The position numbers were made by a program, and so were the translations under genes. A stretch of DNA of 64,000 nt, from positions 62,001-126,000 of the forward strand of contig NZ_PDKN01000006.1 in NCBI RefSeq assembly GCF_004116335.1, read 5' to 3'. The DNA is from Candidatus Marinarcus aquaticus. GTDB taxonomy: Bacteria > Campylobacterota > Campylobacteria > Campylobacterales > Arcobacteraceae. The notes under the pieces were generated by a model. That model saw only the letters and a program-made list of their open reading frames with translations. It ran no database searches and was not told the origin of the DNA. This document shows positions 1-64,000 of this stretch, piece by piece; the first letter of the stretch is position 1, and each line of letters starts with the position of its first letter.

Positions 1-330
1 TTGCGAAAGCATCGTGTATACTCACTTAAAGATGTGATTTCAAAGAAAAAAGGTGAATATTATACGATTATTTTAGCAACGGTTAATCCAAGTTTGAATT
101 ATGAAAAATTCATCGAGGATAACAATATTAAACACAATGCCGTGGCGTATCGCTTTGGACAAAAAGATAAGTATGTTAAAATTATTTATGGAGCATATAA
201 AACATATGAAGATGCTTTTGACTCATTGATAAAACTCGATACCAATCTTTTAGCCAATAAGCCTTATGTCGAGAGAGTAGATAAACACATCAGACTTTTT
301 TATAAATACAGTAATGTGATTGAGGAATAA
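1..330 (+). CDS. SPOR-like domain protein, C-terminal fragment
   Basis: The last 109 codons of a gene whose start probably lies before the window; the first TTG codon is not preceded by anything that could show a ribosome site. The visible part resembles a SPOR-type peptidoglycan-binding fold: a beta strand near residues 20-27 (YYTIILA), a helix, then strand-helix elements around YVKIIYGAYKTYEDAFDSL, where the G-x-Y/F followed by an alpha helix is typical of SPOR repeats. It ends 2 bases before the type I exporter gene, so it is very likely co-transcribed with it. A link to cell-envelope anchoring of the secretion system is inference. The family call rests on pattern only. Confidence 0.5.
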   Translation: MRKHRVYSLKDVISKKKGEYYTIILATVNPSLNYEKFIEDNNIKHNAVAYRFGQKDKYVKIIYGAYKTYEDAFDSLIKLDTNLLANKPYVERVDKHIRLFYKYSNVIEE

Positions 331-332
331 CT

Positions 333-2504
333 GTGGAAACAACAAATAACGAAGAATTGAATAAAGAACTTGATAATATGGCTGATATCCGAAACACGGA
401 TACTCTTTTAGAGTGTCTGCTGTTTCTTTCAAAATATCATGAACGTCCAGCTTCTGCTGAATCTTTAATTTCAGGACTTGCTGTATATAACACTGTAATG
501 AATCCAAGAATGTTCACTCAATCGGCAAAAAGAATAGGCCTGATTACAAAAACAGTCAAACGTGATATTAAAGACATCTCTAAACTGGCATTGCCCTCTG
601 TGATGATGTTGGGCAGCGATAAATCATGTGTGCTTCTTGATTTGGATTTAAAAAAGAATGAAGCGTTGGTGATGATGCCTGAAGTAAGTCTGGGTGAAAC
701 CAAAATCAGTATTGATGAACTTGAAAAGTTATACAATGGATATTTATTGGTCATTAAACCTGCGTATAATTTTGATAACCGACTCTCACGTGAAATCTCT
801 GTAAAACAGCCTAAAAAATGGTTCTGGGGAACCATGCGACGAAATAAACCTATTTATATCAAAGTAGCCATTGCTGCATTGGTCATTAACATGTTTATTT
901 TAGCCACACCTCTTTTTACCATGAATGTATATGACCGAGTTTTACCTAATAATGCCTTGGATACACTGTGGGTATTGGCCATTGGTATTTTAGTGGTGAT
1001 GGTGTTTGACTTTATACTTAAACTTTTACGAGCTCATTTTATTGAAATTGCAGGAAAACGTGCAGATATTACAATGTCCAGTAAAATTTTCGACCAACTT
1101 TTGAACATACGACTGGACGCTAAACCCGCTTCAACAGGACAATTTGTAAGCCGATTACAAGGGTTTGAAAGTGTACGTGAGTTCTTTACCAGTGCCACGG
1201 TCGCAACGGTGGTAGATTTACCATTTATTGTGATTTTTATTGCCATTATCTTCTTTATTGGTGGCCCTATTGGGTACATCTCAATTTTTACGGTGTTTAT
1301 CGCATTTGCGTTCTCATATTATATGCAAAAACCCATCAAAGATACGGTGGCTAAATCTTCTAAAGAGGATCAAATCAAACAAACGACACTGACTGAAACG
1401 GTTGCAGGTTTGGAGATTATTAAAAGTGTTCGAGCACAAAATCGTATGCGAACACACTGGGAAAACTCGATTAATCAAACTTCATATTTTGGTAAAAAAG
1501 CACACTATCTGTCACAAGTGGTTACCTTTTTTACAGCCTTTATCTCTCAGTTTTCAAATATTGCAGTGGTAATTGTAGGCGTCTATTTAGCCAGTGAAGG
1601 GGAGATGACCATGGGTGCCATTATTGCATCTATGATGTTAAATGGTCGTGTTATTGCTCCTGTTTCACAAATTGTGGGAATGATCATACGTTTAGACAGA
1701 ACGATGTTATCATTAAATAATATTGATGAGATTATGAACATGCCAGTAGAGCGAAACGATGCACAACGATATTTAAGTCGACCAGACTTAAGTGGGGATA
1801 TTCAGTTTAAAGACATCACTTTTTCATATAAGGGGAAGAACTTTGATGTACTTAAAAACTTGAATATTACCATTAAAGAGGGTGAAAAAGTAGGAATTAT
1901 TGGAAAGATTGGTTCCGGAAAATCAACACTGTGGAAACTCTTGATGAACTTGTATGAACCAACACGAGGTTCGATTTTAATTGATAAAACCGATATTCGA
2001 CAAATTGACCCAGTGGATTTACGACGAGCGATTGGGTGTGTGCCACAAGAGGCTTTTTTGTTTATGGGAACAGTAAAAGATAACATTACCATTGGGGAGC
2101 AGTTTGCAACCGATGAACAGATTTTAAAAGCAGCCAAAATTGCTGGAGTACATGACTTCTTAGGAAAACATGATGCTGGGTATGACTTGATTGTGGGTGA
2201 GAGAGGTGAAGGTTTAAGTGGAGGTGAACGACAATCCATTACACTTGCACGTGCCCTTTTAACCGACCCTAAAATCTTGATTTTGGATGAACCAACCAAT
2301 TCAATGGACGGGCAAACTGAAGAGGCATTTAAACGTCGAATGAAAGAGATAGTCAAAGATAAAACGTTGATTTTAGTGACACATCGTCCATCTGTACTCT
2401 CCTTGGTTGACCGTTTAATTGTCATGGATGATGGAAAAGTCATTGCTGATGGTTCAAAAGAAGAAGTGCTTAAAGTACTCTCTGGCAATAAGAAAAAAGG
2501 GTAA
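333..2504 (+). CDS. Type I secretion ABC transporter (LapB-like permease/ATPase)
   Basis: Inner-membrane exporter that drives ATP-dependent secretion of a large substrate, often an RTX adhesin, through an adaptor and a TolC-type pore. The order is an N-terminal C39-like domain (about residues 20-150), a membrane domain of about six helices (about 175-430), and a C-terminal ATPase domain with Walker A GKIGSGKST near 523, signature LSGGERQ near 628 and Walker B ILILDEPT near 648. The C39-like domain has no evident Cys-His catalytic pair, as in LapB/HlyB-type exporters whose substrates keep their leader. It starts with GTG just after the SPOR gene and is followed 3 bases later by its adaptor. 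No RTX substrate lies in the window. Confidence 0.92.
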   Translation: METTNNEELNKELDNMADIRNTDTLLECLLFLSKYHERPASAESLISGLAVYNTVMNPRMFTQSAKRIGLITKTVKRDIKDISKLALPSVMMLGSDKSCVLLDLDLKKNEALVMMPEVSLGETKISIDELEKLYNGYLLVIKPAYNFDNRLSREISVKQPKKWFWGTMRRNKPIYIKVAIAALVINMFILATPLFTMNVYDRVLPNNALDTLWVLAIGILVVMVFDFILKLLRAHFIEIAGKRADITMSSKIFDQLLNIRLDAKPASTGQFVSRLQGFESVREFFTSATVATVVDLPFIVIFIAIIFFIGGPIGYISIFTVFIAFAFSYYMQKPIKDTVAKSSKEDQIKQTTLTETVAGLEIIKSVRAQNRMRTHWENSINQTSYFGKKAHYLSQVVTFFTAFISQFSNIAVVIVGVYLASEGEMTMGAIIASMMLNGRVIAPVSQIVGMIIRLDRTMLSLNNIDEIMNMPVERNDAQRYLSRPDLSGDIQFKDITFSYKGKNFDVLKNLNITIKEGEKVGIIGKIGSGKSTLWKLLMNLYEPTRGSILIDKTDIRQIDPVDLRRAIGCVPQEAFLFMGTVKDNITIGEQFATDEQILKAAKIAGVHDFLGKHDAGYDLIVGERGEGLSGGERQSITLARALLTDPKILILDEPTNSMDGQTEEAFKRRMKEIVKDKTLILVTHRPSVLSLVDRLIVMDDGKVIADGSKEEVLKVLSGNKKKG

Positions 2505-2507
2505 GTC

Positions 2508-3848
2508 ATGTCAACATCTGATATAAACTTTGTGCATTCACTTCATGCACAAGCCAATGCACGAGTGAATAAGAATTATGATTTGTTATTTATATTTATT
2601 ATCAGTTTTTTTGTCATTTTTGTTTTATGGGCAGCTTTTGCTGAGATTGATGAACTCGCACGAGGAGAGGGGAAAGTTATCCCTTCTGAAAAGATTCAAA
2701 CGGTTCAAAATCTTGATGGAGGAATTGTATCAGAGATTTTGGTTAAAGAGGGTGTGCATGTCTCTAAAGGGCAATCGTTAATGCGAATTGACACAACACG
2801 TTTTCAAGCATCTTTACAAGAGAATCGACAACTTTATTGGAAAAATTTGGTCAGTAAAATAAGATTAGAAGCAGAATACGCGCTTAATCCAAAACGACCC
2901 ATTAAACCTTTAGAGTTCAGTGATGAGTTACAAAAGAATGCCGCAAATTTTATATCCAATGAGATTAAGCTTTATACCACTCAAGTAGAAGAGTTTAGAA
3001 ACTCTTTGAAAGTCTTAGAGACACAACTGGCACAAAAGGTACAAGAGTTGGTTGAACAAAAAAGCAAACTCAAACAACTTAAAGGGAAACAAGAGCTTGT
3101 AAAAGAGGAGTATGAGACAGTTGAACGACTTGTTAAATCAGGTTCTAAGTCTAAGATTGAGCTTATTACGATTAAAAAAGACCTCAATGCCATTGATGGT
3201 GAAGTAGAAGCAACAGAGCTCTCTATACCAAGAATTGAATTCTCTATTCAAGAAGCCAAAAATAAAATTCTTGAAAAGCTTGAAAATTTCAAAGGGGAAG
3301 TGGCAAAAGAGCTTCAAACAGTGAATGCCGATGTTAAAAAGTATGAATCGATTTTGGTTTCTGAAAAAGATAAATTGGATAAAACCGAAGTTAAATCACC
3401 CGTTGATGGATTTATTAAAACAATTAATATAAATACAATTGGGGGTGTTGTAAAATCAGGAATGGATTTAATAGAGATTGTGCCTGATTCAGACATTTTG
3501 TTAGTAGAAGCAAAAATTGACCCTAAAGATATTGCTTTTATCAACCCAAGTTTGAAAGCGATTGTAAAAATCACAGCGTATGACTTCTCTATTTATGGTG
3601 GATTAGAGGGCGAGATTATTGAAATCTCTGCGGATTCTATTGTGGATAAAGAGAGTAAAGATCAAAAGAGTTACTATAAAGTGGTTGTAAAAACCAATAA
3701 AAATTATTTGGAAAAAAATGGAGAGAAATTGCCCATTATTCCAGGTATGATTGCCAGTGTGGATATTGTAACGGGGCAAAAAACGATTTTGGATTTTTTA
3801 CTCAAACCTATTTTAAAAACAAAACAGAATGCATTGCATGAAAGATAG
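2508..3848 (+). CDS. HlyD-family type I secretion periplasmic adaptor (LapC-like)
   Basis: Membrane fusion protein that links the ABC exporter to an outer-membrane channel. It has a short cytoplasmic N-terminus, one membrane segment at about residues 24-45, a lipoyl/barrel half near 60-100 (GEGKVIPSEKIQTVQNLDGG is typical of this family), a long coiled coil of Lys/Glu-rich helices at about 140-280, and the return lipoyl and beta-barrel part ending near 430. Its 446 residues are normal for the family. It is co-directional and almost contiguous with the ABC exporter; the next gene, nadK, follows 2 bases later and is metabolically unrelated. Confidence 0.92.
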   Translation: MSTSDINFVHSLHAQANARVNKNYDLLFIFIISFFVIFVLWAAFAEIDELARGEGKVIPSEKIQTVQNLDGGIVSEILVKEGVHVSKGQSLMRIDTTRFQASLQENRQLYWKNLVSKIRLEAEYALNPKRPIKPLEFSDELQKNAANFISNEIKLYTTQVEEFRNSLKVLETQLAQKVQELVEQKSKLKQLKGKQELVKEEYETVERLVKSGSKSKIELITIKKDLNAIDGEVEATELSIPRIEFSIQEAKNKILEKLENFKGEVAKELQTVNADVKKYESILVSEKDKLDKTEVKSPVDGFIKTININTIGGVVKSGMDLIEIVPDSDILLVEAKIDPKDIAFINPSLKAIVKITAYDFSIYGGLEGEIIEISADSIVDKESKDQKSYYKVVVKTNKNYLEKNGEKLPIIPGMIASVDIVTGQKTILDFLLKPILKTKQNALHER

Positions 3849-3850
3849 GA

Positions 3851-4720
3851 ATGAAAACAACCAAATCGAATGAAAAACTGCCCAGCGTCAGACAAGCAGG
3901 GATTGTTTTAAAACCAAGCTCACCTGAAGTCAAAGAGACGTATGAGATGATAAAGCTTGCTTTTATGCATGCTGATATTGCTGTACAACTTGAAGCCAGC
4001 AGTGCAAAAATGATTGGTGAGGACAACGGGGTCGATTTTCAAACACTGTGTAAAAACTCTGATTTTCTGGTCTCAGTTGGCGGTGATGGAACTTTAATTT
4101 CGGTGGTTCGACGAAGCTTTGAGTATGGCTTACCGGTACTTGGAATTCATTTAGGAACCTTGGGCTTCTTAACAGACATCATGCCTGAAGAGTTACCAAA
4201 ATTTTTAGAAAAACTTAAAAATGATCAGTACCGAATTGATAATCGAATGATGATAAAAGGCAGTGCCAATTTAAAAAGTTTTGTGGCATTCAATGATATT
4301 GTCATTTCTCGAAAATCGATTTCAAATATGCTGAGAGTGGATGCGAAGATTGATGGGCGTCTTTTTAACAGCTATTATGGTGATGGTTTGATTATCTCAA
4401 CTCCAACGGGTTCAACAGCGTATAACCTCTCTGCAGGTGGTCCGGTGGTCTTTCCATTAACCGATGCTTTTATTGTAACACCTGTAGCACCTCACAGTTT
4501 AACGCAACGCCCTTTGGTTTTGCCTGTGGATTTTGAAATAGAGTTTCATGTGACTGACAGTTTAGGTGCTGTGGTGATTGTGGATGGCCAAGATATCTAT
4601 GAGATTGAACAAGATGAGAGCATTAAAATTCAGATTGCTTCAACCAAAGCCAAGTTGATTCACCGACAAGAGAGAAATTATTTTGAAGTTTTAAATAAAA
4701 AACTTCAATGGGGAAATTAA
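3851..4720 (+). CDS. nadK: NAD kinase
   Basis: Phosphorylates NAD+ to NADP+ with ATP or polyphosphate; cytoplasmic. The family GGDGT motif is at about residues 77-81 (SVGGDGTLISV), and the second conserved block with DGLIISTPTGSTAYN and the SAGGP loop follows in the C-terminal half, as in all bacterial NAD kinases. Length 289 aa is standard. The conserved NE motif appears as ND (FNDIVISR). It starts 2 bases after the adaptor gene and is followed 4 bases later by recN; the nadK-recN pairing is common in bacteria. Confidence 0.96.
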   Translation: MKTTKSNEKLPSVRQAGIVLKPSSPEVKETYEMIKLAFMHADIAVQLEASSAKMIGEDNGVDFQTLCKNSDFLVSVGGDGTLISVVRRSFEYGLPVLGIHLGTLGFLTDIMPEELPKFLEKLKNDQYRIDNRMMIKGSANLKSFVAFNDIVISRKSISNMLRVDAKIDGRLFNSYYGDGLIISTPTGSTAYNLSAGGPVVFPLTDAFIVTPVAPHSLTQRPLVLPVDFEIEFHVTDSLGAVVIVDGQDIYEIEQDESIKIQIASTKAKLIHRQERNYFEVLNKKLQWGN

Positions 4721-4724
4721 GCGT

Positions 4725-6260
4725 ATGATTAACCGAGTATATATTGAAGACTTTTTATCGTTTAAAAGTGTAGAGTTGGAGTTAAACAAAGGACTCATTG
4801 TTTTTACAGGTCCCAGTGGAGCCGGTAAATCGATCTTGATGGATGCTTTGCTCTCTTTGTTTGCTTATAAAGAGTTTCGAGCTTCAATGGGAGAAGTGCT
4901 CATCGAAAATGCACACATTGAAGATGAAGCGTTTATGCTTGATAATGATGATGATATCATCATTAAAGCAACCAAAAAAGATAAAGTGCGATACTTTTTA
5001 AATAACCAAACCGTGTCCAAAAAGAATCTCTTTGAGTTTTCAAAACGTTTTGTAAAATTTTTGCATGTCAAAGACACCAGTGATTTTGAAAGTGCAAAGT
5101 TGGTCTCTTTTTTAGACCACTATTTGCAACTCAATGACAAAGAGTTTAGTGTATTTAAAGAAGAGTTTAATGTAACATTTACAGAGTATAAACAGGCACT
5201 TGTAAGGCTTAAAAAGATTGAAGAAGATGAAGCCAAAATTGAAGACTTAAAAGAGTTTACCAAGTTTGAGATAGAGAAAATTGCTTCAGTAGACCCAAAA
5301 GTAGAAGAGTATGAAGAGTTAAGTGCTCTTAAAAGAAACCTCTCTTCAAAAGATAAAATCCAAGAAGCCATCACAAAAGCGTCTGATATATTCAGCAATG
5401 CGGCACATGTATCATACGCTTTAGAACTGCTTGAAATTGACAGCAGTTTTTTTGATGAAGCAATCAATGAAGTCAATAACCAGTTTGAAAAGTTTAATGA
5501 CTCCTTAGGTGAGCTTGAAGAGCTCGATATTGAGTATGTGCTTGATAGAATCGAAAAACTTTCAAGCTTACAAAAAAAGTTTGGTTCCATACAAGAAGCG
5601 TTGGATTATAAAGTTCAAAAAGAGAAAGAGCTTGAAGAGTATGAGAATATCTCATTTGAAAAGTCTCAACTGCAAAAGAGATATACACTTCTTCATGAAC
5701 AAATCACACAATTGGCTCAAACACTCACTTCTAAAAGAGAAGTAGCAGCAAAAAGTATTGAACTTAAAATCAATGATTACTTAAAATATTTGTATTTAAG
5801 TAATGCTACGATTCATTTTCAAAAAAAAGAGTTGGATGAATCAGGGGCAGATGTGATTTCATTTGAGCTTAACGGAGTCAACCTAGATACCATAAGTTCA
5901 GGGGAATTTAACCGTCTACGACTGGCACTGTTAACGACTATCAGTGAGTTTGAGATGGGTGAAAAAGGGATTTTGTTTTTAGATGAGATTGATGCCAATT
6001 TAAGTGGGAAAGAGAGCAAAGCCATTGCCACAGTGTTGACTAAACTCTCACAGAGCTATCAGATTTTTGCCATTTCTCATCAACCACAACTCACTTCTAC
6101 GGCACATCAGCACTTCTTTGTGGATAAACACAATGGTGAGTCTCATGTTAAAGCATTGAACCATGAGGAACGAATCAATGAAATTGCTCGTATGATCAGT
6201 GGTGAAAACATCACCAAAGAGGCAAAAGAGTTTGCTTCGAATCTGCTCAACGAAGCTTAG
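4725..6260 (+). CDS. recN: DNA repair ATPase RecN-like (SMC family)
   Basis: SMC-like ATPase acting in recombinational repair of double-strand breaks. Walker A GPSGAGKS lies at about residues 30-37, the signature ISSGEFNRLRLAL near 388, and Walker B GILFLDEIDANLSG near 410. The middle (about 140-350) is Glu/Lys-rich coiled coil. At 511 aa it is slightly shorter than the roughly 550 of E. coli RecN, which is usual for Campylobacterota. It is translationally close to nadK (4-base gap). Its stop codon overlaps the 3' end of the small convergent gene on the minus strand. Confidence 0.92.
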   Translation: MINRVYIEDFLSFKSVELELNKGLIVFTGPSGAGKSILMDALLSLFAYKEFRASMGEVLIENAHIEDEAFMLDNDDDIIIKATKKDKVRYFLNNQTVSKKNLFEFSKRFVKFLHVKDTSDFESAKLVSFLDHYLQLNDKEFSVFKEEFNVTFTEYKQALVRLKKIEEDEAKIEDLKEFTKFEIEKIASVDPKVEEYEELSALKRNLSSKDKIQEAITKASDIFSNAAHVSYALELLEIDSSFFDEAINEVNNQFEKFNDSLGELEELDIEYVLDRIEKLSSLQKKFGSIQEALDYKVQKEKELEEYENISFEKSQLQKRYTLLHEQITQLAQTLTSKREVAAKSIELKINDYLKYLYLSNATIHFQKKELDESGADVISFELNGVNLDTISSGEFNRLRLALLTTISEFEMGEKGILFLDEIDANLSGKESKAIATVLTKLSQSYQIFAISHQPQLTSTAHQHFFVDKHNGESHVKALNHEERINEIARMISGENITKEAKEFASNLLNEA

Positions 6261-6472
6261 ATTATCTTGTCTGTATTGAGTTTGGATTCAATGCAGATTT
6301 CATCCTCTTCTTCAGTGATAAAAAAAGTGTGCATTTGACAGCTTTTTTGCTTTAAAATGGCACACTTTTTTTGGGCATTTTGCATGGCCAATTCTTTTGA
6401 AGGCAACTCTGCCTCTTTGGAAAGACTGAGTCTTTTAGTACAGTTACATTCTCGTATTATGGTGACTTTCAT
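6257..6472 (-). CDS. Small Cys-rich hypothetical protein
   Basis: Not recognised. A 71-residue protein with five cysteines: ECNC near the start, then KKC, KSC and EIC. It is predicted from the ATG at 6472; a longer reading from a TTG at 6508 is less likely. It converges on recN and its stop overlaps the recN stop by a few bases, a common packing in this genome. The spaced cysteines could bind a metal or be redox active, but there is no CxxC pair, so this is only a guess. The codon pattern looks protein-like, yet existence of the gene is not proven. Confidence 0.5.
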   Translation of the reverse strand: MKVTIIRECNCTKRLSLSKEAELPSKELAMQNAQKKCAILKQKSCQMHTFFITEEEDEICIESKLNTDKII

Positions 6473-6567
6473 ACCCGTATCGTAGCATGAAAATAGCTTT
6501 AGTTTCAAAAAAGATTAAAGTTGTGTAAAAATCGTGTCATTCCTTGACTTTTAAGTATGAGTACAGC

Positions 6568-6597
6568 TAAAATGAATAGCCAGATTATTTCATTTTA
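6568..6597. other. 9-bp inverted repeat in chemoreceptor leader
   Basis: Arms taaaatgaa (6568-6576) and ttcatttta (6589-6597) are perfect reverse complements separated by 12 bases, 20 bases before the GTG start of the chemoreceptor. It could be an operator or a weak RNA hairpin; no T-run follows it. Confidence 0.5.
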
Positions 6598-6617
6598 CGG
6601 TGTATTAGGAGGAAAGT

Positions 6618-9572
6618 GTGCTCAGTAACGTATCTATAAAACTTAAATTAACAATATTAGCATTAGCTGCTATTATTATTGTTTCTCTAGTTGTTGCAGC
6701 CAACACAATTTATTCGATAAAACAACTCTCAGCAGAGAATATCGAAAGCTTTAAAAAAGAAGCATATGCTAAAAAAGAAGCGGAACTTAAAAACTATGTC
6801 TCTTTAGCAATGAAAACCGTTGACTCTTTTTACCAAAGAACTTCAAAAGAGAAAGTTAAACTGGAAGTTCAAGCTTACTTAAAAGAACAAACAGGATTTA
6901 TTATGTCCATTATAGAGGGAGAATACAACCAATATAATGGAAAAATGTCAACACCTGAATTGAAAAAAAGAATCGTCAATATCGTTAAAGCTACACGATA
7001 TGGTGAATCGGGGTATTTTTGGATTAATGATACCGATTCAGTGATTGTTATGCACCCCATTAAACCCCAACTTGATGGGAAAGATTTGTACAATTTCAAA
7101 GATAAAAATGGAAAACAAATCTTTAAAGAGTTCTCTGATGTTGCAAAACAGAAGGGAGAAGGGTATGTTGATTATGTATGGCCAAAGCCAGGATTTGAAA
7201 AACCACAAGATAAAGTTTCATTTGTAAAACTCTTTAAACCCTTTAATTGGGTTGTAGGAACAGGTGAATATGTTGATAACGTAACAGCCAAACTTCAAGA
7301 AGAGGCTTTAAAAACAATTTCAGAGATGAGATATGGGAAAGATGGGTATTTTTGGATCAATGATTCTGAACCAAAAATGATTATGCACCCTATGAAACCT
7401 GCTTTAAATGGAAAGAATCTTTCAAAATCGAAAGACCCAAATGGAAAATTTTTATTTAATGAGATGGTGAAAGTAACCTCTGCAAATCCGCAGGGAGGGC
7501 TGGTTGAGTACATGTGGCCAAAACCAGGCAAAGAGAAGCCTCAACCTAAATTTTCTTATGTACAAAAATTTGCGCAATGGGATTGGATCATTGGTACAGG
7601 TGAGTATGTTGATAACATTGAAGAAGAGATTCTGGCAATGGAGAATAAAACACAAAACCAAATTGCTCATATCGTTACTTTGATTTTAGGAATTACGATA
7701 GCTTCTATTGTATTGTTGTATTTTATTTTCAATTATTTAGTGAAAAAAGCCATCATCAAACCACTTGAAGAGCTGGATGATGGAATCCAATTCTTGATTA
7801 CGCATCCTGAAGAGAGAACCAATGGCATTAAGAAAATTTATGATGATGAGATTGGAAAAATCATTGACAGCTTTAATGGTTATTTAGAAAACTTAAAACG
7901 AAATGCACTTCAAGATGAAAAAGTCATAGCTGAAGTTGAAGATGTTATTTCTAAAGTGAATAATGGATTCTATGTCTATAAAGTACATCAAACATCTGAT
8001 AATCCACAAGTGAAAAAATTGCGTGATTCCATCAATAATATGATTGAAAAAACCAATGAAAAACTTGAAGAGATTAACAACATTCTTGTGGAGTATGGGA
8101 ACTCTAAGTTTGATTATACGGTTTCTGACAAAGAGCATCACAGTGCCAATGGTATCATTGGTTCAATTGCAACCAGTACATCCTTTATTGGAAACACGGT
8201 TTCTGAATTTTTAGCGATGATTACAACCAGTGGTCGAAAATTGAACTCGGATACGGGTATTTTAAGTCAAGAAGTGAATAAATTAGCCACTTCAGCAAAT
8301 GAACAAGCGGCATCGTTAGAGCAAACAGCTGCTGCGTTAGAGCAAATTACTGGTAATATCCGACAAAGCAGTGAAAATGTAAGTCGTATGTCTTCATTGG
8401 CACATGATTTAACCAACTCAGCAACCACAGGGGAATCACTTGCAACAAAAACAACGCAAGCGATGGAAGATATTGATACACAAGTCAGCTCAATCAATGA
8501 TGCCATTACGGTTATTGACCAAATTGCTTTTCAAACCAATATTCTATCTTTGAATGCGGCGGTTGAAGCAGCCACTGCAGGAGAAGCTGGAAAAGGGTTT
8601 GCTGTGGTTGCGCAAGAAGTACGTAACTTGGCTTCAAGAAGTGCTGAAGCAGCTAAAGAGATTAAAGCCATTGTTGAAAATGCGACGCTTAAAGCCAATG
8701 AAGGTAAACACATTGCCAATGATATGATCTCAGGTTATGAGGACTTAAACAGTAAAATTGGTGAAACCATTGGTCTGATTTCAGATGTATCAACAGCCAG
8801 TAAAGAACAAGAAGCAGGTATCATTCAAATCAATGATGCGATTAATGCTTTAGACCGAGCAACGCAAGTCAATGCTGCATCAGCCAATGAAATCAGTTCA
8901 TTAACTGAAGGGGTTCGAAAACTCTCTACAGATTTAAATGCGATTGCACAACGAGCAAGTTTTAACCAAAATAAAGAGAAACAGATTTGTGATATTGACT
9001 TGGTCTTTAAAATTTCAAAAATTAAAAACGACCATATCTCATTTAAAGATGTGAATTTTGCAAAAGTAGGGGATCAAAACGCACCTGCATGGAAAGTATC
9101 AACGTGCACTGAGTGTCACTTTGGTCAATGGATTGATCAAGAAGAAGCTAAAGGAACATCCTTTACTAAATCACAAAATTGGAAAACGATGAAAGAGTTC
9201 CATGAGTGTGTGCATAAAAAAGTGCAAGAGTACATCAATGAGAATGCAAACAAAGCATCAAATGAGAAACTCGCTGAAATTTCTAAAGAGGTTGAAGTTT
9301 GTACAGCTAAACTCTTTGAGTGTTTAGATCAAATCAAAGCAGAATATTGCAGTAGTGTGAATAAAAACAGTAACAAAGTGGTTAAAGAGGTCAACGATGT
9401 TAAAGAGACGAAAGAGGTAAAAAAACCGACTTCAAGTGCATCAAAACCGCAACCCGTAACAAAAAGTGAAGCACCTGTAAAAGAGCAAGTGAAAAAAGAG
9501 GTTGTAAAACCTTCAAAACCTGAAGTCATCACTTCAAAAGCAAAAGACGATGATGAGTGGGAGAGTTTTTAA
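6618..9572 (+). CDS. Methyl-accepting chemotaxis protein: double Cache-like sensor, CZB domain, xWxxF tail
   Basis: Transmembrane chemoreceptor. TM1 is at about residues 11-32 and TM2 near 354-377. The periplasmic part holds two similar modules (about 125-225 and 235-340), each with GYFWIND, a MHP motif and a closing GTGEYVDN, the pattern of Cache domains that bind small organic acids. A HAMP-like linker follows, then the signalling coiled coil with the conserved hairpin tip ([20 protein letters not shown]). The C-terminus carries a CZB zinc-binding domain with His near 805, the C-x-x-C-x-F-G-x-W block near 830 and H-x-x-x-H near 861. It ends with a Lys/Pro-rich linker and EWESF, like the NWETF CheR/CheB tether of E. 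coli receptors. Start GTG behind taggagga. 984 aa is long for the family. Confidence 0.95.
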   Translation: MLSNVSIKLKLTILALAAIIIVSLVVAANTIYSIKQLSAENIESFKKEAYAKKEAELKNYVSLAMKTVDSFYQRTSKEKVKLEVQAYLKEQTGFIMSIIEGEYNQYNGKMSTPELKKRIVNIVKATRYGESGYFWINDTDSVIVMHPIKPQLDGKDLYNFKDKNGKQIFKEFSDVAKQKGEGYVDYVWPKPGFEKPQDKVSFVKLFKPFNWVVGTGEYVDNVTAKLQEEALKTISEMRYGKDGYFWINDSEPKMIMHPMKPALNGKNLSKSKDPNGKFLFNEMVKVTSANPQGGLVEYMWPKPGKEKPQPKFSYVQKFAQWDWIIGTGEYVDNIEEEILAMENKTQNQIAHIVTLILGITIASIVLLYFIFNYLVKKAIIKPLEELDDGIQFLITHPEERTNGIKKIYDDEIGKIIDSFNGYLENLKRNALQDEKVIAEVEDVISKVNNGFYVYKVHQTSDNPQVKKLRDSINNMIEKTNEKLEEINNILVEYGNSKFDYTVSDKEHHSANGIIGSIATSTSFIGNTVSEFLAMITTSGRKLNSDTGILSQEVNKLATSANEQAASLEQTAAALEQITGNIRQSSENVSRMSSLAHDLTNSATTGESLATKTTQAMEDIDTQVSSINDAITVIDQIAFQTNILSLNAAVEAATAGEAGKGFAVVAQEVRNLASRSAEAAKEIKAIVENATLKANEGKHIANDMISGYEDLNSKIGETIGLISDVSTASKEQEAGIIQINDAINALDRATQVNAASANEISSLTEGVRKLSTDLNAIAQRASFNQNKEKQICDIDLVFKISKIKNDHISFKDVNFAKVGDQNAPAWKVSTCTECHFGQWIDQEEAKGTSFTKSQNWKTMKEFHECVHKKVQEYINENANKASNEKLAEISKEVEVCTAKLFECLDQIKAEYCSSVNKNSNKVVKEVNDVKETKEVKKPTSSASKPQPVTKSEAPVKEQVKKEVVKPSKPEVITSKAKDDDEWESF

Positions 9573-9653
9573 ACTCTTCTGCTTTGCTTGCTTAATCCAA
9601 CCTTTCTTTTTTAAATAAACTGCCGACACTATTTTTTATAGACTTTTTTTTGA

Positions 9654-9659
9654 TATAAT
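9654..9659 (+). promoter_or_regulatory. Sigma70-type -10 box for the U32 gene
   Basis: TATAAT preceded by a T-rich stretch (tttttttt ending near 9651), the usual promoter look in Campylobacterota, about 47 bases before the TTG start at 9706. Confidence 0.7.
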
Positions 9660-9705
9660 TGCGAAAACTTATAACTGATTATAAACTATTTAGAGGAATT
9701 ACAGA

Positions 9706-10995
9706 TTGAATAAAATAGAATTATTAAGCCCTGCTGGAAATTTAGAAAAACTTAAAATTGCGTTTGCTTATGGAGCAGATGCTGTATATGGTGGGGTGAG
9801 TCACTTCAGTTTACGAATTCGAAGTGGAAAAGAGTTTACCTTTGAAAGTTTTAAAGAAGGGATTGATTATGCGCACAGTTTAGGTAAAAAAGTCTATGCA
9901 ACGATCAATGGTTTTCCTTTTAACTCACAAATTGATTTATTGAAAAAACACATTGTGCAAATGGCAGAACTCAAACCTGATGCACTTATTGTGGCTGCTC
10001 CTGGGGTAGTAAAATTGTGTCGTGAATTAGCACCTGATATTCCAATTCATCTTTCAACACAAGCCAATGTAATGAACTATTTGGATGCACAAGTCTATTA
10101 TGACATGGGCGTACGAAGAATCATTGCTGCACGTGAAATCAGTCTTAAAGATATCAAAGAGATAAAAAAACAATTGCCAGATATGGAGATAGAAATTTTT
10201 GTACACGGTTCAATGTGTTTTGCCTATTCTGGACGATGTTTGGTCAGTGCTGTGCAAATGGGACGCGTTCCAAATCGAGGAAGTTGTGCCAATGATTGTC
10301 GTTTCCAATACACACTTTATGCAGCCAATGAAGACCATGGAACACTCTTTCGACTTGAAGAAGAACCAGGGGTAGGGACTTATATTTTTAATGCCAAAGA
10401 TATGAATCTGGCTTCTCATGTGGATGAAATTTTAGCTTCGGATGCTGTGGATTCTATTAAAATTGAAGGGAGAACAAAATCCCCTTACTATGCAGCGGTA
10501 ACTGCGTATACCTACAGACAAGCCATTGATGATTATTATAACAATGCTTTTGATGCTTCAAAGTATCAACAAGAGTTGGCCACTACAAAAAACAGAGGCT
10601 TTACCGATGCGTATTTGATTCACAGGCCATTTGATAAAATGGATTCACAAAATCATGACTATGCTTTAAGTAAAGGAAGTTTTGAAGTCAGTGGTCTTGT
10701 CACTGAAGATGAAATGCATTTCATGTGTAAGTATAAAACTTATCCCAATGAAGCGATTGAAATCTTTGCTCCATTGAACAGTGAGATTGAAACTTGTGAT
10801 AATGAAATTGGTTCAATTTTCCAAGGTGAAGATGGAAAATATTACGTGAAATTTAAAAAGATTTTGACTGAAACGAATAAAGAGTTGGAGTCTGTTCATA
10901 GTGGAAACACCAATAAAATCCAACTGCCAGGGAAATTGCCATATCTGACGATGCTTCGAGTTGAAAATGATGAAGAGGAAGCGTGCTGTAACTGA
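9706..10995 (+). CDS. trhP: U32 family protein, tRNA hydroxylation protein TrhP-like
   Basis: Member of the U32 'peptidase' family. The E. coli relative TrhP (YegQ) is needed for 5-hydroxyuridine formation at tRNA wobble position 34. The U32 signature EIFVHGSMCFAYSGRC is at about residues 163-178, and with two later cysteines (GSCANDC near 192-197) supplies four Cys that in this family bind an iron-sulfur cluster. The N-terminal half is a TIM-barrel-like region beginning ELLSPAGNLEKL, and a C-terminal beta domain follows. 429 aa is typical. Start is TTG 10 bases after gagga. The next gene overlaps its stop (ATGA type). Older annotations call it a collagenase-like protease; an RNA-modifying role is now better supported. 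Confidence 0.88.
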   Translation: MNKIELLSPAGNLEKLKIAFAYGADAVYGGVSHFSLRIRSGKEFTFESFKEGIDYAHSLGKKVYATINGFPFNSQIDLLKKHIVQMAELKPDALIVAAPGVVKLCRELAPDIPIHLSTQANVMNYLDAQVYYDMGVRRIIAAREISLKDIKEIKKQLPDMEIEIFVHGSMCFAYSGRCLVSAVQMGRVPNRGSCANDCRFQYTLYAANEDHGTLFRLEEEPGVGTYIFNAKDMNLASHVDEILASDAVDSIKIEGRTKSPYYAAVTAYTYRQAIDDYYNNAFDASKYQQELATTKNRGFTDAYLIHRPFDKMDSQNHDYALSKGSFEVSGLVTEDEMHFMCKYKTYPNEAIEIFAPLNSEIETCDNEIGSIFQGEDGKYYVKFKKILTETNKELESVHSGNTNKIQLPGKLPYLTMLRVENDEEEACCN

Positions 10996-12305
10996 TGATA
11001 TTCTTTCGTGTAAGCAATAATGTCAACATCAAAATCACCGATGGCAGTTTGGTTGTTTATAAAAAGATCAAACAAGCATCACTTTTGGACAATGAAGAGA
11101 TATATTGTACAACGTATGAAGATTTTTTGGACATTGAAAAAGTGTTTGCACGTATTGATGAGAGTTACAAAGCACGTATTTTAGATGAGAATAAAGTTCG
11201 ACAGATTGACTCTTTTCCTATTGAGTTGGGATTGAGCAATCAAAATGAATTTAAACGCATTAAGGCATTTGAAATAGCAACCCAAAAGGCGCATTTTCTT
11301 AATGAAACGCTTAAAAATGAGAGTTGCTCTTTGTTTTTACAAACGCAACAAAAAGCCATTTTACATACACAACTTACAAAAGAGGCAACTGAAATTTCAG
11401 TTGCCATTATTGGAGGAGTGGGACGTGATATTGGAGAAATGGTTGCTTCCATACCTGCCTTGCGTATTTTATATGAAGAGCTTAAAACAGTATACAATGA
11501 GGTGAAAATAGACATCTATTTAAATGCTTCCTCAAACAGCTACTATTCACGAGATAAAGAGATTTTGTCTGAACTTGCATTTATTCATTCTATTCAACCG
11601 TTGTCATTGAGTTTTAAAACATTTTGCAGTTATGATTATTATATTGACAACAGCTTGATATCACATCAATGTTTTTATGATGAATTGCCCTATGTGGATG
11701 CCTATTTACATAAATTTGGTTTGGATTATCAAAATATAAAACAATACAGAAAACACAATGAAATCAGTTTAAAAAACTATGCAATTAAAATGGAGTTGAA
11801 TGAAAAACTTCTCTCTTTAAAAAAACAACATAAACTGCTCTTATTTCACCCTTTTTCAGCGCATAACAAACGCAGTATTCCCATAGAACTTTCTAAAAAA
11901 ATTTTAAAAAAAGTACTCTTAAGGGCTGAAGATTATATGGTGGTCACGTTATTGGATGTTGAAGGGGTGAAAGCGAATAATTATGTCAATTTAACCAAGT
12001 ACTCAAAGTCTTTTAGAGATTTTGCGTATATTATCTCGCAAATGGATAGAATTTTGACCGTGGATACGGCCACGTATCATATTGCTGAAGCCTTTTTTAT
12101 CCCAACCTTGGTGATGTTCAGTAATGATAAAATGGAACAACGGCTTGCTTATTATGAACACGTTAAAGGTATTGAAGTCAAAGACAAAACCAAACCACTT
12201 TCAAAGTTTATTTTTGAAAATGAAAAACTCAATTTATACCATTTTGATAACTGGCAGAGTTTAAAAGTGGGTAAGGTAATGAAGTTATTAGAAAAAATTG
12301 GATAA
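10995..12305 (+). CDS. Glycosyltransferase family 9-like protein
   Basis: The family is recognised only by pattern. The middle has GGVGRDIGEMVASIPALRIL (about residues 135-155), resembling the GDxxxxxPxLxxL start of heptosyltransferase-type GT9 proteins. The C-terminal half has FHPFSAHNKRS followed later by DRILTVDTATYHIAEA and PTLVMF, matching the D-T/S-x-x-x-H-x-A and P-x-x-x-x-F donor-site pattern. The first 130 residues are not recognised. It overlaps the end of the U32 gene by a base, so translation is coupled. A role in LPS or other surface glycan synthesis is inferred; acceptor and sugar are unknown. Confidence 0.6.
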   Translation: MIFFRVSNNVNIKITDGSLVVYKKIKQASLLDNEEIYCTTYEDFLDIEKVFARIDESYKARILDENKVRQIDSFPIELGLSNQNEFKRIKAFEIATQKAHFLNETLKNESCSLFLQTQQKAILHTQLTKEATEISVAIIGGVGRDIGEMVASIPALRILYEELKTVYNEVKIDIYLNASSNSYYSRDKEILSELAFIHSIQPLSLSFKTFCSYDYYIDNSLISHQCFYDELPYVDAYLHKFGLDYQNIKQYRKHNEISLKNYAIKMELNEKLLSLKKQHKLLLFHPFSAHNKRSIPIELSKKILKKVLLRAEDYMVVTLLDVEGVKANNYVNLTKYSKSFRDFAYIISQMDRILTVDTATYHIAEAFFIPTLVMFSNDKMEQRLAYYEHVKGIEVKDKTKPLSKFIFENEKLNLYHFDNWQSLKVGKVMKLLEKIG

Positions 12306-12316
12306 AATGGCGAAAT

Positions 12317-12322
12317 TATAAT
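12317..12322 (+). promoter_or_regulatory. Sigma70-type -10 box for purE operon
   Basis: TATAAT 20 bases before the preferred ATG at 12342, giving a leader of about a dozen bases. This supports the later start of purE over the ATG at 12327. Confidence 0.6.
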
Positions 12323-12341
12323 ATTAATGAAAGGCAAATCT

Positions 12342-12836
12342 ATGAACTTTGTTTCAATTTTAATGGGTAGTAAATCTGATTATGAAATCATGAAGCACTG
12401 CGCAGATACTTTAGAAAAATTTGACGTTAAATATGAAATTGTTATCTCTTCTGCTCACAGAAGTCCAGAGAGAACTAAAAACTATATTAAATCTGCTGAA
12501 GAGAAAGGTGCTGTTGCATTTATTGCAGCTGCTGGTATGGCGGCTCACCTTGCTGGTGCTGTTGCTGCAACAACCACGAAACCAGTTATTGGTGTTCCAA
12601 TGAAAGGTGGAGCAATGGACGGGATGGATGCGATGTTATCTACGGTTCAAATGCCTGCAGGTATGCCTGTTGGGACGGTTGCATTAGGACGAAGTGGTGC
12701 AGTAAATGCAGCATACTTTGCAATGCAAATTTTAGCAATCACAGATAAAGAGCTGGCGATTAAACTTAAAGAGGACCGAGTGGTTCAATCTAAAAAAGTT
12801 GAAGCCGATTCAGCTGAGATTGAAGTTATTCTTTAA
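12342..12836 (+). CDS. purE: N5-carboxyaminoimidazole ribonucleotide mutase
   Basis: Converts N5-CAIR to CAIR in purine synthesis. The N-terminus FVSILMGSKSDYEIMKHC with SSAHRSPERT and the AAAGMAAHLAGAVAATTTKPVIGVP segment is diagnostic for class I PurE, and GMDAMLSTVQMPAGMPV is the conserved dimer and active-site loop. At 164 aa from the ATG at 12342 it has normal length; this start has aaagg 7 bases upstream, whereas the in-frame ATG at 12327 would add five residues and lies at the expected transcript start. It heads the purE-glutaredoxin-glyQ operon, and its stop overlaps the next start (TAATG). Confidence 0.95.
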   Translation: MNFVSILMGSKSDYEIMKHCADTLEKFDVKYEIVISSAHRSPERTKNYIKSAEEKGAVAFIAAAGMAAHLAGAVAATTTKPVIGVPMKGGAMDGMDAMLSTVQMPAGMPVGTVALGRSGAVNAAYFAMQILAITDKELAIKLKEDRVVQSKKVEADSAEIEVIL

Positions 12837-13069
12837 TGAACCAAGTTGCACTGTTTACACTGCCAAATTGTAAATGGTGCAACGAGGCGAAAGCCTATTT
12901 AAAATCAAAAAAGATACGATTTAATATCGTTGATGTATCTAAAAACAAACACGCTTTAAATGATTGCAAACGACATGGGTGCAAAGGTGCCCCTGTTGTT
13001 CTCATCAATGAGACATGGATTTGTGGTTTTGATAAAGCAAAAATAAATAAAGAACTAGGGATAAAATAG
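12836..13069 (+). CDS. Glutaredoxin family protein
   Basis: A 77-residue thioredoxin-fold protein with redox motif CKWC at about residues 11-14 (LPNCKWCNEAKAYL) and the expected cis-Pro segment GCKGAPVVLINE near 50-60. Predicted cytoplasmic thiol-disulfide reductase or electron carrier. It starts on the last base of the purE stop codon and glyQ starts directly after its own stop, so the three genes are one operon. The link to purine synthesis or glycyl-tRNA charging is probably only co-expression. A second glutaredoxin cysteine at KRHGCKG is notable. Confidence 0.88.
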   Translation: MNQVALFTLPNCKWCNEAKAYLKSKKIRFNIVDVSKNKHALNDCKRHGCKGAPVVLINETWICGFDKAKINKELGIK

Positions 13070-13948
13070 ATGGTTACATTTTCACAACTACTGCTAAAAC
13101 TACAAGAATTTTGGGCAAATCAAGGGTGTAATATCGTACAACCGTATGATATACCTGCTGGGGCTGGTACATTCCACCCTGCAACACTGTTGCGAAGTTT
13201 GGACTCAAAACCTTGGAGTGTGGCATACGTTGCACCAAGTAGAAGACCAACCGATGGTCGATACGGAGAGAATCCTAACCGTTTAGGTTCATACTACCAG
13301 TTCCAAGCGCTCATTAAACCAAGCCCACAAAACATTCAGGATTTATATTTACAATCTTTAGAGTTTTTAGGATTGGATACATCAAAACATGATATTCGAT
13401 TTGTAGAAGACAACTGGGAGTCTCCAACGCTTGGAGCATGGGGACTTGGTTGGGAAGTTTGGCTTGATGGAATGGAAGTAACTCAGTTTACATATTTTCA
13501 ACAAGTAGGTGGACTTCCATGTGATCCTGTTGCTGTAGAGATTACATATGGAACTGAGCGATTAGCAATGTATCTTCAAGGGGTTGATACGGTATTTGAT
13601 ATTGTATGGAATGAGAATGAACACGGGGTAACAACTTATAAAGATATTCACTTAGAGGGTGAAATTGAGTTCTCAAAATACAACTTTGAAATTGCCGATA
13701 CAAAGATGTTATTCCAACACTTTGATGATGCATTTAATGAGTGTAAACGATGTTTAGAGGCGCAACTTCCCTTGCCCGCATACGATCAATGTATGATTGC
13801 TTCACATGCCTTTAACACACTCGATGCCAGAAAAGCAATCTCAGTTACTGAACGACAAAACTACATCTTAAAAGTGCGTGAACTGGCACAAGGGTGTGCA
13901 GTACAATATAAAGAGCAGGAAAAAGAGCGTTTAGAAAGACTCAATTGA
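13070..13948 (+). CDS. glyQ: Glycine-tRNA ligase alpha subunit
   Basis: Catalytic alpha subunit of the tetrameric bacterial glycyl-tRNA synthetase (class II). The N-terminal segment [21 protein letters not shown], the [16 protein letters not shown] block and [20 protein letters not shown] are near invariant in GlyQ. 292 aa is standard. The beta subunit glyS is not adjacent; glyQ and glyS are separate in Campylobacterota. The gene ends inside a strong terminator hairpin, and a structured non-coding stretch separates it from the Nif3-like gene. Confidence 0.97.
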
Positions 13949-13970
13949 TTGAGTCTTTCAGCTCTTTTTG
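13921..13970 (+). terminator. Intrinsic terminator overlapping glyQ stop
   Basis: Inner 11-bp perfect stem gaaagactcaa (13934-13944) with ttgagtctttc (13949-13959) and loop ttga. An outer 8-bp stem, aaaagagc (13921-13928) with gctctttt (13961-13968), ends in a T-run. The last glyQ codons and the stop form the left arm and the loop. Confidence 0.85.
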
Positions 13971-13980
13971 ACTTTTGTTT

Positions 13981-14080
13981 GTAAGTTAAGAACTTACACA
14001 AAAGGCAGGTGTGAACTAGAAGCGAAGCTTCGTATCGATTGAAGTTGAGTGACGCGAAATCAATCGTTGTGAGAGATGAG
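13981..14080. other. Structured intergenic element between glyQ and the Nif3-like gene
   Basis: About 100 non-coding bases with several dyads: gtaagtt/aacttac (13981-13997, loop aag), the 10-bp palindrome cgaagcttcg (14023-14032), and cgattga/tcaatcg (14036-14066) enclosing a 17-base loop. Its base mix looks less AT-rich than nearby gaps. It could be a leader RNA, a small RNA or a copy of a dispersed intergenic repeat; I cannot tell which. No tRNA or known riboswitch pattern was seen. Confidence 0.45.
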
Positions 14081-14099
14081 TCAAGCATTAAGGAAAAGA

Positions 14100-14837
14100 A
14101 TGAAAATAAAAGAGATATATGCTTTTTTAAATGAGCTATCACCGTTTGAACTGCAAGAGAAATGGGACAACTCAGGTCTACTTGTAGGGAATATGAATGA
14201 TGATGTTCAACGAGTCTATATCAGCTTGGATTTGGATGAAGAGCTTTTAGAAGAGGTGAAACCTAACTCTTTAATCATCACGCATCATCCTTTGATTTTT
14301 TCAAGTTTAAAACAGGTCAATTATGACTCATATGCGACCAAACTTTTAAAAGTCTTGATTCAAAAAGAGATAGCTTTGATTTGCATGCACACCAATTTTG
14401 ATGTGACGCATCTGAATCGTTATGTGGCACAAGAGGTTTTAGGCTTAGATGTGATTGAACATGAAGGATATATCTGTTATGCCAATGTAAATCAATCTTT
14501 TCAAACATTTCATGCTCATATTTCAAGTGCATTGAATTTAGAGTACACCAAAGTGGTACAATGCAGTGACGAAGTGAAAAAAGTTGCACTCATCACAGGT
14601 GCAGGCATGTCAATGATTGCAGAAGTGCAAGCAGATTGTTTCTTAACGGGAGATATTAAATATCATGATGCTATGGAAGCAAAAAGCAGAGGAATTTCAT
14701 TAATTGACATTGGACACTATGAAAGTGAAAAATATTTCGCACCCCTTCTTTTAGGACTTTGTGAAGAATATTTGAAAAAAAATAAATTACAAGCTATAAT
14801 AACAGCTTCAAAAAATCCATTTATGTTTCATTTATAA
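14100..14837 (+). CDS. Nif3-like dinuclear metal centre protein
   Basis: Member of the NIF3/YbgI family (often annotated GTP cyclohydrolase 1 type 2), a toroidal hexamer with a two-metal site and no firmly settled function. Metal-ligand blocks are visible: LIITHHPLIFSSLK (HHP) near residue 60, CMHTNFDVT (H-x-N-x-D) near 97, and a C-terminal DIGHYESE (H-x-x-x-E) near 211. The ATG at 14100 is preferred because aaggaaaag lies just before it; an upstream in-frame ATG at 14076 lies within the structured intergenic stretch. 245 aa is typical. It forms the conserved epsilon block with the FlgZ-like gene and waaA. Confidence 0.9.
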   Translation: MKIKEIYAFLNELSPFELQEKWDNSGLLVGNMNDDVQRVYISLDLDEELLEEVKPNSLIITHHPLIFSSLKQVNYDSYATKLLKVLIQKEIALICMHTNFDVTHLNRYVAQEVLGLDVIEHEGYICYANVNQSFQTFHAHISSALNLEYTKVVQCSDEVKKVALITGAGMSMIAEVQADCFLTGDIKYHDAMEAKSRGISLIDIGHYESEKYFAPLLLGLCEEYLKKNKLQAIITASKNPFMFHL

Positions 14838-14847
14838 GGAGAAACGG

Positions 14848-15567
14848 TTGAATAAATACCTAGAACAGTTAGTACAGTTATCAAAATATGACGGCAAAAT
14901 CAGTGCATTTGAACCACAAATTGAGAATGAAAAAGCAAAATTATCAGTTTTTTTACAAACAGCTGACTCGATTTCTACTCAAATCGATGCTGCGTATGCA
15001 GAAATTGATGATTTAAAATCAAAGCGAACAAAAAACAATATTCACTTAGCTGAATTAAAAACAAAATTAGAAGACATCAGTAAAAAACATCATGATGTTC
15101 AAAATGAAAAAGAGTTAAAAGCTTTACAACTTGAAGAAGAGATTGCAAAAGAGCAAGTTTCATTTGCCAATGAAGAGATTGCACGATTGGATGATTTAAC
15201 AGTTGCTAAAGAAGAACAACTTAATGAATTAAAAGCAAAACTTGAAGAAGAGAAAGAACAAATTTCTGAACTGCAAGTGGCTGTGGACAATGCAATTGAA
15301 GATTTAAACAAAGACAGAAACAATGTATATCAACAACGTTCAGTGCTGTTAGAGCAATTTGATAATAAAATTTTAACGTTCTATGAAAAAATCAGAAGAT
15401 GGGCTAAAGACAGTGCTGTGGTTCCAGTTAAAAAACAAGCATGTTGTGGATGCTTTATGAAAATCAATGACAAAACATACGCAGAAGTCATTAAAGCAGA
15501 AGAGATTATTAACTGTCCTCACTGTGGAAGAATTCTTTATAAAGAAGTAGAAACTGAAGAGGCTTAA
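14848..15567 (+). CDS. flgZ: Zinc-ribbon coiled-coil protein, FlgZ/CdsZ-like (HP0958 family)
   Basis: A long antiparallel coiled coil (about residues 5-175, Glu/Lys/Leu-rich) followed by a C4 zinc ribbon: CCGC near 200 and CPHC near 226. The H. pylori relative HP0958 (FlgZ) stabilises RpoN and affects flagellin mRNA, and the chlamydial relative CdsZ contacts type III secretion parts, so a link to the flagellar locus further along is plausible. The gene order Nif3-like – this gene – waaA is the same as HP0959-HP0957. Start is TTG behind aaggag. What it would do here depends on whether the genome encodes RpoN, which the window cannot show. Confidence 0.85.
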   Translation: MNKYLEQLVQLSKYDGKISAFEPQIENEKAKLSVFLQTADSISTQIDAAYAEIDDLKSKRTKNNIHLAELKTKLEDISKKHHDVQNEKELKALQLEEEIAKEQVSFANEEIARLDDLTVAKEEQLNELKAKLEEEKEQISELQVAVDNAIEDLNKDRNNVYQQRSVLLEQFDNKILTFYEKIRRWAKDSAVVPVKKQACCGCFMKINDKTYAEVIKAEEIINCPHCGRILYKEVETEEA

Positions 15568-15568
15568 T

Positions 15569-16717
15569 TTGAGCCTTTTTAGTGTTATTTACTACATTCT
15601 GGCAAGCTTCGTTTACCTCTTAGCTTTGCCATATCTCATCTACAAATCACGAACTTTAAAATACAAACACGCCATTCCAGCCAAATTTTTTTTACGCAAT
15701 AATCCCTCTTTTTCAGATGAAAGAGTCTGGTTTCATTGTTGTTCATTTGGTGAAGTAAGAGCGTTAAAACCCATCGTAGATAGTCTGGATGAAGAGGTCA
15801 ACATCTCTGTGATTACCAACACAGGATTTGAAGAGGCACAAAAATTTAAAGCGCAAGTACGCTATTTGCCTTTTGAAATTTTTTTACCTTTTTGGGTAAA
15901 CAAACAAAAAGCACTTTTTGTGTTAGAAGCAGAGCTTTGGTATATGCTCTTTTTATGGGCTCAAATTAAAAAGACGAAAACGTTTTTAATCAATGCACGC
16001 ATTTCAGATAAATCGTATGCATCGTATAAACGATTTTCATTTTTTTACAAAAGAGTCTTTAAACACGTAAATAAAGTCTACGCACAAAGTCAATTGGATA
16101 AAGAGCGATTGATGGAGTTGGGTGCAAGTGATGTGGAAGTCATTGGCAATATCAAATTGGCACAACTTCCAAAAATAAGCAAAGCGTTAGTCAAACCAGA
16201 AGGGTTTATGATCACTGCTGGAAGCACACATGACAAAGAGGAAGCGATTATTTTAGAAGCTTTTGATGCCTCTTTAGGACGTTTGGTTGTGGTACCAAGA
16301 CACCCTGAACGATTTGAGCAAGTACATGAGTTAATGCAAGCTTATGCCAAGAAGTATAATCTGAGTTATCACCGATACTCACAAGAAACACATTTTAACA
16401 GTGATATTGTATTGGTTGATGCAATGGGTGAGTTGATCAATATTTATGCCATCAGTGATTGCGTAATTTTAGGTGGGGCATTTGAAAAAATCGGGGGACA
16501 CAATCCTGTGGAGCCTGCCTTTTTTAATTGTCGAATCATCAGTGGGAAAGCGATTTTTAACCAAAAACCGCTCTTTGAATCGATTCAAAACTATACCTTG
16601 GTTGAAAATGATAAACTAAAAGAGGTATTACAAAACGTGCACCAGTTACCACAAGCAAAACTGGTGGATATTGGTTCAGTAGAACCTATTATAAAGGAAA
16701 TAAATGCAATACGATAA
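15569..16717 (+). CDS. waaA: 3-deoxy-D-manno-octulosonic acid (Kdo) transferase
   Basis: Attaches Kdo to lipid A precursor at the inner face of the inner membrane. The N-terminal anchor is at about residues 4-22, the acceptor-domain motif VWFHCCSFGEVRALKP near 52-67 includes the catalytic Glu, and the donor half has GGAFEKIGGHNPVEPAFF near 308-325, the WaaA/GT30 hallmark. 382 aa, slightly shorter than E. coli (425), usual for this group. Start TTG one base after the previous stop. It overlaps the next gene by 14 bases. Confidence 0.94.
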   Translation: MSLFSVIYYILASFVYLLALPYLIYKSRTLKYKHAIPAKFFLRNNPSFSDERVWFHCCSFGEVRALKPIVDSLDEEVNISVITNTGFEEAQKFKAQVRYLPFEIFLPFWVNKQKALFVLEAELWYMLFLWAQIKKTKTFLINARISDKSYASYKRFSFFYKRVFKHVNKVYAQSQLDKERLMELGASDVEVIGNIKLAQLPKISKALVKPEGFMITAGSTHDKEEAIILEAFDASLGRLVVVPRHPERFEQVHELMQAYAKKYNLSYHRYSQETHFNSDIVLVDAMGELINIYAISDCVILGGAFEKIGGHNPVEPAFFNCRIISGKAIFNQKPLFESIQNYTLVENDKLKEVLQNVHQLPQAKLVDIGSVEPIIKEINAIR

Positions 16718-17459
16718 AGCGTACAAACTGCTGGCTAAACAAGAGGGGATTTCAAACTCAAAAGCCAAAGAGCTCATGGACAAAGGTTTGGTCTATGTGG
16801 GAAATAAAAAAGTACAAATTGCACGAGGTGAGATTCGTGTGGATACTCGTTTTATAGTCAAAGAAGTCGCCAACATAAAAGTCATTTTCCAAGATGATGA
16901 TATCTTTGTTGTGGATAAACCTGCTTTTTTAACAGCTGATGAAATCTCAAAAAAATATCCTGAGTATATTTTGCTGAACCGATTGGATAAAGAGACCAGT
17001 GGAGTGATGCTGTTTGCTAAAAATGAAGCGTTTCAAAAAAGAGCCATCAAAGAGTTTAAAAATAACAATGTCTATAAAGAGTATGTGGCGATTGTTGAAG
17101 GTAAAGTCATTGAAGAGCTAGAGATTGACAAACCAATTTTAACGATTAAAACCAAAGGGGTTGCAAAAAGTAAAATTGATTTAAAGAATGGAAAGTCGGC
17201 TAAAACAACGGTTTATCCACTTTTTGTTGAAGGGAATAAGTCTAAAGTAAAAGTGGTCATTGACACAGGACGAACGCACCAAATCAGGGTACACTTAAAC
17301 CATTTAGGGCTTCCAATTATTGGAGATGCCACTTATGGAAAACCATCAGCAAATATCAAGCGAGTATTACTGCACTCTAAAATCACTAAGATTTTTGATT
17401 ACAGCTTTGAAGCAAGAGAACCACGAGAGTTCAATGTCTTTGGTTTAGGACAAAATTAA
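16704..17459 (+). CDS. RluA-family pseudouridine synthase
   Basis: Isomerises uridine to pseudouridine in RNA, probably 23S rRNA. An S4-like RNA-binding part lies at about residues 10-55 (ISNSKAKELMDKGLVYVGNK), then the catalytic domain with LLNRLDKETSGVMLFAKN near 90-108, the RluA motif with catalytic Asp (H-R-L-D is N-R-L-D here). GRTHQIRVHL and GDATYG are further family motifs. It overlaps waaA by 14 bases and has aaggaaat before its ATG. H. pylori HP0956 occupies the same position. The target base cannot be named from sequence. Confidence 0.9.
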   Translation: MQYDKAYKLLAKQEGISNSKAKELMDKGLVYVGNKKVQIARGEIRVDTRFIVKEVANIKVIFQDDDIFVVDKPAFLTADEISKKYPEYILLNRLDKETSGVMLFAKNEAFQKRAIKEFKNNNVYKEYVAIVEGKVIEELEIDKPILTIKTKGVAKSKIDLKNGKSAKTTVYPLFVEGNKSKVKVVIDTGRTHQIRVHLNHLGLPIIGDATYGKPSANIKRVLLHSKITKIFDYSFEAREPREFNVFGLGQN

Positions 17460-17481
17460 TTTTAAATTAAGCTTCTTAAAA

Positions 17482-17512
17482 TATAAAAAGTCCAATTTAA
17501 GGGCTTTTTATA
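17482..17512. terminator. Hairpin terminator after the pseudouridine synthase gene
   Basis: 12-bp stem tataaaaagtcc (17482-17493) and gggctttttata (17501-17512) with one G-T pair and a 7-base loop. The T-run lies in the right arm and the A-run in the left arm, so it could work in both directions. Confidence 0.8.
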
Positions 17513-17577
17513 AAATATAAACTTTAAATATGACTTAAAATATCTCGCACTTAAACTGTTATAAAGAAATATCTTTG

Positions 17578-17583
17578 TATAAT
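17578..17583 (+). promoter_or_regulatory. Extended -10 box for ffh
   Basis: TATAAT with TG directly upstream (tttgtataat), 32 bases before the TTG start of ffh. Confidence 0.65.
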
Positions 17584-17614
17584 CCCAAGCTAATTAAAAA
17601 ATGGAGAAGTTATT

Positions 17615-18973
17615 TTGTTTGATGTATTAACCGGATCATTTAAAAATGCAGTCAGTAAAATCAGGTTTAAAGATGACGCGAATGCGTTAAAAAAAGCAAC
17701 CACTGAATTACGTAAATCACTTTTAAAAGCCGATGTTCACCATAAAACAACCAAAGAATTGATTACTAATGTTGAACTCAATACCAAACAACTTGGAATT
17801 GGTCAAGAATCATTTTTAAAATCACTTCAACAAGAACTGACCAATATTTTAACGACCAATGGAAACCAAGGATTTGTGTTTTCAAATACACCTCCTACGA
17901 CCGTATTAATGACAGGTTTGCAAGGAAGTGGTAAAACCACCACCACTGGTAAATTAGCAAACTATCTGAAACTAAGAAAGAAAAAAGTACTCGTTGCAGC
18001 GTGTGACTTACAACGACTTGCAGCAGTGGAACAACTCAAACAAATTGCTGAACAAATTGAAGTCGATATCTACTTTGATGACAATGAAAAAAATCCCGTT
18101 AAAATCGCAAAAGCAGCCCAAGAGAAAGCAAAAAAAGAGCACTATGATGTTCTTTTAGTCGATACAGCTGGTCGACTGGCCATTGATGCAGAGCTTATGG
18201 CACAACTTTCAGATGTAAAAAAAGCACTCTCTCCTAATGAAATTTTTTATGTTGCAGATTCATTAACGGGTCATGATGCAACCAAAACAGCCACATCATT
18301 TAAAGAACAAATTGGAATTGATGGGGTGATTTTATCAAAATATGATGGGGATACCAAAGGGGGAGTTGCACTTTCAATCGCTCACCAAGTAGGAGTTCCT
18401 TTAAGATTTATTGGTGTGGGTGAAAAGATGCCCGACATCGAAGTCTTTATTCCAGACAGAATTGTCTCTCGACTTATGGGAGCAGGGGACATGGAAGGTC
18501 TTGCAGAAAAAACAGCTGCCATCATCGATGAGAAAAAAGCCAAAGAGGTCTCTAAAAAAATTAAAAAGGGTGAGTTTAACTTCAATGATTTCTTAGAACA
18601 ACTCAATATGATGAAAAAACTGGGAAGCATGAAATCAATTATTGGAATGATTCCCGGACTTTCACAAATGGCGGGTCCTTTAAAAGATATGGATTTTGAA
18701 AACTCGGATGAGCTTAAACGAATCAAAGCATTGATTGCTTCTATGACGCCAAAAGAGAGAGAAAATCCAAGCTTAATGAACCCAAGCAGAAAGAAAAGAA
18801 TTGCAACAGGTTCAGGACTTTCAGAAGTGCAAATCAATAAAATCTTGAAGCAGTTTAAAAATGCCTCTAAAATGGCGAAAAAACTCTCAAGCAAAGGTGG
18901 CATGAAAGGACTTCAAAACATGATGTCTCAAATGCAAGGTATGCCCGGCGGAATGCCAAACTTACCACGATAA
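17615..18973 (+). CDS. ffh: Signal recognition particle GTPase
   Basis: SRP54 homologue that binds signal sequences and 4.5S RNA for co-translational membrane targeting. N domain at about residues 1-90, G domain with GLQGSGKTTTTGKLA near 104, DTAGR near 187 and TKGGVAL near 246. The Met-rich M domain runs from about 320 to the end and finishes MMSQMQGMPGGMPNLPR. 452 aa is normal. Start is TTG behind ggagaag; no ATG in frame is better placed. The 4.5S RNA gene was not found in the window. Confidence 0.97.
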   Translation: MFDVLTGSFKNAVSKIRFKDDANALKKATTELRKSLLKADVHHKTTKELITNVELNTKQLGIGQESFLKSLQQELTNILTTNGNQGFVFSNTPPTTVLMTGLQGSGKTTTTGKLANYLKLRKKKVLVAACDLQRLAAVEQLKQIAEQIEVDIYFDDNEKNPVKIAKAAQEKAKKEHYDVLLVDTAGRLAIDAELMAQLSDVKKALSPNEIFYVADSLTGHDATKTATSFKEQIGIDGVILSKYDGDTKGGVALSIAHQVGVPLRFIGVGEKMPDIEVFIPDRIVSRLMGAGDMEGLAEKTAAIIDEKKAKEVSKKIKKGEFNFNDFLEQLNMMKKLGSMKSIIGMIPGLSQMAGPLKDMDFENSDELKRIKALIASMTPKERENPSLMNPSRKKRIATGSGLSEVQINKILKQFKNASKMAKKLSSKGGMKGLQNMMSQMQGMPGGMPNLPR

Positions 18974-18981
18974 ACTTTTAA

Positions 18982-19027
18982 ATAGTATTGAGTTGTAAAC
19001 TCAGTTGAGTTTAGAATTCAATACTAT
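18982..19027. promoter_or_regulatory. Long dyad overlapping the rpsP promoter
   Basis: Outer arms atagtattga (18982-18991) and tcaatactat (19018-19027) and inner arms taaactca (18996-19003) and tgagttta (19006-19013) make one nearly continuous 46-base hairpin. It begins 8 bases after the ffh stop and covers the first bases of the rpsP -10 box. It lacks a clear T-run, so it may be the ffh 3' end, an operator, or both. Confidence 0.6.
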
Positions 19028-19030
19028 AAT
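19025..19030 (+). promoter_or_regulatory. -10 box of rpsP-khpA-rimM operon
   Basis: TATAAT 24 bases before the preferred rpsP ATG at 19054, with aaagga as ribosome site between them. Confidence 0.65.
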
Positions 19031-19053
19031 TGAACAATAAAAAGGAAAAAAAC

Positions 19054-19281
19054 ATGACAGTAATCAGATTAACAAGAATGGGACGAAACAAAAAACCATT
19101 TTACAGAATCGTAGTAACAGACTCTAGAAAGAGAAGAGATTCAGGTTGGATTGAATCAATTGGATACTACAACCCAGTAGTTGAGCCAAAAGTATTAAAG
19201 CTTGACGAAGAGAGATATAACTACTGGTTAAGTGTTGGTGCAAAACCAAGTGAAAAAGTTAAAAAGCTAGCAGCTAAATAG
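19054..19281 (+). CDS. rpsP: 30S ribosomal protein S16
   Basis: Small-subunit protein near the 5' domain of 16S r[23 protein letters not shown] followed by [12 protein letters not shown] and the YNPVVEP segment is the S16 signature. 75 aa from the ATG at 19054, which has aaagga upstream; an in-frame ATG at 19030 would begin at the end of the -10 box and is rejected. First gene of the usual rpsP-khpA-rimM group. Confidence 0.97.
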
Positions 19282-19289
19282 TTTTCACC

Positions 19290-19532
19290 ATGATCACTAA
19301 CTTTATTGAAAACTACGCAAAATTAATTGTGAGTTTTCCAGAAGAAATCACCGTGACAAAAGAGGTCATTGACGATACTTTTGCAGAGATTGTTATTCAT
19401 GCAAACAGTGCGGACATTGGTAAACTTATTGGTAAAAATGGAAACATGATTAATGCCATTAAGACCATGGCCAATGGATGTAAAGCAAAAGATGGTATTT
19501 CTTACAAAATACAAGTTTTAGCAAACGAATAA
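19290..19532 (+). CDS. khpA: KH-domain RNA-binding protein KhpA
   Basis: An 80-residue protein that is almost entirely one KH domain, with the G-x-x-G loop LIGKNGNMINAIKTM at about residues 43-57. In Gram-positive bacteria KhpA pairs with KhpB in RNA regulation of cell growth; the role in Campylobacterota is unknown. Its place between rpsP and rimM is conserved in many bacteria and suggests a ribosome-linked task. Confidence 0.93.
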   Translation: MITNFIENYAKLIVSFPEEITVTKEVIDDTFAEIVIHANSADIGKLIGKNGNMINAIKTMANGCKAKDGISYKIQVLANE

Positions 19533-19547
19533 CATAATAGGCAAAAC

Positions 19548-20081
19548 GTGAATAATAACGATATATACATTGGTAAAATAGGTAAAACTGTTGGTTTAGA
19601 TGGCACTGTAAAGGTCTATTTAGACTCAGACTTTCCTGAACAATTTAGAAAAGGCATCTCTTTTCATACCAATAGAAAAACATCGTTAACCATTAAGTCC
19701 TATAATGCCTCAAGAGGGATTTGTACATTTGAAAGCATTGATGATGTAGAGAGTGCAAAAAAACTTGTAAATCTGCAACTGTTTACAACCATTGAACAAA
19801 CCAGAGCAACTTGTGAACTTCAAGAGAATGAGTTTTTTTGGTTTGATTTGATTGGTTGTAAAATTGTAGATAATGAAAAGCTTGAGTTGGGTGTAGTAAA
19901 TGACATCCAACGACTTCCAAGCAGTGATTATTTTGAAGTGATTACTTCATCTGCATTAGTGGAAAAAGAGCTTCCAAAAAACTTCTTAATACCTTACATT
20001 CCTATGTATGTAATTAAAGTGGATATAGAGAATAAAACCATCTATACCCAAGATTGTATCTATATTTTAGAAAACTCTTAA
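19548..20081 (+). CDS. rimM: Ribosome maturation factor RimM
   Basis: Assembly factor that binds S19 and helps process 16S rRNA. The N-terminal RimM barrel (IYIGKIGKTVGLDGTVKVYL) and the C-terminal PRC-barrel with EFFWFDLIGCKI and FLIPYIPMYVIKVDIENKTI are both present; 177 aa is normal. It starts at GTG. trmD and rplS, which usually follow, are absent: the gene ends 4 bases inside the convergent minus-strand gene of the flagellar region. Confidence 0.93.
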   Translation: MNNNDIYIGKIGKTVGLDGTVKVYLDSDFPEQFRKGISFHTNRKTSLTIKSYNASRGICTFESIDDVESAKKLVNLQLFTTIEQTRATCELQENEFFWFDLIGCKIVDNEKLELGVVNDIQRLPSSDYFEVITSSALVEKELPKNFLIPYIPMYVIKVDIENKTIYTQDCIYILENS

Positions 20082-21316
20082 TAGACCATACAACGAGTTT
20101 CAAACTCATCTTTGGTCAGTTCTAACATCGTGATATTTTTATAGTTTGCTTTTTGTTGTAACGCATTTACTATATCAGAGTATTGCTCATTGTTATCTAA
20201 TGGTCCAATAAAAATCTCTATAAAATTTTTAGTGTTTCTACAGGGATTAATACGTGCATCAATGTCTTTAATTTTTGCCAATTCTGTTTTAAACAGAGTC
20301 TTTTTATAGGTAGGTACATGAACAAATTTTAAGAATGTATTTCCTTGTATTGTGGCATTTTTTTCACTGTTTTGTTGTGATGTCGCATCATTTTGTGTGT
20401 TGCTAGTATTGGTTTGCTCTTGTTGCGTTTGTCCATTTTGGCTTGCTTCTTGAGCTGCAAGTTTTTCAGCTTCCTCTTTGGCTTTTTGTTCAGCTTCTTC
20501 TTTTGCCAGACGCTCTTTTTCTAAACGTTCAACTTCCTCTTTGGCTTTTTGTTCAGCTTCTTCTTTTGCCAGACGCTCTTTTTCTAAACGTTCGGCTTCC
20601 TCTTTGGCTTTTTGTTCAGCTTTGAGTTTCTCTTGTCGTAAATACTCTTCTTCACTCATGCCAAGAAGTTCATATTTTGTAAGTTTTTCAAGCTGTTTAT
20701 TGACACGAGTGACATTAATATGATCCAATTTAAATTCATACGTTGGTTTTTGTACAACTGGTTTTTGCACTTGTTGTGTTTGCTCTGTTGGTTTTTCAGG
20801 CATGACTGCTTGTACGGGTTGTTCTTTTTTACCAGGTAAAAAAATAAATATGAGGGTAATGATCATTAAAAGTAAAATCAAGACAGCAATCAAAAGTTTA
20901 ACCAGATTTTTCTTATCTTGGAGCTTCTCTTTTAAACTCTGTTTTTGAGGCAGTTGGTTATCATTTTCGTCATTTTCATTGTGATGTACAATTTCGACAT
21001 CATCATCTTGTGTTGTAGACTCTTTTGTTGGCAGTTCGGTGCCTTCAACATACTGTTCTTCTTCAGGAATATTTTGTACAGGAGGTTTCTTCTCAATGCT
21101 GTCTTCAATGGCTTGTAGTCTGTCTTCCAGTCTTGGACCATCATCATAAAGAATCTCTTTTTTCTCTTCTTGAGCAGACTCCTCTTCATTGTCAGATGAA
21201 GATGTTATATCTTTTTCTAGACCTTCAATGTCATCAATATTGACATTATCCTCATCTAAAGACTCATTCTCTAGTGGATTATTTTCAAGATTTTCATTTG
21301 TTGTATCATTTGCCAT
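20078..21316 (-). CDS. Single-span membrane protein with charged coiled-coil repeat and SPOR-like tail
   Basis: Not recognised by name. The first about 130 residues are acidic and cytoplasmic, one membrane helix lies near 136-160 (LLIAVLILLLMIITLIFIFL), then a Gln/Pro linker and a Lys/Glu/Ala coiled coil with a 21-residue repeat (period 63 bases). The last about 85 residues contain two cysteines and IEIFIGPLDNNEQYSDIVNALQ, which resembles a SPOR fold. The likely shape is an inner-membrane anchor with a periplasmic rod ending in a possible peptidoglycan-binding head. It is the last of three minus-strand genes behind flgG, and its start overlaps the end of the preceding gene by 11 bases. A flagellar role is inference from position. 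Confidence 0.75.
   Translation of the reverse strand: MANDTTNENLENNPLENESLDEDNVNIDDIEGLEKDITSSSDNEEESAQEEKKEILYDDGPRLEDRLQAIEDSIEKKPPVQNIPEEEQYVEGTELPTKESTTQDDDVEIVHHNENDENDNQLPQKQSLKEKLQDKKNLVKLLIAVLILLLMIITLIFIFLPGKKEQPVQAVMPEKPTEQTQQVQKPVVQKPTYEFKLDHINVTRVNKQLEKLTKYELLGMSEEEYLRQEKLKAEQKAKEEAERLEKERLAKEEAEQKAKEEVERLEKERLAKEEAEQKAKEEAEKLAAQEASQNGQTQQEQTNTSNTQNDATSQQNSEKNATIQGNTFLKFVHVPTYKKTLFKTELAKIKDIDARINPCRNTKNFIEIFIGPLDNNEQYSDIVNALQQKANYKNITMLELTKDEFETRCMVY
20471..20622. repeat. 63-bp in-frame tandem repeat
   Basis: About 2.4 copies starting at 20471, 20534 and 20597, nearly identical (the first two differ at few positions). It encodes the 21-residue coiled-coil unit EEAEQKAKEEVERLEKERLAK in the minus-strand protein. 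High identity suggests recent slippage or expansion and possible length variation between strains. Confidence 0.9.
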
Positions 21317-21746
21317 TTGAACTCTTTAATTGTTTTCTTTTTTCTCTCTGTTTTTGCAGAATTTTCTCACGGTTTCTTTGATAATATTCTCTTCTATACT
21401 CTCTTAAATCTTCTTTTTTCTTCTCACGGTACTCTTTATCGTATTGCAGTCGTTTTTCTCGGTTCTCTTCATAATACTTCTGTTTTTGTTCTTTATAATC
21501 TTTGATTTTTTGTACAATTTTATCTTTACGGCTATCAACATGAGATTTCTGCTTTTTGGCAATCTCTTTGATTTTTTGAGTAAAAAAGTCTCCGTTTAAT
21601 TCTTTAAAATAGTCAATTTCTGGTCTGACTGGTGCATTGTTTGCTTGTTGTTTTGCAAGCTTTTGTTTGAGATAATACTCACGCTTTTTTTTCTTATGCG
21701 CAAGCATGTTCTCTTTTCGGATTCGTTTAAGTTCTGCTAAATCCAT
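21306..21746 (-). CDS. Small basic, highly charged hypothetical protein
   Basis: Not recognised. 146 residues, very rich in Lys, Arg, Glu and Tyr, largely helical. The C-terminal half has near repeats of the form YREKKKEDLREYRREYYQRN followed by REKILQKQREKR. No membrane segment or signal peptide. It lies 14 bases after flgG on the same strand and overlaps the next gene by 11 bases, so the three are co-transcribed. Length and helical charge recall the export chaperone FliJ, and no other FliJ candidate was seen in the locus, but the sequence gives no direct support. Nucleic-acid binding is another option. Confidence 0.65.
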   Translation of the reverse strand: MDLAELKRIRKENMLAHKKKKREYYLKQKLAKQQANNAPVRPEIDYFKELNGDFFTQKIKEIAKKQKSHVDSRKDKIVQKIKDYKEQKQKYYEENREKRLQYDKEYREKKKEDLREYRREYYQRNREKILQKQREKRKQLKSSNGK

Positions 21747-21760
21747 TGTTTAACTGACTA

Positions 21761-22549
21761 CTAACTTTTTAATCTGTTTACGATACTTAACATCTCATCG
21801 GTGGTTGTGATTGATTTAGAGTTTGCTTCGTATGCCCGTTGAGCTGTAATTAAATCAACCATTTCGTTTACCAAGGCCACATTTGAAGATTCAACAAATG
21901 CTTGTTTGATGTTTCCAAAAGCGTCTTCACTGGGAATACCTTCTACTGGGTCACCCGAAGCGTCAGTTGCTTGGAAAAGAGATTTTCCAAGAGGTGCAAG
22001 TCCTGCTGGGTTTACGAAGTCAACAATGGTCACTTGACCCAAATCTTGGGTATCACCTGTGACGGGATCAACTGCACTGACTGTACCATCTTCGGCAATA
22101 GAGATTTTTGTAAACGTACTTGGAATAACGATTTCAGGTTCTAATTTGAATCCGTTTCCATTGACTAAAGCTCCATCGCTGTCTCGTTTAAAAGCCCCAT
22201 TTCTTGTATAGGCAATCTCTCCATCAGGCAGAGTAATTTGAAAGAAACCTTTTCCTTCGATGGCCATATCCAAAGGATTCCCTGTCTCTTTTAAATCCCC
22301 TTCTAAAAAGCTTTTTTGAATACCAGAGATTCGAACCCCTAAACCTACATCAATACCTGTAGGATTGATTGTTGTTTGAGATGTTCGACCAGAAGTGTAG
22401 TTGAGTGTTTCATACATCAGGTCTTGAAACTCGGCTCGGTCTTTTTTAAAACCAATGGTATTTACGTTCGCAATGTTATTTGACGTGACATCAATGGCAT
22501 GTTGTTGCGCTGTCATTCCTGTTGCAGCTGTGTATAAACCTCTGATCAT
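21761..22549 (-). CDS. flgG: Flagellar distal rod protein FlgG
   Basis: Distal rod subunit of the flagellar basal body. N-terminal AATGMTAQQHAIDVTSNNIAN with NTIGFKKDRAEFQDLMY, the central GNPLDMAIEGKGFFQITLPDG and the C-terminal QRAYEANSKSITTTDEMLS are the FlgG hallmarks; 262 aa matches E. coli (260). It is on the minus strand, divergent from cheY, and heads a three-gene unit with two uncharacterised proteins. Ribosome site aaagg lies before the ATG. Confidence 0.96.
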   Translation of the reverse strand: MIRGLYTAATGMTAQQHAIDVTSNNIANVNTIGFKKDRAEFQDLMYETLNYTSGRTSQTTINPTGIDVGLGVRISGIQKSFLEGDLKETGNPLDMAIEGKGFFQITLPDGEIAYTRNGAFKRDSDGALVNGNGFKLEPEIVIPSTFTKISIAEDGTVSAVDPVTGDTQDLGQVTIVDFVNPAGLAPLGKSLFQATDASGDPVEGIPSEDAFGNIKQAFVESSNVALVNEMVDLITAQRAYEANSKSITTTDEMLSIVNRLKS

Positions 22550-22585
22550 GTTGCATCCTTTAGGTCAGTTTCCATATATGGTAAG

Positions 22586-22591
22586 ATTATA
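22586..22591 (-). promoter_or_regulatory. -10 box for flgG
   Basis: TATAAT read on the minus strand (attata on plus), 37 bases from the flgG start. No sigma54 (GG-N10-GC) or sigma28 pattern was seen in this intergenic space. Confidence 0.6.
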
Positions 22592-22672
22592 TTTAAAGAA
22601 CTTTTAAAGTTAGATTAAAATTAGCATTCAATTTTTTTTAAATTATTAAGTATATATTTAAATCAAATTAAA

Positions 22673-22678
22673 TATAAT
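22673..22678 (+). promoter_or_regulatory. -10 box for the cheY-led unit
   Basis: TATAAT 39 bases before the cheY ATG in a very AT-rich stretch; aaagg precedes the start. Confidence 0.6.
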
Positions 22679-22716
22679 GTAGCAAATTTTATAAAAATGC
22701 TGCTAAAGGTAAAAAG

Positions 22717-23085
22717 ATGAAAATTCTTATTGTTGATGATAGTTCTACTATGAGAAGAATTATAGGTAACGTAGTACAGCAACTCGGGTTTACCAAAGAT
22801 GATTTCGATGAAGCAGAAGATGGATTAAAAGCGTGGAAAGAATTATCAAGTAACAAATATGATGTAATCTTAACAGATTGGAACATGCCCAATATGAATG
22901 GTTTAGAACTGGTTAAAAAAGTAAGAAGTGAAGGTCAACATCAAAGCATACCAATAATTATGATTACCACTGAAGGTGGTAAAAGTGAAGTTATTACTGC
23001 TTTAAAAGCAGGTGTTAACAACTATATTGTCAAACCTTTTAGTGCAGAAATACTAAAAGAAAAACTTGACGGTGTATTAAAATAA
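22717..23085 (+). CDS. cheY: Chemotaxis response regulator CheY
   Basis: Single receiver domain of 122 aa. Phospho-acceptor Asp54 (VILTDWNMPNMNG), the acidic pair Asp7-Asp8 (IVDDSS), the Thr near 84 in IMITTEGG and Lys near 106 in VKPF are all in place. No output domain, so it acts by binding the flagellar switch. The next gene encodes a CheZ-like protein, giving a signal and its likely phosphatase at the head of the plus-strand flagellar locus. Other stand-alone receivers are possible, but the match to CheY is good. Confidence 0.92.
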   Translation: MKILIVDDSSTMRRIIGNVVQQLGFTKDDFDEAEDGLKAWKELSSNKYDVILTDWNMPNMNGLELVKKVRSEGQHQSIPIIMITTEGGKSEVITALKAGVNNYIVKPFSAEILKEKLDGVLK

Positions 23086-23095
23086 GGGGTTTGCA

Positions 23096-24139
23096 ATGAG
23101 TATGAGTCAAGAAGAAATTGAAGCGTTGATGAATGGTCTGGATATTTCAGATGAAGAGAAACCAGCTGAAGAGAGTACAGAAGTAGAAGAGGAAAGCGGT
23201 GCTTCTATGTCTGAAGATGACATCGAACAATTGATTGCTGCAACCAATTCAGAAACCCCTGAAGAAGAGACTGCCGTAGTTGAAGATGAAGAAGAATCAG
23301 CTCAAGAGAGCGAAATTGAGAAAGTTGAGAGTGACAATGACGAGACTTTAGCTTCTCCTGATGTAAAAGATGATATAACAGATGTACTTAATGAGATTGA
23401 CAACATGCCAACGCCAGAGGATGAAGTACCTGAAGATGAGTCTGAAGAGGAAACCAGCAGCGTAGATGAAGAATTGATATCAATGGATGATGTCTCTACA
23501 GATGAGTTAGAAGAGGAACTCATTCAAGAGATAGATGACAACAACGATGATGATGAAGAGTTCAATAAAAAAGCTGAATCATGGACAAGCGAAAAAATTA
23601 ATAAGGGAGAGTTCCCATTGCCAGTAGAGCCGAATACAAAAGTAGTAAGCCAACTTAATGAAGTTGCAAATGACAGTGAGGAAAAAGCGAGTAAGATTTT
23701 TGACGTCTTAAGTTTTGTGTTGGACGAAAACGATGCCATTTCAAAAAATAAAAAAGACATTGATGCGTTTTTAGACAAAGAGGTTGAACTGTTAACTTCA
23801 TTGTCAAAAAAGTTTCCCAATATTGCCGTTTTTAAAGATCGGCTTGAAGAGGCAGAAAATATGAAGGCTGTTACTGCTGATATTTCATCGAAACTTGATG
23901 CAGAAAATATGCAAATCTTTGAAGCCATGGAGTTGATGCAATTTCATGATATTAACCGACAAAAAATTGAACGAGTAATGTCAGTGATTCGAAAACTCAG
24001 CACCTATTTAAATAACCTTTTTGAAGAAGAAGGAGAAGTTAAAGAGATTGCTGTTGCGAAGTATATTCACGGTGATGGGGATTCTGAGGTTGTAGGTGCG
24101 GATGATTTAGATGCGTTAATTCAAGAGTTCAACAAATAA
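23096..24139 (+). CDS. cheZ: CheZ-like CheY phosphatase with acidic N-terminal extension
   Basis: The C-terminal half is helical and contains ELMQFHDINRQKIERVMSVI; Asp285 and Gln289 correspond to the D-x-x-x-Q catalytic pair of CheZ (FQDLTGQ in E. coli). The first about 160 residues are strongly acidic and disordered. Within them are two short peptides of the kind found at the N-terminus of FliM, MSQEEIEALMNGLD (about 3-16) and MSEDDIEQLIAAT (about 38-50), which in FliM bind phosphorylated CheY. It directly follows cheY (10-base gap). Family call by motif; remote CheZ homologues are known in Campylobacterota. Confidence 0.75.
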   Translation: MSMSQEEIEALMNGLDISDEEKPAEESTEVEEESGASMSEDDIEQLIAATNSETPEEETAVVEDEEESAQESEIEKVESDNDETLASPDVKDDITDVLNEIDNMPTPEDEVPEDESEEETSSVDEELISMDDVSTDELEEELIQEIDDNNDDDEEFNKKAESWTSEKINKGEFPLPVEPNTKVVSQLNEVANDSEEKASKIFDVLSFVLDENDAISKNKKDIDAFLDKEVELLTSLSKKFPNIAVFKDRLEEAENMKAVTADISSKLDAENMQIFEAMELMQFHDINRQKIERVMSVIRKLSTYLNNLFEEEGEVKEIAVAKYIHGDGDSEVVGADDLDALIQEFNK

Positions 24140-24149
24140 AGGATAAGCC

Positions 24150-24863
24150 ATGTATCCATTAGCAGCAGGAATGATCAACCAACTTAATCGAGTTGATACT
24201 ATTTCTAATAATTTAGCCAATGCCAACACCAATGGTTATAAACAAACCGGTTTAACAGAAGGCACGTTTAACAACTATTTAGATAAAGCAGTGGAACAAA
24301 ACAAACCCACTTCTAAACTCAATGTGGTTATGAATAATGTACCCAAACTGGACGCACGATTTATCAACAGTGAAATGGGACCAATGGTGCAAACAGCCAA
24401 TGCATTGGATTTTGCTTTAAAACAACCCGATACCTTTTTCAAAGTGCAAGCACCTAATGGAGAAATTCATTTGACACGTGATGGTTCATTTAAAGTGGTC
24501 AATGACCAACTTGTAAATGCCAATAACTATCCTGTACTTGATGGAGAGAATGAACCCATTCAAGTTGAAGAGGGTGTCAATATTGCTGCTGTACTTGGTA
24601 TTGCGCAAACCACTTACGATAACTTAGAAAATGTAGGAAAAAATGGTTTTCGAGTTAAAGAGAATGCGCTTGTGAATTATAATGCTGTAGAAGATCCTTT
24701 AACCGCAGCAGAGCAAGGTGTCTTGGAAAAATCAAATGTGAATTCTGTGACAGCAATGGTACAGCTCATTGATGCGCACCGACGTTTTGAACAAGCACAA
24801 AAAGCGATTACGGGTATTGGAGAGATGAACTCTAAAATGATGGATAAACTAACAGCGAACTAA
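24150..24863 (+). CDS. flgF: Flagellar rod protein FlgF
   Basis: Proximal rod subunit of the flagellar axial family. It has the N-terminal MINQLNRVDTISNNLANANT and NGYKQTGL block, the central FFKVQAPNGEIHLTRDGSFK and the C-terminal VTAMVQLIDAHRRFEQAQK. At 237 aa it fits FlgF (251 in E. coli) better than FlgG. A second FlgG-like name is possible, but true flgG is on the opposite strand. Ribosome site aaagga before the ATG; 16 bases separate it from flgB. Confidence 0.86.
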   Translation: MYPLAAGMINQLNRVDTISNNLANANTNGYKQTGLTEGTFNNYLDKAVEQNKPTSKLNVVMNNVPKLDARFINSEMGPMVQTANALDFALKQPDTFFKVQAPNGEIHLTRDGSFKVVNDQLVNANNYPVLDGENEPIQVEEGVNIAAVLGIAQTTYDNLENVGKNGFRVKENALVNYNAVEDPLTAAEQGVLEKSNVNSVTAMVQLIDAHRRFEQAQKAITGIGEMNSKMMDKLTAN

Positions 24864-24879
24864 TGAAAGGGTTTAATTA

Positions 24880-25290
24880 ATGGAAGCAAGTCATGTCAGC
24901 GGACTCTTATTTAACCAGTTGAGTTTTCGAGGAGAGAGACAAAAAGTAATCTCTGGAAATATTGCCAATATCAATACTCCAGATTATAAAACCAAAGACT
25001 TAGTCTTTGAAGATGAACTTCAAAAAGCAAAAAGCAAGGATGATTTACAACTTGCAACCACACATCAAAATCATATTCCATTTGATTTAACACAACCTAA
25101 AAAGACAGGACCTCAAGTAGTGAATGTACCTAATCTGATTGAAAAAAATGATGGAAACAACGTCAGTTTAGATAAACAAATGAGTGAAATGTCTAAAAAC
25201 AGTGTTTTGTTTAACGCACTGCAAGCCTCAATTAAAAAAGATTCAGGATGGATGAAAACCGTCATTGATTCGTCATCAAAAAGTCAATAA
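24880..25290 (+). CDS. flgB: Flagellar rod protein FlgB
   Basis: Proximal rod subunit. 136 residues with the axial-family signature SGNIANINTPDYKTKDLVFE near residues 25-45 and a C-terminal helix NSVLFNALQASIKKDSGWM. It lacks the long middle domain of FlgF, FlgG and FlgE, as expected. FlgC, its usual partner, is about 17 kb downstream behind fliE, so the usual flgBC-fliE group is split here. Confidence 0.93.
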   Translation: MEASHVSGLLFNQLSFRGERQKVISGNIANINTPDYKTKDLVFEDELQKAKSKDDLQLATTHQNHIPFDLTQPKKTGPQVVNVPNLIEKNDGNNVSLDKQMSEMSKNSVLFNALQASIKKDSGWMKTVIDSSSKSQ

Positions 25291-25312
25291 TGATTACTAG
25301 GAATAACAATAT

Positions 25313-27064
25313 ATGAACCAACTGCTTAAATTTATTAATAATCTTAATGCTTCGCAACGAGCAGTAATCATTGGTGGTTTTTCGATTCTCTTTGTTTTAC
25401 TCATTGGTCTTTTGGTTTGGTCAAATATTAAAGCTCAAGATGAGAAGCTTAATTATACGATTGCAGCCAATTTAACCAAAAATCAAGTGATGCTTGCAAG
25501 CAGTGAGCTTGAAGCTTCAGGAATCCCTTTTCAAGTCATTGGTTCAGGAAATACCTTAACGCTTCGAACCAGTAAAGAGTTTATTAACATTGCAAAAATC
25601 AAGCTAGTGACCAGTGAAGCAGCAACCAATAAACACACGGGGTGGGAGATTTTTGAAAAATCCTCTTTAGGTACAACCAATTTTGAAAACAAAGTGAAGT
25701 ATCTACGTGCACTTGAAGGGGAACTCTCTCGTTCTTTAGAGTCTCTTTCGGGAGTACTGCGAGCCAGCGTTAAAATTGCGATTCCTAAAGATACGATTTT
25801 TACAGAAAGAAAAACATTGCCAACCGCATCAGCTGTGTTAACCATTAAACCAGGTATTTATCTGACCCAAAAACAAATTGATGGGATTAAAAACTTTATT
25901 GCTTCAGCTGTATCTAATTTAACGGCAGAAAACATTAAATTGATTGATCAAGATGGTTCTTTACTTGAACACTCTAAAGATGAGATGGACCATACCAAAG
26001 TTCGAATGCAAAACAAGTATAAAGAAGAACTTGAAAAAGATTATGAACACAAAATCATAGCACTGCTTGAACCCATTGTAGGTATGGGAAAAGTAGTTGC
26101 GAGAGTTTCCGTGGATTTGGCCTTTATTAAAAAAGATGTACGTGAAGAGATTTATGACCCAGAAGGAACCATTCGAAGCCAACAAACGACTGAAAATATT
26201 GCTAACTCCCAAGGGGTTGTTCAACAAAATGGAGGCGTACCAGGGGTTCAATCTAATATTGAAGTTAACACCGATGGTAATGCAGGACAAAACTCCACAC
26301 AATCTTCCTCTGAAGAGACAAAAAACATCATTAATTATGAGATTTCAAAACGTATTGTTAATGAAGAAGACAATGCATTTGCCTCTTTAAAACGAATTAC
26401 GGCAGCGGTTACGTTTGACTCGACCGTTTTAGCGGAAGTTGAAAATAAAGATGAGTATGTGAGCAGTATTGTGTCAGTGGTTCAAGATACCATTGGATTC
26501 AGTGAAACACGAGGGGACCAAATCACAGTTAAAGACTTTAAGTTTTTAAGCAGTGGAGTGAGTACTTCGGGAGCTCAAGTGGATGCAAATGGAAATGTTA
26601 TTGCCGAAGAAGGTGGTTCTGTTGATACTCTGGCCATGGTAAAAACAATTTTACAAGAGTTCAGTGAATATATTCAATATATCATTGCCACACTTTTACT
26701 CTTTATTTTTTATAAAAAGTTTATTGCAAAGAATGATATTGTTATTTATGATGAAAAGGGCAATAAAGTTGATGCAGATGGAAACATTATTGATGATGAT
26801 GGACAAATCATTAAAGATTATGAAAATGAGTTTGATCGACAAACAGCACATGGACGACTCAAAGCAAAAGTGCGAAGTCAGTTATTAAATAATATTGAAG
26901 GTTTAGATGAAGAGGATGCTGCTAAATATGAAGTACTCATTGATGAGATTGATAAACAAGTCAATGATAAACCTGAAGAGATTGCAGGAATGATTGAGAT
27001 GTTATTAACTGAAGGTGATGCGAAGTTCAAACTTCGAGAAGCTGCAAAACAAAATAAGGCATAG
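25313..27064 (+). CDS. fliF: Flagellar MS-ring protein FliF
   Basis: Builds the inner-membrane MS ring. Membrane helices lie at about residues 17-38 and 451-468. The first ring-building domain (about 45-220) includes the YRALEGELSRSL-type block (KYLRALEGELSRSLESL). The segment of about 310-350 is Gly/Asn/Ser-rich. The C-terminal tail beyond the second helix is cytoplasmic and ends in the FliG-binding helix region. 583 aa is normal (552 in E. coli). fliG follows 3 bases later. Confidence 0.96.
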   Translation: MNQLLKFINNLNASQRAVIIGGFSILFVLLIGLLVWSNIKAQDEKLNYTIAANLTKNQVMLASSELEASGIPFQVIGSGNTLTLRTSKEFINIAKIKLVTSEAATNKHTGWEIFEKSSLGTTNFENKVKYLRALEGELSRSLESLSGVLRASVKIAIPKDTIFTERKTLPTASAVLTIKPGIYLTQKQIDGIKNFIASAVSNLTAENIKLIDQDGSLLEHSKDEMDHTKVRMQNKYKEELEKDYEHKIIALLEPIVGMGKVVARVSVDLAFIKKDVREEIYDPEGTIRSQQTTENIANSQGVVQQNGGVPGVQSNIEVNTDGNAGQNSTQSSSEETKNIINYEISKRIVNEEDNAFASLKRITAAVTFDSTVLAEVENKDEYVSSIVSVVQDTIGFSETRGDQITVKDFKFLSSGVSTSGAQVDANGNVIAEEGGSVDTLAMVKTILQEFSEYIQYIIATLLLFIFYKKFIAKNDIVIYDEKGNKVDADGNIIDDDGQIIKDYENEFDRQTAHGRLKAKVRSQLLNNIEGLDEEDAAKYEVLIDEIDKQVNDKPEEIAGMIEMLLTEGDAKFKLREAAKQNKA

Positions 27065-27067
27065 TGA

Positions 27068-28087
27068 ATGTTAGATTTATTAGAAGAAGAGCATAAGGAG
27101 ATTTTAAAAGGGATGCCAATGATTGAGAGGGTTGCAACATTTTGTATCCTCTTAGGAGAAGGCCCAACTGTTAAGATTTTCCAACATCTTCCTAAACACT
27201 ATGTCGAAGATATTTCTACTGCGATTACGCAAATCAAGTCGATTGATAAAGAGACTTCATTGGCGATTTTAAATGAGTTTCATATCTTAATCAAATCCAG
27301 TGGGTATATCAGTTCGGGTGGGTATGAATACGCTAAAGAGATTTTATATAAATCCTTAGGAAAAGGAGAAGCCGATGATGTTCTTTCACGATTGTCTAAA
27401 ATTAAGTTGGCTTCACAAGCATTCTCATATTTAGATGCCATTAACCCTAAACAGCTTGCAGACTTTATTAAAGATGAGTCTCCTCAAACCATTGCCGTTA
27501 TTTTAGCGCACATGGAAGCGCCAGGGGCTGCAGAGGTTTTGATGCAACTGGATGAAGATGTGAAAGTAAAAGTAACCATGCAAATGGCTACTATTAAAGA
27601 TGTCTCTCCTGATGTTGTACGAACGGTATCGTTGATTTTAGAGAAAAAACTGGAGTCATTGTTATCCTCTATTGTTGATGTTGGTGGGGTGAAAGTGGTT
27701 GCAGATATGCTCAACCGTGTGGGACCAAAATCGCAAGATATTCTTAAAAATATCAATGGAGTGGACACATTGCTTGCAACTAAAATCAAAGAGAACATGT
27801 TTGTATTTGAAGACTTACTCAATTTGGATAATGATTATGTAATGAAAATTTTGCAAAACTGTGAAACACCTGATGTGGCAGTTGCAATGAAAAATGCAAC
27901 TTCTGAAGACCTTGAAAAAGTCACTTCAGCAATGAGTCAAAGAGCACGAGATCGATTTATGGAGGAGTTTGAGATGTTGACTAAAGTAAAAATCAAAGAC
28001 ATTGAAGCAGCCCAACGTAAAATGTTAGATGTTGCTCAAAAACTAATTGAAGAGGGTGTAATTGATCGAGAAATGGATGAACAATAA
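27068..28087 (+). CDS. fliG: Flagellar motor switch protein FliG
   Basis: Rotor protein that meets the stator. 339 aa with the N-terminal FliF-binding part, the middle domain with DESPQTIAVILAHM (the EHPQ-type motif appears as DESPQ) near 136, and the C-terminal torque helix with charged residues (MSQRARDRFMEEFEML) near 296. Starts 3 bases after fliF; its last stop base is the first base of fliH (TAATG). Confidence 0.96.
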   Translation: MLDLLEEEHKEILKGMPMIERVATFCILLGEGPTVKIFQHLPKHYVEDISTAITQIKSIDKETSLAILNEFHILIKSSGYISSGGYEYAKEILYKSLGKGEADDVLSRLSKIKLASQAFSYLDAINPKQLADFIKDESPQTIAVILAHMEAPGAAEVLMQLDEDVKVKVTMQMATIKDVSPDVVRTVSLILEKKLESLLSSIVDVGGVKVVADMLNRVGPKSQDILKNINGVDTLLATKIKENMFVFEDLLNLDNDYVMKILQNCETPDVAVAMKNATSEDLEKVTSAMSQRARDRFMEEFEMLTKVKIKDIEAAQRKMLDVAQKLIEEGVIDREMDEQ

Positions 28088-28812
28088 TGCAAAAAAATAA
28101 TGTATACTCAAGTGCAACCATTGTAAAAGGGAATGAAAAAGATAAAGCTGTTAAAGAGCAAAAATTGCAAGCGTATCAATTGGGAACGTTTTTTAATGAA
28201 AACACAATTGAACACCAACAAAATGAACAGATGCAACAAGTAGCTACATTATCAGACCCAGGAAACCCTTCTGCTACAGAGAACATGATCCCAGGAAGCA
28301 GAGGTCATGATACCCTTTTAAATGAGATCAGAAATTTACAAGCACAACTTCAAAATATTGAAACTAAAGTCAGTAGTATTGAGAATGAAGGCGTTAAAGG
28401 AAAAGATTTTGATAAGCAAGTCGTTGATGCGATTAAAGATCTGAAACACTATGCCTCTTTTTTTGAACAAGCCACTTTTCAAATGGAGGGTAAAATTCTT
28501 AAGACTTCGATGTCCATTGCAAAAAAAATCATTGGTATTGAGTTGGGTGAAAACTCTGCAATGATTGCTAAAGAGACCACCAAAAATCTTTTAAACAAGG
28601 TTAAAACGGCTTCTCGTATTCAAATTCATGTGAACCCAAAAGATTATCTTATATTAAAAGATCAATTGAAATTGGACTCTTTTATTGAACTTCATGAAGA
28701 TGTCAATGTGACGCTTGGTGGGGTAGTTATTGCGAGCGACTTGGGTAATTTTGATGGCAATATCGAAGCCAAAGTAAACTCCATGTTAGAGTCGTTAGAG
28801 AGTGTAATTTAA
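28087..28812 (+). CDS. fliH: Flagellar export ATPase regulator FliH
   Basis: Cytoplasmic partner of the FliI ATPase. 241 aa: a variable N-terminus rich in Gln and Asn, a coiled coil at about 75-130, and the C-terminal FliH/HrpE-like domain with ISIHVNPKDY-type sequence (IQIHVNPKDYLILKDQL) near 176 and VTLGGVVIASDLGNFDGNIE near 212. Position after fliG supports it. The last codons lie in a terminator hairpin. Confidence 0.9.
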   Translation: MQKNNVYSSATIVKGNEKDKAVKEQKLQAYQLGTFFNENTIEHQQNEQMQQVATLSDPGNPSATENMIPGSRGHDTLLNEIRNLQAQLQNIETKVSSIENEGVKGKDFDKQVVDAIKDLKHYASFFEQATFQMEGKILKTSMSIAKKIIGIELGENSAMIAKETTKNLLNKVKTASRIQIHVNPKDYLILKDQLKLDSFIELHEDVNVTLGGVVIASDLGNFDGNIEAKVNSMLESLESVI

Positions 28813-28822
28813 TTACACTTTT
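28801..28822 (+). terminator. Terminator hairpin overlapping the fliH stop
   Basis: Arms agtgtaatt (28801-28809) and aattacact (28811-28819), followed by tttattaaaa. The fliH stop TAA is in the centre. The loop is very short unless the inner pairs open. Confidence 0.6.
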
Positions 28823-28908
28823 ATTAAAATTAGCTTAAAATACCTTTCAAAGTTATAAATTCCACGCTTTTATTATTTTTTCTTCTTATCCAAAGAACCT
28901 TCTTATGT

Positions 28909-28914
28909 TATAAT
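28909..28914 (+). promoter_or_regulatory. -10 box for fliN
   Basis: TATAAT in atgttataattt, 24-30 bases before the two candidate ATG starts of fliN (28938, 28944), after the fliH terminator. It marks a new transcription unit. Confidence 0.65.
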
Positions 28915-28937
28915 TTTTACATATTTAAAGAAAAGAG

Positions 28938-29234
28938 ATGAGTATGATAGATATTACTGAAAGAGATTATGATTTATTAGTTGATACTGAAATTATAGTT
29001 GATGTAATACTTGGTGATGCTGAGTTAACTGTACGCGACTTTCTAAATTTGAGTGAAGGGGATATTATCTCTTTGAATAAAGATGCAGGAAGTGGTGGTG
29101 ATATTTATGTAAATACTCGAATCGTCGGTACGGGTGATATTATTGTTATGGATGAGAAACTTGCAGTAAGGGTTCAAGATGCCATGGATTCAGATAATGT
29201 TGTTCGATACTTCTTCGAAGAACAAATGATTTAA
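28938..29234 (+). CDS. fliN: Flagellar motor switch protein FliN
   Basis: Short C-ring protein made of one SpoA domain. 98 aa with LGDAELTVRDFLNLSEGDII and the VNTRIVGTGDIIVMDEKLAVRV strand pair typical of FliN. ATG codons at 28938 and 28944 are both possible. Another SpoA protein, FliY, is encoded at 36087, so the switch of this organism seems to use both, as in H. pylori. FliM is not encoded in the window. Confidence 0.93.
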   Translation: MSMIDITERDYDLLVDTEIIVDVILGDAELTVRDFLNLSEGDIISLNKDAGSGGDIYVNTRIVGTGDIIVMDEKLAVRVQDAMDSDNVVRYFFEEQMI

Positions 29235-29246
29235 GGAGTAGTTATT

Positions 29247-29738
29247 ATGGCAGTAGATACAGTAAATTCAGAAGTAGGGGTTGATAAAAACGGAAATCCG
29301 TATACGAAAGCGATCAGTAATGATAAGTTAACGAATGAAGATTTCTTGCAGTTGATGCTTCAAGAGTTGAAACTTCAAGATCCAACCAAACCAATGGACT
29401 CAACTCAAATGATGGATTCTCAATTGCAAATGTCAACACTTGAAACCAATATGGCAACCATTGACGCAATGAAATCGTTACAAAGCTCTTTTGCACAAAC
29501 CGCACTTTCAAGTGCATCAAATATTATTGGGCAAATTATTGAAACGGGTGAAATGTCTGAAGCAGGTGTACAAAAACAATTTAAAGTGAACTCTGTTGAG
29601 ATTATTAATGGAACACTCTATATGCAAGGGCACCAAATTGTAGGATACAATGAAGAGACAGGGGAACTTCTTTATAAAGCTGAACCTGATTTTATTGAAT
29701 ACAACAAAATTACAAGAGTAATGAACGGAAGTGTATAA
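29247..29738 (+). CDS. flgD: Flagellar hook cap protein FlgD
   Basis: Scaffold for hook assembly. The N-terminal half has the FlgD block DFLQLMLQELKLQDPTKPMD followed by TQMMDSQLQMSTLETN (about 33-70). At 163 aa it lacks the larger Fn3/Tudor C-terminal domain seen in the 231-aa E. coli protein, keeping only a short beta part. It overlaps the first hook gene (TAATG), so cap and hook are translated together. Confidence 0.95.
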   Translation: MAVDTVNSEVGVDKNGNPYTKAISNDKLTNEDFLQLMLQELKLQDPTKPMDSTQMMDSQLQMSTLETNMATIDAMKSLQSSFAQTALSSASNIIGQIIETGEMSEAGVQKQFKVNSVEIINGTLYMQGHQIVGYNEETGELLYKAEPDFIEYNKITRVMNGSV

Positions 29739-31213
29739 TGATCAGTGCTTTATATAATGGAATGTCGGGTTTAGGATCATTCCAAAAAGCCCTTAATACT
29801 CAGTCAAATAATATTGCCAACATCAATACCGTGGCATACAAAACAGACAGAATATCGTTTGTGGATATGATGTACCAAAATCGAATGGGTAAAGGTACGG
29901 CAACCGTAGAAGTTCAAAAAAACTTTAAAGAGGGTGATTATAAACTTACCAATAATCCTTATGATTTAGCCATTGAAGGTACTGGGTATTTTGTGGTGTA
30001 TGATCCTGAAAAAGATGAAATTTATTATTCAAGAGCGGGTGATTTTAAGAAATCGGTTGATGGTTTTTTAGTCACTCAAACAGGAGAGCATGTTCGAGGT
30101 ATTCCTGCAGCTGTTACTGGGGATATGATTATGAATGAGGATTTTCCTAATTTTATGGCCTCTCAAATCATCAAATCAGCAACCAGCGTTCAAAGTGTGA
30201 ATGTCAGAGCTACGGATTATAACTCCTCAGCAACCGATGAAATCGATCCGGTTACTGGAATTAAGACGAAAGAATCCTCTGCCATTATCGCAGATATAGA
30301 ACTGTTAAAAGCGGATTATAGAAAAAAACTGCAAGCGTATGCTAACAATCCAACAAATGCTGGAACAGCACCAACGAATCAAGTGACAGCGATTACGGTT
30401 GCAGATTATGCAACGCAGTTAAATGACGCCAATGACTCTGTTTCAGTGACAGTGAATAATACAAAATATACGCAAAATTTTGAAGGGGATGCAGAGACTA
30501 CCATGCAATTTTTAGCTGCAAAAATAGCTAAAGCAGAAGGTGTTAAAGATGCCAGTTTTGATCCTGCAACAGGAACCATTACTGTAGATACCCTGATTCC
30601 AGGTGAGAATATCAAAATTAACTCATTGCTGGTCAATGATACAGCGTATACTTCAATTGCTACTACAGCTGCTGTTGCAGGAAGCGGTGAAGCGGCGATG
30701 AACAGCAGTTATGCTGCTTTAGAAGCTGCCATGACCAGAGCCAATGCAGAGTTAACCCAAGTGGTAACAGATATTACAATTCCTCCTAAAGGAACAGCCA
30801 CAACTGGTGTAACCGTTGATGTTGATGGTTATGGTGATTTGCAATTGAATTTAACGGAATTGGGAATCTCAGATAATCAGTTCAGTAATTTCATGGTAGA
30901 TGATGGTATTATTTACATGGTTCAAGGGGATAATAAGTATGCTATTGCAAAAATCCCAACGGTTGCATTTAACAATGAAAGTGGACTGGTTCCTGAAGGG
31001 GGACGACTCTTTAAGGGTACAAAAGATGCGGGGGAACCTATCAATGCTGATTATGGTTCAAAAGTTGTAGGGAAAACCATAGAGTTGAGTAACTCAAACA
31101 TGGGAGAGAGTTTGGTGGAATTGATGACCTTCCAAAGAGCTTATGAAGCAAACTCACGCTCAATTACAACTGCGGATGAGTTTTTAAACATTGCCATACA
31201 ACTTAAAAAATAG
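29738..31213 (+). CDS. flgE: Flagellar hook protein FlgE, paralogue 1
   Basis: Axial-family hook protein of 491 aa. N-terminal SNNIANINTVAYKTDRISFVD and NPYDLAIEGTGYFVV, C-terminal ELMTFQRAYEANSRSITTAD. Between them is an inserted region that includes VSVTVNNTKYTQNFEGDAET (about 232-251), also found in the larger paralogue next door. Coupled to flgD. It corresponds in position to the second hook gene next to flgD in H. pylori (HP0908). Whether it forms the hook or a minor junction piece cannot be told. Confidence 0.85.
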   Translation: MISALYNGMSGLGSFQKALNTQSNNIANINTVAYKTDRISFVDMMYQNRMGKGTATVEVQKNFKEGDYKLTNNPYDLAIEGTGYFVVYDPEKDEIYYSRAGDFKKSVDGFLVTQTGEHVRGIPAAVTGDMIMNEDFPNFMASQIIKSATSVQSVNVRATDYNSSATDEIDPVTGIKTKESSAIIADIELLKADYRKKLQAYANNPTNAGTAPTNQVTAITVADYATQLNDANDSVSVTVNNTKYTQNFEGDAETTMQFLAAKIAKAEGVKDASFDPATGTITVDTLIPGENIKINSLLVNDTAYTSIATTAAVAGSGEAAMNSSYAALEAAMTRANAELTQVVTDITIPPKGTATTGVTVDVDGYGDLQLNLTELGISDNQFSNFMVDDGIIYMVQGDNKYAIAKIPTVAFNNESGLVPEGGRLFKGTKDAGEPINADYGSKVVGKTIELSNSNMGESLVELMTFQRAYEANSRSITTADEFLNIAIQLKK

Positions 31214-31233
31214 GTTGTATGGCTGTTATATTT

Positions 31234-31265
31234 AAAGTTCAGTATTTTATTGAATATTGAACTTT
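31234..31265. other. 12-bp hairpin between the two flgE genes
   Basis: Arms aaagttcagtat (31234-31245) and atattgaacttt (31254-31265), one G-T pair, 8-base loop. No T-run follows, so it may be a weak terminator, an RNA processing or stability site, or an operator for the second flgE. Confidence 0.6.
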
Positions 31266-31321
31266 GAATATGAAAACTATTCTAAAATTCAAGACATTAT
31301 GTCTTACGTAAAGGATTTATT

Positions 31322-33268
31322 ATGATTGGTGCATTATGGACAGGAATTAGCGGATTAGCTTCGCATCAAGCAGCTTTAGATAATGAAGCAAATAATATCG
31401 CCAATGTTAATACAATAGGGTATAAAGCTACAAGAATTGCATTTGCCGATCAAGTGTATCAAAACAGAATTGGTAAAGGTTCTAAAGTATTAGATGCTGA
31501 AAAAATTTATGAACAAGCAAGTACTAAAAAAACAGGTGTATCTTACGATATCGCTTTGAAAGGTGATGGTTTTATCACCGTAACAGACAGAAATAACGGA
31601 GGAGGAACCTCTGAGACCTACTATACACGAGCGGGTAACTTACGTATGGGTGATAATGGTACACTGCAAGATGCCAACGGAAATGAAGTCCAAGGTTGGG
31701 TATTGAGTAGTATTGATCCTGATGCTGATGTTGTGACAACCAATCCAAATATTACAATTTTTACAAGTGATTATACCAAACTTGTCAGTTCACGAATCAT
31801 CAATCATGGTACATATATTGAAACCATTGCAGCAAAAACAACCGATTATAACAATACGGCTAAAGGGGATTCTCATCAAATTTTTGCAGGAGCTGGGTAC
31901 AATACTGAATCTGGAAAAATTTCCGATATTCAAGAGTTGCAAAAAGCATATGCGGCGGCATTGCAAAAGTATCAAGAAGATCCAGATGGGGCATCTGCAA
32001 CTTCAGTAGCTCAAGTAACGTATATAGACTTTGAAGATAAAGCTGCAGGACACTTAGCTGACGATAATGACTTTATCTCAGTATATATTAATAACAAACG
32101 ATATACACAACAGTTTGATACTTCGTATGAAAATACAATGAAAAAGCTTGCAGACAAACTGACAGAAGCGATTCCTGGTATTAAAGTTTATACCGTTGAT
32201 GCAACAGCTGCACACAATGAAAGTACAGCCGATGCAGATGTAGCAAGCGGTGTTTTAAAAATTGAGTCACTGATTCCAGGTCAACCATTTATTGTAAGTA
32301 ACGTATTAACGACCTCTGGGCAAACTGAAATCAATGGTACAGTTTTAACATCAGATGGTGTTGCTGCGGTTGAAGGAAGCGGATTGGGTGCTTTAGAATC
32401 GATTCGTGATGCATTATCAGAAGCTGTCAGTGGAAAACAAAGAGATGTTTTCTTACCAAGTGATTTGTTTACTTTAACCCCATCAACAACAACACTCAGT
32501 GCCGATGCAGGGTTTGATTATCGAGTAACAATTTGGGATAATGATGCCAAACAAAATGTAACTATACCAACTGCGGGTCCATTAACTCTTGGGCCATACC
32601 TAACTGGTACAGATGCTTTAACCAATATGGCAGATATTGTGACTCAAATTAATGGTGACCCAGAGTTATCTTTATATTTGAATGCATCAATTGTGAATAA
32701 TGCATTGGTGATTGAGACAAAAGACTCAAACTTTGATGTTGAATTCAGTGGAGTTCTAGATGAGACATCAGGTCCTCTTGGTTTGATTGAGAAAAATGCA
32801 ACACACAGTGGACGAGAAGGTGCAGGTGCTGAATTTATTGAAATGGTGACTAAAATTGACCAAACGTCATCAAAAGACTCTTTACAGTTAAGACTGGATA
32901 CTTTAGGAATTTCAGATACTGCATTTGGAGACTTTTCAGTTGATTCTAATGGGGTGATTACCATCAGACAAGATGGGGTTGATTATGCCATTGGTCAAAT
33001 ATCGATTGCAATGTTTAACAACAATCGTGGTTTAGAATCTATTGGAAACAACCTTCTTCGAAAAACAAATGAATCTGGGGATCCAATTTACAGTCTTAAC
33101 AATGCAAAAGCAGCAGATGTTGAAAATAAATATGTGGAACTCAGTGGTGCAGACTTAAGTAAAAGTTTGGTTAACTTGATGGTATTCCAAAGAGGGTTTG
33201 AAGCCAATGCAAAATCAATCACAACTTCAGATGAGTTGTTAAACACACTGATCAATTTAAAACGATAA
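31322..33268 (+). CDS. flgE: Flagellar hook protein FlgE, paralogue 2
   Basis: Larger hook protein, 648 aa. N-terminal NEANNIANVNTIGYKATRIAFAD and DIALKGDGFITV, C-terminal NLMVFQRGFEANAKSITTSD. The inserted domain includes ISVYINNKRYTQQFDTSYEN, clearly similar to paralogue 1, plus an extra surface domain around residues 380-500. Its size suits the large hook proteins of Campylobacterota. Ribosome site aaggat; a 108-base gap with a hairpin separates it from paralogue 1, and a 13-bp hairpin follows it. Confidence 0.9.
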   Translation: MIGALWTGISGLASHQAALDNEANNIANVNTIGYKATRIAFADQVYQNRIGKGSKVLDAEKIYEQASTKKTGVSYDIALKGDGFITVTDRNNGGGTSETYYTRAGNLRMGDNGTLQDANGNEVQGWVLSSIDPDADVVTTNPNITIFTSDYTKLVSSRIINHGTYIETIAAKTTDYNNTAKGDSHQIFAGAGYNTESGKISDIQELQKAYAAALQKYQEDPDGASATSVAQVTYIDFEDKAAGHLADDNDFISVYINNKRYTQQFDTSYENTMKKLADKLTEAIPGIKVYTVDATAAHNESTADADVASGVLKIESLIPGQPFIVSNVLTTSGQTEINGTVLTSDGVAAVEGSGLGALESIRDALSEAVSGKQRDVFLPSDLFTLTPSTTTLSADAGFDYRVTIWDNDAKQNVTIPTAGPLTLGPYLTGTDALTNMADIVTQINGDPELSLYLNASIVNNALVIETKDSNFDVEFSGVLDETSGPLGLIEKNATHSGREGAGAEFIEMVTKIDQTSSKDSLQLRLDTLGISDTAFGDFSVDSNGVITIRQDGVDYAIGQISIAMFNNNRGLESIGNNLLRKTNESGDPIYSLNNAKAADVENKYVELSGADLSKSLVNLMVFQRGFEANAKSITTSDELLNTLINLKR

Positions 33269-33280
33269 TTTTAATTATTC

Positions 33281-33312
33281 TACAAACAGATAGGTAAAGC
33301 TATCTGTTTGTA
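33281..33312. terminator. 13-bp hairpin after flgE paralogue 2
   Basis: Perfect arms tacaaacagatag (33281-33293) and ctatctgtttgta (33300-33312), loop gtaaag. There is no long T-run after it, so termination may be partial; it ends 14 bases before the next start. Confidence 0.65.
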
Positions 33313-33326
33313 TCAAAGGTGACTTC

Positions 33327-33656
33327 TTGGAAAATTTTTTACTACTGACAATCATTGGTATCTTAGCGCTTTATTTCTTTTCAGGTATGAGTGTTTATAA
33401 AAGCTTATATAAGAAATTGCAAGAAGAGAAGATGATTTTAGAGCAAGAAATTAAAAAACTTGAAGGGCTTAAAAAAGATTATGAACAAAAAATCAAAGGA
33501 AGTATTTCTGCGTTGGAGTCAAAACATGATAACCTCCAAGTGGCTCGAACAGACTTACAATCATTACGAATAGAGAATTCTGAACTTAAACATAAAGTGG
33601 ATGTTTTAGAGCGACGATGTGATGAGTTGTATGCACAAATTCATACCATGGTATAA
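33327..33656 (+). CDS. Membrane-anchored coiled-coil protein
   Basis: Not recognised. 109 residues: an N-terminal membrane helix (about 4-22, LLLTIIGILALYFFSGM) and then an uninterrupted coiled coil (about 28-105). Start TTG behind aaaggtg. It lies between a hook gene and an exported TPR protein gene inside the flagellar locus. The shape recalls small septal or motor-associated coiled-coil proteins, but no family can be named. FliJ is unlikely because FliJ has no membrane helix. Confidence 0.72.
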   Translation: MENFLLLTIIGILALYFFSGMSVYKSLYKKLQEEKMILEQEIKKLEGLKKDYEQKIKGSISALESKHDNLQVARTDLQSLRIENSELKHKVDVLERRCDELYAQIHTMV

Positions 33657-33668
33657 TTAAACGGTTGT

Positions 33669-35666
33669 ATGATGAAAATAATTGGCTTATTACTGGTTTT
33701 ATCAGTATCTATCTTTGCACGTGTCAATGATACCATTGAAGCACTTCCTAATGTCCTTTTCACCTATGATAAACTTAAAAAAGAGCAAACCATTACCACC
33801 TTGCAAGTTGACTTTAATAAAGCCGTGGCTCATCTTGAAAAAGAGCAGTATGAAGAGGCCATTAAAATCTTTAAACAAACTGCTGGAATTTTGCGAATCC
33901 CATCCTTTTTAAATATAGGAATTGCTTACTACAAGCTCAATGATTATCACAATGCACAGGTCTATTTAAAGCAGATTTATAATGTTCAAGAGAGCATTTA
34001 TACACACACATATGCCTATATGAGTGCGGCATTTTATCTGTACAAAATCAATAATGAACAAAAATATTTAGAATCGATTACGCAAATAGCAAAAAAGAAA
34101 AAAAATCTCTCTGAGACCTCAAAACGTATGCTTGCAGATACGTTTATTCTTTTAAAAGAGTATGAAAAAGCCTTGAAAGTATTGGACTCGTTGCAGATTT
34201 CTTATGATTTAAAAAAGGCCCTTTTAAATATTAAACTTAAAGATTATAAAAAAGCAGAGGCTTTATTGGAACGAGCCTATAAAGATGAACTTGATGAAAA
34301 GAGAATAGATCAAATATTGTGGTTTATGATTTACAGAGATTTAAAAGATAATAATTTGACCAAATTGCAAGATCATTTGACCATTTTAGATGAACGAAAA
34401 CTGCGTTTTTTTGTCAATCAAGAGATGCCTCTTAAAATTGCATTTAATGAATATAAATATCTTAACAGTGAATACATGAAGTTCGTCACAGACTACTCTT
34501 TAAATCGTCAAGCGGACATGGTATTTTACTTTGCACCCTTTATTTTTTCTGATAATGAAGAGATTATTTATGACTCTTCGAAAGGGTTTATTTTTAACTC
34601 TAAACAGAATTTAGAGAGCCTTGAAAATATGGTACGTTATAATGCTAAATTTATCAATATTATTAAAGAAGATCCTATTGTACGAGTTCAAAAACTTAAA
34701 CATCTTATTCATAACCGTGACCAAAAATCCTATGTTTATTATAACTTAGCATTATCATATGCTCAAATACATGATTTTGTGAATGCCCATAAATTTTTTA
34801 CCAAAGCATATAAACTCAATCCAGGGAATAAGCTTTATGCAGTGATGACCTTAATCAGTGCACAACGTATTAATACAGTGGTAAAAGACAAAGAGTATAT
34901 TGTCAACTCGATTAACTCAAATCGAGGTTTATATAACTATTTTGGAAAGGAGTTGTATCGACTCTTTATTAATCCAAAGTTTAAAGTAAAAGATCATGCT
35001 GGAACCTACAAAAAGACTATTTTATATAACGCCATACACCTTTTAAGCAAACTGCATGACAAAAAGCCTATTAGTGAACATGAGCCTCTTTTTGTACTCA
35101 ATGCAAAAGATCCTTTGGTCTACTTAATGAGATTGGTCATTCGTAAAGAGGGTGAAAATAAGTATGCGTATATCTCTCGACTGCAAGATACGATTCCTTT
35201 AAATATTAACAATAATTTTTTAGATGGTTCTTTGATTATTACGGAATTTTATGTCGATATCTTAAAAGGATTGGCCCTGTTTGGAAAAGCCAGTTTTACC
35301 ATAGATAATTACTACTCTCCTTCATATTTGCGTACAAAAAGTATTGGCCTCATTCATGATGACAATGCTCAAGCAGCCATCAGTGTATTGGAATATTTGC
35401 AAAAGAAATATGAACTTCAAGATCGATTTACACTCTACTTAATCGTTGCAGCCTATTTGCAAAAAGGGGATTATGAAAATGCCTCTTTACAGCTGTCATA
35501 TATTAAAGCATTATTAAATGACACAGGTGCGAATTTTTTAAGTGGGGTACAACTCATACAAGAGTTGAAACTCAGCAGTGCAAAACAGATGTTTAATCAC
35601 CCCTATTATGATACTCTCATAGATTTTGATATTGAAGGACTCGACCGGTTCTTGGAGGGCTTATAA
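33669..35666 (+). CDS. Exported TPR-repeat protein (flagellar locus)
   Basis: 665 residues with a signal peptide at about 1-18 (MMKIIGLLLVLSVSIFARV), then helical repeats in TPR style: AVAHLEKEQYEEAIKIFKQ near 51, and AYYKLNDYHNAQVYLKQI near 87, and YNLALSYAQIHDFVNAHKFF near 358. No membrane helix after the signal, so it is periplasmic. In Campylobacter the TPR proteins PflA and PflB build a periplasmic scaffold for stators; similar location, export and repeat type make this a candidate analogue, not a proven homologue. The ATG pair at 33669/33672 has only a weak ribosome site. Confidence 0.8.
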   Translation: MMKIIGLLLVLSVSIFARVNDTIEALPNVLFTYDKLKKEQTITTLQVDFNKAVAHLEKEQYEEAIKIFKQTAGILRIPSFLNIGIAYYKLNDYHNAQVYLKQIYNVQESIYTHTYAYMSAAFYLYKINNEQKYLESITQIAKKKKNLSETSKRMLADTFILLKEYEKALKVLDSLQISYDLKKALLNIKLKDYKKAEALLERAYKDELDEKRIDQILWFMIYRDLKDNNLTKLQDHLTILDERKLRFFVNQEMPLKIAFNEYKYLNSEYMKFVTDYSLNRQADMVFYFAPFIFSDNEEIIYDSSKGFIFNSKQNLESLENMVRYNAKFINIIKEDPIVRVQKLKHLIHNRDQKSYVYYNLALSYAQIHDFVNAHKFFTKAYKLNPGNKLYAVMTLISAQRINTVVKDKEYIVNSINSNRGLYNYFGKELYRLFINPKFKVKDHAGTYKKTILYNAIHLLSKLHDKKPISEHEPLFVLNAKDPLVYLMRLVIRKEGENKYAYISRLQDTIPLNINNNFLDGSLIITEFYVDILKGLALFGKASFTIDNYYSPSYLRTKSIGLIHDDNAQAAISVLEYLQKKYELQDRFTLYLIVAAYLQKGDYENASLQLSYIKALLNDTGANFLSGVQLIQELKLSSAKQMFNHPYYDTLIDFDIEGLDRFLEGL

Positions 35667-35710
35667 ATCGAACTAAATTGAAACTTTTATGAAATTTAAA
35701 TTTTTTTTGG

Positions 35711-35716
35711 TATAAT
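35711..35716 (+). promoter_or_regulatory. -10 box for flaG
   Basis: TATAAT directly behind a T-run (ttttttttggtataat), 34 bases before the flaG ATG, which has the strong ribosome site aaggagg. Confidence 0.7.
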
Positions 35717-35749
35717 TAATGAAAGAATGTTTATGCCAAGGAGGCTATC

Positions 35750-36061
35750 ATGGAATTAGGTAGAATTGCAGAAATTGATCAATCTAAGGTTAATACCATT
35801 GAGAAAACACAAAAAGTTCGAGAGACGGATAATAATCAAAAAATTGATCCGAATGAGCAACACAAAAACACAAAAGCAAATGAAATTGTAACCGATACCA
35901 ATGAAGTTATCATCGATAATGTTCAGTTTGGATACAATAAAAGTTCACAAGACTTTTTTGTAAAAGTAACAAGAGGAAATGCAGAGTATAAGTACCCTAC
36001 AGAGGATATGATGAAAATTAAAGCACAACTTCTTGAAGCGATGAAAGCGGAACAAGAGTAA
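35750..36061 (+). CDS. flaG: FlaG family protein
   Basis: 103 residues. A polar, Asn/Thr/Gln-rich first half and a C-terminal beta part, VQFGYNKSSQDFFVKVTRGN, followed by YPTEDMMKIKAQLLEAM, which matches the FlaG plan (a strand pair, then I-P-P/T-E-x-x-x-K helix). FlaG proteins influence flagellar filament length in other bacteria. Here it precedes the switch and stator genes instead of fliD or flagellin genes. Its strong ribosome site suggests abundant synthesis. Confidence 0.72.
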   Translation: MELGRIAEIDQSKVNTIEKTQKVRETDNNQKIDPNEQHKNTKANEIVTDTNEVIIDNVQFGYNKSSQDFFVKVTRGNAEYKYPTEDMMKIKAQLLEAMKAEQE

Positions 36062-36086
36062 CAAATTAAAATAAAAGGTTTCATTT

Positions 36087-37001
36087 TTGCCATCTGATAT
36101 ATCAAATATTATTAAAGAAGAGTTATCAAACACTCTGGAACAATTATTGTCTAAAAAAACTTCAGTCAGTGGAACATCAAAACTTGAATCAAATGAATTT
36201 GAAGGTTCTCAGGCGATTGAAGCCAATGTAAAGTTTGAGTTTAAAAATCTTACCACCAATTGGATTTTTTATATACCTACCATAACAGCAACTAAGTTTG
36301 AGTACTTTATGCTCGGTGGTATGGGTGAATTAAAAGAACACATCGATGATGAAGTTGCAGATGCAGTCAATGAGATTGTATCGAATATTTGTGGAAGCAT
36401 CAGTACCTCAGTAAATGCACAAGGATATGAAGATTTAGGAAGTGTAAAATTTGAATCAGGTGGAAGCGAAATTGTCAATACGGATAAATTTGCCCAAATA
36501 AAAAATCTTTATAAAATCAGTGTGACCATGGATGAAGACGATATTCCAGTGGTCATTGCATTTGATGATATTATTTTACCATATGTCTATGAAATCAGTG
36601 GCGTTGCACCTTCACAAGCTTCACCTCAAGCAACTGTCAGTGGTACCGTTGCGCCTGCAATGTCTTCTTCAAGCAATCCTTCTATGAATGATGATGCTGC
36701 AGGTCTTCTGTCTCTTTTAGGGGAAGACTCTATTACCAACTTAAAACTTCTGTTTGATATTAAATTGAAACTGAGTGTTCGATTGGGAAGTAAAAATTTT
36801 CTGCTCAAAGATATTTTAAGGTGGGATATTGGAGAGATCATTGAACTTGAACAGATGGTGAATGAGCCTTTGGAGATTTTAGTTAATGGGATTAAAATTG
36901 GTGAAGGTGAAGCTGTTATTGTTGAAGGTAAATTCGGTCTGAAAGTAAAAAACATTGGAAGTGAACAATCACGACTTACTTCAATGGGATTAGGTAGCTA
37001 A
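36087..37001 (+). CDS. fliY: Flagellar motor switch protein FliY
   Basis: 304-aa C-ring protein: an N-terminal CheC/FliM-like half (about 1-175) and a C-terminal SpoA domain (about 228-295, with LRWDIGEIIELEQMVNEPLE and VNGIKIGEGEAVIVEGKFGL). The CheC active-site block is DAVNEIVSNICGS near 94: aligned to the D-x-x-x-E-x-x-N pattern, the Asn position is Ser and Asn is one place later, so phosphatase activity may be weak or absent. Start is TTG behind aaaagg. motA follows in 3 bases. FliM was considered, but the Pro/Ser linker and SpoA layout fit FliY. Confidence 0.87.
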   Translation: MPSDISNIIKEELSNTLEQLLSKKTSVSGTSKLESNEFEGSQAIEANVKFEFKNLTTNWIFYIPTITATKFEYFMLGGMGELKEHIDDEVADAVNEIVSNICGSISTSVNAQGYEDLGSVKFESGGSEIVNTDKFAQIKNLYKISVTMDEDDIPVVIAFDDIILPYVYEISGVAPSQASPQATVSGTVAPAMSSSSNPSMNDDAAGLLSLLGEDSITNLKLLFDIKLKLSVRLGSKNFLLKDILRWDIGEIIELEQMVNEPLEILVNGIKIGEGEAVIVEGKFGLKVKNIGSEQSRLTSMGLGS

Positions 37002-37004
37002 GTC

Positions 37005-37760
37005 ATGGATAAAGGTACGGTTCTAGGACTCGCAGCTGGTTGGGGATTTGTTTGCTTTGCTATTTTATTAGGTGGGGTTGGATTTGGTCCTTATATAGAT
37101 ATTCCCTCTGTTTTAATTGTATTGGGAGGAACGATTTCCGTTACCAGTGGTCAATTTGAAGGAAATGAGTTAAAACGAATTGGACCAGCTCTTAAAGTTG
37201 CAATGAATAAAGTATCTGTAGAAGAGCAACCAGAGTTGATTGAAAAAATCATCTTTTATGCAACAGAGATTAAGAAACATGGTGTGATGCACGTTGAACA
37301 AAAAGTTTTAGAAGAACCTAATCCCTTCTTTAGAGAAGCATTTCAATTGCTTGTAGATGGAATTAAACCTGAAGTATTGGTGCCTTTACTTGAAACCAAA
37401 CTGGAGTTTATGGCTAAACGACATGAACGTATGCTGAAACTCTTTACCAATGTTGGCGGTACGGCAGGTTCAATGGGGATGATTGGTACCTTAATTGGTC
37501 TGGTTGCGATGCTTGCAAACTTATCAGACCCAGCTTCGGTTGGTCCCGCCATGGCAGTTGCATTAATTACGACGCTGTATGGTGCTTTAATAGGTACACT
37601 TTTTGCGGGGATTATTGAAAGTAAACTCAATGAAAAAAACAGTGTTGAGATTACTTCATGTGAGATTATCATTGTAGGAACTTCAATGATAGCAGCTGAA
37701 GAGTCCATTGGTAATATTAAAATGAGATTGAACGCCATCTTAGTTGATGGGATAGAGTAA
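37005..37760 (+). CDS. motA: Flagellar stator protein MotA/PomA
   Basis: Inner-membrane ion-channel subunit with four membrane helices (about 7-25, 34-50, 150-172, 183-205). The short 251-aa form and the helix sequence NVGGTAGSMGMIGTLIGLVAML followed by GPAMAVALITTLYGAL are of the PomA-type branch. The cytoplasmic loop between helices 2 and 3 (about 60-148) contains charged residues that face FliG. The coupling ion (H+ or Na+) cannot be decided from sequence alone. It lies between fliY and motB. Confidence 0.95.
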   Translation: MDKGTVLGLAAGWGFVCFAILLGGVGFGPYIDIPSVLIVLGGTISVTSGQFEGNELKRIGPALKVAMNKVSVEEQPELIEKIIFYATEIKKHGVMHVEQKVLEEPNPFFREAFQLLVDGIKPEVLVPLLETKLEFMAKRHERMLKLFTNVGGTAGSMGMIGTLIGLVAMLANLSDPASVGPAMAVALITTLYGALIGTLFAGIIESKLNEKNSVEITSCEIIIVGTSMIAAEESIGNIKMRLNAILVDGIE

Positions 37761-37768
37761 GTTTTATT

Positions 37769-38539
37769 ATGGCTGATAAAAAATGTCCAGAATGTCCAAA
37801 GTGTTTACCCGGATGGTTGGTCCAGTTTGGTGACTTAATGTCACTGCTTTTGACATTTTTTATTCTTCTGCTTTCGATGTCGATTATGGACACCAAGAAG
37901 GTGGAAGAGTATTTTACAATTATGAAAAAAGCGATGGGGTTTTTAGCGGATAATGATACGGTGGTTGATCATTCAGAAAAACACTCTGATAGTCCCATTG
38001 CTGTTGAAAATCGTGATATTCCTGAATCCAGTGATAATCAAGAGATTATTGAAGAGGTTGAGGAGATTATTCGAGTTGCCAATGACGCTTCCGAACAGTT
38101 TGAAACGGTACAACTCATACAAGGGAAAAATGAGTTTGTCTTGGATATTCCCTCAACACTGATGTTTGAAGAGGGTGAATATAATGTGAGTAAACCTGAA
38201 GCCAAAGCCTTTATACAAAAAATTGCACGAGTAGTACGCACCATGCCCAATATTTATAACATTGAAATCATGGGGCACACCGCACGAAACATCTACGTCA
38301 GTGATACGATACCTCGTGACAATTGGGATTTATCAGCACTTCGAGCGGTTTCTGTGGTCAAAGAGTTGATTAAAAACCGAATAGACCCAGCTTCGCTAAA
38401 AGTCTCTGCGTTTGCATCGTATAAACCAAAAAGCGATAACCCAGTAGAGAATAGACGTGTAGAGATGCGTTTCTATGCACAACAAAGCAATGACAATATA
38501 TTAGAAGAGGAAAACTTCTTCGATAGGATTGAACAATGA
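37769..38539 (+). CDS. motB: Flagellar stator protein MotB/PomB
   Basis: Peptidoglycan-anchored stator subunit. The critical ion-binding Asp is Asp22 in LVQFGDLMSLLLTFFILLL; the single membrane helix is about 20-40, with the plug region next to it. The OmpA-like peptidoglycan-binding domain is at about 120-245 (NIEIMGHTARN, LSALRAVSVVKEL, NRRVEMRF). The cytosolic N-terminus holds three closely spaced Cys (Cys6, Cys9, Cys12: CPECPKC). 256 aa. It overlaps flgJ by ATGA. Confidence 0.95.
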   Translation: MADKKCPECPKCLPGWLVQFGDLMSLLLTFFILLLSMSIMDTKKVEEYFTIMKKAMGFLADNDTVVDHSEKHSDSPIAVENRDIPESSDNQEIIEEVEEIIRVANDASEQFETVQLIQGKNEFVLDIPSTLMFEEGEYNVSKPEAKAFIQKIARVVRTMPNIYNIEIMGHTARNIYVSDTIPRDNWDLSALRAVSVVKELIKNRIDPASLKVSAFASYKPKSDNPVENRRVEMRFYAQQSNDNILEEENFFDRIEQ

Positions 38540-38829
38540 ACATAGATAATACTTTTGTGAATGCAACAAAACTTCAAGGAAATGATCTAAAAAGTTTAAA
38601 TGTGCACAATGCCCAAGATGCGAGTTTAAAAAAAGTATGTGATGATTTTGAATCGTTTTTTACTCAACAACTGTTGGATATATCTTTAAAATCAAGTAAT
38701 ATTGCAGGTGAGGGTACGGGTTCTGAAATTATTAAAGGGATGTATACTGAAGCCATTTCAAAAGGTTCTTCTGGAACGTTTGGTATCAGTGATATGCTCT
38801 ATAACTTCTTAAGTGAGAATAACAAATGA
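38536..38829 (+). CDS. flgJ: FlgJ-like rod-binding protein
   Basis: 97 residues matching only the N-terminal rod-binding domain of FlgJ: KKVCDDFESFFTQQLLDISL followed by GSEIIKGMYTEAISK and GTFGISDMLYNFL, in place of the usual F-E-x-x-F-x-x-x-x-L-x-x-M and A-x-x-G-x-G-I-x-x-x-L. The muramidase domain of gamma-proteobacterial FlgJ is missing, as usual outside that group, so another enzyme must open the wall for the rod. Overlaps motB and the next gene by ATGA. Confidence 0.85.
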   Translation: MNIDNTFVNATKLQGNDLKSLNVHNAQDASLKKVCDDFESFFTQQLLDISLKSSNIAGEGTGSEIIKGMYTEAISKGSSGTFGISDMLYNFLSENNK

Positions 38830-39203
38830 TAGAACAAACAATAGAAAAAATGGTTACATTGATTGAAGTGTTAAAACAGGCGATAAAAGATGACATTGAA
38901 GATATAAAATTGGCCAATCATGAAAAACTTTTAGAGAGAAATGAGGTCAAACAACAATACATGGAAGAGATTGTTGAACTTAAAAGTGATCTCAATCAAC
39001 AACTTGTAAGTGCAATGAAAAGTGGTGTGGATGTGAATATTTACAGAGACCAAGTCAATGACTTAGAGAATCAACTCAAAGAGTTGTATGCCCTTAATGG
39101 AAAACTCGCTTCCATTGTATTGCCTGTTAAACAGATGTATAAAGAGATTGTGGATGAACTTTCAGCACAAACAGGGGGGAATGTCTTTGAAATTAAAGCT
39201 TAG
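38826..39203 (+). CDS. flgN: FlgN-like flagellar export chaperone
   Basis: 125 residues, all helical and coiled, with no membrane segment. The N-terminal half contains ALLxxE-like heptads (LLERNEVKQQYMEEIVEL near 37), the character of FlgN, the chaperone for hook-filament junction proteins FlgK and FlgL. Position after flgJ agrees with flgJ-flgN neighbours in other Campylobacterota. The family call is by shape and place, since FlgN is poorly conserved. Confidence 0.65.
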   Translation: MIEQTIEKMVTLIEVLKQAIKDDIEDIKLANHEKLLERNEVKQQYMEEIVELKSDLNQQLVSAMKSGVDVNIYRDQVNDLENQLKELYALNGKLASIVLPVKQMYKEIVDELSAQTGGNVFEIKA

Positions 39204-39585
39204 TTTCTGTATGGTTGCGCTTTTGAGTATCAATGCATGGGCATTTGATCTTTTAATTGCAAAAAATAACATGGACTATAAAGCAAAAGTTTCTTTACAA
39301 GATTTGCAAGTAAAAAAGGTTGCAACGGCTTATAATCGCTGTGTCCCTTTGAGTTTAGAAAAGCTAAATAAAAATACCTATGTGACCACACACTATGTCA
39401 TTAAAGGAAGCGTTATTTGTACCAAAGACGTTGAAATCTATAAACGTGAATCGGTGGTGTTTGATTTTGGTGGTTTACAAATTGAACAAGAGGGAAAATT
39501 GATTTATGAAAATGACAAATACATACGAATAAAAAAGAATGACGGACAGATTGAAAAAATATATAAAGATGGAAGACTAAAATGA
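39181..39585 (+). CDS. Exported short FlgA/SAF-like protein
   Basis: About 134 residues with a signal peptide (KLKLSFCMVALLSINAWAF). The mature part has HYVIKGSVICTKDVEIYKRE and FGGLQIEQEGKLIYENDKY, then IRIKKNDGQIEKIYKDGRL. This follows the order of the FlgA SAF domain (R-x-I-x-x-G-x-x-I/L-x-x-x-D-V, then a G-L-x-I strand, then I-x-V-x-N-x-x-S/D-G-x-x-x-x-G-x-V). FlgA is the periplasmic P-ring chaperone; this version would be minimal. Start ATG at 39181 or TTG at 39187; the ggggga before them fits the TTG a little better. It overlaps flgN and flhF. Confidence 0.55.
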   Translation: MSLKLKLSFCMVALLSINAWAFDLLIAKNNMDYKAKVSLQDLQVKKVATAYNRCVPLSLEKLNKNTYVTTHYVIKGSVICTKDVEIYKRESVVFDFGGLQIEQEGKLIYENDKYIRIKKNDGQIEKIYKDGRLK

Positions 39586-40724
39586 ATATGCTCTCTTTTC
39601 TAGGAGAAACTCCCACGATTGCTTTGCAAAACGCTCAAAAAGAGTGTGGAGAAGATGCGATTGTTATCTCAACGAAAAAAATATCGGATGCGTCTGATTC
39701 AAACAGTAATATGTATGAAGTAATCGTTGCGATTGAAGGAGAGAAACAACAACCCTTTAAACGAAAAATTGTAGCCAAAGACCCTAAAAAAGATACGCAA
39801 TTTAAGGCACAATTTTATGACTTTAAAGAAGAGATTCTTAAGATGCAAGATGCCATTGCACAGGTTCAAAAAACCATTTGGGATCCTAAAAGTCAGCTTT
39901 ATGATTTAACCATACCTCCAGAATTTGTTGATATTTATTCCCTATTTGAGCAAAATGAGTTTGACCAAGAGATGACCTATACCATTATGAAAAAAACTAT
40001 CAAGCAACTTCCTGTTGCAATGAAGTCAAACCCTAAAAAAATCAATGATTTCTTTAAACTGATTTTACGACGAATCATTCCTATTAAAAAAGAGGAACCG
40101 TTAAGAAGGCATCAGAGAAAAATCGTGATGATGGTAGGTCCAACGGGTGTAGGAAAAACAACAACCATCGCAAAACTGGCAGCTCGATATGCGTATAAAA
40201 TGAGTGCCAATTATAAAGTTGGAATTGTCACACTTGACTCCTTTAGAGTGGGGGCCATTGAACAACTTCAAGCGTATACCAATATCATGCGATTGCCTTT
40301 AGAAGTGGTGAAGAAACCAGAAGATTTAATTGAAGCGTTGTTGCGATTAAAAGATTGTAACTACATTTTTATTGATACAGCTGGAAGCAGTCAGTATGAT
40401 GTGGATAAAATTGAACTCATCAATGAGTATCAAATAAAAGTCGATGAACTGCCTATAGAGAAGACTTTAGTGTTGCCAGCGAATGTAAAACAGACCGATT
40501 TACAAGAGATTTATAACAACTATTCTCGTTTGGGTATTAATTATTTAACGTTTACGAAATTGGACGAAACACGAAGTTTTGGAAACCTGATCTCTTTTTC
40601 TCACAAAACAAAGAAATCGATCACTTATTTCTCTGTGGGACAGAATGTTCCAGATGACTTAATTGTCTCAGATGCTATGTTTTTAATTGACTGTTTTATG
40701 AACCGAAATTGTCCTAGGAGATAG
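39582..40724 (+). CDS. flhF: Flagellar biosynthesis GTPase FlhF
   Basis: SRP-type GTPase that sets flagellar pole and start of assembly. The N-terminal part (about 1-90) has the FlhF opening ALQNAQKECGEDAIVISTKK. The GTPase domain has P-loop VGPTGVGKTTTIAKLA near 185, TLDSFRVGAIEQLQAY near 218, DTAGSSQYD near 267 and TKLDET near 330. 380 aa. It overlaps the previous gene by ATGA and flhG starts 3 bases later; flhF-flhG pairing is standard for polar flagellates. Confidence 0.95.
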   Translation: MNMLSFLGETPTIALQNAQKECGEDAIVISTKKISDASDSNSNMYEVIVAIEGEKQQPFKRKIVAKDPKKDTQFKAQFYDFKEEILKMQDAIAQVQKTIWDPKSQLYDLTIPPEFVDIYSLFEQNEFDQEMTYTIMKKTIKQLPVAMKSNPKKINDFFKLILRRIIPIKKEEPLRRHQRKIVMMVGPTGVGKTTTIAKLAARYAYKMSANYKVGIVTLDSFRVGAIEQLQAYTNIMRLPLEVVKKPEDLIEALLRLKDCNYIFIDTAGSSQYDVDKIELINEYQIKVDELPIEKTLVLPANVKQTDLQEIYNNYSRLGINYLTFTKLDETRSFGNLISFSHKTKKSITYFSVGQNVPDDLIVSDAMFLIDCFMNRNCPRR

Positions 40725-40727
40725 TGC

Positions 40728-41558
40728 GTGTTTGATGCTATTTCGACACAAGCGCATAAGCTTGTCTCCATGACAAAAGAGGGCGTACAATATGGTTCTT
40801 CTAAAAGTAAACTGCTGACCATTACCTCTGGAAAAGGTGGGGTTGGAAAATCCACTTTCACTGCTAATATTGCCTATTTGCTCTCTAAAAGAGGGTATAA
40901 AGTTGCCGTTATTGATGCGGATATTGGATTGGCAAATATGCAAGTTTTGTTTAATGTACGTCCTGTACATACAATTTTTGATTATATTGAGGCCAAAGCT
41001 GAACTTAGTGATGTCATCATGCAAACGCCATACTACAATGTTTATTTGCTTGCAGGCAAAAGCGGCTACAGTTATGCGAATCACTCTAATTCTTTTGTAC
41101 TGACTCGAGTAGTAAGCGATGTGGTTGCTTTAAATGAATTTGATTATGTTTTGATTGACACGGGTGCTGGTTTGAATGATTATGTCAAAGAATTCTTAAA
41201 AATTTCAGACAATATTTTGGCTTTAACCACAACAGATCCAAGTGCACTTACAGATGTCTATGCTTTAATGAAAATGCTGTCCAAAGATAAAAATTCGCTT
41301 ATGTTATGCTTTAATCACACAAAAACGGCCAAAATTGGATTTTCAATTGCAAAATCTTTGGAGAATTTGGCCAAAAAAAATAGGCTAAATACCAATTTTA
41401 TGTTAGAATATATAGGTAATGTATCGTCATCTAGTACAATTTCTACGACAGGAAGATTGAGAAAACTCTTTGCATATGAGTTTGAAAATGAGACTGTAAC
41501 AACAGAATTGGAAATGGTGATTGATGAAGTATTAAAAAAAATGAATGGTGGATTGTAA
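40728..41558 (+). CDS. flhG: MinD-like ATPase FlhG (YlxH)
   Basis: Controls flagellar number together with FlhF. The deviant Walker A ITSGKGGVGKSTFTANIAYL is at about residues 29-48, followed by DADIGLANMQVLF near 63 and DTGAGLNDYVKEFLKISD near 145. The C-terminal amphipathic membrane-binding helix is plausible (last 20 residues). 276 aa. Starts at GTG. In C. jejuni FlhG also influences cell division site choice; the same is possible here. Confidence 0.94.
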   Translation: MFDAISTQAHKLVSMTKEGVQYGSSKSKLLTITSGKGGVGKSTFTANIAYLLSKRGYKVAVIDADIGLANMQVLFNVRPVHTIFDYIEAKAELSDVIMQTPYYNVYLLAGKSGYSYANHSNSFVLTRVVSDVVALNEFDYVLIDTGAGLNDYVKEFLKISDNILALTTTDPSALTDVYALMKMLSKDKNSLMLCFNHTKTAKIGFSIAKSLENLAKKNRLNTNFMLEYIGNVSSSSTISTTGRLRKLFAYEFENETVTTELEMVIDEVLKKMNGGL

Positions 41559-41616
41559 AAGTGAACAAACAAATCAATTCAATTGCTTATGATACTTTTT
41601 GTCAAAAAGGGTTAAC

Positions 41617-41925
41617 TTGGTAATTGAGAAGTTTTCACAAAATATTATTAACAGTGGCATACTAAGACTCTATATTGCGACGGGTTTTTTTGGTTCATTG
41701 ATTTTTTTTGTGATAAATGCTGATTTGTTTACCCCCATTGAAATGATGTTTGGTATTGTAGCAGTTACGGTTGTGTTAAAAGGCATAGCAAATATTATGT
41801 TGGCATTGCTGGTTGGTTTATTCAGTTTGGATAATAAACGCGATGAGTTAGAGTTTAAACACAATACCGACAAAATTGATTCACTTTTAGCCGATTTAAC
41901 GATTCAAGAATCATCGGCAAACTAG
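41617..41925 (+). CDS. Small two-helix membrane protein
   Basis: Not recognised. About 102 residues with two membrane helices (ATGFFGSLIFFVINADLF and IVAVTVVLKGIANIMLALLV) and a charged C-terminal tail. Start uncertain: TTG at 41617 has aaaaaggg at proper distance; TTG at 41599 would add six residues. It sits between flhG and fliE in the flagellar locus. FlhG genes are often followed by the sigma28 gene fliA and fliM; neither is here. A role in motor or stator assembly is pure position-based inference. Confidence 0.65.
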   Translation: MVIEKFSQNIINSGILRLYIATGFFGSLIFFVINADLFTPIEMMFGIVAVTVVLKGIANIMLALLVGLFSLDNKRDELEFKHNTDKIDSLLADLTIQESSAN

Positions 41926-41939
41926 TCAAAGGAGCTTAA

Positions 41940-42239
41940 ATGAATATCACCGACGTATCAAACAGTTTAAACTTAGGTAATAACGTCCAAAAACAAAACA
42001 CCTCAGGAAAAGTTGCAGGTGATTCTTTTGAAAATATTTTAAAAAATGCAATTTCGGATGTGAACCAATCACAAGTTCAAGCATATGATGCCATGGAAGG
42101 CATTGCCACAGGTAAGGTGAAAAACTTACAAGAGGCTGTTCAGAAAATTGAAGAAGCAGAATTGAGTTTGAGACTCTCTTTAGAGGTAAAGAATAAAGCA
42201 ATCAGTGCCTATAAAGAAGTGATGAGAATTCAGGTTTAA
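41940..42239 (+). CDS. fliE: Flagellar hook-basal body protein FliE
   Basis: Links the MS ring to the rod. 99 residues with DSFENILKNAISDVNQSQVQ and AVQKIEEAELSLRLSLEVKN and the terminal KAISAYKEVMRIQV, which is the FliE signature (A-Y-x-E-I-M-x-M-x-V). aaaggag before the ATG. Directly upstream of flgC, a common pair. Confidence 0.95.
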   Translation: MNITDVSNSLNLGNNVQKQNTSGKVAGDSFENILKNAISDVNQSQVQAYDAMEGIATGKVKNLQEAVQKIEEAELSLRLSLEVKNKAISAYKEVMRIQV

Positions 42240-42248
42240 TAAGGATTT

Positions 42249-42713
42249 ATGATGAGTTTTTTTGATGGTTATGATGTAGCAGCTTCAGGAATGAATGCTC
42301 AACGAACAAGAGTCAATGTGGTCAGTTCAAACATTGCCAATGCACAAACAACACACACTGCAGAAGGTGGACCTTATCAAAAGAAAAATGTAATCTTTGA
42401 AGAAATTTTACTCAATCAAGATGATAAAGCAAAAGAGAATAAAATTGCAGTATTGCCGGATCAAAATCAAAAAACACCATTAAGAGGTGTAGGAATCAGA
42501 GAAGTTGTAGATTCTAAAAATGAACCGGTTATGAAATATGAACCCAATCACCCTGATGCCAATGAAGAAGGGTATGTCGCTTATCCAAATATCAATCCTG
42601 TGATTGAAATGGTTGATTTACTTGAAGCAACACGTTCGTATGAAGCGAATGTTTCTGCTTTTACAACACATAAAAAAATGGATACGCAAACATTGGATAT
42701 TTTAAAGGCGTAG
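42249..42713 (+). CDS. flgC: Flagellar rod protein FlgC
   Basis: Proximal rod subunit of 154 aa with SGMNAQRTRVNVVSSNIANA near 14 and the C-terminal GYVAYPNINPVIEMVDLLEATRSYEAN, which is diagnostic for FlgC. ATG at 42249 or 42252. FlgB is far upstream, so the flgB-flgC pair is split in this genome. fliK follows after 3 bases. Confidence 0.96.
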   Translation: MMSFFDGYDVAASGMNAQRTRVNVVSSNIANAQTTHTAEGGPYQKKNVIFEEILLNQDDKAKENKIAVLPDQNQKTPLRGVGIREVVDSKNEPVMKYEPNHPDANEEGYVAYPNINPVIEMVDLLEATRSYEANVSAFTTHKKMDTQTLDILKA

Positions 42714-42716
42714 ATC

Positions 42717-44936
42717 ATGACTAAAGAGATGAGTTTTTTAAACATCGCTCCCCAAGAGTCTAAAAATGACTCTGCATCTAAAAGCAATACTTTTAAAAGT
42801 GAAGCTAAAACGGCACCATCTCTGTTTGATACCATGCTAAATGATGCACAAAAAGAGGTGACAACAACACCTGCTCAAACGAAGAGTGCTGAATCAAAAA
42901 CAACATTGCAAGAAGAACCAAAAGAGCAAAGCAACACTGCATTGGATAAAAAAGTAGAAACTTCTACGAATGATACTAAAAAAGTAGACAGTGAAGTTTC
43001 TACAACGCCCAAAACAGATAATAAAGCAAAGCCATCTGAAACGACTGAAATAAAAACAAATGATAAAGATTTAGAGAATTCTAAAAAAGATACAAAAAAT
43101 TCTACTGTACAAAACAAACAACTTTCCCTACTTGATAGATTGATGATGGATGCACAACAAAGCATTGATAATGAAAATAATCAAACAGGCGAAGTCGAAA
43201 CTTCAAAAGGTACAGCTATAGCAAAGAGTATCAAAGATGTGGTACAAGATGCGAAACAAGTGGATGTTTTAGAAAACAGTAAAAATTCTGATGGGGTTAA
43301 AGAGAGTGTAGAGGGTAAAAAAGAGCTTATTGATGCTTTAAAAACAGCTGAGACCACGGCTTCTTCACAAGCAACAACAGACGTAAGTGAAGAAACCAAC
43401 ACTGAAACAAAAAAAGCAGAAGTGAATACTTCAACCAAACAAGTTGAAATTTTAAAAGAGGGCTCTTTATTAGATAAATTGGTTGAGCAAGCCAATAAAA
43501 CCATTTCACAAGAGCAAAACAGTAAAAATGTAGCATCAAAGATTGACACTGTTCTTCCAACAAAACCAGATGTTAAGGCAGAAACAGCCGTAATACCATC
43601 AACAAAAGTGGCCACACAAGCTGAAAATGTCAGTGCTGCACAAACAACAAACAAACCTGAAAATATAAATGCAAAAGTGGTACCTGAGGTTGTTCAAGTC
43701 AACGGTGGTGATGAAAGTGTTGAAGCTGTTCTTGATGAGGTTAAAAATAAGGCGACTCAATCCTCACAAAAAGGTGCAGAACAAGTTGTAACAACTACAA
43801 AAACAACCACTGTAAATCAAGAAACTGAAGTAAAAACTCTTCTTTCTCAAAATACAGATGCACAAACTCAAAATATAAAGAATGAAAAAGTAGCGCAAGA
43901 GTTGGCCAAACTGAATAGTGCAGAAGAACCCGTAAAAGTAGCTGTGATTAAAGATGATGCTAAAGTCGTAGAAGCAAAAGCTGAAAATAAATCCTTGTTG
44001 GACAGATTGATTGACCAAACCAAACAAAATATTCAAAAAACACAAGAGAATACACAACAAACACACAATAACAGTGTTAACAAAGAGGCTACACCAAAAG
44101 GTTCATCTGACTCGCTCATTAATAATATCTATTTGACCTCGCAACAAAGTGCCTTAAACAAAGCTTCACTTGAGAATGCTTATAATGCAAAAAAAGTGCT
44201 CACAGAGGGAACATCGGTTAAAGATGTTCAAAAGAGTGCACAAATGTTGGATTTAGGTTTAGAAGATGCGCAACTAATCAAAGAGCAAGAGTTGAAAAAC
44301 ACGCTTAAAGAGGAGTTTATTTCTAAACTTAATTTCTCAAAAGATGTATTAAAATATGATTTACAAAAAATCAATGAAGTCATCTCTCAAAGTGCAAAGA
44401 CAACCTCTTTGAATAATATCAATATTGCACAAGATGTAGAGATAAACCTCTCTTCAACGGCAGTGTATAATATTCAAAACAGAATTGTGGGTGCACAACA
44501 GCAAATGAATACCATGATGTCTGATGTTGCAAGAAACATGTACTTAAACTATAAGCCTCCTGTAACTGCATTTAGAATGAACTTGAACCCTGCACATTTA
44601 GGAAACATTGCTGTTTTAATTAAAAATGAGAAAGAGAATGGCTTAAGTATCAGCTTGAATATGTCCAACCAAAATACTTTGGATTCATTTGTGGATAATC
44701 AAGCAGCATTAAGAGCGGCATTGGCTCGAAATTTTAACACCGATTCCAATATCAATTTGAGTTTCAATATGCAAGAAGGTGGCTCTGAACAACAAGCCAG
44801 TTCAAGTAACAGTAACAATGCTCAACAAGACCAACAAAATTCGAAAGGGCAACGTCATACCACATCGGACGTATTAGACAGTCTCAATCACAAAGCACAA
44901 GCTGAGGCAGATGCGGAACCTGTTAACTATATGTAA
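42717..44936 (+). CDS. fliK: Flagellar hook-length control protein FliK
   Basis: Secreted ruler and substrate-switch protein. 739 aa, far longer than E. coli FliK (375). The first about 570 residues are low-complexity and rich in Lys, Thr, Glu, Ser and Gln. The conserved Flg_hook domain is at about 615-690 (PPVTAFRMNLNPAHLGNIAV and later NFNTDSNINLSFNM). Four copies of a short motif of the form S-L-L/F-D-x-x-x-x-x-A/T are spread through the long part near residues 35, 137, 250 and 426. Length fits a long hook, as expected for the large FlgE. Last base overlaps fliR. Confidence 0.9.
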   Translation: MTKEMSFLNIAPQESKNDSASKSNTFKSEAKTAPSLFDTMLNDAQKEVTTTPAQTKSAESKTTLQEEPKEQSNTALDKKVETSTNDTKKVDSEVSTTPKTDNKAKPSETTEIKTNDKDLENSKKDTKNSTVQNKQLSLLDRLMMDAQQSIDNENNQTGEVETSKGTAIAKSIKDVVQDAKQVDVLENSKNSDGVKESVEGKKELIDALKTAETTASSQATTDVSEETNTETKKAEVNTSTKQVEILKEGSLLDKLVEQANKTISQEQNSKNVASKIDTVLPTKPDVKAETAVIPSTKVATQAENVSAAQTTNKPENINAKVVPEVVQVNGGDESVEAVLDEVKNKATQSSQKGAEQVVTTTKTTTVNQETEVKTLLSQNTDAQTQNIKNEKVAQELAKLNSAEEPVKVAVIKDDAKVVEAKAENKSLLDRLIDQTKQNIQKTQENTQQTHNNSVNKEATPKGSSDSLINNIYLTSQQSALNKASLENAYNAKKVLTEGTSVKDVQKSAQMLDLGLEDAQLIKEQELKNTLKEEFISKLNFSKDVLKYDLQKINEVISQSAKTTSLNNINIAQDVEINLSSTAVYNIQNRIVGAQQQMNTMMSDVARNMYLNYKPPVTAFRMNLNPAHLGNIAVLIKNEKENGLSISLNMSNQNTLDSFVDNQAALRAALARNFNTDSNINLSFNMQEGGSEQQASSSNSNNAQQDQQNSKGQRHTTSDVLDSLNHKAQAEADAEPVNYM

Positions 44937-45685
44937 TGGAAAGTTTAATTGCACTTCTGGATGAAAATTTTGTATTTCCTTTTTTACTTCTATTAGGAAG
45001 AGTACTGGCATTTGTTGCTTTTATGCCAGTCTTTTCTCACACCGCAGTTTCTCCAACAATTCGTGTGGCATTGGCTTTTTATTTTACAGTGTTTATTTAC
45101 CCTTTTATTGACGTTCAAAACACCATCACACAAGATATGTTTGTTGAAGCACTTATCAGTGAGATCACGTTAGGTTTAATTGCCTCGTTTTTACTCAATA
45201 TAATCTTCGCCGCAGTGCGTATTATTGGTGACTTTGTAGGGTATGCAACGGCACTTTCAATGGCCAATATGTTTGATCCAAGCACGGGAGCTAATGAAGG
45301 GATTGTGAGTCGATTTTTGTATGTCATTGCCATTTTAATTTTCTTTGAAACAGGGATGTACGAGGTGACCATTTTGATGCTCTCAAAAAGTTTCAGTATG
45401 GTGCAGTTAGGAACATTTAATCTCTTCTCATATGATGGTATTCAAATTGCTATATCAGAGATTAATCGCATGTTTGCTTTTGCATTCTCTTTTGCATTTC
45501 CACTCTTCTTTATTGGTTTTATTATGGATGTTTATTATGGTTATGGCACCAAATCAATGCCGGCATTCTCTCCTTTTGTTATCACATTTCAATTGAAATT
45601 TTTATTGATATTTTTATTTATGATGTTTGGCTTTGATATCTTTGCAGAGAATTTTAAAGAGTACTTTATTGCTAAATTTAGTTGA
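44936..45685 (+). CDS. fliR: Flagellar export gate protein FliR
   Basis: Inner-membrane component of the flagellar type III gate. 249 aa with about six hydrophobic segments beginning FPFLLLLGRVLAFVAFMPVF, and the conserved FVGYATALSMANMFDPSTGA near 101-120. Overlaps fliK (TAATG) and is followed by flhB behind a separate promoter. fliP and fliQ, often next to fliR, are not in the window. Confidence 0.94.
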   Translation: MESLIALLDENFVFPFLLLLGRVLAFVAFMPVFSHTAVSPTIRVALAFYFTVFIYPFIDVQNTITQDMFVEALISEITLGLIASFLLNIIFAAVRIIGDFVGYATALSMANMFDPSTGANEGIVSRFLYVIAILIFFETGMYEVTILMLSKSFSMVQLGTFNLFSYDGIQIAISEINRMFAFAFSFAFPLFFIGFIMDVYYGYGTKSMPAFSPFVITFQLKFLLIFLFMMFGFDIFAENFKEYFIAKFS

Positions 45686-45703
45686 TTTTTTACAAAATTT
45701 GCC

Positions 45704-45709
45704 TATAAT
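45704..45709 (+). promoter_or_regulatory. -10 box for flhB
   Basis: TATAAT in gcctataata, 39 bases before the flhB ATG, after a T-rich stretch. Confidence 0.55.
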
Positions 45710-45747
45710 ATAACTTATTACTAAAACAGAGTTTTATAGGTACATAC

Positions 45748-46797
45748 ATGGCTGATAACGACGACGAAAAAACAGAAGAACCCACCCCAAAGAAGATTGA
45801 AGATGCGAAAAAAGAAGGTAACGTCTCTAAATCAATGGAAGTTGTAGGGGCTTCGACTTTGTTTTTTGGTTCGGTCTATTTGCTTTTTTTCTCCTCTTTT
45901 TCAATGCTTGAAATTCAAAAAATGATGCGTTTTGTTTATAGTTTTATTGGTCAAGAGATGGACAGTACGGTCTGGTATGCTATTACACACACGATTGTGC
46001 GAACAGCTTTGTATGCCTTGATGCCTATTTTTGCACTGGTGGTGATATTGACATTTGTATTTAACTGGGTGCAATTTGGCATGATTATGATTCCCATAAA
46101 ATTCAAACTGGAAAAATTAGATCCCATCTCTGGAATGAAGAATGTATTCTCAGCTAAAAAAGGATTAGAGGCTTTAAAACTGACCTTTAAACTTTTGATC
46201 ATATTTGCAGTGATGGTCATACTTTTTTTACTTACAGGGGACACTTTCTTGGCCATGATGGATAAAGAAGTCAGTGCTTCTTTAGATGCAATGATTACAT
46301 TGAGCATGTATTTCCTCTCTACCATCCTTTTAATTATTATAATTTTCGCTATAATAGACTTTTATTTTACACGGTTTTACTATTTAAAATCATTGCGCAT
46401 GAGTAAACAAGATATTAAAGATGAATTTAAAAATATGGACGGGGATCCTCAGGTAAAAGCACGAATTCGAAGAATTCAAATGCAAATGTCAGCAAAAAGA
46501 ATGATGGCCAATGTTCCTGATGCCGATGTTGTTATTACTAACCCAACACACTATGCGGTTGCTTTAAAATATGATTCTAAAACAACATCCGCACCGGTGG
46601 TGGTTGCAAAAGGGATTGATTTTATTGCCAGCCGTATTAAAGAGATTGCCAGAGAAAATAGCGTACCAATTATTGAGAACCCTTCATTGGCAAGAGCATT
46701 GCATGATCAAATTGAGGTGGATCAACAAATTCCAGAAGAGTTTTATAAAGCCATTGCAGAAATTTTCTCATATGTGTATGAACTAAAAAAGAAATAA
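45748..46797 (+). CDS. flhB: Flagellar export switch protein FlhB
   Basis: Inner-membrane export apparatus protein that switches from hook to filament substrates after self-cleavage. The opening DEKTEEPTPKKIEDAKKEGNV is typical, four membrane helices lie at about 30-210, and the autocleavage site NPTH is at about residues 265-268 (VVITNPTHYAVAL). 349 aa is standard. Gene order fliK-fliR-flhB puts ruler and switch side by side. Confidence 0.97.
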   Translation: MADNDDEKTEEPTPKKIEDAKKEGNVSKSMEVVGASTLFFGSVYLLFFSSFSMLEIQKMMRFVYSFIGQEMDSTVWYAITHTIVRTALYALMPIFALVVILTFVFNWVQFGMIMIPIKFKLEKLDPISGMKNVFSAKKGLEALKLTFKLLIIFAVMVILFLLTGDTFLAMMDKEVSASLDAMITLSMYFLSTILLIIIIFAIIDFYFTRFYYLKSLRMSKQDIKDEFKNMDGDPQVKARIRRIQMQMSAKRMMANVPDADVVITNPTHYAVALKYDSKTTSAPVVVAKGIDFIASRIKEIARENSVPIIENPSLARALHDQIEVDQQIPEEFYKAIAEIFSYVYELKKK

Positions 46798-46806
46798 AGG
46801 GCAGTA

Positions 46807-48804
46807 TTGAAGAGTTTATTGATTTTTTTATCACTTTTTTTTGTTGCACAAGCACAAAAAGATTTTTATTACAGTTATATTGATTCAAGCGGTGCACAAA
46901 TTAAGTCTCAAGAAAAACAGGAGATGAAAGATGGTTATGCCACGTTGGAAAATATTAAAAAAATTGCGCGTGATGATAACTTAGAAGAGGCGTATAAAAG
47001 ACTTCTAAGTTTTAAAGGACGAAATAATTTAACACTTTTAAATTCTGATATCATTCTTTTAGAATCTGAATTTTTACTTAAAAAACGACTTAAAAGTTTT
47101 GCTGTTAAAGGGGCAAAATATTTAGAAGATTCTATTAACAGTTCTGCCATTGCTGAAGAGGATTTGCCCCGAGCTTATATGTTGCTAGTGGAGTTAAAAC
47201 TTGCAGCTAATAAACCCGATGATGCTCGATACTTTGTGGATGTGATTATCAATAACTTTGATACACCCATTATTAATGCTTATGGAAAAATCTATTTAGC
47301 TAAACTCTATGAGTATAAAAAAGAGTATAAAAAAGCCATTAAAGTATTGTATGAAGTCTTAACAAAAACAACCAATATTGATGTAGCAACAGTAGTTGCA
47401 GATGAGTTGTTTGATGTCTATATTTTAGATGATCAAAAACCTGAAGCCTATAAATTGGCCAAACAAGTTTTGAATAAAAATATGGATTATTATGCGAATG
47501 ACAGTTTTTTGGCCATTACTAAAGTCAAAAAGCTTATTAAAAGTGATATGCCCGAGTTTGCAGCTCAAATTTTAGAGGCGTTGTTGGAACGAACGAAAAA
47601 CTTAGAATCAATTGAAACATTTAAATTTGAATTGGCTGAAACCTATATGTTGATGTATGATGGTACTATGAAGTATCTGAATAAAGCAAAAGAGCTTTAC
47701 AAAGATGTGCTTAATGATTATCCCGATGGACGTTATACGCAACAAGCTAAAATGATTATTGATGAAATATTGATGCGTGAAGGTAAAATTGAACCAGCAG
47801 TGTTAAACTCAAAATATTATGAGTCCGCTTCAATGCAACAAAAAGTGTTGATGCAAGAGATTGTGAATGCAATGAAAAAAGAGCAGTATGAGCTGATTTT
47901 ACGTTCACAAAAAGTGTATAAAAAGATTTCTGATACCATTTTTAATCGATTCGGATATAAAAATTTAGAAGATGTATTGGATAAGGTTCGAGTTTTATTG
48001 ATCAAACAATATCTCATTGAAAATAAGTGTAATGATTTAAATGCAGCTTTGAATAAGACCAGAAAAGAGACGATGGTCAAACTCATTGAAGATGATTTTT
48101 TAAAGTATAAGTTCTTTGAATGTTTATTGGAGTACCCAAATGAAAAAGGGTACAATATGGCTAAAGAGGGGTTGTTTAATTCACGTGACGCTCAAGTATA
48201 TACCTATTTAGAACGGGTGGCTTATAAACTTGGAGATTATGAAGAGGCACTTGACTTCTCTCAAAAAGTTGAAATGCTCAACGATCAAGAAGCATCACAA
48301 AAAGAGTTTTTATACCGTTTTCAAGTATTAAATGCACTTCAAAATCCACTTCGAATGAGACGTTTTTTTAATTATGCATTTCAAAATCCCTTATTGATTG
48401 AAAATAACCAAGATAATCCATTGATTTTGGATTTTTATTATCAATACTATTTTTATCTGCTTGATATGAATGAAACGGCACAAGCCAATACCATACTCAA
48501 TGAACTCTATGAAAAACAAAAAGAGTATAAAGCATTTATCTACTCTCCTTCAATTGAAATAGAGTTGGCCAAAAGAGCCAAAGAGAATCAAAACTATCTA
48601 AAAGCCATTGCGTATTTACAAGAGAGTATTACTAATACACGACGAATAAAAAACAATGAATTGGCACAAGTCTATTATGAGATGATCAAATTGTATGAAT
48701 TGACCAATAATCAAACAAAAAAAGATGAAGTACTGCAACAATGTAAAGCATTGGACCCAGCAACGACAACCAGTTTATATAAAAAAATGTGTGATGAGAT
48801 GTGA
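46807..48804 (+). CDS. Second exported TPR-like protein (flagellar locus)
   Basis: 665 residues. Signal peptide MKSLLIFLSLFFVAQAQ with likely cleavage after AQA, then helical hairpin repeats in TPR style, for example AYGKIYLAKLYEYKKEYKKA near 158, NKAKELYKDVLNDYPDGRYT near 292 and AYKLGDYEEALDFSQKVEML near 473. No membrane helix after the signal, so it is predicted periplasmic. Start TTG behind aaaggg. It lies between flhB and fliI, overlapping fliI slightly. PflA of Campylobacter is also an exported repeat protein, so this is a possible functional relative; no direct identity can be shown. Confidence 0.8.
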   Translation: MKSLLIFLSLFFVAQAQKDFYYSYIDSSGAQIKSQEKQEMKDGYATLENIKKIARDDNLEEAYKRLLSFKGRNNLTLLNSDIILLESEFLLKKRLKSFAVKGAKYLEDSINSSAIAEEDLPRAYMLLVELKLAANKPDDARYFVDVIINNFDTPIINAYGKIYLAKLYEYKKEYKKAIKVLYEVLTKTTNIDVATVVADELFDVYILDDQKPEAYKLAKQVLNKNMDYYANDSFLAITKVKKLIKSDMPEFAAQILEALLERTKNLESIETFKFELAETYMLMYDGTMKYLNKAKELYKDVLNDYPDGRYTQQAKMIIDEILMREGKIEPAVLNSKYYESASMQQKVLMQEIVNAMKKEQYELILRSQKVYKKISDTIFNRFGYKNLEDVLDKVRVLLIKQYLIENKCNDLNAALNKTRKETMVKLIEDDFLKYKFFECLLEYPNEKGYNMAKEGLFNSRDAQVYTYLERVAYKLGDYEEALDFSQKVEMLNDQEASQKEFLYRFQVLNALQNPLRMRRFFNYAFQNPLLIENNQDNPLILDFYYQYYFYLLDMNETAQANTILNELYEKQKEYKAFIYSPSIEIELAKRAKENQNYLKAIAYLQESITNTRRIKNNELAQVYYEMIKLYELTNNQTKKDEVLQQCKALDPATTTSLYKKMCDEM

Positions 48805-50114
48805 TGATAGATATAGACAGTTTCATAGAAAATATCAATGAAGATACCTTAATTTTGCCATTTGGGCGAATCAAACACATCTCAACCACTACTATCACTG
48901 CAACAGGTTTAGAAGTTGCCGTGGGCGATATTGTAAAAATAGAATCGCAACAACATATCTACTCTGTACTTGGAATGGTGGCATCCATTAACAGCGATGA
49001 TTTTGCCATTGTGCCTTTTTCGTTTATTGATGGATTTAGAATTCAAGATAAAGTCTTTTTACAAAAAGAGGGCTTATCTGTTAAAAGTGGTTATGGCCTT
49101 TTAGGACGTGTGGTGAATGCTTTGGGAGAACCCATTGATAATAAAGGAAAAGTGAGCAATCTTGAAGAGAATTCAGCGATTAATAAACTCTCCATGCCTG
49201 CACTTGATAGAGGAATTATAGACAAACGATTCTCCACAGGAGTCAAAGCCATTGATTCAATGCTGACTTCTGGTAAAGGGCAAAAAGTAGGTATTTTTGC
49301 AGGAAGTGGGGTTGGAAAATCAACACTCATGGGAATGATTGTCAAAGGGTGTGAAGCTCAAATAAAAGTGGTGGCACTCATTGGTGAACGCGGACGTGAG
49401 ATTCCAGAATTTATTCACTACAATTTAGATGATAATTTAGACAACACCATTATCATTGCTGCAACGAGTGACGAATCTGCTTTAATGAGAAAATACGGGG
49501 CATTTACAGCCATGGCCATTGCCGAATTTTTCAGAGATAAAGGGCATGATGTGCTTTTAATGATGGATTCAGTGACACGATTTGCCATGGCACAACGTGA
49601 AATTGGTCTCAGTACAGGAGAACCTCCTGTAAGTCGTGGATATCCTCCTTCTGTATTTGCATTATTACCTCAATTGATGGAGAGAGCAGGAAACAATGAA
49701 AAAGGCTCTATTACGGCATTTTTTACTGTTTTAGTTGATGGAGATGATATGAATGACCCTATTGCTGATCAGAGTCGTTCAATTTTAGATGGGCATATCG
49801 TTTTAACACGAGAATTAACTGAACAAGGCTTTTATCCACCCATTGATTTATTAAAATCTGCATCAAGGGTGATGGATAAAGTGGTAGATAAAGAGCACTA
49901 TAATGGATTTTTAAAGTTAAAAAGAGTATTATCGTTAATAAAAGAAAATGAAGTATTAGTAAGAGTAGGTGCATACAAACAGGGGATGGATAAAGAACTG
50001 GATGCAGCACTTGCTAAAAAGGAAAAAATCAGAGAGTTCCTCACTCAAGGGATGCAGGAACAATTTGGTTTTGACCAGATTATTAGCCTGTTTAAGGAGG
50101 TTATAAATGATTAA
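48801..50114 (+). CDS. fliI: Flagellar export ATPase FliI
   Basis: F1-like ATPase energising flagellar protein export. Walker A FAGSGVGKSTLMGMIVKG near 165, IGERGREIPEF near 194, Walker B LLMMDSVTRFAMAQREIGLS near 250, and TGEPPVSRGYPPSVFALLP, which is diagnostic for the type III ATPases. 437 aa. ATG at 48801 or 48804; overlaps the TPR gene. The last codons contain aaggaggt, the ribosome site of flgL. Confidence 0.97.
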   Translation: MMIDIDSFIENINEDTLILPFGRIKHISTTTITATGLEVAVGDIVKIESQQHIYSVLGMVASINSDDFAIVPFSFIDGFRIQDKVFLQKEGLSVKSGYGLLGRVVNALGEPIDNKGKVSNLEENSAINKLSMPALDRGIIDKRFSTGVKAIDSMLTSGKGQKVGIFAGSGVGKSTLMGMIVKGCEAQIKVVALIGERGREIPEFIHYNLDDNLDNTIIIAATSDESALMRKYGAFTAMAIAEFFRDKGHDVLLMMDSVTRFAMAQREIGLSTGEPPVSRGYPPSVFALLPQLMERAGNNEKGSITAFFTVLVDGDDMNDPIADQSRSILDGHIVLTRELTEQGFYPPIDLLKSASRVMDKVVDKEHYNGFLKLKRVLSLIKENEVLVRVGAYKQGMDKELDAALAKKEKIREFLTQGMQEQFGFDQIISLFKEVIND

Positions 50115-51522
50115 TATAACTGACCAAATGCTATTTAGATTGGGAAATCTGAATAAAGAAAATATGAGAATCAGTTACCAGCAAAGTTCACAAAAGATAC
50201 TTCAAAATGGTAGTGATGACAGTGCTATATTTTCAAAACAGCTTTATTTTGAAGATAAAATACGAGTCTATGAAGGGATTCAAGACCAAGTTAAGCGTTC
50301 TATGACCATGAATGATTCAATTGACTCAACACTGGCCAATGTAAAGGAAGATCTCAGAACCATTAAATCAAGTATGCTCAAAACACTTAATGCAGGAATG
50401 CAACAAAGTGATAAAAAATCAGTTGCGACTGAAATTCAAGGAATTCGAGACAACTTTTTTACTTGGGCAAACTTAGAGATCAACAATGAGTATCTTTTCG
50501 CTGGGTCTGACTCGACTACGCAACCATTTGTTAAAGATGCAAGTGGTCGAATTGTGTATCAAGGGGATGCAGTCTTAAAACAAGTACCTGTAGAACCAAA
50601 CAGTTACCGAGACAGAGGTACAACGGGTTATGATGCCTTTATGTATACTTCTGATACGGCAAAACAGGGTGAAAGCATTGATTTCTTAGCCAGTGAAAAA
50701 ATCATTGATAATGCTGGAAATACGTGGGATTTTCCTGAAAGTATCAATGCCGGGGAAAAATTGGATTTTTTTGCTACAGATACTATAACGGATAATAATG
50801 GTACAACGTGGACATTGAATCCTTTAAGTTCAACACTCGAAGATGGAAATGGTGGTAGTATTGAAGTGGTAAAACTCAATGGAGGATACCAGTTTAAAGA
50901 CAAATTATCTGATGGTTTTCAAGATGGATTGGGTGCAAGTGTAACATCGTTTACAGCAACTTCTGCAACTGCGCCTGCTCTTGAAATTCGACAATATGAC
51001 CGATATGGAAACCTCACGGGTAAAGTATTGGGCGTGACTGAAATTGACAATGGGGATGGTATTGTTGATGGGGGTGATGATACGGGGTTATTGGAACCCA
51101 AATATCGTACTGCTAACGTTACTGATCCAGATATGATTATCAATGCTAAGCATAATATCTTCAATGATTTGGATGATATTATTACCACACTCAATGGATA
51201 CAGTTTAGTTGATGGGGTAACACCTATTACAGAAACAGAACAAAATGATATTATCCGAGCAGCTCTAGATAAAATGACAGCAGCATTTGATGCTGTTAAT
51301 ATTGCACACTCAGAAGTGGGATCTCGTAATAAAATTATTAAAGATGCCAGTGTGAATATCAGTGCAAAGATTACTAATTTTAACATTTTATCAATTGAAA
51401 ACGGTGCATCTGACACGACTAAATTGGCTATGGAAGCAAAACAGTTAGAGTTAACATACGCCGCACTTTATTCAACGATTTCACGAATGAATGACTTGAG
51501 TTTAGTGAATTTCTTAAGATAA
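50107..51522 (+). CDS. flgL: Hook-filament junction protein FlgL
   Basis: Flagellin-like axial protein that joins hook and filament. The N-terminal helix region (about 1-140) has ANLEINNEYLFAGSDSTTQPF, a FlgL hallmark, and the C-terminal helix has MEAKQLELTYAALYSTISRM. The middle (about 180-330) is a variable, beta-rich surface domain with similar stretches, SIDFLASEKIIDNAGNTWDF and KLDFFATDTITDNNGTTWTL, that look like an internal duplication. 471 aa versus 317 in E. coli. Its start lies inside the fliI end. FlgK is not in the window. Confidence 0.87.
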   Translation: MINITDQMLFRLGNLNKENMRISYQQSSQKILQNGSDDSAIFSKQLYFEDKIRVYEGIQDQVKRSMTMNDSIDSTLANVKEDLRTIKSSMLKTLNAGMQQSDKKSVATEIQGIRDNFFTWANLEINNEYLFAGSDSTTQPFVKDASGRIVYQGDAVLKQVPVEPNSYRDRGTTGYDAFMYTSDTAKQGESIDFLASEKIIDNAGNTWDFPESINAGEKLDFFATDTITDNNGTTWTLNPLSSTLEDGNGGSIEVVKLNGGYQFKDKLSDGFQDGLGASVTSFTATSATAPALEIRQYDRYGNLTGKVLGVTEIDNGDGIVDGGDDTGLLEPKYRTANVTDPDMIINAKHNIFNDLDDIITTLNGYSLVDGVTPITETEQNDIIRAALDKMTAAFDAVNIAHSEVGSRNKIIKDASVNISAKITNFNILSIENGASDTTKLAMEAKQLELTYAALYSTISRMNDLSLVNFLR

Positions 51523-51541
51523 AAGTTTTTTTAGTATATAA

Positions 51542-53659
51542 ATGAATTTAAAAAGGATATTTTCAAAAGATTTAGTAACGGTTGCTCTTTTTGTAGCAAT
51601 CTTGATGATCATCATCGTACCGTTACCTAAGTTTGCGCTTGACTTCTTTTTGGTGATATCTTTATCGTTGGGTCTTTTGGTTCTTTTAATATCATTGTAT
51701 ATTCAAAAACCATCAGACCTGACCACTTTCCCTACCTTAATCCTTATTTTGGCGCTCTTTAGACTCTCTTTGAATATTGCAACCACACGATCAATTTTAA
51801 GTGAAGGACACAATGGTCCAGAAGCTGTCAGTTCAATTATTTCTGCTTTTGGTGAGTTTGTTGTGGGTGGAAACTTGGTCATTGGTATTATTGTATTTAT
51901 TATTTTGGTATTGATTAACTTTATGGTTGTCACCAAAGGTGCAACCAGAGTTGCAGAAGTTACTGCAAGATTTACACTTGATTCAATGCCCGGTAAACAA
52001 ATGGCAATTGATGCGGATTTAAATGCCGGATTTATTGATGATAAACAGGCACAACAACGGCGTAAAGAGCTTATCTCTGAAGCAAACTTTTATGGAGCGA
52101 TGGACGGGTCATCTAAGTTTGTTAAAGGTGATGCAATTGCTGGTATTATCATTACTTTGGTGAATTTAGTGGGGGGATTACTTATTGGTCTTTTCCAACA
52201 CGATATGACCGTTTCACAAAGTGGTGAAATTTATACGATTTTAACCATTGGAGATGGACTTGTTGCTCAAATTCCTGCACTGATTTTATCAACAGCAACG
52301 GCAATTATTATCACACGTTCAAACATGGATGAAGACCGATTTGCGAACCAATCGATTTCTCAATTGATCAAAGACAGCAAATCTTTAATTCTTGTCGGTA
52401 TTGGAATGATTCTGTTTGGGTTCGTACCTGGTTTCCCTGCGGGTATTTTAATGGTTATGGGGCTTATCTTGTCGTTTATTGGATACGCAATTTATATGAT
52501 TGAAGATGGACAAAACAATGCTATTACAAATATGTTTAAAAGTAAAAGTGAAACCAAATCAACACTCCACAGTAAAGATTTAGATGAAGTTAAAAAAGAG
52601 AAAATTGCGGCACGTAAACCAAATGAAGAGCAGACTTTAGAAAATATCATGAAAATGGAAGTATTGGAGCTGAAATTGGGTGTTCGATTGCTTCAATTGG
52701 TACAAGGAAACTCTGAACTGCTTGATAAAATTCGAGGTATACGAAAGTCTATTGCCAGTGAATTAGGTTTTGTGATTCCTCAAATTCGTATTTCAGATGA
52801 TGTGAATTTGCAACCCGATCAATATTCATTGCATCTTAAACGTATTCCAATTATCAAAGGAAGTGTGCAACCTCAAAAGCTTCTGGCTATGGGAGGTATG
52901 GGCAATGAAACACTTAAAGGTTTAAAGGTGAAAGAGCCCGTATTTAATCTGGATGCTACTTGGATTGATGAAGGCTTAAAAGAGGAAGCGTTAATGAAAG
53001 GATTTACCGTTGTTGATGCACCCACCATTATCTCAACGCACCTTTCAGAAACGATTAAAAAACATGCTGAAGATATCATTACCCGTCAAGATATTGTGGA
53101 GATAGTTGAAAGATTGAAAAAAGATTTCCCAGTCTTAATTGAAGAAGCGATGAAGGTGACCTCTTATGGAGCATTGCTTAAAGTGTGTAAAGATTTATTA
53201 CACGAGAAAATACCAATTGTGGATATGCTGACCATCATTGAAGCCATTGCAGATATTGCGGAATTTACAAAAGCCCCAGATGTTTTATTGGAGCATGTGC
53301 GAAGTAAATTGTATCGAATGATCACTGAACGCTTTAAAGGAACAGATAATGTCTTGCATATTATTACCATTAAACCGGATTTAGAACAACAGTTCATTGG
53401 TAAATTGCAAGAGCAACATGGGGTATCTCAATTGATGCTCAGCATTGGTGAAATTAACTCATTAGTGACCAAAACCAAAGAGTTAGTGGAGCAAATCGAT
53501 GCCAAAGGTATCACAAAAGTTGCGATGGTTGTGGATCCATTATTGAGAAAACGTATCTCCGAAATTTATGAAAAATTTGGTCTTCAAGTAGCCGTTTTAA
53601 GTCATGCTGAGTTGGATTCACGAGCAAATTTTGCTATTGAAGGCACCTTACAATTTTAA
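51542..53659 (+). CDS. flhA: Flagellar export gate protein FlhA
   Basis: Largest inner-membrane part of the export gate. 705 aa with about eight membrane helices in the first 320 residues, the FHIPEP-type block seen as TRFTLDSMPGKQMAIDADLN near 139-158 with RRKELISEANFYGAMDGSSK next to it, and the cytosolic domain from about 360. Ends the continuous flagellar run; the BatD-like gene follows 14 bases later with no terminator visible. Confidence 0.97.
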   Translation: MNLKRIFSKDLVTVALFVAILMIIIVPLPKFALDFFLVISLSLGLLVLLISLYIQKPSDLTTFPTLILILALFRLSLNIATTRSILSEGHNGPEAVSSIISAFGEFVVGGNLVIGIIVFIILVLINFMVVTKGATRVAEVTARFTLDSMPGKQMAIDADLNAGFIDDKQAQQRRKELISEANFYGAMDGSSKFVKGDAIAGIIITLVNLVGGLLIGLFQHDMTVSQSGEIYTILTIGDGLVAQIPALILSTATAIIITRSNMDEDRFANQSISQLIKDSKSLILVGIGMILFGFVPGFPAGILMVMGLILSFIGYAIYMIEDGQNNAITNMFKSKSETKSTLHSKDLDEVKKEKIAARKPNEEQTLENIMKMEVLELKLGVRLLQLVQGNSELLDKIRGIRKSIASELGFVIPQIRISDDVNLQPDQYSLHLKRIPIIKGSVQPQKLLAMGGMGNETLKGLKVKEPVFNLDATWIDEGLKEEALMKGFTVVDAPTIISTHLSETIKKHAEDIITRQDIVEIVERLKKDFPVLIEEAMKVTSYGALLKVCKDLLHEKIPIVDMLTIIEAIADIAEFTKAPDVLLEHVRSKLYRMITERFKGTDNVLHIITIKPDLEQQFIGKLQEQHGVSQLMLSIGEINSLVTKTKELVEQIDAKGITKVAMVVDPLLRKRISEIYEKFGLQVAVLSHAELDSRANFAIEGTLQF

Positions 53660-53673
53660 AACAGAGTAACGCA

Positions 53674-55113
53674 ATGATAGTACGATGGATTTTTTTTCTT
53701 TTATGTGTTAATACGCTTTATGCGCAAGTAAAAATATTTGCTCCTCAAAGTGTTGTACAAGATGAAGCCGTGGTCTTTGAACTGCAAGCAAGTGGTGAAG
53801 AGATTACGTTTCCTGAAATCAGTTCTATAGAAGGATTCCCTGTTCAAAAAGCGGGTACTTCTAATCAAATCACCATTGTCAATGGCCAAAAAAGTAAAAT
53901 TGTCAATAAAAAATTTCTTTTTTATCCCAACAGAAGTGTTCAAATTCCCTCTTTTGAAGTTATTGTAGATGGAAAAACTTACACCACATCTGTAAAAGAA
54001 ATAGAACTTCAAAAAGCACAAAAAACTCAAAACTCGCAATTTGATTTTAAAATTGTCAGCGATAAAACGAACGTTTATCTCAATGAACCCATTGTCGTGG
54101 ATTATTTGTTTACATATAAAAAAGACGATAAAATCATGGAATTAGCACTTGGTAATATGGATTTTGAACACTTTTGGGCAAAGAAAATTGGGGATGCAAC
54201 GACGAAAGAAGAGGGTGAACACATCACTCAAAGACTGCGTTATGTGTTGTTTGCACAACAAAGTGGAAAACTTGAGCTTAAACCTGCAAGGGTCATTGCA
54301 AGGCTTATGGATGTTGGTCGTTCGTACTCCTTTTTCCAACGTCCAAGTAAACAAATGAGTATCTATTCCAATGCTTTGCAATTTGAAGTGGAACCCTTGC
54401 CTAAGGGAGTTAGTATTGTGGGTGATTTTACAATAGAATCAAACATAGATAAAGCTCATATACAAGCTTCACAAGCCGTCACCTATACTCTTCATATTAA
54501 GGGTGAAGGGAATTTAGAAGATTTAAATGATATTACGTTAGATATTCCCAATGCTACAGTTTACTCTAATGATGCGAAAACAACGTCAAGCTTTGAAAAC
54601 GGGAAGTTTCTTTCAACATACACAAAAAACTTTTCTATTGTAGCCAATGAGTCTTTTACCATTCCTGCTGTTAAGATTCCCTATTTTTTGGTTAATAAAA
54701 AAAAGGTACAATACCTAACAGTGCAAACCTATGATATAACGGTGGATGCACCTCAAGGTATTCAAAAAACCGTTACATTAGAGAAAAAAGAGAAACCAGT
54801 AAGAGAATTAACAAAAGAGATTTCTGATTATAATGGGTGGGTCTATTTTTCTTTTGGAGTATTAAGTACGGTGGTTGTCCTTTTTATTGGATTATTTGTA
54901 CGTAAAAAGTCCAATGAAAAAAGAGTTGAAACCCCCCTTATTAAAAGTGTAAAAAAAGCAAAAAGTAACAGCGAGTTGATTAAAATATTGGTGCCTTATG
55001 TGAACAAAAACACCGCATTGGATACGCTGATATTTGAATTAGAAAAAAACAACAATTTAGATATAAAGTTTAAGAAAAAAGAGATTATAAAGATACTAAA
55101 ATCTGATTTCTAA
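53674..55113 (+). CDS. BatD-like membrane protein
   Basis: 479 residues. Signal peptide (about 1-17), then two or three immunoglobulin-like beta modules (KIFAPQSVVQDEAVVFELQA at the start is typical of BatD), a C-terminal membrane helix at about 388-408 (GWVYFSFGVLSTVVVLFIGL) and a cytoplasmic Lys-rich tail. BatD proteins accompany von Willebrand-type BatA/BatB proteins and a MoxR ATPase, and are linked to stress tolerance in some bacteria. None of these partners is adjacent, so function here is unclear. Follows flhA closely, possibly in the same transcript. Confidence 0.75.
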   Translation: MIVRWIFFLLCVNTLYAQVKIFAPQSVVQDEAVVFELQASGEEITFPEISSIEGFPVQKAGTSNQITIVNGQKSKIVNKKFLFYPNRSVQIPSFEVIVDGKTYTTSVKEIELQKAQKTQNSQFDFKIVSDKTNVYLNEPIVVDYLFTYKKDDKIMELALGNMDFEHFWAKKIGDATTKEEGEHITQRLRYVLFAQQSGKLELKPARVIARLMDVGRSYSFFQRPSKQMSIYSNALQFEVEPLPKGVSIVGDFTIESNIDKAHIQASQAVTYTLHIKGEGNLEDLNDITLDIPNATVYSNDAKTTSSFENGKFLSTYTKNFSIVANESFTIPAVKIPYFLVNKKKVQYLTVQTYDITVDAPQGIQKTVTLEKKEKPVRELTKEISDYNGWVYFSFGVLSTVVVLFIGLFVRKKSNEKRVETPLIKSVKKAKSNSELIKILVPYVNKNTALDTLIFELEKNNNLDIKFKKKEIIKILKSDF

Positions 55114-55123
55114 AAGGATAATA

Positions 55124-55831
55124 ATGAAAATTTTAACTCTTATTTTATGCGCAAGCATCTCTTTGTTTGCCAATGAATATTATGCGAAATTAGAACCAAT
55201 AGAGAGTTATGTGATAAAAGCTGCAGTCAGTGGTGAAGTGGTTTACAGTAATGAAGGGATTGAAGGTAAGTTTGCCAATAACAGTTTGATTGTTCAACTC
55301 GATTCAGAAGTGGATACTATTAATTTAGAACAGACCAAAAAGAAGCTCAAAGCGTATGATGAAATGGTTGAAATTGAACGAAAAAATTATGAGAGACTCA
55401 AACAAGTCACCACACGTTCAGATTTTGATAAAGATTCACAACTTCGACAAGCGCTCAATTTAGAGGCGTCACGAGCAGATTTGATCATCAGTATGGCGCA
55501 GTTAAAAAAGAGCATAGAAAATAAAAGACTTGTAGAGAAAAATCGATATATCTATAATATTAATGTCAAAGAGGGCGATTATGTGACGGCAGGTACGCTG
55601 TTATACGAAGCAAAAGATATGTCAAAAGGAAAATTGGAGATTTTTATTCCCATTGCTGAGATGCCTTTGATTAAAGAGAAAAGCATCTATTTAGATGGTG
55701 AGCAAACCGATTTAAAAATACATAAAGCATATGAAGTAGCAGACTCGAAACATATTTCATCGTATAAAGTAGAGATCATTGTCCCTGATGCACAACAGTT
55801 TTCAAGGTTGGTCAAAGTTGAATTTAAATAG
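55124..55831 (+). CDS. Periplasmic HlyD-type adaptor subunit, stand-alone
   Basis: 235 residues with a signal peptide (about 1-17). The mature protein begins with a lipoyl-like half (YVIKAAVSGEVVYSNEGIEG), a helical hairpin (about 65-135), the return lipoyl half (YIYNINVKEGDYVTAGTLLY) and a short beta barrel. This is the plan of RND/ABC efflux adaptors, but short, and no pump gene is next to it. Ribosome site aaaagga. Overlaps the next gene by about 14 bases. What it connects is unknown. Confidence 0.75.
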   Translation: MKILTLILCASISLFANEYYAKLEPIESYVIKAAVSGEVVYSNEGIEGKFANNSLIVQLDSEVDTINLEQTKKKLKAYDEMVEIERKNYERLKQVTTRSDFDKDSQLRQALNLEASRADLIISMAQLKKSIENKRLVEKNRYIYNINVKEGDYVTAGTLLYEAKDMSKGKLEIFIPIAEMPLIKEKSIYLDGEQTDLKIHKAYEVADSKHISSYKVEIIVPDAQQFSRLVKVEFK

Positions 55832-57521
55832 TGTAGCATGCCCACTGGATTGTTATGATACCTGTGAGGCCGTATATGAAGATGGGAAGTGTAAACCCAA
55901 TAAAAAACACCCTACAACGGGTTCAAAACTGTGTGTGAATTTTGGACACTTACTCAATGAAACTGTTTTAGAACAACCCTTTTTTAATAATGAATCCCTT
56001 GAGTTAGACAGGGCACTTTCAATGCTTGTAGAAAAATTGAAAAGCAGTGAAGCACAAAATGTTTTATACTATAAAGGAAGCGGAAACTTAGGTGTGATGC
56101 AAAGTGCACCCAAAGCTTTTTTTGCCTCTTACGGTGCAACCTTAACACGAGGAAGTTTGTGTGATGGTGGTGGCGGTGAAGGCTTAGAGCAAGGTCGTGG
56201 GAAAGTAGTGAATCCTCCTATTGAAAACCTTTTAAATGCAGATGTGATTATCTGTTGGGGAAGAAATTTTAGTGTGACTTCATCGCATATGTATGAGTTG
56301 GTTAAAGATAAAACCTTTATCACCATTGATCCCATTAAAACCGATATGGCCAAAAAATCAGCACTGCATTTGCAAATCAATCCAAAAACAGATGATGAAT
56401 TGGCGCTTCTTTTAACACGATTTGCGTATATGAATGACTTAGAAGATGAAGCATCCTTTCAAGAGTATGCTTCAGGTGCAGATTGGTTTTTTGATCTAGC
56501 AAAAAGCAGACCGGTTGTATCTTATGAAGCAACAACGGGCGTGACCCTAAAAGAGGTCACCACTTTTATGGAGATGATTCAAAATAAAAAAGTGGCCATC
56601 ATGGTGGGATTGGGTGTTCAAAAATATTATGAAGGTGCAACCATCATGCGGTGCATTGACTCTTTTGCAGCTTATATTGGGGTACACAATAAAGAAGCAG
56701 GTGGATTGTGGTATCTGTCTGATTCAATGTATGGATATGAAAAACAGTTTCTGGCAACTCCAAAAAAAAGAGTGGATATCCCAAGCGTGAATTTTGCAGA
56801 TTATGAGGTGGTCTTTATACAAGGTGCCAATCCCGTAATCAGTGCTCCGAATACAAAACGTGTCATAGAGGGATTAAAAAAGAGTTTTGTTGTATATTTT
56901 GGAACCACCTTTAATGAGACGTGTGAATATGCCAATTTGATCATTCCTTCCACCATGTTTTTAGAAAAAGAGGATGTTCGTATCTCTTATGGACATGAAT
57001 ACAAAGCAGTTTCAAATAAAGTGCGTGAAAAAACGACACAAAGCATTACAGAGTATGAGTTGGCGCAATATCTGTGCAATGCGTTTAATCTCCCTGCACT
57101 TAAAGAGGAGCAGAGTGTTTTAGAGTATTATAGAAATACTACTCCAGAGCGTTCTCACATCCTTGAATCCTTTGAATTTGTTGAAGAGGCAGATATCGTG
57201 CATCTGTATGAAGAGAAAGAAGAGCATGAATACTATTTAATCACGGCTAAAACTAAAAAGTGTTTGAATTCACAGTTTAAAACAGATGATAACGTTTATA
57301 TGAACAGCAGTTGTGGTATTAATGAGGGTGCTGAAGTTACAATCTCTTCTTCATATGGTCAGGCTTCGTTTATATTAAAACACAGCGATGATGTCAAAGA
57401 GAACTGCGTTTTAATTTATGCGGGGGCAAAAAATGTGAATCATTTAACCTCGCATAAAAGCGATGAAGCGAGTTTTTCTGCAATGTACCAAGAGGTATTA
57501 GTAACCGTTGAACTATCGTGA
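55818..57521 (+). CDS. Molybdopterin oxidoreductase family protein (substrate unknown)
   Basis: Cytoplasmic member of the DMSO-reductase superfamily: no Tat signal. The N-terminal iron-sulfur motif is CPLDCYDTC (Cys8, 12, 16) with a further Cys near 38, the pattern of a 4Fe-4S site. Pterin-domain blocks include RGSLCDGGGGEG, DVIICWGRNFSVTSSH, FIQGANPVISAPN and FNETCEYANLIIPS. The C-terminal molydopterin-dinucleotide domain is short, making 567 aa in total, smaller than usual (over 700). The TTG at 55818 is preferred over an ATG at 55779 because the upstream part only overlaps the adaptor gene. No electron-transfer subunit is adjacent. Confidence 0.85.
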   Translation: MNLNSVACPLDCYDTCEAVYEDGKCKPNKKHPTTGSKLCVNFGHLLNETVLEQPFFNNESLELDRALSMLVEKLKSSEAQNVLYYKGSGNLGVMQSAPKAFFASYGATLTRGSLCDGGGGEGLEQGRGKVVNPPIENLLNADVIICWGRNFSVTSSHMYELVKDKTFITIDPIKTDMAKKSALHLQINPKTDDELALLLTRFAYMNDLEDEASFQEYASGADWFFDLAKSRPVVSYEATTGVTLKEVTTFMEMIQNKKVAIMVGLGVQKYYEGATIMRCIDSFAAYIGVHNKEAGGLWYLSDSMYGYEKQFLATPKKRVDIPSVNFADYEVVFIQGANPVISAPNTKRVIEGLKKSFVVYFGTTFNETCEYANLIIPSTMFLEKEDVRISYGHEYKAVSNKVREKTTQSITEYELAQYLCNAFNLPALKEEQSVLEYYRNTTPERSHILESFEFVEEADIVHLYEEKEEHEYYLITAKTKKCLNSQFKTDDNVYMNSSCGINEGAEVTISSSYGQASFILKHSDDVKENCVLIYAGAKNVNHLTSHKSDEASFSAMYQEVLVTVELS

Positions 57522-58689
57522 ATTATTAACCAATTATCCTGTGGTGCGGCAACTCTCTTTGTTGCAAGTGATTGCTTATTTTGGTGCTTGGTTTTCTAAT
57601 GTTGCTATTTATACCATGCTTGTACAGTTTGGCTCTTCTGCGTTAGCTATTTCAGTTGTAACGGCCATGCATCTTTTACCCGCAGTGATCATTGCACCTA
57701 TTTCTGGGGTTGTTATTGACAAATTTCGTATCAAACCATTGATGTTTACACTGCTTTTAACCGAACTTTGTATGACGCTTCTTTTTTTAACCATTGATAA
57801 CAAAGATGAGTTGTGGTTTTTGATGATACTGATTTTTATTCGAATGGGCAGTGCGTCGATGTTTTTCTCAACTGAGATGTCGCTTCTCCCTAAACTCATT
57901 TCTGGTGTAGCACTGCAAAAAGCCAACGAAATTCACTCTATCATTTGGTCATTTACTTTTGCTTTTGGAATGGCAATGAGTGGTATTATTGTTAACAGTT
58001 ATGGTGTAAAAACGGCTATTATTATAGATGCTTTGTTTTTTTTAGTGGCAATCATTGTCTTTTTAAATATTCATTTTAAAATTGAAATCATTCACACCAA
58101 AGAGACTTTTTTAGGCATGATTAAAGATGGTTTTATTTATATTAAAAACTCTAAAGTGGTGATTCATCTTATTTTACTGCATGCAAGTGTGGGATTGACC
58201 TCTTTTGATGCTTTGGTAACACTGCTTGCTAAAAATGAGTATAAATATGTGATTGCAGTTCCTTTAGCCATTGGTATTACCAATGCAGTTCGAGCCTTTG
58301 CTCTTATGCTGGGACCTTTACTTATCAGCAATTGGGTCAACAAAGAGAGGCTCTATTATCTGTTTATTTTTCAAGGCATTGCCATCATTTTGTGGGGCAT
58401 ATTTCAATTTAATTTTTATATTGCATTGGCGACCGTTTTTTTAACGGGTTTTGTTACAACAACACTGTGGTCGATGACATATGCATTTCTTCAAGAGAAT
58501 GTGGAACAAAAATATTTGGGGCGTGTGATTTCATATAACGATATGATTTTTATGCTTTCAAACGTTTTGACCACACTGTTTATTGGCGTGATGGCCAGTT
58601 GGGTGAGTTTAGAGGTTATTACGATGATGTTAGGAGCAGGTTTCTTTGCCTTTGCTTTGTACTATAAAAGGATATTACAATGGATATAG
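57508..58689 (+). CDS. MFS transporter
   Basis: 393 residues with about 12 membrane helices and no long soluble domain. The first loop has APISGVVIDKFRIKPLMF near 71-88, a variant of the G-x-x-x-D-R/K-x-x-R/K MFS motif. Similar proteins are annotated as NreB-like or macrolide-type exporters; the substrate cannot be inferred. It starts at TTG inside the end of the molybdopterin gene and is overlapped by the next small gene, so all are likely co-transcribed. Confidence 0.88.
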   Translation: MNYRELLTNYPVVRQLSLLQVIAYFGAWFSNVAIYTMLVQFGSSALAISVVTAMHLLPAVIIAPISGVVIDKFRIKPLMFTLLLTELCMTLLFLTIDNKDELWFLMILIFIRMGSASMFFSTEMSLLPKLISGVALQKANEIHSIIWSFTFAFGMAMSGIIVNSYGVKTAIIIDALFFLVAIIVFLNIHFKIEIIHTKETFLGMIKDGFIYIKNSKVVIHLILLHASVGLTSFDALVTLLAKNEYKYVIAVPLAIGITNAVRAFALMLGPLLISNWVNKERLYYLFIFQGIAIILWGIFQFNFYIALATVFLTGFVTTTLWSMTYAFLQENVEQKYLGRVISYNDMIFMLSNVLTTLFIGVMASWVSLEVITMMLGAGFFAFALYYKRILQWI

Positions 58690-58904
58690 AAATAAAAGTA
58701 TTGTTATTGGGTATTTTAAAAAAAGAGAGTGATGAAAATCTCAATGATGTGTTGGCTAAACTCGAAGAAGCAAAAGTATTCTCTTTTAAAGAGGGAAAAA
58801 AACTTCTAAAGATGCTTAAAAGTGAAGGCTATTTAACTCAAAACAAACTCACTGTAAAAGGAGAACTTAAAGCCAAAGAGGTGGAAAAAGAGTTCAAAAT
58901 ATAA
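58680..58904 (+). CDS. Small charged hypothetical protein
   Basis: Not recognised. 74 residues, helical, with a pattern near the end (MLKSEGYLTQNKLTVKGELKAKEVEKEF) that looks like the helix-wing of a small winged-helix domain. No membrane segment. It overlaps the MFS gene end by 10 bases. A regulator or binding partner of the transporter is possible, but there is no direct evidence. Confidence 0.6.
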   Translation: MDIEIKVLLLGILKKESDENLNDVLAKLEEAKVFSFKEGKKLLKMLKSEGYLTQNKLTVKGELKAKEVEKEFKI

Positions 58905-58971
58905 TGTTTGTGTGATACTTAAAAAAGTGACTATTAAAGTTAATGTAACAATTTAATAACCAAGTAAGTTT

Positions 58972-59005
58972 TTTAATACTACAATTTTTAAAGTTGTGTA
59001 TTAAA
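58972..59005 (+). promoter_or_regulatory. Hairpin next to the ribosome site of the second chemoreceptor gene
   Basis: Outer arms tttaatac (58972-58979) and gtattaaa (58998-59005), inner arms acaatttt (58981-58988) and aaagttgt (58990-58997), with one G-T pair, a one-base bulge and a very tight loop. The right arm ends inside aaaggaga (59003-59010), the ribosome site of the following ATG at 59016. Confidence 0.55.
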
Positions 59006-59015
59006 GGAGAACGCT

Positions 59016-60902
59016 ATGACCATTAAAAAGAAGACAATGGGCGCTTTTGCTGTTATTATATTAATATCAGTGATATCAAGTATTTTGGTTTCTTATAATA
59101 ACCAAAAGGTAAAAAGTAATGTGGATGAACTGAGTAATGTTGGGTTCAAAGGAATTACGTTTTTGCTTGAAGCAGACCGAGACTCGTATCAATCGAATGT
59201 ATCACTACTGCAAATCATGCAGATGCCTTCAGGTGAAAATTTAGAAAAAACAATCACCAAAGGGGCACAAGATAACCTCTTACAAGTAAAACAGCGTTTT
59301 ACCAAGTTTAAAAATATTTTGGCAGAACACATGCCAAAAGAGAAAGCCAAGTTTGCGTCGTTTGATACCTTTTATGATGCTACAAATAAAGCCACTGAAG
59401 AGATGATTGCATTGGTTCGTGCTGGGAATGCTTCGCAAGCGACAACAATCTATTTTGACACGTATTTACAAAGTTACGAATCAATGAGGGATTTGATTGA
59501 TTATTTTACAGAAGCCACCTATAAAGTCATAGATAAAAATAAAGAGGCAACGGATGCTTTAATTTCTCAATCTCAAACCATTTTTGTCATTATTACACTT
59601 TTAACCATTGGGGTATCCATTATTTTGAGTTTTTTACTTGGAAAAATGTTGAATAAATCGTTAGGAAACTTCCAAGTAGGGCTTTTAAATTTCTTTAAAT
59701 ATATTAATGGAGAGATTAAAGAGGTGAATCAACTCAACGAGAGCGGTAAAGATGAAATTTCTGAGATGGCGTTGGTCATTAATAAAAATATTATTAAAAC
59801 GCAAAAATCTTTAGAGAGTGATCGAAAACTTATTGAAGAGGTGAAACAAGTTGTCGAAAAGGTGAGTCAAGGTAAGTTTAAACAACAAGTTAAAGCAACC
59901 ACTGAAAATAAAGGTTTAGAGGACTTGAAACATATCTTCAATGAGATGCTAGCGGTGATTTCTAAAAAAGTGTGTGATGATATTGCAAAAATTGAAGCGG
60001 CGTATAAAGCGTATGAAAATCTTAATTTTGCATATAAAATTCCGAAAGACAGCGGTTATATTCCCGACATCTTAAATGATTTGGCAAAAATTATTTCTGA
60101 CATTTTGGTTGAAAATAAATCAAACGGTCTGACACTGGAAGAGAGCTCAAATCAGTTATTGAAAAACGTTGAAGAGTTAAATAATTCAACCAATGATGCG
60201 GCATCAAGTTTAGAAGAGACAGCGGCTGCACTGGAAGAGATTAATTCCAATATTCAAAGCAACATGGGCAATGTAGCACAAATGGTGAAATATGCCAATG
60301 AGTTAACACACTCTTCTAATGAGGGTGAAACCATGGCTAAAAATACCACGCGTGCAATGGATGATATTAACGAGCAAGTTACGTTGATTAATGAGTCAAT
60401 TACGGTCATTGATCAAATTGCATTTCAAACCAATATTCTATCACTGAATGCTGCTGTAGAAGCTGCCACTGCTGGTGAAGCTGGAAAAGGCTTTGCGGTG
60501 GTTGCTCAAGAAGTGCGTAATTTAGCAGCTCGAAGTGCAGAAGCTGCTAAAGAAATTAAAGAGATCGTTGAAAATGCAACGATCAAAGCCAATGATGGTA
60601 AAACGATTTCTGACCAAATGATTACAGGGTACAGTAAACTCAATACCAATGTACAAGAGACAATGAGTTTAATTCAACAAGTTGAATCTGCAACCAAAGA
60701 GCAACAAGCCGGAATTGCACAAATCAGTGATGCGGTGAACCAATTAGACCACCAAACACAAAGCAATGCAGCCATTGCAAATGGTACACGAGATATTGCG
60801 ACATACACGCACTCTATTGCAGTAGATATTTTAGATAATGCCAATAAAAAGAATTTTGAAGGAAAAGAGAGCGTTTTGCCTAAAGATAAAATCAATGAAT
60901 GA
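59016..60902 (+). CDS. Methyl-accepting chemotaxis protein (four-helix sensor)
   Basis: 628-aa transmembrane chemoreceptor. TM1 at about 7-28; a helical periplasmic domain of about 160 residues (4HB_MCP type, no Cache motif); TM2 near 188-210 ([20 protein letters not shown]); a HAMP-like region; then a signalling coiled coil with the tip block [20 protein letters not shown] near 466. No CZB domain and no xWxxF tail; it ends KDKINE. Ribosome site aaaggaga. No chemotaxis kinase gene is nearby. The signalling region is very similar to that of the first receptor. Confidence 0.94.
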
Positions 60903-60919
60903 GTTTCTCATTCATTGAT
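60891..60919. terminator. Bidirectional terminator shared by two convergent gene ends
   Basis: 13-bp perfect stem atcaatgaatgag (60891-60903) and ctcattcattgat (60907-60919), loop ttt. Both stop codons lie inside it, and each arm encodes the last residues Ile-Asn-Glu of its gene. Confidence 0.85.
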
Positions 60920-61537
60920 ATACTGTATGTCCCCAAAATAGGCTTTATAAAAAGGCAGAGTAACCTCTTCAAAGCTCTCTTTGTCTTTATATAAGTTGAT
61001 GTACCACTCAAATGGTATCTTTTTTGCTTCCAACGCTTGAATGGAGAGCATGGTATCATTAATACTTCCTAAGTTGCTGGGAGCAATTAAAACGGCTTTA
61101 CACTGTAATATCTTAATCAAATCAATGATGAAAAAATCTTTTTCAATGGGAACCATTAATCCGCCTGCCCCTTCAACAATGAGCACTTCACACTGTTTTT
61201 GTGCAAGAGCTATTTTTGATTGGATGTACTCCAAATCAATTTCTGTGCTTTTTTTTGCAACAAAAGGGGCTGCTGGCAGTTCAAACTGGTAAGGTACCAC
61301 ATCATTGATTTCCAGTGTAAACTCAGGGTTCAACTCTTTTACGACGTCTAACAGTTTCCCGCCATCAAGAGGTTCAGTTATTACTCCTGTTTCAATGGGT
61401 TTGATATAGCCCACTTTATAACCCTCTTTTGCATACTTTCTTAAAAGCTGCTCACAGGCATAACTCTTTCCCACATCGGTGTTGGTTGCAGTTACAAAAA
61501 GCAGTTGGTTATTTTTTATGTTTTTTTCTATTTTCAT
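60908..61537 (-). CDS. bioD: Dethiobiotin synthase
   Basis: ATP-dependent carboxylation and ring closure of 7,8-diaminopelargonate in biotin synthesis. The P-loop TNTDVGKSYACEQLL is at about residues 17-31, then KPIETGV near 46 and EGAGGLMVPIEKDF near 120, all BioD features. 209 aa is normal. On the minus strand, convergent with the chemoreceptor and divergent from clpS. No other biotin gene is near. Confidence 0.93.
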   Translation of the reverse strand: MKIEKNIKNNQLLFVTATNTDVGKSYACEQLLRKYAKEGYKVGYIKPIETGVITEPLDGGKLLDVVKELNPEFTLEINDVVPYQFELPAAPFVAKKSTEIDLEYIQSKIALAQKQCEVLIVEGAGGLMVPIEKDFFIIDLIKILQCKAVLIAPSNLGSINDTMLSIQALEAKKIPFEWYINLYKDKESFEEVTLPFYKAYFGDIQYINE

Positions 61538-61554
61538 TGTAAATACTTTTTTGG

Positions 61555-61560
61555 TATAAT
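61555..61560 (+). promoter_or_regulatory. -10 box for clpS-clpA
   Basis: TATAAT after a T-rich stretch (ttttttggtataat), 33 bases before the clpS GTG, with aaaaagg as ribosome site. Confidence 0.65.
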
Positions 61561-61592
61561 AAATTGTATTCTAACGAAAAAGGTTTTAATAA

Positions 61593-61892
61593 GTGGCAAA
61601 TGAATTTGAAATAGAATTGGACAGTGAGATACAACTACAAGAGCCAAAAAAATATAAAGTTTTTTTACTCAACGATGATTATTCGACCATGGATTTTGTA
61701 GTGGATGTTCTGACAAAAGTTTTTAGAAAAACTGCCGATGAAGCAACAGTAATCATGTTGAACATTCACAACAATGGTCGAGAAGTGTGTGGGATTTATA
61801 CCTATGAAATAGCTGCAACCAAAGTGGCACAAGTAAAAAATATGGCAAGAAGTAAAGGATTCCCTTTAAAAGCCGTTATGGAAGAAGAGTAA
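61593..61892 (+). CDS. clpS: ClpA adaptor protein ClpS
   Basis: N-end-rule adaptor that hands proteins to ClpAP. 99 aa with YKVFLLNDDYSTMDFVVDVL near 22-41 (the N-D-D-x-x-T/S-x-D-F-V pocket) and GREVCGIYTYEIAATKV near 69 (the ClpA-contact region with E-x-A). Start GTG; clpA starts 3 bases after its stop. Confidence 0.96.
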   Translation: MANEFEIELDSEIQLQEPKKYKVFLLNDDYSTMDFVVDVLTKVFRKTADEATVIMLNIHNNGREVCGIYTYEIAATKVAQVKNMARSKGFPLKAVMEEE

Positions 61893-61895
61893 GTT

Positions 61896-64000
61896 ATGAT
61901 AAGTAAAGAATTAAGAGATGTTTTTTCACAAGCCGTTGCTTACGCAAAAGTAAGCAAACACGAGTATTTGACGCTCGAACATATTTTTTTAATGTTATTA
62001 AACAATGATGTCATCTCCTCTTTGTTCACCGATTTGGGATTGGACAAAACCAAAATTTATCAGGAGACCAAAGAGCATATTGAGAAAAATACACCTAAAC
62101 TTCCTGAAGATGTGAACGATGAACCAATGGAGACATTAACGTTAACATCAACCATTGAACACATGGTTGCACATACGCAAACATCGGGGAAAGGAAATGC
62201 TGGCATTGAAGATATGTTTGTGGCTATTTTGAAAAACGAGAAATCTTATGCAACCTATGTGTTAAAGAAACAAGGGGTTGAAAGAATTGATATTTTAGAA
62301 GAGATTTCACATAAAGAGTTTGATGAAGCAGATGAGGGTGATCCTTTTTTAAGTGGGGGTGAAACCAAACAAAAAAATATTTTAGAAAAGAATGCAACTG
62401 AATTGGTTGCACTGGCTAAAAAAGGGGAGATTGACCCAATAATTGGTCGTGAAGCTGAAATTCAAAGAGTAATTCAAATTTTAAGCCGAAGAAAGAAAAA
62501 TAATCCACTTTTAGTGGGAGAACCAGGTGTTGGTAAAACTGCCATTGCTGAAGGTTTGGCTTTAGAAATTTCCCAAGAGAAAGTTCCAAGCAGTCTTAAA
62601 AATGCTACAGTATACTCTTTGGATATGGGCTCAATGCTTGCAGGGACGAAATACAGAGGAGATTTTGAGAAAAAACTCAAAGGCCTTTTAAAAGAGATCA
62701 GTGAGATTGATGATGCCATTTTGTTTATTGATGAAATACATACCATTGTGGGTGCGGGAAGTGTAAGTGGCAGTTCAATGGATGCTTCAAATATCTTAAA
62801 ACCTTTGTTAGCTAATGGAAAACTTCGATGCATTGGAGCAACGACTTTCAGTGAATTCAGAAATGATTTCAGTAAAGATAAAGCCCTCTCGCGACGTTTT
62901 GCAAAAGTGGATGTGAGCGAACCAAGTATTGAAGACACCATAACGATTTTAAATGGTCTAAAAGGAAAATATGAAGAGTTCCATGGTGTAAAATACAACG
63001 CCAATGCGATTAAAATTGCGGTGGAGTTGAGTAAAAAGTTCATCACAGACCGATTTTTACCGGACAGTGCGATTGATGTTATCGATGAGGTTGCAGCGAC
63101 AAAGAAACTTCACGAAGAGAGTAAAAAAAGAAAATCAAAAAGTGTGAATATTACGCAGAAAGATGTGGAAGATACTATTGCAAAAATGGCGCATATTCCT
63201 CCAAAATCAGCAACAAAATCAGACTTGACACTGCTTAAATCTTTAGAGAAAAACATGCAAAAGCGTATTTTTGGACAAGACAGTGCGATTGCGCAAATTG
63301 TGCAAGCCATTAAAATAAACCGTGCAGGGCTTGGTGGAGATAAAAAACCCATTGGAAGTTTCTTATTTACTGGACCAACAGGGGTGGGTAAAACAGAAGT
63401 AGCCAAAGAGCTTTCACATCAACTGGGGATTCATTTTGAACGATTTGATATGAGTGAATACATGGAAGCGCATACGATTTCAAGACTCATTGGAGCACCA
63501 GCAGGTTATGTAGGGTTTGAGAATGGAGGATTGCTTACTGAAGCCATCAGAAAGCATCCACACTGCGTATTGCTTTTAGATGAGATTGAAAAAGCGCATC
63601 CCGATTTAATGAGTCTGTTATTGCAAGTCATGGACAATGCAGAGTTAACGGATAATAACGGTAACAAAGCAGATTTTCAAAATGTGGTTTTAATCATGAC
63701 TTCAAACTTGGGTGCCAGTGAAGCCAACGTGATGGGATTTACAAAAGATGATACACTCAATGAAGATAAAGCCATTAAACGCTTCTTTGCTCCAGAGTTT
63801 AGAAACAGATTGGATGGCACAGTGAACTTTGCCTCATTGACGTTGGATGTGGTCTCTAAAGTGGTCTCTAAATTTATCACCGATTTAGAGAACCAAATTG
63901 TGGATAAAGAGATTAAAATTCTTGTTTCAACCAAAGCGAAAAAAGAGTTGGCACGATTGGGATATGATAAAGAGATGGGAGCCAGACCTCTGAATCGAGT
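61896..64000 (+). CDS. clpA: ATP-dependent Clp protease ATP-binding subunit ClpA (3' truncated by window)
   Basis: AAA+ unfoldase for ClpP. About 700 codons are visible: an N domain (about 1-145), first AAA module with Walker A GEPGVGKTAIAEGL near 208 and Walker B ILFIDEIHTIVGAG near 273, and a second module with GPTGVGKTEVAKEL near 492 and LLLDEIEKAHPDL near 560. The reading frame is open to the last base (ending GARPLNRV), so the gene continues outside. The absence of a ClpB-type long middle domain and the ClpS neighbour settle it as ClpA. Confidence 0.95.
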   Translation, partial: MISKELRDVFSQAVAYAKVSKHEYLTLEHIFLMLLNNDVISSLFTDLGLDKTKIYQETKEHIEKNTPKLPEDVNDEPMETLTLTSTIEHMVAHTQTSGKGNAGIEDMFVAILKNEKSYATYVLKKQGVERIDILEEISHKEFDEADEGDPFLSGGETKQKNILEKNATELVALAKKGEIDPIIGREAEIQRVIQILSRRKKNNPLLVGEPGVGKTAIAEGLALEISQEKVPSSLKNATVYSLDMGSMLAGTKYRGDFEKKLKGLLKEISEIDDAILFIDEIHTIVGAGSVSGSSMDASNILKPLLANGKLRCIGATTFSEFRNDFSKDKALSRRFAKVDVSEPSIEDTITILNGLKGKYEEFHGVKYNANAIKIAVELSKKFITDRFLPDSAIDVIDEVAATKKLHEESKKRKSKSVNITQKDVEDTIAKMAHIPPKSATKSDLTLLKSLEKNMQKRIFGQDSAIAQIVQAIKINRAGLGGDKKPIGSFLFTGPTGVGKTEVAKELSHQLGIHFERFDMSEYMEAHTISRLIGAPAGYVGFENGGLLTEAIRKHPHCVLLLDEIEKAHPDLMSLLLQVMDNAELTDNNGNKADFQNVVLIMTSNLGASEANVMGFTKDDTLNEDKAIKRFFAPEFRNRLDGTVNFASLTLDVVSKVVSKFITDLENQIVDKEIKILVSTKAKKELARLGYDKEMGARPLNR

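Follow-up and report, generated by a model that had tools for sequence, protein, structure and literature searches.

The flagellar locus in the window, the 64,000-nucleotide stretch of Candidatus Marinarcus aquaticus DNA analysed here, poses the question of what two exported proteins of exactly the same length contribute to the motor. In the Campylobacter flagellar motor, PflB forms the rim and PflA the spoke, and both hold the torque units. The initial annotation had offered the pair either as Arcobacter-type counterparts of PflA and PflB or as new periplasmic motor parts; it was silent on which protein is which and on the N-terminal reduction of both. The presence of PflA and PflB in Arcobacter motors is already published (PMC5758724).

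Both open reading frames were confirmed at 665 aa, and their neighbours place them in the flagellar gene string as follows.

33669..35666, plus strand: pflB, short form (rim protein), an exported TPR superhelix of 665 aa, assigned by phmmer, profile, hhalign, Foldseek and VIA-align
36087..37001, plus strand: fliY (C-ring), in the same gene string downstream of pflB; NF006272 E 1.7e-46, below cut-off
45748..46797, plus strand: flhB, directly upstream of pflA; TIGR00328 above cut-off
46807..48804, plus strand: pflA, short form (spoke protein), an exported TPR superhelix of 665 aa with a TTG start codon, assigned by hhalign, Foldseek and profile
48801..50114, plus strand: fliI, sharing 4 bases with the 3' end of pflA; NF006290 above cut-off

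Reading frames, hydrophobicity scan and neighbours thus agree with the initial annotation, which had put two exported 665-residue proteins in a flagellar locus, one between flhB and fliI and the other between hook and switch genes (FliY lies downstream; the hook protein was named by eye). MotA, MotB and the hook protein (31322-33268) were named by eye only. Export and membrane calls come from a Kyte-Doolittle scan with 19-residue windows, and signal peptides were judged from hydrophobicity. Both proteins have a short N-terminal hydrophobic core. No later membrane helix had been expected, and past residue 40 the maxima stay below membrane-helix level, at 1.51 among 29 PflB-like rows and 1.57 among 23 PflA-like rows. 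TPR-like repeats had also been claimed: Pfam TPR models match the 33669 protein with E 3e-13 and the 46807 protein weakly, below cut-off, and AlphaFold predicts a helical superhelix for each (mean pLDDT of 87.1 and 89.6, respectively).

Counting the window's own genome, the 33669 gene is present in 44 and the 46807 gene in 40 of 60 genomes. The order pflB then pflA holds in 20 of 20 stretches, which were chosen because the two genes lie close together. The equal length might suggest two copies of one 665-residue protein, but hhalign between the two groups gives a probability of 0.3%, and lengths differ among aligned relatives (661-676 in the PflB group and 663-674 in the PflA group, with hand-picked start codons). 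A duplication is therefore extremely improbable, and the equal length is, judged from the alignments, a coincidence.

The 33669 protein is readily recognised. phmmer retrieves C. jejuni PflB (9leq_B, E 1.7e-10; 9hmf_L, E 2.8e-10), the family profile matches with E 8.4e-24, and hhalign pairs short with long PflB at 99.8%. The best solved Foldseek matches of its model are C. jejuni PflB chains (TM 0.62-0.63), and VIA-align superposes it on C. jejuni PflB with Z 27.5 across 578 residues. C. jejuni PflB has a beta1/beta2 strand pair (PMC11870540), and two strands of the predicted model would fit that pair.

34431..34445, plus strand: PflB strand taken as beta1, residues 255-259, a strand in the predicted model
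35619..35633, plus strand: PflB strand taken as beta2, residues 651-655 near the C terminus, a strand in the predicted model

By model and structure matches, the protein thus shares with C. jejuni PflB (9leq_B, 9hmf_L) a TPR core, equivalent to residues 178-820 of the latter, with strands at the beta1 and beta2 places.

The evidence for the 46807 protein as PflA comes from profile comparison and predicted fold. hhalign of short against long PflA gives 100% (E 2.1e-39), with residues 21-663 aligned to 158-783, so that the TPR core is homologous along its length. Foldseek ranks C. jejuni PflA first (9hmf_K, E 8.8e-14), with a long-PflA TM-score of just 0.40; a profile built from short forms alone reaches 9hmf_K at only E 7.8e-4. 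Among the 50 rows listed by VIA-align, generic TPR folds came on top and C. jejuni PflA was absent. Like C. jejuni PflA (9hmf_K; 9leq_A for the N-terminal part), the protein is an exported TPR superhelix, aligned over its full length and encoded by a flagellar gene; it has an export signal and no later membrane helix by the hydrophobicity scan, and A16 is invariant in 23 rows.

TPR proteins resemble each other, and plain phmmer of the 46807 protein returned only designed TPR proteins, besides weak hits that look like chance, and no PflA, which could mean that these are two unrelated new periplasmic parts, PflA/PflB-like by their repeats only. This is contradicted by the full-length alignment, the fold matches and the reciprocal specificity of the profiles (pairing each short protein with the wrong long partner gave 5.6% and 50.5%), as well as by joint occurrence: in a 200-genome census of the class, PflA and PflB are each found in 179 genomes, and the 20 listed as missing PflA are the same 20 listed as missing PflB. 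We regard that reading as very improbable, and the proposal of new motor parts falls with it. The structure comparison with PflA and PflB called for by the initial annotation found related folds, with C. jejuni PflB and PflA the best Foldseek matches, so the refuting outcome of unrelated predicted folds did not arise. Profiles and folds together bear out the Arcobacter-type counterparts. The identity of the two proteins as PflB and PflA is well supported, the fold being part of what is observed; that they also act as rim and spoke in Arcobacteraceae is likely, given homology and the published tomograms.

Both proteins are N-terminally reduced throughout the family. In the other families sampled, PflA consists of a signal peptide, an AMIN beta-sandwich, a PflB-wrapping linker and then the TPR spoke. 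Among 89 genomes of the window's family, 80 have a PflA match: 76 full-length short frames of 664-679 aa, four fragments (one without its N-terminal part) and no long form. The 200-genome census agrees, with short PflA in 9/9 genomes of the family (665-668 aa); among the matches listed for other families, which leave 29 further matching genomes outside the listing, 141/141 are 752-853 aa long and start at model position 1-12. An AMIN-plus-linker profile matches 19 of 23 genomes from other families at E 2e-31 or lower. Within the window's family it yields only weak matches, in 8 of 37 genomes (E 4.9e-4 to 0.87). The best two of these eight, read by eye, are a solute-binding-type sensor (in genome G015) and a chemoreceptor of the own genome, speaking against an AMIN domain detached onto another protein. 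The small exported protein at 39181-39585, which Pfam does not name and whose start rather resembles an AMIN domain, was rejected for the same role (hhalign 21.7% over 17 residues, mostly signal peptide).

The 46807 protein thus differs from C. jejuni PflA in having no AMIN beta-sandwich and about the last third alone of the PflB-wrapping linker (C. jejuni 126-163), at 665 versus 788 residues. Because the beta-sandwich is absent, it is, on its alignments, a short-form orthologue by descent and not a PflA of canonical architecture. What is left in front of the core is a short tail.

46855..46905, plus strand: tail at the mature N terminus of the short PflA (residues 17-33), proposed PflB-docking peptide, delimited by conservation, pLDDT, hhalign and MAFFT

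These roughly 17 residues after the signal peptide align with the last third of the C. jejuni linker (hhalign, MAFFT). The tail is conserved, with a mean majority-residue fraction of 0.795 that just 0.8% of same-length windows attain, and is probably disordered, as AlphaFold predicts pLDDT <50 at residues 15-23.

In PflB, the reduction concerns the membrane anchor. In each of the 13 long forms examined, a membrane helix begins somewhere within residues 22-58; in 29 of 29 rows the short form has its N-terminal core alone and no later membrane helix.

33720..33803, plus strand: leader (residues 18-45) of the short PflB, standing where the long form has a cytoplasmic tail, a membrane helix and a linker

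The structural match starts at residue 46, equivalent to C. jejuni 178. The leader has pLDDT <50 at residues 10-32 and average conservation at residues 21-40. In contrast to C. jejuni PflB, the 33669 protein thus lacks both the cytoplasmic tail and the membrane helix, and instead carries a signal-type segment and the short leader (665 vs 820 residues); we file it as a short-form orthologue of PflB by descent. A relaxed PflB groove was considered and rejected: conservation of residues 46-105 (the N-terminal TPRs) relative to the mean shifts only slightly, being 1.09 in short and 1.22 in long PflB.

The short forms most probably arose by loss. They could instead be ancestral, the AMIN domain, the linker and the PflB membrane helix having been gained on the branch to the other families; Chaban et al. 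describe A. butzleri as an early branch and regard its motor as a likely ancestral intermediate (PMC5758724), and Mo et al. also place it peripherally in trees of flagellar proteins (PMC9321776). However, in both the 60- and the 200-genome set every listed match from another family is a long form, and Mo et al. argue in the same paper for a complex motor in the ancestor, parts of which Arcobacter lost. Moreover, MotK, from outside the phylum, also combines AMIN with TPR (PMC13023049). There, MotC and MotK of alphaproteobacteria are described as TPR motor proteins, MotK with and MotC without AMIN, a pair of similar architecture; they belong to another phylum than the window's proteins and are likened to them by description, not sequence. 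An ancestral short form is thus unlikely.

Which parts of the joint does this leave? In C. jejuni, deletion of PflA 16-168 abolishes the PflA-PflB dimer and the rim (PMC12222027). The PflA linker 126-163 wraps the N-terminal TPRs of PflB, and the AMIN domain itself is reported in that preprint to lie outside the PflB contact (PMC11870540), so that the linker loss alone bears on the joint. With its membrane helix lost, the rim would not be tied to the inner membrane by a helix of its own. As parts of both the spoke-rim and the rim-membrane connection are missing, the joint in the window's family probably works differently. In C. jejuni two-hybrid tests, the PflA AMIN beta-sandwich reportedly meets FliL and FcpO.

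We propose that Sec exports both short proteins, that PflA superhelices form spokes radiating from the MS-ring, and that PflB forms the rim setting the wide stator ring. In the family ancestor, PflA would have lost the AMIN beta-sandwich together with roughly two-thirds of its linker, and PflB its cytoplasmic tail and membrane helix. The spoke would then dock on the rim via the 17-residue PflA tail, a tentative step whose chances we put a little below even. The tail has not retained the near-invariant positions at the linker end (P155, G158 and P166 in the long PflA L075), so that binding cannot simply have stayed as it was. It is possible, if short of probable, that the joint was rebuilt, with the PflB leader or a third protein making the contact and the PflA tail binding, for example, FlgY or FliL. 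This would rival the docking step and not the identity of the proteins; both partners have changed N-terminally within one family, and the tail departs from the old linker end at near-invariant positions, but no candidate third protein was found and the PflB leader has no special conservation.

The outcome would be a scaffold that still works, though more loosely, around a minimal joint; this would suit the dynamic behaviour inferred for the stators of A. butzleri. In this species, a density was assigned to PflA and a wider ring to PflB; the ring is seen without stator density, and cells are trapped at higher viscosity (PMC5758724). The reduction was counted across family genomes, among which the imaged strain was not singled out by name. 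Two FliL-family matches are kept, so that a changed hold on the stators is not forced. We consider it rather doubtful that the reduction underlies dynamic stators; the whole reading, the same spoke-rim scaffold with another joint design after both partners lost joining elements, and loosened so that it no longer locks the stators, is equally speculative.

The reduction matters because PflB binding, rim assembly and motility all depend on the N-terminal region of PflA in C. jejuni, and a whole family is without most of it. The ring in one imaged species despite the reduction would show which joint parts are dispensable. The short proteins would offer a minimal spoke-rim pair for biochemistry, with neither membrane helix nor beta-sandwich. 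The reduction would also explain, in a way that can be tested, why A. butzleri shows no stator density and swims less well at high viscosity. If true, placing stators in a wide ring and holding them there are separated in this family by a natural experiment. A literature search, with supplements outside its scope, returned no description of missing N-terminal domains in Arcobacter PflA or PflB in the texts available; the A. butzleri motor paper reports the presence of the proteins, and missing domains are not described in its accessible text (PMC5758724). What is apparently new is thus the extent of the reduction.

As for partner proteins, an Arcobacter-type motor has PflA and PflB with FlgO and no FlgP or FlgQ; in the own genome PflA, PflB and two FlgO-family matches were found, as PflA, PflB and FlgO-family genes are present in A. 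butzleri (Chaban et al. 2018, PMC5758724). Fused FcpMNO and FlgY are reported in Arcobacter (preprint PMC11870540). In the own genome, a PilN search gave no match and an MgtE_N search retrieved an apparent MgtE and FliG only. Directly upstream of pflB lies a conserved neighbour.

33327..33656, plus strand: membrane-anchored coiled-coil protein of 109 aa

It was considered as a split-off anchor of PflB and rejected, as other families have weak full-length homologues of 110-118 aa (6 of 23 genomes), and all six genomes keep a long PflB. Judging from its charges, the coiled coil should be cytoplasmic, and the protein probably lies outside the periplasmic scaffold.

The two equal-length genes that the initial annotation had placed at 33669 and 46807 are both present as open reading frames in the flagellar locus:
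33669-35666, + strand: pflB, short form (665 residues by ORF reading)
46807-48804, + strand: pflA, short form (665 residues by ORF reading)

The initial annotation proposed that their products may be either Arcobacter-type counterparts of PflA and PflB or new periplasmic motor parts, to be checked by HMM search and structure prediction, among other means. Profile comparison bears out the first of these. The 33669 protein directly retrieved C. jejuni PflB (phmmer, E 1.7e-10 and 2.8e-10); with the 46807 protein, phmmer returned no PflA, its matches being either designed TPR proteins or weak and chance-like. The family profile of the 46807 protein paired with long PflA of other families at 100% (E 2.1e-39, over residues 21-663), and the PflB group paired with long PflB at 99.8%. 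The crossed short versus long PflA/PflB comparisons gave 5.6% and 50.5%, and the short PflB group compared with the short PflA group gave 0.3%. The two products are therefore distinct orthologues that share a length by chance.

The predicted folds agree with this assignment. For the short PflB model (pLDDT 87.1), C. jejuni PflB takes the top two Foldseek places (TM 0.62 and 0.63; next row 0.19) and leads VIA-align (Z 27.5, rmsd 6.1, 578 aligned residues; next row Z 13.5), where model residues 46-658 correspond to residues 178-820 of the C. jejuni chain. Strands predicted in this model at residues 255-259 and 651-655 are consistent with the published beta-pair of C. jejuni PflB. For the short PflA model (pLDDT 89.6), Foldseek ranks C. 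jejuni PflA first (E 8.8e-14; the next row has 7.4e-8), at a TM of just 0.40; it is absent from the 50 rows listed by VIA-align.

Both proteins are reduced. Long PflA consists of a signal peptide, an N-terminal beta-sandwich (AMIN), a linker and the TPR spoke. In short PflA, which lacks AMIN, a segment aligned with the linker end follows the signal peptide directly; in our profile alignment it maps approximately to C. jejuni PflA residues 151-164. Long PflB runs from an acidic cytoplasmic tail through a membrane helix and a linker to the TPR core, whereas short PflB has a signal-type segment and a leader of ~25 residues before the core. The direction of change was presumably from long to short. 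Our literature search, which covered mainly open-access article text, found no account of PflA or PflB domain losses.

The short forms follow the family boundary. Among 200 genomes of the class (completeness at least 90%), PflA and PflB were each found in 179, with identical listed misses (20). PflA is short in all nine Arcobacteraceae genomes of this sample, and has 752-853 aa in 141/141 genomes of other families among the matches listed, 29 further PflA-matching genomes of other families lying outside that list. PflB frames measure 669-697 aa in seven listed Arcobacteraceae genomes of nine, and 724-888 aa in 142 of the 143 frames listed for other families, the remaining one (646 aa) having internal stops. 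Within Arcobacteraceae, PflA was matched in 80/89 genomes, as 76 frames of 664-679 aa and four fragments, one of them wholly without the N-terminal part. An AMIN-plus-linker profile reached E 2e-31 or better in 19/23 genomes of other families; of 37 Arcobacteraceae genomes, 29 gave no match and eight a weak one (best E 4.9e-4). The records examined by species name, A. caeni (L120), A. vandammei (L129) and A. vitoriensis (L140), all carry both short forms. One relative's pflA (L039, G030:C8:150004-151995) contains an internal TGA, through either gene disruption or an error in sequencing; the same shortened frame occurs in a second locus, L114, on a contig of equal length.

In 20 genome stretches selected for closeness of pflB and pflA, and thus no census, the order small membrane gene (33327)-pflB-fliY-flhF-flhG-fliR-flhB-pflA is kept in all 20, fliI follows pflA in 19, and motA and motB lie inside the pflB-pflA string in 18.

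In C. jejuni, deletion of PflA residues 16-168 is reported to abolish both PflA-PflB dimerization and rim formation (PMC12222027). According to a preprint (PMC11870540), the PflA linker makes the PflB contact; AMIN deletion leaves cells non-motile, although AMIN does not touch PflB; FliL and FcpO are AMIN partners in two-hybrid tests; and loss of the PflB cytoplasmic part halves motility. Yet in the A. butzleri motor, densities of 16-fold symmetry have been attributed to PflA and PflB, and stator density was absent; this species was trapped at viscosities in which C. jejuni still swims (PMC5758724).

Residues 17-33 of short PflA, hereafter the tail, are among its best conserved stretches: their majority fraction averages 0.795, a level that 0.8% of equal-length windows attain, against 0.50 at residues 1-16 and 0.56 at 34-60. 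Since the tail is conserved yet unfolded alone (pLDDT under 50 at residues 15-23 of the monomer model), it suggests a candidate binding peptide. Our first guess for a partner is PflB, because the tail sits where the last third of the PflB-wrapping linker lies in C. jejuni. Counting against such docking, P155, G158 and P166 (numbering of a relative's PflA, L075), near-invariant in the long linker end, are absent from the tail. We propose that spoke and rim would be arranged in Candidatus Marinarcus aquaticus much as they are in Campylobacter, the joint between them being minimal and the rim lacking a membrane anchor, and that stators would be positioned but not locked.

Several neighbouring genes deserve mention. 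Directly upstream of pflB, 33327-33656 encodes 109 residues that comprise an N-terminal membrane helix and a coiled coil. This protein is strongly conserved (mean column identity 70%, 17 rows), starts with TTG in most relatives, and has weak full-length homologues of 110-118 aa in 6/23 genomes of other families. Directly after flhG, the small product of 41599-41925, with two hydrophobic segments by eye, is a candidate FlgV that matches how PMC11607428 describes the Arcobacter-type (Type-3) form; FlgV was earlier reported absent from Arcobacter by Mo et al. (PMC9321776). Upstream of flhF, 39181-39585 (ORF-list start 39088, 31 codons earlier) encodes a 134-aa exported protein kept across Arcobacteraceae; a Pfam search gave it no convincing name, and by eye it recalls FlgA/SAF proteins. 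Adjoining flgG are two minus-strand genes (20078-21746), both without a Pfam match at E 0.01. The product of one, 412 aa long, combines an acidic N terminus with a membrane helix and a stretch resembling TolA; that of the other is highly charged and 146 aa long. Elsewhere in the same genome, at C7:109316-110291, two FlgO-family matches lie side by side (E 5.4e-38 and 3.6e-22), in line with what is reported for Arcobacter.

Follow-up and report, generated by a model that had tools for sequence, protein, structure and literature searches.

Architecture of the fliK locus

The window, meaning the whole stretch of 64,000 nucleotides of Candidatus Marinarcus aquaticus analyzed here, contains a row of rod/hook and flagellar export genes in the order fliE, flgC, fliK, a gene for a 249-aa membrane protein, and flhB. 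By its place and sequence, the membrane protein is putatively FliR. The 739-aa product is assigned to FliK, with a predicted role in hook length control and the export switch. The features of the locus are as follows, where GRM stands for gate recognition motif.

29247–29738, forward strand: flgD, comparison gene with the GRM-like sequence NEDFLQLMLQEL (F33) (Pfam FlgD; sequence)
41940–42239, forward strand: fliE, comparison gene with the GRM-like sequence GDSFENILKNA (F30) (Pfam FliE; sequence)
42717–44936, forward strand: fliK, 739-aa hook-length control protein (Pfam Flg_hook and place among flagellar genes)
42729–42749, forward strand: N-terminal hydrophobic stretch MSFLNIA, FliK residues 5–11, candidate first export signal (sequence)
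44103–44246, forward strand: helical subdomain 3' of the last motif copy, FliK residues 463–510, containing SVKDVQKSAQMLDLGLED (AlphaFold pLDDT mostly at least 90; conserved columns)
44538–44783, forward strand: Flg_hook (type III specificity-switch) domain, FliK residues 608–689 (Pfam PF02120)
45748–46797, forward strand: flhB, proposed docking partner (aligned to solved FlhB)

The match to PF02120 exceeds its curated cut-off (E 1.6e-9). In front of this switch domain lies a long ruler part that is mostly disordered: the pLDDT is below 50 for 436 of the 739 residues, nearly all before residue 460.

A second Flg_hook protein is encoded elsewhere in the genome (L002, G000:C2:158821-159030, open frame of 651 aa), and most genomes of the family have two Flg_hook matches as well; the SLLD motif pattern described below is absent from this second protein in the loci scanned. 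FlgD is short (163 aa), with only its N-terminal region matched by Pfam, and two adjacent FlgE-like hook/rod proteins are encoded at 29738–31213 (491 aa) and 31322–33268 (648 aa). Both carry Flg_bb_rod and FlgE/F/G D1 domains, and each is a candidate for the main hook protein.

A helix-type motif occurs four times in FliK

The ruler part of FliK harbors four copies of a helix-type motif, S-L-[LF]-D-x-[LM]-[LVIM], which start at residues 35, 137, 250, and 426.

42819–42860, forward strand: copy 1, SLFDTMLNDAQKEV, residues 35–48, candidate gate recognition motif FDTML (28.9 bits; AlphaFold helix 36–48)
43125–43166, forward strand: copy 2, SLLDRLMMDAQQSI, residues 137–150, middle class (31.6 bits; AlphaFold helix 138–151)
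43464–43505, forward strand: copy 3, SLLDKLVEQANKTI, residues 250–263, middle class (24.1 bits; AlphaFold helix 251–268)
43992–44033, forward strand: copy 4, SLLDRLIDQTKQNI, residues 426–439, last class (28.1 bits; AlphaFold helix 427–447)

Copy 4 is located 313 residues ahead of the C terminus. The four sequences had been reported in a sequence-only reading of this DNA, and they are found exactly and in frame within the ORF 42717–44936 (S35, S137, S250, and S426); the spacings given there as about 100 to 175 residues were measured as 102, 113, and 176.

The copies score far beyond chance expectation. With a matrix built without the genus of the window, they score 22.7 to 30.5 bits, and the runner-up site in FliK scores −2.6 bits. 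When all six frames of the window are scanned, the four copies reach 24 to 32 bits and the next match 7.1, and a 22-residue profile run against the whole 2.53 Mb genome finds them with E values of about 1e-5, followed by a next best hit at E = 1.15. The N-terminal part of FliK was also shuffled 2000 times with dipeptides preserved and scored with the full matrix. One lone shuffled site reached 32 bits, as high as the real copies, so it is the occurrence of four copies, not of one, that is improbable; the second-best site stayed at or below 12.4 bits, compared with 24.1 bits for the weakest real copy. A DNA-level repeat was looked for at the four copies and none was found; hence, the copies of the window are not recent duplications.

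The extended motif was considered as a general export signal and rejected, because it is absent from every other protein of the genome. What it has in common with other exported proteins is solely the F-x-x-x-hydrophobic core.

An AlphaFold2 model of FliK, calculated from 42 orthologues, is of low confidence overall, with a mean pLDDT of 51. Residues 1–420 form a low-confidence chain with values mostly near 30, and the helical subdomain and switch domain past residue 460 are well predicted. Up to residue 447, the predicted helices are the four at the motifs listed above plus one at residues 390–400. S-x-x-D is a classic helix capping box. The copies thus read as amphipathic helices, which would be capped by this box and expose a hydrophobic face formed by positions 3, 6, 7, 10, and 14. 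The residues F, L, M, I, and W make up 34% of the copies versus 15% of the chain.

Conservation and selection across the Arcobacteraceae

Searching 104 genomes of the family with the C-terminal part of FliK revealed an orthologue in 90. The records matching this C-terminal alignment stem from Arcobacter, Aliarcobacter, Malaciobacter, Halarcobacter, Poseidonibacter, and further Arcobacteraceae. From these genomes, 86 fliK loci were extracted, and 72 full-length proteins were counted, the FliK of the window among them. The first copy (SLFDSLL, near residue 33) is present in all 72, with SLF being invariant. At least two copies occur in 68 of the 72 and at least three in 59, the maximum being seven; the remaining four orthologues hold only the first copy above threshold.

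Selection was assessed on 14 pairs of related species. The pN/pS ratio amounts to 0.127 for the seven core codons, 0.408 for the next seven, 0.605 for the linker, and 0.204 for the C-terminal 230 residues, which is a nearly fivefold gap between core and linker, though one open to ascertainment bias since the copy sites were picked by a matrix trained on all proteins. The motif cores are under strong purifying selection. Conservation in related Arcobacter, on which the sequence-only reading had staked its proposal, is herewith borne out for the whole family.

Two variations were seen among the orthologues. In one of them (L115), a 153-bp unit is tandemly repeated 4.5 times, and the same stretch bears four motif copies at distances of 50 to 53 residues, demonstrating that copies can be gained by duplication. 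Four proteins of one genus (L065, L068, L087, and L096; genus g20) carry SLFD[TA]L[LV] at residue 6 besides the copy at residues 30–31, so that in these proteins the hydrophobic N-terminal signal would seem to have adopted the motif.

Classes, positions, and spacing of the copies

First, middle, and last copies are not equivalent, as their conserved residues differ. The first class has F at position 3 in all 76 copies, typically S or T following the D, and is mostly located at residues 32–34. The middle class exhibits L at position 3, R or K at 5, A at 10, and K at 11. The last class has mostly M at position 3, Q or K at 5, and N or S at 10, and it keeps a distance of about 311 residues from the C terminus (interquartile range 305–315 among the orthologues). 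Taking the 175 later copies together, position 3 is L in 60%, M in 31%, and F in 5%.

Evenly spaced measuring marks, i.e. ticks on the ruler, were considered and rejected: the 5th and 95th percentiles of the spacing among the orthologues are 45 and 322 residues, and the number of copies does not depend on the length of the protein (rho −0.02).

The first copy as a probable gate recognition motif

The GRM of early flagellar export substrates is the subject of Evans 2013 and Bryant 2022 (PMC8983047). In Salmonella, the GRM of early export subunits docks on a pocket of FlhB-C, that of FlgD being residues 36–40; it lies at least 30 residues from the N terminus in all rod/hook subunits, and the early subunits also need a hydrophobic signal located 26 or more residues ahead of it (PMC8983047). 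Copy 1 shows the same arrangement. It offers F37 and the following hydrophobic residues up to L41, lies at least 30 residues into the chain, and is preceded by MSFLNIA, whose L8 is located 29 residues before F37. The F-x-x-x-hydrophobic pattern recurs at residues 30–49 of proteins from the same cluster, namely FlgD (EDFLQLM, F33), FliE (DSFENIL, F30), FlgC (FEEIL, F49), and FlgE (SFVDMM, F41). In other Campylobacterales families, the pattern is found near FliK residues 30–50 of most sampled members, with GEFLSMVLDA, KDFLSVLFSQ, and EEFLKSLIQA as examples, and FliK of Escherichia coli contains DFLALLSEAL with the same pattern.

The pocket that receives the GRM is formed by FlhB residues A286, P287, A341, and L344 (PMC13344023). 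Alignment of the nearby encoded FlhB of the window to solved FlhB shows that A, P, and A are kept and that L344 is replaced by F. Copy 1 is thus very probably the GRM of FliK, which together with the hydrophobic N terminus would dock on the FlhB-C pocket and start export. FlgD, FlgE, and the export gate had all been put forward as partners; for the first copy, the GRM pattern and position favor the gate, and for the later copies any partner is putative. The sequence-only reading also suggested that the motif is sampled repeatedly during passage of the ruler, which may be the case.

Two features set the Arcobacteraceae motif apart from the GRM as known. The latter is described near the N terminus of a subunit, whereas the motif family recurs two to seven times in most orthologues here, and in the later copies L or M stands in for F, within a longer conserved frame, S-L-x-D-[RK].

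The later copies: possible roles in docking, hook binding, or structure

Copies 2–4 share the helix pattern of copy 1 without having F as the first hydrophobic residue, and they are located far from the N terminus (residues 137, 250, and 426). Hence, by sequence they do not qualify as GRMs, and they are not classed as such here. They may nevertheless descend from it. All copies would then constitute one family of short amphipathic helices set in a disordered ruler chain, the later ones, with L or M for the key F, being weaker docking helices derived from the GRM. While the chain is threaded, these would in turn bind anew to FlhB-C or to its vicinity and retain FliK close to the gate. The last copy, by virtue of its nearly fixed distance from the switch domain, would help to present this domain to FlhB-C once the hook is long enough. 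The shared helix pattern, the selection on the cores relative to the linker, the predicted helices, the anchoring of the last class, and the short hydrophobic helices seen in FliK of sister families argue for such docking; the four orthologues with the first copy only argue against it. Drawing on sequence, the structural model, and analogy, we lean slightly to the doubtful side regarding this role of the later copies, and we infer the partner, affinity, and pausing that it entails. The explanation as a whole, with copy 1 as GRM and the later copies as docking helices, is evenly poised between right and wrong in our judgment.

The analogy comes from Salmonella, where a duplication of FliK residues 111–205 at the start of the switch domain in a linker deletion restored FlhB-C crosslinking and switching, with shorter hooks (PMC6972891). 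Because its authors consider linker and conformational effects, the parallel is suggestive: the suppressor may act via linker length or conformation rather than via a motif.

The later copies might instead hold on to the inside of FlgE or to the FlgD cap, with copy 1 still acting as GRM, and thereby slow the ruler and make the measurement reliable. This is the strongest rival to gate docking, and a close one, because FliK of Salmonella binds FlgD and FlgE via its N-terminal ruler domain, and deleting residues 129–159 weakens FlgE binding and lengthens hooks (PMC6972891). The corresponding part of E. coli FliK contains SLSALFAMLPG and PTLFTKLTSEQL. The missing F and the conserved polar residues of the middle copies' own (R/K5, A10, and K11, absent from copy 1) suggest a different or modified partner, and the confinement of the motif to FliK within the genome fits hook binding as well. 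However, the last copies hold their distance to the switch domain and not to the N terminus, which suits a role at the gate side better, and ruler length is uncorrelated with copy number. Binding of the hook is therefore regarded as possible, with the balance of evidence tilted against it.

Without any external partner, the copies could serve as structural or antiaggregation helices that render the chain compact by pairing mutually or with the C-terminal domain. The predicted helices, the hydrophobic enrichment in a polar chain, and the association of Salmonella FliKN and FliKC in solution (PMC6972891) are all in line with this, but the conserved polar residues S1, D4, and R/K5 and the class-specific differences exceed what a generic helix needs, making this reading improbable. 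That the extra copies are a functionless by-product of duplication in a low-complexity gene, for which the tandem units of L115 with a copy each could be cited, is very hard to believe and largely refuted by the selection test, in which the cores are more constrained than even the folded C-terminal domain; in addition, the copies of the window are devoid of a DNA-level repeat, and at least two copies are kept in nearly all orthologues.

FliK of other families and known rulers

The Arcobacteraceae matrix yields only weak matches in other families, which makes the extended motif an Arcobacteraceae feature in this sample. A broad pattern is clearly above shuffles only in three proteins of other families (L160, L183, and L185), with L170 and L175 near 0.02; hence, a repeat outside the Arcobacteraceae is not established by counting. 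In FliK of sister families, several positions do bear short hydrophobic helices that are conserved. Family f19 has an S/T-[IL]-[LF]-x-[KN]-[IL]-[MI] site near residue 217, which occurs three times in L185, and, ahead of the switch domain, an E-x-[IV]-L-x-x-I-K site; family f9 has NVFQDLINQKI and NLENLL, and family f15 has tL..LL.geK sites. These sites are similar in kind to the Arcobacteraceae motif and may or may not be homologous to it.

The piece SVKDVQKSAQMLDLGLED at 44103–44246 of the window resembles the N-domain NITDLLKLSKKYDLGLEKI of an f19 FliK (L184 residues 75–190; hhalign P = 1e-4, probability 58%). This would fit a linker with the motifs that separates the export signal from an old N-domain. 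In another FliK (L188, family f9, genus g42), the linker includes several near-identical tandem units of about 80 residues (NIEKINLKDKPVEKIQPQQFHNDKEIKSEIINNKN...), which lack the SLLD motif; duplication can thus alter the length of the ruler in f9, too.

FliK of Salmonella is likewise a secreted ruler with an N-terminal export signal, a long N-terminal part, and a C-terminal switch domain, and duplication of an internal segment can improve its docking to FlhB (PMC6972891). In contrast, no family-wide repeated motif is described there (PMC6972891), and FliK of the Arcobacteraceae has almost double the length and is for the most part disordered up to residue 420. The injectisome rulers YscP/SctP are also secreted and possess a switch domain, but they belong to another protein family. 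YscP has two separate export signals, which do not equal a helix motif repeated along the ruler. SctP was reported to carry a GRM (PMC8983047).

Implications for hook-length control

The sequence-only reading knew of no such repeat described for FliK, and a search of the open-access literature retrieved none either. The export motif itself has been described before. What appears to be new is that it recurs along the ruler, is strongly selected there, and falls into classes that depend on position; we infer the function of the later copies. What slows FliK or holds it in the channel, such that contact between its switch domain and FlhB is made only at a sufficient hook length, is still debated. 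A ruler with a series of weakened gate-docking motifs would let FliK re-dock stepwise on FlhB-C and prolong its stay in long hooks, until the last, position-fixed copy hands over the switch domain; we consider this full scenario somewhat unlikely. The conserved and discrete motifs stand out in a group whose FliK N-terminal part is otherwise hardly alignable. They offer specific residues as targets for mutation and peptides for testing, and the motif would serve as a sequence marker for the FliK export signal in the Campylobacterales.
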